A model generated the notes under the pieces. That model had not been told where the DNA came from and did no database searches. It saw only the letters and a program-made list of their open reading frames with translations. Below, piece after piece: positions 1 through 13,792 of a DNA stretch of 13,792 bases; the first letter of the stretch is position 1; every line of letters begins with the position of its first letter. The stretch comes from an uncultured Ruminococcus sp. (GTDB lineage Bacteria; Bacillota; Clostridia; Oscillospirales; Ruminococcaceae). The stretch spans positions 1 to 13,792 of the forward strand of contig CAMWVM010000015.1 in assembly GCA_947177715.1 (NCBI GenBank), in the 5' to 3' direction. Position numbers and translations under genes: made by a program.

Positions 1-77
1 AACATAATGGCTCCCGCCGCCACACCTATCCGAAAGGATAGGTTGGAGGCTGGGGGACATCTTGCCTGAGTTATAAC
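1..77 (+). ncRNA. ssrS: 3' part of a structured RNA, probably 6S RNA (5' end outside window)
   Basis: Bases 12-57 fold into one long interrupted hairpin: 12-15 with 54-57, 16-21 with 45-50 (one mismatch), then a perfect 7-bp stem 25-31/36-42 closed by a GAAA tetraloop on the plus strand. A single-stranded tail follows, and then an intrinsic terminator at 78-107. As I recall the E. coli 6S RNA, its 3' half has the same layout: a short GC-rich hairpin, a purine-rich GGCGGCATCT-like stretch (here GGGGGACATCT), then the closing-stem tail. That recall is the basis for the call; the 5' half that would prove it is outside the window. 6S RNA binds the housekeeping RNA polymerase holoenzyme. It could instead be another small structured RNA. 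Confidence 0.5.
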
Positions 78-107
78 AAAACCGTCCGTGTTACTACAGA
101 CGGTTTT
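78..107. terminator. Bidirectional hairpin terminator
   Basis: Arms AAAACCGTC (78-86) and GACGGTTTT (99-107) form a 9-bp stem with a 12-nt loop and T-runs on both sides. It lies 36 bases past the stop codon of the minus-strand Tp47/FN3 gene and directly after the plus-strand RNA, so it probably ends both converging transcripts. Confidence 0.8.
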
Positions 108-143
108 ACTCATTTGCCTATCAAATTAGTTGTGATTTTTACA

Positions 144-3100
144 TTATTTAACTTTAACACTCTTTGTCGCATACGATGCGTTGTAGGTCTTGCCGCCCAC
201 AGTTCTGTACGCCTTTACAGTGAAGTAATAGGTCTTGCCCTTAGTCAAGCCTGTTTTTGTGTAGCTTGTTCCTGTTGTAGTTTTCAGAGCTACCCATTTA
301 CCGTTCTTGCTGGTCTTATAATACACCTTATAACCTGTAGCACCGCTCACCTTGTTCCATTTTACAGTTGCTTTTTTGCTTCCTGCGGTCAGTTTGAAAC
401 TTACCGTTGTGGGATTTGTGCTTGTTGTAAAAGTCGAATATTTCGGACTAAGATAGGTTGTTCCATTCAAAGTTTTATATGCTCTGACAGTGAATTTGTA
501 TGTTGTTCCCGAACTCAACTTTGAGAATGTATATGATGTGTTCTTTGTATTGGCAACAGATTTCCACTTCTTTGTTGAAGTGTTGTATTGATATACTCTA
601 TACCCTGTTGCACCAGACACCTTGTTCCAGCTCATTTTCACCGTGTTTGCTGATGTTGTGAAGTTAGTTTTTGTGATATTTGCAGGATTTGTTGTAGTAG
701 TCAACTGCGGATAGCTTGAACTTGTTATTTCCTTGCCACTTACGGTTTTATACGCCTTAACTGCAAACTTGTATGTAGTTCCTGCACTAAGTTTTGAAAC
801 AGTGTATGTATTTGAATTAGTTGTAGTCTTAGCAACTCTTACCCAAGTTTTCTTTGCATTATCATATTTGTATATAATATATCCGTCTGCTCCCGAAACC
901 TTGTTCCATGTGAGTTTAACTGCACTTGCTGATGTTGAAGAAGCTTTAAAATTAGATGCAGTTGCAGGAATAATATTGAAGTTCATTTTAACAGAACCCA
1001 TATAGCTGCCCTTACCAGTAACTGTAACTGTCGCCGTTCCTATATTAATGTTGTTTGAATAAGAAACCGTGTAATCTGAATCAGCGATCAGAGTTGTTGT
1101 TCCGTCTTTTATTGTAACACTCGGCTTCTTTTCTGAGCCGTCGTAAGTATATGTTGATGTGTTTAGTTTAATTGATGCTTCACTAATTGGTTTCAGAGCT
1201 TTTTCCAATGCTAAAATAGCAGCATTCAGGTGTTCAACCGCTTCATTTACAGCTGCCTGACTGTGAGGAGCAGCAATTTCATCTTTTGCTTCCTGAAGCT
1301 CTGTTATCATTGAGTCCCATGACTGAGCAGTATAATCAGATTGTTTTAATGCTTCTGCTTTCTGAATTACGTCTGCGAGAGCTGTGATATCAACTTCATC
1401 ATATGATACTTTTACGATGTTTTCCTCATTTGCCTGTATGTCAAATGTAAAATCTTTATATCCAAGAGCATAAACTGTTAATCTCCAATAACCTGTTCCA
1501 TCTGTTCCCTCAGGTAACTGACAACGAAGTGAATCTGTAAGTCCAAGCTGAATACCCATTGACTTGTGCATCCAGTTATCAGCAGCAAATTTTGTGCCGT
1601 ATGAGACAAGCTTGTTTTTATAACTGCTGTCATTACCATAATAATCCCAACGTACAGTTTGCAAGTTAGCGCCAAGAGCGCCATATCCTTCACCGTTCAA
1701 ATCCACTCTGAGAAATGCTCCGTATGCTTCTGCATCGTCAGCAGCTCTTACAGTAACAGTAATATCAGTTGCCTTTTTCTGTTCAACATCTTTCAAACCT
1801 GAGTCTGAACCCAATGAACGTTCACTAAACTTAAATGTACCGTCTGCTTGCTTTTCTGTAGTTTTAAGTCCATTAGTATTTTCTGATACCTCTGCTACTT
1901 CACTATATGCCGATAACTTATTTTCACCATATCCGCCAACCAATGAAGCATTGTTTTTTGTTACGGGATAAAGCTTACAGAATTCCTTATATTCCGAGGA
2001 TTTTACCTTAACGGGAACATACTTTATTCCAGTAACCTCATAATAATCCATAGTTTTGGTTGTGCCGTCAGTTAAAGACAGAGTTCCTTTTTTATATCCT
2101 AAAGATGTTCCGTCTGTAAGGTATAGAGTTGAACCATCTTGCGACCAATGTGAAAGCTTATATGCATTTCCTTCAGTATCATAAATTGTTGCCATGCACT
2201 GATAGCTTCCTCGGTGAAGTCCGTGATTAGTTGTTGCACGAGAAACTACATCGAAAGCGCCTTTATCTGTTTCACCCTTTGCGTCAAGCTCATCTGAAGA
2301 AGCCGTCATATCAGTTCCGCTTAGAAAAACATTTTCATTTTCCCAATACTCACTCCATGTAAGCCCTGCATAAACATACTGATACTCAGCAACTTCAAGA
2401 GATGTCGGAATGTTATAAACTCCACTGTCTGTGATATATTCGATATTCGTAATTGTATGACCGATCATATCTTTATAATGTTCAGAATCAGTAGGACAAT
2501 TATGTACAGCAGTTGTTGTTCCCGTACACCATGAAAGTTCACTTACTCTCCATATATTTTCAAGATGTCTTAAACCATAGCTTTTTCCGTCTTCTGTTTT
2601 TATAATTACTCCATAAATCGTGCTGCTGTCAAATGGCAGTCCGTCAATGGAAACCTGATAATCTCCATATTTTGAATCTGCTGTAATTTCAGCGTCAGCA
2701 TCAAAAACAGTAACAGTTTCCTTACCTTTTATTTTACTGAAAACAGGATTTCCGTCCAAATCAAATGAAAGCTCTTTATAATTTTTCGGAATCTCACTTT
2801 CAGATAATACATAATAAGAGTATTTTTCATTTTCAAATAATGACTCTTTTCCAGTATAAACTGTTTCTGCTGTTTGTCCACGATTCGTTGTAGTGATTGT
2901 AATAGAATTATCATCCGTAATCTCTTTATATTTAGTTAATTGAGATACATCGCTGACTTTAACAGGATATGTAACACCTGTTATATCAGTTCCCTCACTA
3001 TCCACATGAAAAGACCCAGCTACTAAAGTACCTGTTCTTGTTTTCTGCTTTGTTGCAGAAGTAACACTGTCAACACGAATATCATTAACAATATCCGCCT

Positions 3101-3257
3101 TATAAAAATCATCATAAGGAATATTCATAAGAATATACGTTCCATCTGATTTTTGTCCATTTTCTTCAGCAAAAGCTGAAATACTGAACATACTTGCTGT
3201 AAGTGAAGCTGTCATAGCTAACGCTATAGCTCGAGTAAAAATTGTTTTACTTTTCAT
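144..3257 (-). CDS. Secreted Tp47-like protein with FIVAR, Ig-like and three FN3 domains
   Basis: A 1037-residue exported protein. Residues 1-30 are a signal peptide (basic start, hydrophobic core, AFA cleavage site before EENG). Residues about 37-620 resemble Firmicutes proteins annotated with Treponema Tp47 penicillin-binding-type domains: YILMNIPYDDFYKAD near 41, GSFHVDSEGTDITGVTYPVK at 81-100, and a second region at 510-605. A helical FIVAR-like segment covers 625-688, an Ig-like segment 693-763 (YDGSEKKPSVTI, YTVSYSNN), and three FN3 domains 766-1036. I see no LPXTG, SLH or C-terminal membrane helix, so it is released or held by the FN3/FIVAR part. The start is set by AAGGAGTG five bases before ATG. 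The gene lies 97 bp behind the flavin operon but has its own palindrome and AT-rich promoter region. Actual beta-lactam binding is unproven; the ligand is unknown. Confidence 0.85.
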   Translation of the reverse strand: MKSKTIFTRAIALAMTASLTASMFSISAFAEENGQKSDGTYILMNIPYDDFYKADIVNDIRVDSVTSATKQKTRTGTLVAGSFHVDSEGTDITGVTYPVKVSDVSQLTKYKEITDDNSITITTTNRGQTAETVYTGKESLFENEKYSYYVLSESEIPKNYKELSFDLDGNPVFSKIKGKETVTVFDADAEITADSKYGDYQVSIDGLPFDSSTIYGVIIKTEDGKSYGLRHLENIWRVSELSWCTGTTTAVHNCPTDSEHYKDMIGHTITNIEYITDSGVYNIPTSLEVAEYQYVYAGLTWSEYWENENVFLSGTDMTASSDELDAKGETDKGAFDVVSRATTNHGLHRGSYQCMATIYDTEGNAYKLSHWSQDGSTLYLTDGTSLGYKKGTLSLTDGTTKTMDYYEVTGIKYVPVKVKSSEYKEFCKLYPVTKNNASLVGGYGENKLSAYSEVAEVSENTNGLKTTEKQADGTFKFSERSLGSDSGLKDVEQKKATDITVTVRAADDAEAYGAFLRVDLNGEGYGALGANLQTVRWDYYGNDSSYKNKLVSYGTKFAADNWMHKSMGIQLGLTDSLRCQLPEGTDGTGYWRLTVYALGYKDFTFDIQANEENIVKVSYDEVDITALADVIQKAEALKQSDYTAQSWDSMITELQEAKDEIAAPHSQAAVNEAVEHLNAAILALEKALKPISEASIKLNTSTYTYDGSEKKPSVTIKDGTTTLIADSDYTVSYSNNINIGTATVTVTGKGSYMGSVKMNFNIIPATASNFKASSTSASAVKLTWNKVSGADGYIIYKYDNAKKTWVRVAKTTTNSNTYTVSKLSAGTTYKFAVKAYKTVSGKEITSSSYPQLTTTTNPANITKTNFTTSANTVKMSWNKVSGATGYRVYQYNTSTKKWKSVANTKNTSYTFSKLSSGTTYKFTVRAYKTLNGTTYLSPKYSTFTTSTNPTTVSFKLTAGSKKATVKWNKVSGATGYKVYYKTSKNGKWVALKTTTGTSYTKTGLTKGKTYYFTVKAYRTVGGKTYNASYATKSVKVK
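150..962 (-). repeat. Three tandem fibronectin type III domain repeats
   Basis: Coding repeats at about 687-962, 414-680 and 150-410. Each carries the same core: W-N-K-V-S-G-A-[DT]-G-Y followed by Y, then a T-Y-[KY]-F-[AT]-V-[KR]-A-Y strand. The DNA word ACCTTGTTCCA (plus strand) recurs near 348, 618 and 900. The units have diverged, so they are old duplications rather than a recent expansion. Confidence 0.85.
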
Positions 3258-3290
3258 AAATACACTCCTTTATAAAATTTTATATTAAAA

Positions 3291-3306
3291 GTTAGCTATA
3301 GCTAAC
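3291..3306. promoter_or_regulatory. Perfect 16-bp palindrome upstream of the Tp47/FN3 gene, candidate operator
   Basis: GTTAGCTATAGCTAAC is its own reverse complement. It lies 33 bases upstream of the start codon, right beside an AT-rich stretch (3271-3290) that offers several -10-like hexamers, so a bound protein would block the promoter. A close relative, GTTAGCTGTTGCTAAT, stands before the flavin operon at 8430-8445. The GTTAG/CTAAC half-sites recall the core of DtxR/IdeR boxes, but the spacing differs, so the family is a guess. On the minus strand the palindrome is followed by TTTT, so a weak terminator for the upstream operon is the alternative reading. Confidence 0.55.
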
Positions 3307-3354
3307 CATTAACCAAGACTATATACTTTCGTCGCTAAATTAAAGCTACCTAAG

Positions 3355-3858
3355 TTAGTGAAATTGTCTTGTATTTTGCTTTATTAAAATTGGCAATAGG
3401 TTACTTGAAATAAAACCAATTAAAAAGCCTGTTCCAACACCTGCAATCATAAGAATGGGAAGATAAATCACAACAACAGATGTTTGTATAACAAAAGCCG
3501 CTGCAATAATTTGACTTATATTGTGAAATACAGCCCCAACAATGCTTACTCCTACAACAGAAAAAATGTTAGTTTTCTTAAATATTATCATCACAATAAG
3601 GCTTAGCAAACCGCCTGAAATGCTATAAATGAGTGACAAACCGTTTCCGAATAAAAGTCCGGAAATGAAAATCCTCAGCAATGATATTATGCATACATCT
3701 TTATAATTAAGAAAATACAATCCAGTTACTATAACCAAATTAGCCAAACCAAGCTTTATACCCGGTATCCCAAAATTAAATGGGATTATAGCTTCTACAT
3801 AGCTAAAAATCAATGCCAGAGCAACAAACGCACCGACAGTCGCCACTCGTCTTGCCAT
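3355..3858 (-). CDS. Gx transporter / Hpre_diP_synt_I family membrane protein (EetB-like)
   Basis: A 167-residue polytopic membrane protein with five to six hydrophobic segments. The stretch FNFGIPGIKLGLANLVIV near the N-terminus is the family hallmark (IPGIKLGLAN). Members are annotated as Gx transporters or heptaprenyl diphosphate synthase component I, and an equivalent called EetB sits in the Listeria flavin-based electron-transfer locus beside a NusG-domain-II protein, as here. Its biochemical role is not settled; it may form a membrane unit with its partner EetA-like protein. The ATG at 3858 is preferred, with an AGTGGTG-like site upstream; a GTG four codons earlier (3870) is possible. 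It begins 21 nt after the NusG-domain-II gene ends and is the last gene of the operon. Confidence 0.8.
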   Translation of the reverse strand: MARRVATVGAFVALALIFSYVEAIIPFNFGIPGIKLGLANLVIVTGLYFLNYKDVCIISLLRIFISGLLFGNGLSLIYSISGGLLSLIVMIIFKKTNIFSVVGVSIVGAVFHNISQIIAAAFVIQTSVVVIYLPILMIAGVGTGFLIGFISSNLLPILIKQNTRQFH

Positions 3859-3879
3859 TTTAAGCACCACTTTTCTGCA

Positions 3880-4284
3880 TCATTTTGCAACAGCATCTAT
3901 CTCCGTTTCTTCAGTATCTACATTTCCCTCTGATATTTCAATTACAATTTTATGAGGAAGACAAACTATGGTTTCCCCTTTTTTTGATATACCTTTTTGA
4001 TTAACACAATAAAGATCCGTACAATCTGCTTCTTGCATATGTACTATACCATTTTTTATTTCAATATGATTATAGCCATCATCAGTTTCAACATTTATAA
4101 CAGTATCTTCCTTTAACGAATATTTGCCATACTCTTTTCCGGCAACAGATATAATCACCTCATTGCCTATAGCATATCCATTCCTTTTTATGAAATAGAA
4201 AAAAATCAATATTGATAAAATAATAATAGCTACAGCGAGAAATATATCTGTAAATCTTATTCTAAAAATATTTTTTTCCTTCAT
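3880..4284 (-). CDS. NusG domain II-type membrane protein (EetA-like)
   Basis: A 134-residue protein with one N-terminal membrane helix (about residues 13-32) and an outward-facing domain of the NusG_II type. The typical end is clear: ADCTDLYCVNQKGIS at 87-100 and GETIVCLPHKIVIEI at 103-117, with Cys88, Cys93 and Cys108 conserved in the family. Despite the name it is not the transcription factor NusG; single-pass proteins of this kind accompany Gx transporters and FMN-binding proteins, and EetA of the Listeria electron-transfer locus is one. A GGAG site precedes the ATG, and only one base separates it from the Fe-S gene stop, so translation is likely coupled. The cysteines could form a disulfide or take part in redox transfer; that is inference. 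Confidence 0.85.
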   Translation of the reverse strand: MKEKNIFRIRFTDIFLAVAIIILSILIFFYFIKRNGYAIGNEVIISVAGKEYGKYSLKEDTVINVETDDGYNHIEIKNGIVHMQEADCTDLYCVNQKGISKKGETIVCLPHKIVIEISEGNVDTEETEIDAVAK

Positions 4285-4285
4285 A

Positions 4286-5146
4286 TTACACTCCAGCTAA
4301 GTACAATAACAATGATAAAATTAAAATACGCAACAAGGTAAATACAATTTCATTTCTATGAATTCTAAAGAAACCGATATGTATGTTATTTTTCGGACAA
4401 GTATTAACACATTTTTGACACTGAAAACAATCGCCGCTGCATTTCATTTCATTTTTATCAGGTAAAGATATATTTGCAGGACAACAGCGCTTACAAGCAG
4501 AGCAACCTTTTATACAATTATTTTTATCTCTCCGAAGTGAAAATAACGGAATAACTGGCAACCATGAAAAAACAGCTCCCATTGGACATAAGAATTTACA
4601 GAAAAAACGTTCATGTAAAGCCATGCCTATCAGTATCAAAACAAATAATACTATGCCCACTATATACCCTGCTAAATGAAAGTTTCCAGATCTTATCAAA
4701 GAAAATACATCCCAAGGATTCCAGCCTGACATTTTTGAATAAACTCCTGAAAAACAAAGCAACACAATTACACTCAGCAACAAATATTTTATATACAAAA
4801 GTTTCTTTTCCCATTTCCCCTTAAACTGTATGGGTTTTTTATGTATTTTTTTGCAAATCCAAAGATATGAACCGTGCACTGCATCTCCCAGACTTCCAAA
4901 TGCACAAGCGAAACCACAAAATAAACGTCCAAAAACAATGGTAAATCCACACAATACAATTAATATTGCCACAAAGGAGTTGAATTCTATAGATTGTTTT
5001 AATCCAATCTGTGTAAAAATATATTTTACGCCTGAAAATGCTGAGGTAAAAGCTGATGGAAGAAAAATAAAAAACAATAATTGTACAACTCTGCGAAAAT
5101 AATTTAAAATCCTTTTTTGCGTCTTTGTTTTAATCTTTTTGCTCAT
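4286..5146 (-). CDS. NapH/NosR-type membrane protein with two [4Fe-4S] ferredoxin motifs
   Basis: A 286-residue electron-transfer protein with about five membrane helices. Two loop motifs typical of NapH/NosR proteins are present: FGRLFCGFACAFG (Cys77, Cys81) and ERFFCKFLCPMG (Cys183, Cys187). The usual proline of the first motif is alanine here. A ferredoxin part follows with Cys211-x3-Cys215-x2-Cys218-x3-Cys222-Pro and Cys240-x2-Cys243-x2-Cys246-x3-Cys250-Pro, enough for two [4Fe-4S] clusters, plus an extra Cys236. It probably passes electrons across or into the membrane toward the FMN proteins encoded upstream. The ATG at 5146 is chosen because the TTG at 5167 lacks a good ribosome site, while GGAAAGG lies 12 bases before the ATG. 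It overlaps the preceding gene by 17 nt. The electron donor is not in the window. Confidence 0.88.
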   Translation of the reverse strand: MSKKIKTKTQKRILNYFRRVVQLLFFIFLPSAFTSAFSGVKYIFTQIGLKQSIEFNSFVAILIVLCGFTIVFGRLFCGFACAFGSLGDAVHGSYLWICKKIHKKPIQFKGKWEKKLLYIKYLLLSVIVLLCFSGVYSKMSGWNPWDVFSLIRSGNFHLAGYIVGIVLFVLILIGMALHERFFCKFLCPMGAVFSWLPVIPLFSLRRDKNNCIKGCSACKRCCPANISLPDKNEMKCSGDCFQCQKCVNTCPKNNIHIGFFRIHRNEIVFTLLRILILSLLLYLAGV

Positions 5147-5597
5147 ATTTATTTTCTGCCTTTCCAAGAGCCTGCTTAGCTGCGTTTTTTATTCCCGCTG
5201 AACTAAAAGTAGCACCGCTTATTGTATCAACATCGGCGGACTGGTTATCAATAATCATATCAATTATGGAAACAGCAGTATCAAAGTAAGCGCTGTCTTC
5301 TCCTTCTGCTGATATTATTTTTAATTCTGAAACACTGCCTTTTTCAATAACTGCCTGAACTTTTATTTGTCCGCAAAACCCCTTAGCTTCGCCCTCATAT
5401 ACTCCATCTTTATATCGTGAATCAACATTATCTTTATTAGATTTATCAACTCCTGATTGAAGCGAATCCTGTTCAAGCTCACTTTTAAGACGTAAAATTT
5501 CCTCTGTTTTGTTTCTGTCTGCAATAACTAAATTGTAAAAAATCAATATTCCTATAATTGTAAGCAAACTTATAGTTTTGGTCCAAAACGAATTCAT
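5130..5597 (-). CDS. Membrane-anchored protein with one FMN-binding domain
   Basis: A 155-residue protein with one N-terminal membrane helix (about 8-25), a short charged helical stalk (about 28-45) and a C-terminal FMN-binding domain (PF04205 type). The domain starts with YKDGVYEGEAKGFCGQIKV and ends with DTISGATFSSAG; Thr130 in the D-x-x-S-G-A-T motif is the expected site where ApbE attaches FMN through a phosphoester bond. It lies next to the four-domain protein and likely exchanges electrons with it on the outer face of the membrane. The start is the ATG at 5597, with AGGTG five bases upstream; an in-frame TTG at 5612 is less likely. The gap to the preceding gene is 17 nt. A Cys replaces the usual residue in GFxGQI, which is unlike the sister domains. 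Confidence 0.9.
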   Translation of the reverse strand: MNSFWTKTISLLTIIGILIFYNLVIADRNKTEEILRLKSELEQDSLQSGVDKSNKDNVDSRYKDGVYEGEAKGFCGQIKVQAVIEKGSVSELKIISAEGEDSAYFDTAVSIIDMIIDNQSADVDTISGATFSSAGIKNAAKQALGKAENKYEQKD

Positions 5598-5614
5598 ATA
5601 ATCACCTGACAAAT

Positions 5615-7285
5615 CTATTTTCTTACAGCATTTTTCAAAGCTGCATTTACCGCTTCAATCAACGCATTTGATGAGCATGTTGCTCCTGAAACTACATCAA
5701 CATCAGCTTCTAATCCTGTTTTTAAAATCTGAGAAATAACACCAATATATTTTGAGGTTCCATTGGCAGCACGATTTATATATCGATCATTATATGTATC
5801 ATAATCATTTCCAACGCCCCTAACATTAGTTATGGAAAGAATATTATCATTTTTAATTGTAATAGTAGCTGATAAAATATAGGATTCAAAATCCTGATAA
5901 TCATCCGGATTACAAACTGCGGTTGCCGTATAAATTCCGTCAATATACTTAGTAACTGTTTCATTTAATGATTCATCAGAATTTATTGAATCAACTGTTG
6001 AACTTACATCATCATTTTTACTTGAATCATTATCTATATAACTGTCTTGAGAATCATCAGTCAATCCTTTTGTTGCACGCTCGGCTTCTTTTAGAGCATT
6101 ATTCACAGCCTCTAAAATACCCTCAGAGCTAAATGTTGCTCCTGAAATGGTATCAACGTTTACTGTCTGTTTTTGTGTAATTATTTTAACTAAGCTTTCA
6201 GCTTTTGAAAAGAACACATCGTCATCTTCATGTTTAAGTATGAGAATTGTATCTATGTTTTTATTCTTTATTGAAACCGCTGCTACAACTTCACCGTGAT
6301 AACCTTCACCTCTTCCAATATATACTCCGTCTTTGTAATTGAAATTTCCCTTAACGGGAATTGTAATTTCATTTTTTGTGTTTTCTGCATTTTTGTCCAA
6401 ATCAGAAGTTATTTTAGCATTTTTTAATGCATCCCTTACAGCTTCAATAAGACCTGCTGAGCTAAATGTAGCTCCGGAAATGGTATCTACATTGGTACTT
6501 TGAGTTGCAATAATCTTAGATAACAAAGATGATGCATTTTGCATATAATCCTTGCCGTCTTTTGAATTTAATATCTTAATTTCTGAAATTTTTCCGTTTT
6601 CAACTTTCACTTGAACTTTTATCTCCCCTGCAAAACCTGCTCCCGATCCAACATATACGCCATCTTTATAGCCATCTGCATCTATAATTTTTTCTACTTT
6701 AGGAGGATTTGAATATTCAGTATTTGTTTTAGTGGTGCCAAGCTGAGAAGATGATTCATTAATCACACCATTAACAGACGCTTTCTCAAGAGCATTTCTT
6801 ACAGCTTCAATAATACCTACAGAGCTATATGTTGCCCCTGAAACAGTATCTACATTTGTACTTTGAGAAGATAATATCTTAGACAAAATAGAAGACGCTT
6901 TCTGTAAATAACTGCTGGTATCAGATGAACTCAAAATCTTAATGTCAGCAATATTGCCGTCTTTTATTATAACCTGAACTTTAATCTGTCCAGCAAACCC
7001 ATTACCTACTCCAATATAGGTTCCATCTTTATAAATTCCATTTTCTGATACTGTTTCAACTTTAATTTTTTCGCTTGTTGTTTGTGAATTTTCATTAACA
7101 TCATTTTCTGATAATGAACTTGTATTCTCATCTAAAGAAAAGCCATGTGATTCATCCTGATTTGTTTTTTCTGCTGTGAACTCAGGAGTTACATATCCAC
7201 TTAACGCAACTACCACACAAACAGTCAAAATAACTGCTGGCAAGAAATTTAAAAATAATGTTATACTGTTTCTCAAGTTTTTCAT
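5615..7285 (-). CDS. Membrane-anchored protein with four FMN-binding domains (multi-flavinylated, PplA-like)
   Basis: A 556-residue protein with a short cytosolic start, one membrane helix (about 10-29), a Ser/Asp/Glu-rich linker and four FMN-binding domains at about 83-168, 206-290, 317-401 and 447-555. Each ends in a flavinylation motif: DTVSGATYSS, DTISGATFSS, DTISGATFSS and DVVSGATCSS, with acceptor threonines near 152, 273, 384 and 536. Flexible acidic linkers separate the domains. It should carry four covalent FMNs outside the membrane and act as an electron wire or shuttle, as two-domain PplA does in Listeria, though PplA is a lipoprotein and this one uses a helix anchor. The ATG at 7285 comes one base after the apbE stop, with AAGGA upstream; a TTG at 7306 would overlap apbE. 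Domain 4 is the most divergent and has an inserted loop. Confidence 0.92.
   Translation of the reverse strand: MKNLRNSITLFLNFLPAVILTVCVVVALSGYVTPEFTAEKTNQDESHGFSLDENTSSLSENDVNENSQTTSEKIKVETVSENGIYKDGTYIGVGNGFAGQIKVQVIIKDGNIADIKILSSSDTSSYLQKASSILSKILSSQSTNVDTVSGATYSSVGIIEAVRNALEKASVNGVINESSSQLGTTKTNTEYSNPPKVEKIIDADGYKDGVYVGSGAGFAGEIKVQVKVENGKISEIKILNSKDGKDYMQNASSLLSKIIATQSTNVDTISGATFSSAGLIEAVRDALKNAKITSDLDKNAENTKNEITIPVKGNFNYKDGVYIGRGEGYHGEVVAAVSIKNKNIDTILILKHEDDDVFFSKAESLVKIITQKQTVNVDTISGATFSSEGILEAVNNALKEAERATKGLTDDSQDSYIDNDSSKNDDVSSTVDSINSDESLNETVTKYIDGIYTATAVCNPDDYQDFESYILSATITIKNDNILSITNVRGVGNDYDTYNDRYINRAANGTSKYIGVISQILKTGLEADVDVVSGATCSSNALIEAVNAALKNAVRK
5621..7039 (-). repeat. Four FMN-binding domain repeats
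   Basis: Repeat units lie at about 6782-7039, 6416-6670, 6083-6337 and 5621-5947. Units 1 and 2 are closest (GFAGQIKVQV / GFAGEIKVQV; SSQSTNVDT / ATQSTNVDT), unit 3 changes GFAG to GYHG, and unit 4 is longest. This order suggests stepwise duplication, with the 1/2 split most recent. Confidence 0.85.
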
Positions 7286-7286
7286 G

Positions 7287-8363
7287 CTATAAACTTTCCT
7301 TTTCAATTACTTCATAATCCAAATCTGATGAAAAATAATCTTTAACCCCATCCGTTATATACAATTCATTTTCTTCAGAATAAAATATTACATCAAATTC
7401 ATCACTATGCAATTTCCAAAAACTCAAAGCTTTATCAAGCCCCATTACAAACAAAGCAGTGGAAAGTCCGTCTGCCAAGGTTCCATCATTACTAATAATA
7501 GTAACAGATTTTAAACCGCTTTCAGAGGGATAACCTGTCTTCGGGTCTAAAATATGATGATATCGTTTACCATTCTGTTCAAAATATCTTTCGTAACTGC
7601 CAGATGTTATAACGGCTTTATCTGAGATTTGCAAAATCCCCAAATATTCTGTTTCACTATCAGGATTTTGTATTGCAACTCTCCAAAGTGAACCATCAGG
7701 TTTAGTACCTAACACTTGAACATTTCCCCCAAGACAAATCATTCCGCTTTCAACACCAGACTCTTTAAAAATATCCATAATCTTTGATGAAGTATAACCT
7801 TTAGCTATACCGCCAAAATCAACTTTCATGCCCTCTTTTTGAAATGATACATCATTATTGTTAAAATCAATATTATTTGTATCAGTTAATGTTAATAATT
7901 TTGATATTGTTTCATTATCAGGAATTCTAAAATTCTTATCAGCAAAGCCCCATGCTTCCATTAAAGGATACACTACAGGATTAAACGCACCTTTTGTCTG
8001 TTCTGAAATATCCAATGCGCTTTTAAAAACTTCAGAAGTGTCTTCAGACAAACTTCCCTTTCCATTAAGATTTAAAGAATATATTTCACTGTTTTTATTA
8101 CCGGTGGAAAGCAATGAATCTAATTGATTAATTCGTTCTTTAGCCTTATTTAAAGCATTTTCAGCATTTTCACCATAAGCGGAAAGTGTCATATATGTAT
8201 CCATAGCAAACAAATCAATAGTTTTTGCTTCTGTTTTGTCAACAGAAATAACAGAGCTCTCATTATCTGTATCGGACGAAAATTCTGACTTATCATCACT
8301 AACAAAAGTACAGCTTGATAGCATTATTGAAAATGATAATGTTATTAGTAGTTGTTTTCTCAT
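7287..8363 (-). CDS. apbE: FAD:protein FMN transferase, lipoprotein form (ApbE family)
   Basis: A 358-residue enzyme that splits FAD and attaches FMN to a threonine of target proteins, needing Mg2+. Residues 1-17 are a lipoprotein signal with lipobox LSSC (Cys18), so it acts on the outer face of the membrane where its substrates are. Family motifs are all present: MDTYMTLSAYG (54-64), VDFGGIAKGY (181-190), CLGGNVQVLG (210-219), ITSGSYERYF (252-261), HHILDPKTGYP (269-279) and ADGLSTALFVMG (297-308). The length is normal. A ribosome site like AAGGCGG stands about seven bases before the ATG. As first gene of the operon it modifies the five SGAT sites encoded by the next two genes. It corresponds in role to Listeria FmnB. 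A candidate operator lies about 67 bases upstream. Confidence 0.95.
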   Translation of the reverse strand: MRKQLLITLSFSIMLSSCTFVSDDKSEFSSDTDNESSVISVDKTEAKTIDLFAMDTYMTLSAYGENAENALNKAKERINQLDSLLSTGNKNSEIYSLNLNGKGSLSEDTSEVFKSALDISEQTKGAFNPVVYPLMEAWGFADKNFRIPDNETISKLLTLTDTNNIDFNNNDVSFQKEGMKVDFGGIAKGYTSSKIMDIFKESGVESGMICLGGNVQVLGTKPDGSLWRVAIQNPDSETEYLGILQISDKAVITSGSYERYFEQNGKRYHHILDPKTGYPSESGLKSVTIISNDGTLADGLSTALFVMGLDKALSFWKLHSDEFDVIFYSEENELYITDGVKDYFSSDLDYEVIEKESL

Positions 8364-8429
8364 ATTATCCCGCCTTCATATGCAAAATAAGCCTTTTGTG
8401 TTACATGTTATTATGTTTTACTTCACTCA

Positions 8430-8445
8430 GTTAGCTGTTGCTAAT
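8430..8445. promoter_or_regulatory. Second copy of the GTTAGC-type box, upstream of the flavin operon
   Basis: GTTAGCTGTTGCTAAT matches the palindrome at 3291-3306 at 13 of 16 positions and keeps the TTAGC/GCTAA half-sites with the same spacing. It lies about 67 bases before the apbE start. A minus-strand CATAAT (-10-like) lies downstream of it in the reading direction, but I could not fix a -35 box. Two matching boxes at the only two promoter regions of this functional block argue for one regulator; iron or manganese sensing by a DtxR-type repressor is a guess. Confidence 0.55.
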
Positions 8446-8573
8446 CGTATGTATGATATCATAAATACAACAATATGTCAACGAAGGAAGTTAAAGACCT
8501 ATGGTTATTTAATATAATTATACAAAAATCACAAACTTTAATATTAATTTATGTTATTTTTACCTATTGTTAG

Positions 8574-8603
8574 TTTACTCACAGAAACTTTTTAAACTTT
8601 AAT
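8574..8603 (+). promoter_or_regulatory. Possible promoter for a short plus-strand transcript
   Basis: A TTTACT (8574-8579), 18-base spacer and TTTAAT (8598-8603) match the sigma-A consensus at 4 of 6 and 5 of 6 positions. They sit just ahead of a ribosome site and ATG. In DNA this AT-rich such matches also occur by chance. Confidence 0.35.
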
Positions 8604-8626
8604 GTACTGAAAAATGAGGAGCTAAG

Positions 8627-8695
8627 ATGAACTCTGACGGTATGAATATAATAAAAAACTATTATATCTTCTTGATTAATAAAGAGAGTGTGTAA
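8627..8695 (+). CDS. Possible 22-residue peptide gene
   Basis: The ATG at 8627 has a good ribosome site, GAGGAG at 8616-8621, five bases upstream, and the frame runs 22 codons to TAA. The peptide begins MNSDGMNIIKNYYIFLINK; its middle is hydrophobic and aromatic, and there is no signal peptide or known motif. A plausible promoter precedes it and a hairpin with a T-run follows at 8723-8753, so the whole unit would be about 140 nt and divergent from the flavin operon. I recognise no family. It could be a small membrane peptide, a leader peptide, or a chance frame within a small RNA; only the ribosome site and context support coding. Confidence 0.3.
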   Translation: MNSDGMNIIKNYYIFLINKESV

Positions 8696-8722
8696 GGATA
8701 GAATATCACTTATGACATATAA

Positions 8723-8753
8723 AAAAGGATATCCCAATATGAGATATCCTTTT
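8723..8753. terminator. Hairpin terminator between the short ORF and the tRNA gene
   Basis: Arms AAAAGGATATC (8723-8733) and GATATCCTTTT (8743-8753) pair over 11 bp around a 9-base loop. On the plus strand it could end the short-ORF transcript; on the minus strand it is followed by six T and would act as a second stop behind the tRNA gene. Confidence 0.65.
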
Positions 8754-8843
8754 GATTAAAGTTAAATTTGTTTCTAATAAATTTCCAATGTTCAATTTTC
8801 TTCAAGTTTAAAAATATTGTGTAATATCTAATTCCATATAACT

Positions 8844-8880
8844 TAAAATCCCGATTCTGCTAAGCAAAATCGGGATTTTA
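8844..8880. terminator. Strong hairpin terminator of the tRNA-Lys gene
   Basis: Thirteen-base arms at 8844-8856 and 8868-8880 (TAAAATCCCGATT and its complement) form a stem, with a further TGC/GCA pairing in the loop. It begins two bases after the tRNA's encoded CCA on the minus strand. The T-rich 3' arm fits an intrinsic terminator. Confidence 0.8.
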
Positions 8881-8882
8881 AA

Positions 8883-8958
8883 TGGTGAGCTATCGGGGAT
8901 TCGAACCCCGGACCCTTTGATTAAAAGTCAAATGCTCTGCCAACTGAGCTAATAACTC
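8883..8958 (-). tRNA. tRNA-Lys (anticodon UUU)
   Basis: A 76-base cloverleaf. The acceptor arms GAGTTAT and ATAGCTC pair over 7 bp with one G-T, the D arm has AGCTCAGTTGGCAGAGC, the anticodon stem TTTGA/TCAAA holds loop CTTTTAA with anticodon TTT (8923-8925 on the plus strand), and the T arm is CGGGGTTCGAACCCCG. The 3' CCA is encoded (8883-8885). It is a solitary tRNA with its own promoter and terminator. Confidence 0.97.
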
Positions 8959-8984
8959 AAATACTCTCCTGCAACGACTTAATT

Positions 8985-9013
8985 ATTATATCAAAGATTC
9001 ACTCATTTGTCAA
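8985..9013 (-). promoter_or_regulatory. Consensus sigma-A promoter of tRNA-Lys
   Basis: Reading the minus strand: TTGACA (9008-9013), a 17-base spacer, and TATAAT (8985-8990), a perfect match to consensus in both boxes and spacing. The tRNA 5' end is 26 bases downstream of the -10 box, as expected for a strong stable-RNA promoter. Confidence 0.93.
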
Positions 9014-9233
9014 GAGTGTTTTTAAATTTTTCTTTTTGTAACAATAATAATTAAAATAATTATAGATTATTCTACATTATAGACAAAAATAATAGAAAAT
9101 ATTCAAATCACAATTATAATTATGAGAAAAAAGTAGCTTTGATCATTCCTTTTAATAATAATGCCTGAGTAATAAACATAAATCCTTTTTCAACTTTTTA
9201 TTATCTTAAGCTAAAACTATTTTATAATTAGGA

Positions 9234-9572
9234 CTAACTATCCATACTATAATTCTTATTTAAATATTCCAAACCCCAGTTACACATAGAATCTAAAACA
9301 GGCACTATGCTTCTTCCAAAATCAGACAGACTATATTCAACCTTAGGCGGCACAACAGGATACACAGTCCTTATGATAAGTCCGTCTTTTTCCAAATCTC
9401 TAAGCTGTTGTGCAAGCATTTTTTCTGTTACTTTCGGTATGAGTCGCTTCAGTTCGCTGAATCTCTTTTTATTTTCAATCAGATGCCATAAAATCACTGC
9501 TTTATATTTTCCGCCAATTAAAGCAATCGTAGCTTCAACTGGACAATTTAAAGTGCTTGGACAAATATTCAT
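9234..9572 (-). CDS. HxlR-family winged-helix transcriptional regulator
   Basis: A 112-residue DNA-binding protein, normal length for the family. Motifs match HxlR/YodB-type regulators throughout: CPVEATIALIGGKYKAVILW (10-29), RFSELKRLIPKVTEKMLAQQ (37-56, recognition helix), LRDLEKDGLIIRTVYPVVPP (57-76, wing) and YSLSDFGRSIVPVL (80-93). Cys10 in CPVE is at the place of the redox-sensing cysteine of YodB/HypR, so thiol or quinone sensing is possible; that is inference. An excellent ribosome site (AGGAGGAG) precedes the ATG. It is divergent from a nitroreductase gene, a very common pairing in which the regulator controls the neighbour, and it may also control itself through the inverted repeat at 9602-9620. 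Confidence 0.93.
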   Translation of the reverse strand: MNICPSTLNCPVEATIALIGGKYKAVILWHLIENKKRFSELKRLIPKVTEKMLAQQLRDLEKDGLIIRTVYPVVPPKVEYSLSDFGRSIVPVLDSMCNWGLEYLNKNYSMDS

Positions 9573-9601
9573 ACTCTCCTCCTACACTTACTTTTTAGTT
9601 A

Positions 9602-9620
9602 GTACTTTACAATAAAGTGC
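9602..9620. promoter_or_regulatory. Inverted repeat between HxlR and nitroreductase genes, candidate operator
   Basis: ACTTTA-CAA-TAAAGT (9604-9618) has perfect 6-bp arms, with one further matched pair beyond a mismatch. It is flanked by GTAC at 9602-9605 and 9621-9624. It lies immediately upstream of the nitroreductase -35 box and between the two divergent starts, the usual place for an HxlR-type site. Binding is inferred, not shown. Confidence 0.5.
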
Positions 9621-9624
9621 GTAC

Positions 9625-9653
9625 TTGTTAATAATAAATTATCATGATATAAT
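9625..9653 (+). promoter_or_regulatory. Promoter of the nitroreductase gene
   Basis: TTGTTA (9625-9630), a 17-base spacer and a consensus TATAAT (9648-9653) stand 61 bases before the preferred start codon at 9715. The candidate operator abuts the -35 box. Confidence 0.75.
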
Positions 9654-9714
9654 TATAGCATAATCGATTATGTTATTCAAGCTGTACAGCAAAAAATTGA
9701 AAGGAATGAATTTT

Positions 9715-10221
9715 ATGAGTTTTTCACAATTAATTCAAAAAAGATATTCTGTCAGAAATTATACAACGCAACAAGTGGAAGAGGAAAAGCTTAATGCTAT
9801 TCTTGAGGCGGGAAGACTTGCACCTACAGCTGCTAATTTACAGCCTGTAAAGGTTATTGTAGTTAAGAGCTGTGAAGCTATGACAAAAATAAAAAAAGCT
9901 GCAAACATATATAATGCTCCACTTGCACTGATTGTCTGTGCCGATCATAAAACGGCTTGGACAAGACCGTTTGACGAAAAGCAAACTACCGATATTGACG
10001 CTACAATTATCACAGATCATATGATGATACAGGCTACAGAACTTGGTTTAGGCAGTGTATGGATTTGCTATTTCAAACCGGATGTATTAAAAACAGAGTT
10101 CAATTTACCTAATAACCTTGAACCAATTAACATTCTGGCGATTGGCTATGCTGATGAGAATGATGAACCAACATTTAAACAGCGAAATTCTATTGAGGAA
10201 TTCACACAGTATAATTACTGA
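9715..10221 (+). CDS. Nitroreductase family FMN-dependent oxidoreductase
   Basis: A 168-residue cytosolic flavoprotein that should use NAD(P)H to reduce nitro compounds, quinones or similar acceptors. Family motifs: RYSVRNY at 10-16 (FMN phosphate contact), GRLAPTAANLQP at 33-44, DHMMIQATELGLGSVWICYF at 101-120 and LAIGYAD at 141-147. The length is that of the short, single-domain class. The start at 9715 is chosen because AAGGA lies nine bases upstream; ATGs at 9670 and 9706 in the same frame lack a correctly placed ribosome site. It is divergent from, and probably controlled by, the HxlR regulator, giving an oxidant- or electrophile-response pair. The exact substrate cannot be read from sequence. 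Confidence 0.93.
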   Translation: MSFSQLIQKRYSVRNYTTQQVEEEKLNAILEAGRLAPTAANLQPVKVIVVKSCEAMTKIKKAANIYNAPLALIVCADHKTAWTRPFDEKQTTDIDATIITDHMMIQATELGLGSVWICYFKPDVLKTEFNLPNNLEPINILAIGYADENDEPTFKQRNSIEEFTQYNY

Positions 10222-10273
10222 TTGAAATTTTCTTAACAACATTAACATAGCTTCCATCAGATATAAACGCAGC

Positions 10274-10305
10274 AATAACTCCAGATACAATCTGGAGTTA
10301 TTTTA
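10274..10305 (+). terminator. Intrinsic terminator of the nitroreductase gene
   Basis: A perfect 13-bp stem (AATAACTCCAGAT, 10274-10286, with 10290-10302) around a 3-base loop, followed by a T-rich run on the plus strand. It may also stop the ABC operon that converges from the right, though the minus-strand side lacks a T-run. Confidence 0.9.
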
Positions 10306-10363
10306 TTATAAAGTTCCCCCTATGCTGCAATCATTAATTAAAATATGTAAGGAAGATTAAAAC

Positions 10364-10999
10364 TTATACTTTATTAATAAATCCCTTATCCATCTCATGC
10401 ACTGTATCACAAAGTACTGAAATATCTTCAGCTGAATGTGAGCATATAAGAATAGTTTTTCCCTGTTTCTTATAACTAAGAAGATACTCTCTCATATCTT
10501 TAACACCGTCTTTGTCCAGCCCATTGAACGGTTCATCAAGTATTAGTATTTTAGGATTTTCCATAATTGCCTGAGCAAGTCCCAATCTCTGTCGCATTCC
10601 AAGGGAATATTTCTTGATATGACGTTTCAGCTTCGGATCAAGCCCCACCTGTTCCATGCTTTTTTTTATTTCTTCTTTACCTATCTTGTTGTTAAGTCCG
10701 GCAAGCAGCTTTAAATTTTTATACCCAGAATAATACGGAATAAAACCCGGAGTTTCAATAATAATCCCCATATCGTCTGGGAAGTCAACGTCTTTTCCAA
10801 TCCGCTTTCCGTCTACAAAAATTTCTCCGCTTGTAGTCTTGATAAAACCGCAGATACATTTCATCAGCATAGTCTTGCCTGAACCGTTTCTGCCGATAAG
10901 TCCATGTATCTTTCCTTCTTCAAATCCAACAGTTATGTTATTTAAAATCTGCGTTTTGCCAAGGATAAGATTTACTTCTTTTACTTCTATTATATTCAT
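10364..10999 (-). CDS. ABC transporter ATP-binding protein
   Basis: A 211-residue ATPase that powers the two permeases encoded just upstream. Walker A is GRNGSGKT (36-43), the signature is YSLGMRQRLGLA (131-142; LGMRQ in place of LSGGQ, usual in this subgroup), Walker B is ILILDEP (151-157), and the switch histidine is His188. The sequence IIIETPGFIPYYSGYKNL (79-96) fits the BcrA/lantibiotic-immunity-like branch. It is at the short end for the family but complete. AGGAGGAG precedes the ATG, and it starts 11 nt after the second permease. The likely job is export of a peptide or lipid-like compound, or immunity to one; the substrate is unknown. Confidence 0.93.
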   Translation of the reverse strand: MNIIEVKEVNLILGKTQILNNITVGFEEGKIHGLIGRNGSGKTMLMKCICGFIKTTSGEIFVDGKRIGKDVDFPDDMGIIIETPGFIPYYSGYKNLKLLAGLNNKIGKEEIKKSMEQVGLDPKLKRHIKKYSLGMRQRLGLAQAIMENPKILILDEPFNGLDKDGVKDMREYLLSYKKQGKTILICSHSAEDISVLCDTVHEMDKGFINKV

Positions 11000-11010
11000 C
11001 GCTACTCCTC

Positions 11011-11883
11011 CTAACTGGCTATTTCCGAAACATTATCATAGTTAAATTTCTTAATTGCAATAAAGCAGAAAATTAGCAGAACAGCAATAAATATTGTCAG
11101 ATATGCTACTGAAAAACCCATTGACATTACCGGCTCTTTAAAATATTTTGTATAATGAAGCCATATAATGGAGTTTCCCATAGGCATTGTCCACATAAGA
11201 CTTGTTTTTATTGAGCAAAAAGCTGTTCCTAAGGATATAATAGCTCCACATAAAACAAATCCAGCTGTTTTCCGCTTTACAAGTGAAAATGCAATCAATA
11301 AAAGACCTATTATCATCAAATAAGCAAAAACAAGCAGATAGCTTTGAATTGCGGCTTCAAAAACTGAGATTTGATTATACAAATTTTCAGGAAGAAGCTG
11401 AACTCCGAAGTTTCCTCTTTTATCGGGAAACATTTTTACAAAACCTGTTGCCACATTGCTCCAACCGTTATACCAAAAACCTTTTGACAACATTGGAATT
11501 ACTGCGCCCAAGAAAATCACAGCCAAATATGAAACTGCCATAAATATAAGCTTTAGTATCTGACCAAAAAGCCAGTTTAATCTGCCTACTCTAATTATGT
11601 AAAACACTGTATTAGTATCAATCTTTGGATAGTCTGCTATCAGTGTTAAAAACACTAACGGAACTATAAGCAATATTGCCCAGGAGTTTGATATTGCTAT
11701 AAACGGCTCTAAAATGTTCAACGGTTCATTCATAAGCTCAGCATTTGCCAGCAGTGGTTCAATCGCAAAGCTATAAATGAAGATTATTAGTACGGCAAGT
11801 ATTATCATTCTTGCATCACATATCCATTTAATATATTCGGATTTAGCACAGGAGAAACTTTTTTTAAAACTGAAATTATTCAT
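11011..11883 (-). CDS. ABC-2-type transporter permease, second subunit
   Basis: A 290-residue membrane protein with about six helices (near 26-44, 63-84, 107-130, 176-200, 208-226 and 258-277) and a large extracytoplasmic loop after the third (about 131-175). The short stretch IRVGRLNWLFGQILKL (97-112) before helix 3 looks like the cytosolic coupling segment of such permeases. It starts one base after the stop of the first permease, with AGGGGTG as ribosome site, so translation is probably coupled. It would pair with the other permease as a heterodimer driven by the ATPase. I see no homology specific enough to name the substrate. Confidence 0.8.
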   Translation of the reverse strand: MNNFSFKKSFSCAKSEYIKWICDARMIILAVLIIFIYSFAIEPLLANAELMNEPLNILEPFIAISNSWAILLIVPLVFLTLIADYPKIDTNTVFYIIRVGRLNWLFGQILKLIFMAVSYLAVIFLGAVIPMLSKGFWYNGWSNVATGFVKMFPDKRGNFGVQLLPENLYNQISVFEAAIQSYLLVFAYLMIIGLLLIAFSLVKRKTAGFVLCGAIISLGTAFCSIKTSLMWTMPMGNSIIWLHYTKYFKEPVMSMGFSVAYLTIFIAVLLIFCFIAIKKFNYDNVSEIAS

Positions 11884-11884
11884 G

Positions 11885-12745
11885 CTAACACCCCTTATCC
11901 TTTCGTTTATTCATAATAAGAATAAATCCTATCAATATCACTGCCAAATACACTACATTAAACAATATCGTTTTCTTAGCAGCTAAATCAAACTCACTGC
12001 TGTAGCATAAGTTTGCAACGGCATTTGGATAAAAAGGATAAAGCCGGTCATAGATTTCAAAATCTCCTGTTTCGATACCTTTTGATATCAGCTTTTCTAA
12101 AGTTGTATTCCAAATGTAAGTAAGCAGAAACGGTATACATGTAATGAGGTAGGGATTCTTACAAAAAGAACTTAACATGAACGCAGGAAGTGTGCTGACA
12201 GCTCCATAAGCAAAAGCTGAAATCAACGTTTTTATAATAGATATACTGACACCTTCAGGTAAAAGTCCTTCCATTTCGTCAGGCGTTAAATTATAAGAAG
12301 ATAATTCCGGGAAAAGAATTACCGATATAAGTCCGAACATTGCAACGCCTATTAAAACAGCAAGTCCACCACTGATAAACGAAGCAAAAAACTTTGAAAA
12401 ATAATATTTATACTTGCCTATACGAGTTATAGTGAATCGCATAAGCCCGTTATTCCTTTCCGCACAAAAAGATACCATAAACGGAAATGCCACAATAATA
12501 GGCAAAAACATAGTTATGTAGCCGGACATTGCTTTCCGAAAAATAAATATTGAAGCAAAGTCACTATTAGTTTGAATTATATCTTTATCAAGGGTAAATA
12601 GCGCTTCAAAAACCGAATAGGTTTTTGAAGTTGCACCGTCAATGTATGCATAAGCCGTAAAGCATAGCATGCAAGTTATAAATACAGCACCTATAAACCC
12701 AGAGTTTATTATAGTTTTATTTAAATCACATCGTAATGATTTCAT
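11885..12745 (-). CDS. ABC-2-type transporter permease, first subunit
   Basis: A 286-residue membrane protein with about six helices (near 16-35, 76-94, 117-145, 168-190, 197-212 and 257-277). The segment ERNNGLMRFTITRIGKYKYY (96-115) between helices 2 and 3 is the conserved E-x-x-x-G-x-x-x-x-x-x-x-R pattern of ABC-2 permeases of this type. An outer loop at about 146-166 is acidic. A good ribosome site (GAAGGTGAG) precedes the ATG, 50 nt after the small lipoprotein gene. The gene order is permease, permease, ATPase, the reverse of the typical LanFEG arrangement. Confidence 0.82.
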   Translation of the reverse strand: MKSLRCDLNKTIINSGFIGAVFITCMLCFTAYAYIDGATSKTYSVFEALFTLDKDIIQTNSDFASIFIFRKAMSGYITMFLPIIVAFPFMVSFCAERNNGLMRFTITRIGKYKYYFSKFFASFISGGLAVLIGVAMFGLISVILFPELSSYNLTPDEMEGLLPEGVSISIIKTLISAFAYGAVSTLPAFMLSSFCKNPYLITCIPFLLTYIWNTTLEKLISKGIETGDFEIYDRLYPFYPNAVANLCYSSEFDLAAKKTILFNVVYLAVILIGFILIMNKRKDKGC

Positions 12746-12795
12746 TTTCTCACCTTCTCTTAAGTAATGTTATATTAAAACAGATAAATCTCCTT

Positions 12796-12927
12796 TTAAA
12801 CTGTTACCTTATTTGCTGAATTGAAATCAACTTTATGATTAGCCCCTTCTATATTACCTGGAGTCTGAGCACAAGAAGATAAAAGACAACTTGCAGTTAA
12901 AGAAAACATTATTAATTCTTTTTTCAT
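12796..12927 (-). CDS. Very small predicted lipoprotein (43 residues)
   Basis: The ATG at 12927 has TAGGA upstream, and the frame runs 43 codons to TAA. The product starts MKKELIMFSLTASCLLSSC and has the layout of a lipoprotein signal: basic start, hydrophobic core, lipobox LSSC with Cys19 as the lipid site. Only 24 residues would remain after processing, polar and without a known domain. It lies 21 nt behind the unknown protein gene and 50 nt ahead of the first permease, in the same direction, so it belongs to this operon. It may be a real tiny lipoprotein, such as an accessory or immunity peptide, or the front end of a longer gene lost by deletion. The signal part is clear; the function is not. 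Confidence 0.6.
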   Translation of the reverse strand: MKKELIMFSLTASCLLSSCAQTPGNIEGANHKVDFNSANKVTV

Positions 12928-12948
12928 AGTAATCCTACCATTTCCAAA

Positions 12949-13792
12949 TCAACTTCCTGGGAAAAACACTTCAATTTCGCCTGTAACGCAATCCACCGTC
13001 ACATAGTTTATAGCGTGATATAATCCGCTATCCTCTTCATTATCAGATATAAAGTACCATTTAGGTGTGCATTTTGTTGTCTTGCTTCCGTCAAAGCCAT
13101 CCTCTGTTGTCGCATCCAATATTGTTCCTCTCGGTTCATACCATAGCTTTACATCATCAAATTCCATACTTACATTTGAAGCAAGTTCTTCGTCAAGAAT
13201 ATCACAAGCACCTTTGAAGGATATCATTTTATCTATAGGGTCAGACTTAACAGGGATATAGTTGTTGCTACTAATATACGCTATTAGATTTAAATCTGAG
13301 TCATACATTATATTCATATACATGGACATTGTCATTAGTGCATTATCACCTTCGAATATGTCTCCATTAGAATACGTAGGAGTTATACATTGAATACCTA
13401 CACCCTTATAAGTAGGCTGTAAATATATATCATAATAAATTCTATTTTTATAATTTTTAATATAAAATTCTATCGCATTGTTTGTAAGTGCTCCATCCAT
13501 TAAACTATTTATTTCATTTGAAAGTTTTTGAGCTTTATCTATAATACTTTTATATTTTTTGTCACGCTTCTCTTGATCTATTCTGTCTATGTATTCTACT
13601 TGTGTGACATTCATCACGTCCCATTCCATATTGTCTTTGGTACAATAATAAGGTTCTGAAAATATATCTGCACGGACTTTTCCTTTATCATTTTCTAAAG
13701 AATATCCTACGTTCCCAACATTTTCTGCATTTCCATTGTTTTTTACATTAAAAATTTCAGCAAGCTTAAATACTTTTTCCTTAAGCCATTCC
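12949..13792 (-). CDS. Protein of unknown function, C-terminal 280 residues (start beyond window)
   Basis: The reading frame is open from the stop at 12949 to the right edge, giving 280 codons, so the true start lies beyond 13792; an ATG at 13629 exists but lies inside the frame and has no good ribosome site. I do not recognise the family. The visible part is soluble, rich in Asp, Asn and Tyr, with a charged helix (YIDRIDQEKRDKKYKSIIDK) and then beta-rich segments. The end, YVTVDCVTGEIEVFFPGS, resembles the closing strand of PepSY-like or other extracytoplasmic domains, so an exported protein or lipoprotein is plausible. It is the first visible gene of the ABC transporter operon, where it could act as a sensor or binding partner; that is inference. 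Confidence 0.7.
   Translation of the reverse strand, partial: EWLKEKVFKLAEIFNVKNNGNAENVGNVGYSLENDKGKVRADIFSEPYYCTKDNMEWDVMNVTQVEYIDRIDQEKRDKKYKSIIDKAQKLSNEINSLMDGALTNNAIEFYIKNYKNRIYYDIYLQPTYKGVGIQCITPTYSNGDIFEGDNALMTMSMYMNIMYDSDLNLIAYISSNNYIPVKSDPIDKMISFKGACDILDEELASNVSMEFDDVKLWYEPRGTILDATTEDGFDGSKTTKCTPKWYFISDNEEDSGLYHAINYVTVDCVTGEIEVFFPGS

Follow-up and report, generated by a model that had tools for sequence, protein, structure and literature searches.

Extracellular electron transfer (EET) in Listeria involves the FMN transferase FmnB (ApbE), the anchored flavoprotein PplA, EetA, EetB, and Ndh2, with demethylmenaquinone as the quinone. Both FAD export and the flavinylation of PplA were reported to need EetB, and an eetA deletion strain showed EET activity at the wild-type level (PMC9973259, 2023, mBio). 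The same article places eetB also beside some of the NapH-like flavinylation systems. Meheust et al. (2021, PMC8238504) counted 2465 clusters of the latter type, with the FMN domain located on a second gene in 539 of them, and described multi-flavinylated proteins with up to 13 predicted sites, as well as some flavinylation clusters encoding large wall proteins that bear domains such as FIVAR. For some NapH-like systems, a quinol was proposed as the electron donor (PMC8238504). Furthermore, a three-FMN protein (SaFMN3) and a four-FMN protein (CbFMN4) have been purified by Tong et al. (2023, PMC10339131), with a value of -184 mV given for the three-FMN protein. The consensus of ApbE substrates was given as D-x-x-[S/T]-G-A-[S/T] (PMC12052999).

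The locus described in this study is located in a stretch of 13,792 nucleotides, hereafter referred to as the window. According to the definition in PMC8238504 (PF12801 or K19339 clustered with ApbE/FMN_bind), it represents a NapH-like flavinylation system, and it shares with these systems a PF12801 Fe–S membrane protein, ApbE, and FMN_bind proteins; however, a quinol donor was proposed for some of the published systems, whereas most of the carrier genomes tested here were without UbiA. With the EET system of Listeria, the locus has in common ApbE, EetA, EetB, and an anchored protein with flavinylation sites, but the cluster studied here is devoid of Ndh2 and quinone genes and features a NapH-like protein, two separate FMN proteins, and a Tp47-like surface protein. 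Tandem FMN_bind domains are also known from CbFMN4 and SaFMN3, and domain 1 in the present protein aligned to domain 1 of CbFMN4 (8p2b, E 8.9e-10); yet CbFMN4 and SaFMN3 were characterized as isolated proteins, and the text of PMC10339131 mentions no gene cluster, operon, NapH, or Tp47. Finally, Tp47 of Treponema pallidum (Tp0574, the 47-kDa lipoprotein, structure 1O75) shares with the surface protein its a and c domains, including an aligned D-x-V-S-R-A-T stretch, but is a penicillin-binding protein by its Pfam name, whereas the corresponding units here are part of a large secreted protein encoded beside flavin genes.

A preliminary description of this locus had regarded its combination of genes as novel. 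This was overstated, since NapH-like clusters, multi-flavin proteins, and eetB beside NapH-like genes are all in print (PMC8238504, PMC9973259). The term Tp47 does not occur in the main text of PMC8238504, and searches of the open-licence literature, judged by title and abstract, returned nothing relevant that links Tp47 to flavin, FMN-binding, Lachnospiraceae, or electron transfer. The system is of a known kind, and its Tp47-type component looks unreported within the open-licence literature.

Gene Content of the Locus

Six minus-strand genes separated by overlaps or short gaps (8363..3355) were found as proposed in the preliminary description, and profile searches assigned their domains (Table 1). 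Chance as an explanation of the gene set is ruled out by the E-values of the domains and by the recurrence of the same set in other genomes. Its proposed end at position 3355 had to be revised, since the next gene on the same strand, encoding the Tp47-like protein, belongs with the six. A weak terminator-like hairpin lies between eetB and this gene and might uncouple it from the upstream genes; the consensus scan returned five terminator-like sites in total, where 3.7 were expected.

Table 1. Features of the flavin gene locus within the window.
Feature	Position	Strand	Evidence
Sigma-70-like promoter upstream of apbE	8453..8481	-	11/12 consensus bases; consensus match only
ApbE, FAD:protein FMN transferase, probable lipoprotein	7287..8363	-	PF02424 E 9.3e-91; best PDB sequence match 7esa E 7.5e-56
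Multi-flavin protein with membrane anchor; FMN_bind domains and D-x-x-S-G-A-T sites, four of each	5615..7306	-	PF04205 E 7.9e-50, 4 stretches
Membrane-anchored single-FMN protein	5130..5612	-	PF04205 E 3.3e-12; DTISGAT at residue 129
NapH-like polytopic Fe–S protein (Fer4_5), candidate electron entry point	4286..5167	-	PF12801 E 6.6e-12
EetA (NusG_II, NusG domain II protein)	3880..4284	-	PF07009 E 1e-31
EetB, probable ECF-S subunit, probable FAD exporter feeding ApbE	3355..3870	-	PF07456 E 4.8e-40
Weak terminator-like hairpin, intergenic region of eetB and the Tp47-like gene	3290..3307	-	Consensus scan
Secreted Tp47-like surface protein, proposed seventh component	144..3257	-	PF14889 E 4.7e-69; PF14888 E 2.5e-77; fn3, three stretches
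N-terminal unit, residues 36-290	2388..3152	-	No Pfam family; modelled as divergent Tp47 unit
Motif DSVTSAT, residues 63-69, N-terminal unit	3051..3071	-	Differs from the ApbE motif by one residue
Tp47 a+c unit, residues 291-616	1410..2387	-	PF14889 and PF14888; 1O75 E 1.4e-22
Motif DVVSRAT, residues 336-342, Tp47 domain a	2232..2252	-	Aligned 1O75 stretch has the same pattern

The identity of ApbE as an FMN transferase and probable lipoprotein was corroborated by its profile score (304.5 bits compared to a PF02424 cut-off of 25.6), by its alignment to 7esa over residues 40-351, and by cysteine 18, which was read in the sequence as part of a lipobox. Likewise, the two proteins described as anchored carry one N-terminal hydrophobic segment each and, together, five D-x-x-[ST]-G-A-T sites (residues 153, 274, 385, and 537 in the four-site protein and residue 129 in the one-site protein), all of which agree with the ApbE consensus of PMC12052999. 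The five threonines are predicted from sequence to be covalent FMN sites. With four FMN_bind domains and four motif sites, the larger protein falls within the multi-flavinylated class, which is defined by more than one FMN_bind domain.

The EetA/EetB-like pair was also recovered by the profile searches, and the PF07456 protein is encoded in the same window as apbE, in its neighbourhood, as is characteristic of EetB. As a homologue of the Listeria protein described in PMC9973259, EetB is a probable FAD exporter of the ECF-S type. The preliminary description had placed both proteins inside the electron wire. Supply of the cofactor is the better reading, given that in Listeria EetB was reported to be needed for FAD export and that eetA could be deleted with no reported EET phenotype (PMC9973259); by this analogy, at least EetB would serve cofactor supply rather than the wire itself.

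Proposed Electron Input Through the NapH-like Protein

The assignment of the membrane Fe–S protein as NapH-like holds. The protein features six hydrophobic segments and 17 cysteines. In an alignment of 28 NapH-like sequences (28 of 120 listed proteins, one of them being the window's own), 14 of these 17 cysteine columns were invariant, among them two clusters of four cysteines and two C-x3-C pairs. The protein scored below the curated cut-offs for NapH (TIGR02163, 72.9 vs. 213.05; NF007013, 70.4 vs. 234) and also below the curated cut-off for NosR. Searches with this protein yielded only distant matches in plasmids (five records, below 60% identity) and no match among viral contigs.

It had been proposed that the NapH-like protein takes the place of Ndh2 in a flavin-based extracytosolic path and that electrons enter without a quinone. 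The first proposal agrees with the content of the cluster, no NADH dehydrogenase having been detected among the window proteins scanned; such a protein (K03885) with a membrane helix defines the Listeria-type cluster in PMC8238504. Regarding the second, UbiA (MenA family) had no match in the window's own genome, which is 80% complete, and the search was positive in 14 of 14 reference genomes used as a control. A further 35 carrier genomes were searched, each represented by one of the 78 Tp47-anchored loci described below and selected for visible operons or long contigs; in these, UbiA was over the cut-off in two and reached E <= 0.001 in three. Absence of UbiA is common in gut Clostridia and therefore permits a quinone-free input without proving it. 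RnfD/NqrB was detected in 30 of the same 35 genomes, which only suggests that ferredoxin is available to the cells, and both RnfD and RnfC are present in the window's own genome. Together, these findings are in line with the proposed quinone-free input.

These data bear on two quinone-dependent explanations. In a Listeria-type EET system, Ndh2 and demethylmenaquinone would be encoded elsewhere and would feed the same flavoproteins, as might be expected from the shared ApbE, EetA, EetB, and anchored flavoprotein and from the incompleteness of the genome; the lack of a UbiA match in this genome, its rarity among the other carriers, and the cluster without an NADH dehydrogenase argue against it, and this explanation was set aside as highly improbable. 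Alternatively, the locus may represent an ordinary NapH-like flavinylation system that is fed by a quinol and serves an unlinked reductase, the Tp47-like gene being an unrelated surface-protein neighbour. The gene content corresponds to the published definition, and a quinol donor has been proposed in some cases (PMC8238504), but the small number of carriers with UbiA speaks against the quinol.

The operon itself holds no donor gene. A recurrent donor or regulator was sought by clustering 1084 ORFs of the 78 loci, and, beyond the known genes, only ABC ATPases recurred in more than five loci. These were assorted, comprising 22 unlabelled ORFs in 17 loci that were pulled into the EetB cluster by single linkage, and one of the 22 resembles another kind of membrane protein. 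The donor to the NapH-like protein would most likely be reduced ferredoxin or flavodoxin.

Architecture of the Tp47-like Surface Protein

The protein encoded downstream of eetB comprises two Tp47 units, a FIVAR-like stretch recognized by eye, and FN3 repeats. Its membership in the Tp47 family is based on 231.5 bits for PF14889 and 258.8 bits for PF14888, at a cut-off of 25. The N-terminal unit is modelled as a divergent Tp47 unit, as deduced from its predicted fold and from profile comparison with domains a and c: its model matched 1O75 in a structure comparison (VIA-align), and in hhalign its profile matched those of the two adjacent domains, domain a with E 1.1e-5 and domain c with E 1.3e-3 (18%). 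The kinship rests on these fold and profile comparisons, since the profile of the unit found nothing among PDB sequences except a chance match (E 0.98). With Foldseek, the model matched no PDB structure at E <= 0.001, 1O75 being absent among the 50 matches listed, and there was no match at E <= 0.001 among viral structures. FMN_bind structures were absent among the 50 VIA-align matches listed for this unit.

In an alignment of the window protein with 18 of 120 listed homologues, nearly invariant histidine and cysteine residues were observed. An FMN_bind annotation was present on 17 of the 120 listed homologues, many of these 17 being close relatives. Another arrangement was seen in locus L063 (8762-12769), in which a Tp47-like protein that bears SLH repeats and an FMN_bind domain of its own at the C-terminus is encoded beside a divergently oriented ApbE gene.

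Association of Tp47-Type Genes with Flavin Genes

To evaluate the genomic neighbourhood of Tp47-type genes, 78 loci, obtained from the best 80 of 151 candidates, were scanned with thresholds of 150 bits for NapH-like proteins, 60 for FMN proteins, and 100 for ApbE, flavin domains inside Tp47-type genes not being counted separately. All 26 loci with Tp47 a and c domains had at least one flavin gene in the fetched stretch; NapH-like, FMN, and ApbE genes were found in 25 loci each, and all three in 24. A gene of the set (EetB included) was located within 500 bp on the same strand in 24 of the 26. Among the loci with N-type units only, 28 of 52 had a flavin gene. The 24 of 78 loci without any flavin gene were all without a and c domains, some of them being cut by contig ends. 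Gene order was shuffled between loci, the Tp47-type gene being first, last, or inside, and this wide variation indicates that the link between Tp47-type and flavin genes is more than inherited synteny. The named carriers include the human gut genera Coprococcus, Fusicatenibacter, Blautia, and Collinsella, as well as Eubacterium ramulus.

The association was also analyzed starting from the NapH-like gene in 150 genomes, all from the family to which Coprococcus comes belongs. A strong match was obtained in 18 genomes (19 places), these carriers including the centre genome and two others already contained in the Tp47-anchored set. A Tp47-type gene was present in 10 of 14 loci with a stand-alone NapH-like gene compared to none of five loci with an FMN_bind-NapH fusion (one-sided Fisher p 0.011). 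The four stand-alone loci without it consisted of two cut by contig ends and two uncut ones (L147 and L150). PF14889 occurred in six of the 150 genomes, all six belonging to the 18 NapH-like carriers and featuring the domain no more than about 3.3 kb from the NapH-like gene; the chance of such a coincidence is 1.3e-6 (1.1e-5 when the centre genome is left out).

No Tp47-type gene was found at the 11 NapH-anchored places (L125-L135) that come from other members of the window's family and class, and PF14889 (Tp47_a) was detected in one of 119 genomes of the window's family, namely the window's own. Among these places, only L125 and L129 resemble the window in combining a stand-alone NapH with two separate FMN genes, L125 being cut by a contig end beside its NapH-like gene. 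Most of the 11 hold divergent or fused kinds of NapH, and our confidence in the proposed model was therefore left unchanged. At L129 (6249-8102), a 617-aa protein with FIVAR, PF07550 (Shr-like), and FN3 domains and no Tp47 domain adjoins an FMN gene and is perhaps an alternative outer module.

Tp47 a+c genes occurred with flavin genes wherever examined, and flavin operons often occurred without Tp47 a+c. The absence of the Tp47-type gene at four of 14 loci of the family sample (two of them cut) and at all 11 places elsewhere is what would be expected of an unrelated neighbour of an ordinary, quinol-fed NapH-like system. However, flavin genes at all 26 a+c loci in varied gene orders, the restriction of PF14889 to NapH-like carriers in the sample, and the existence of FMN_bind-Tp47 fusions argue against such an unrelated neighbour, and the explanation as a whole is considered unlikely.

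Near-Copy of the ApbE Motif in the Tp47 Units

Both Tp47 units carry a motif similar to that of ApbE substrates. In the N-type motif, D-x-x-[ST]-S-A-T, the aspartate, the second serine, and the last threonine were present in 55 of 55 alignment rows and the alanine in 53, and a lysine three residues past the last threonine was found in 55 of 55. In the domain-a motif, D-x-V-[ST]-R-A-T, the residues D, R, A, and T were conserved in all 26 non-gapped rows, and hhalign aligned both motifs with each other. The N-unit alignment comprised the unit of the window and a single unit from each of 54 loci, out of 71 loci with a sufficiently long unit; conservation was taken from alignments, the regular expressions having missed 60 N-unit and 10 a-unit hits, many of which were split or partial.

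The canonical glycine of D-x-x-[ST]-G-A-[ST] is replaced by serine (DSVTSAT) or arginine (DVVSRAT), and a canonical flavin site is absent from the Tp47-like protein of the window; a canonical motif lies inside the Tp47-type gene in 18 of 78 loci. In another ApbE substrate, a Gly-to-Ala change was reported to lower flavinylation to about 50% (PMC12052999). With the motif glycine missing and about half of the modification retained in that substrate, covalent flavin on the Tp47 units is possible, but it is not confidently predicted from sequence. In the structural model, the block of lowest confidence (pLDDT 73, residues 31-40) takes in the second half of the N-type motif, a placement that suggests a flexible functional loop. 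Homology of the Tp47 units to FMN_bind was considered and rejected: hhalign gave probabilities of 3% and 8% over 12-14 columns around the motif and detected no similarity outside of it, and a shared fold is not claimed.

Proposed Electron Path

With moderate confidence, we favour a quinone-independent flavin path that would lead from the cytoplasm through the membrane to the cell wall, with the Tp47-type surface protein as its outer partner. The gene content, the motifs, the co-occurrence of flavin and Tp47-like genes, and the rarity of UbiA in the tested carriers are data of this study; for the path itself, we infer direction of flow, donor, order of carriers, and acceptor, as well as the role of the Tp47-like protein as an outer docking or reductase module. 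EetB would export FAD, and ApbE would place FMN on the five threonines of the two anchored proteins. The NapH-like Fe–S protein may accept electrons from a soluble low-potential donor, bypassing a membrane quinone, and would pass them to the one-FMN protein and from there to the four-FMN protein. The latter could then reduce the Tp47-like surface protein or an acceptor that this surface protein carries.

Alternatively, the system might reduce or repair an envelope-bound target (haem, metal, disulfide, or peroxide) rather than a diffusible acceptor, with the Tp47-like protein acting as a substrate-binding module. The nearly invariant histidine and cysteine residues would suit this function, as would PF07550, a family whose name refers to the haemoglobin-interacting domain of Shr and which was found on some Tp47-type relatives and on the surface protein of L129. 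However, PF07550 was not detected in the window's Tp47-like protein, its name may mislead, and no haem-uptake gene was noted among the window proteins scanned; we regard this alternative as quite improbable.

As a more tentative extension of the favoured quinone-independent path, Tp47-type domains in general may be a redox module at which the quinone-free flavin wires of gut Firmicutes and Actinobacteria end on the outside; their invariant D-x-x-[ST]-[SR]-A-T loop would then be a place of flavin attachment, docking, or exchange, and the same might apply to the syphilis antigen Tp47. At present, this extension appears doubtful. If true, this antigen would have its biological role in flavin-linked electron transfer and not in penicillin binding. 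Under the favoured path, the human gut carriers would have a quinone-free means of electron disposal outside the cell. The tie between Tp47 and flavin genes offers a concrete hypothesis for what a major syphilis antigen does, one that is testable on proteins of harmless commensals.

In Treponema pallidum, quinone biosynthesis was said to be absent and a flavin-based RNF was proposed (PMC7512555), and the ApbE homologue was named Ftp (PMC4767422). TP0572 was described as an FMN-binding domain protein (PMC5607219), and Tp0574 is TpN47 (PMC10782976, PMC5956850). The locus numbers TP0572 and TP0574 differ by two, and from this numbering alone both genes are inferred to be close on the map. No related paper on TP0572-TP0574 was found in the open-licence literature.

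Genome Context and Further Observations

The genome containing the window consists of 277 contigs. A misbinned contig was considered, as the G+C content of the window (33.5%) raised doubt when compared to two other contigs (42.5% and 38.4%). The best foreign matches of the flank at 8400-13792 were found in genomes of the same genus, and the contig is therefore probably correctly placed.

Within this flank, a tRNA-Lys gene (TTT, 8883-8958) is preceded by a 12/12 promoter match and followed by a terminator-like hairpin of 14 pairs. The region 10364-12745 contains a gene for an ABC transporter ATPase and, adjacent to it, two genes for which NCBIfam gave no match; the top score of the ATPase was for the lantibiotic-protection type, below the cut-off, and similar DNA occurs in same-genus genomes. 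Elsewhere in the genome, an ApbE match of 60 positions lies upstream of rnfC on contig C148, in a 64-aa frame with one internal stop. A second flavin-related cluster, comprising genes for a DUF4405 membrane protein, ApbE, EetA, and EetB, is located on contig C215 (1-3464), close to a contig end.
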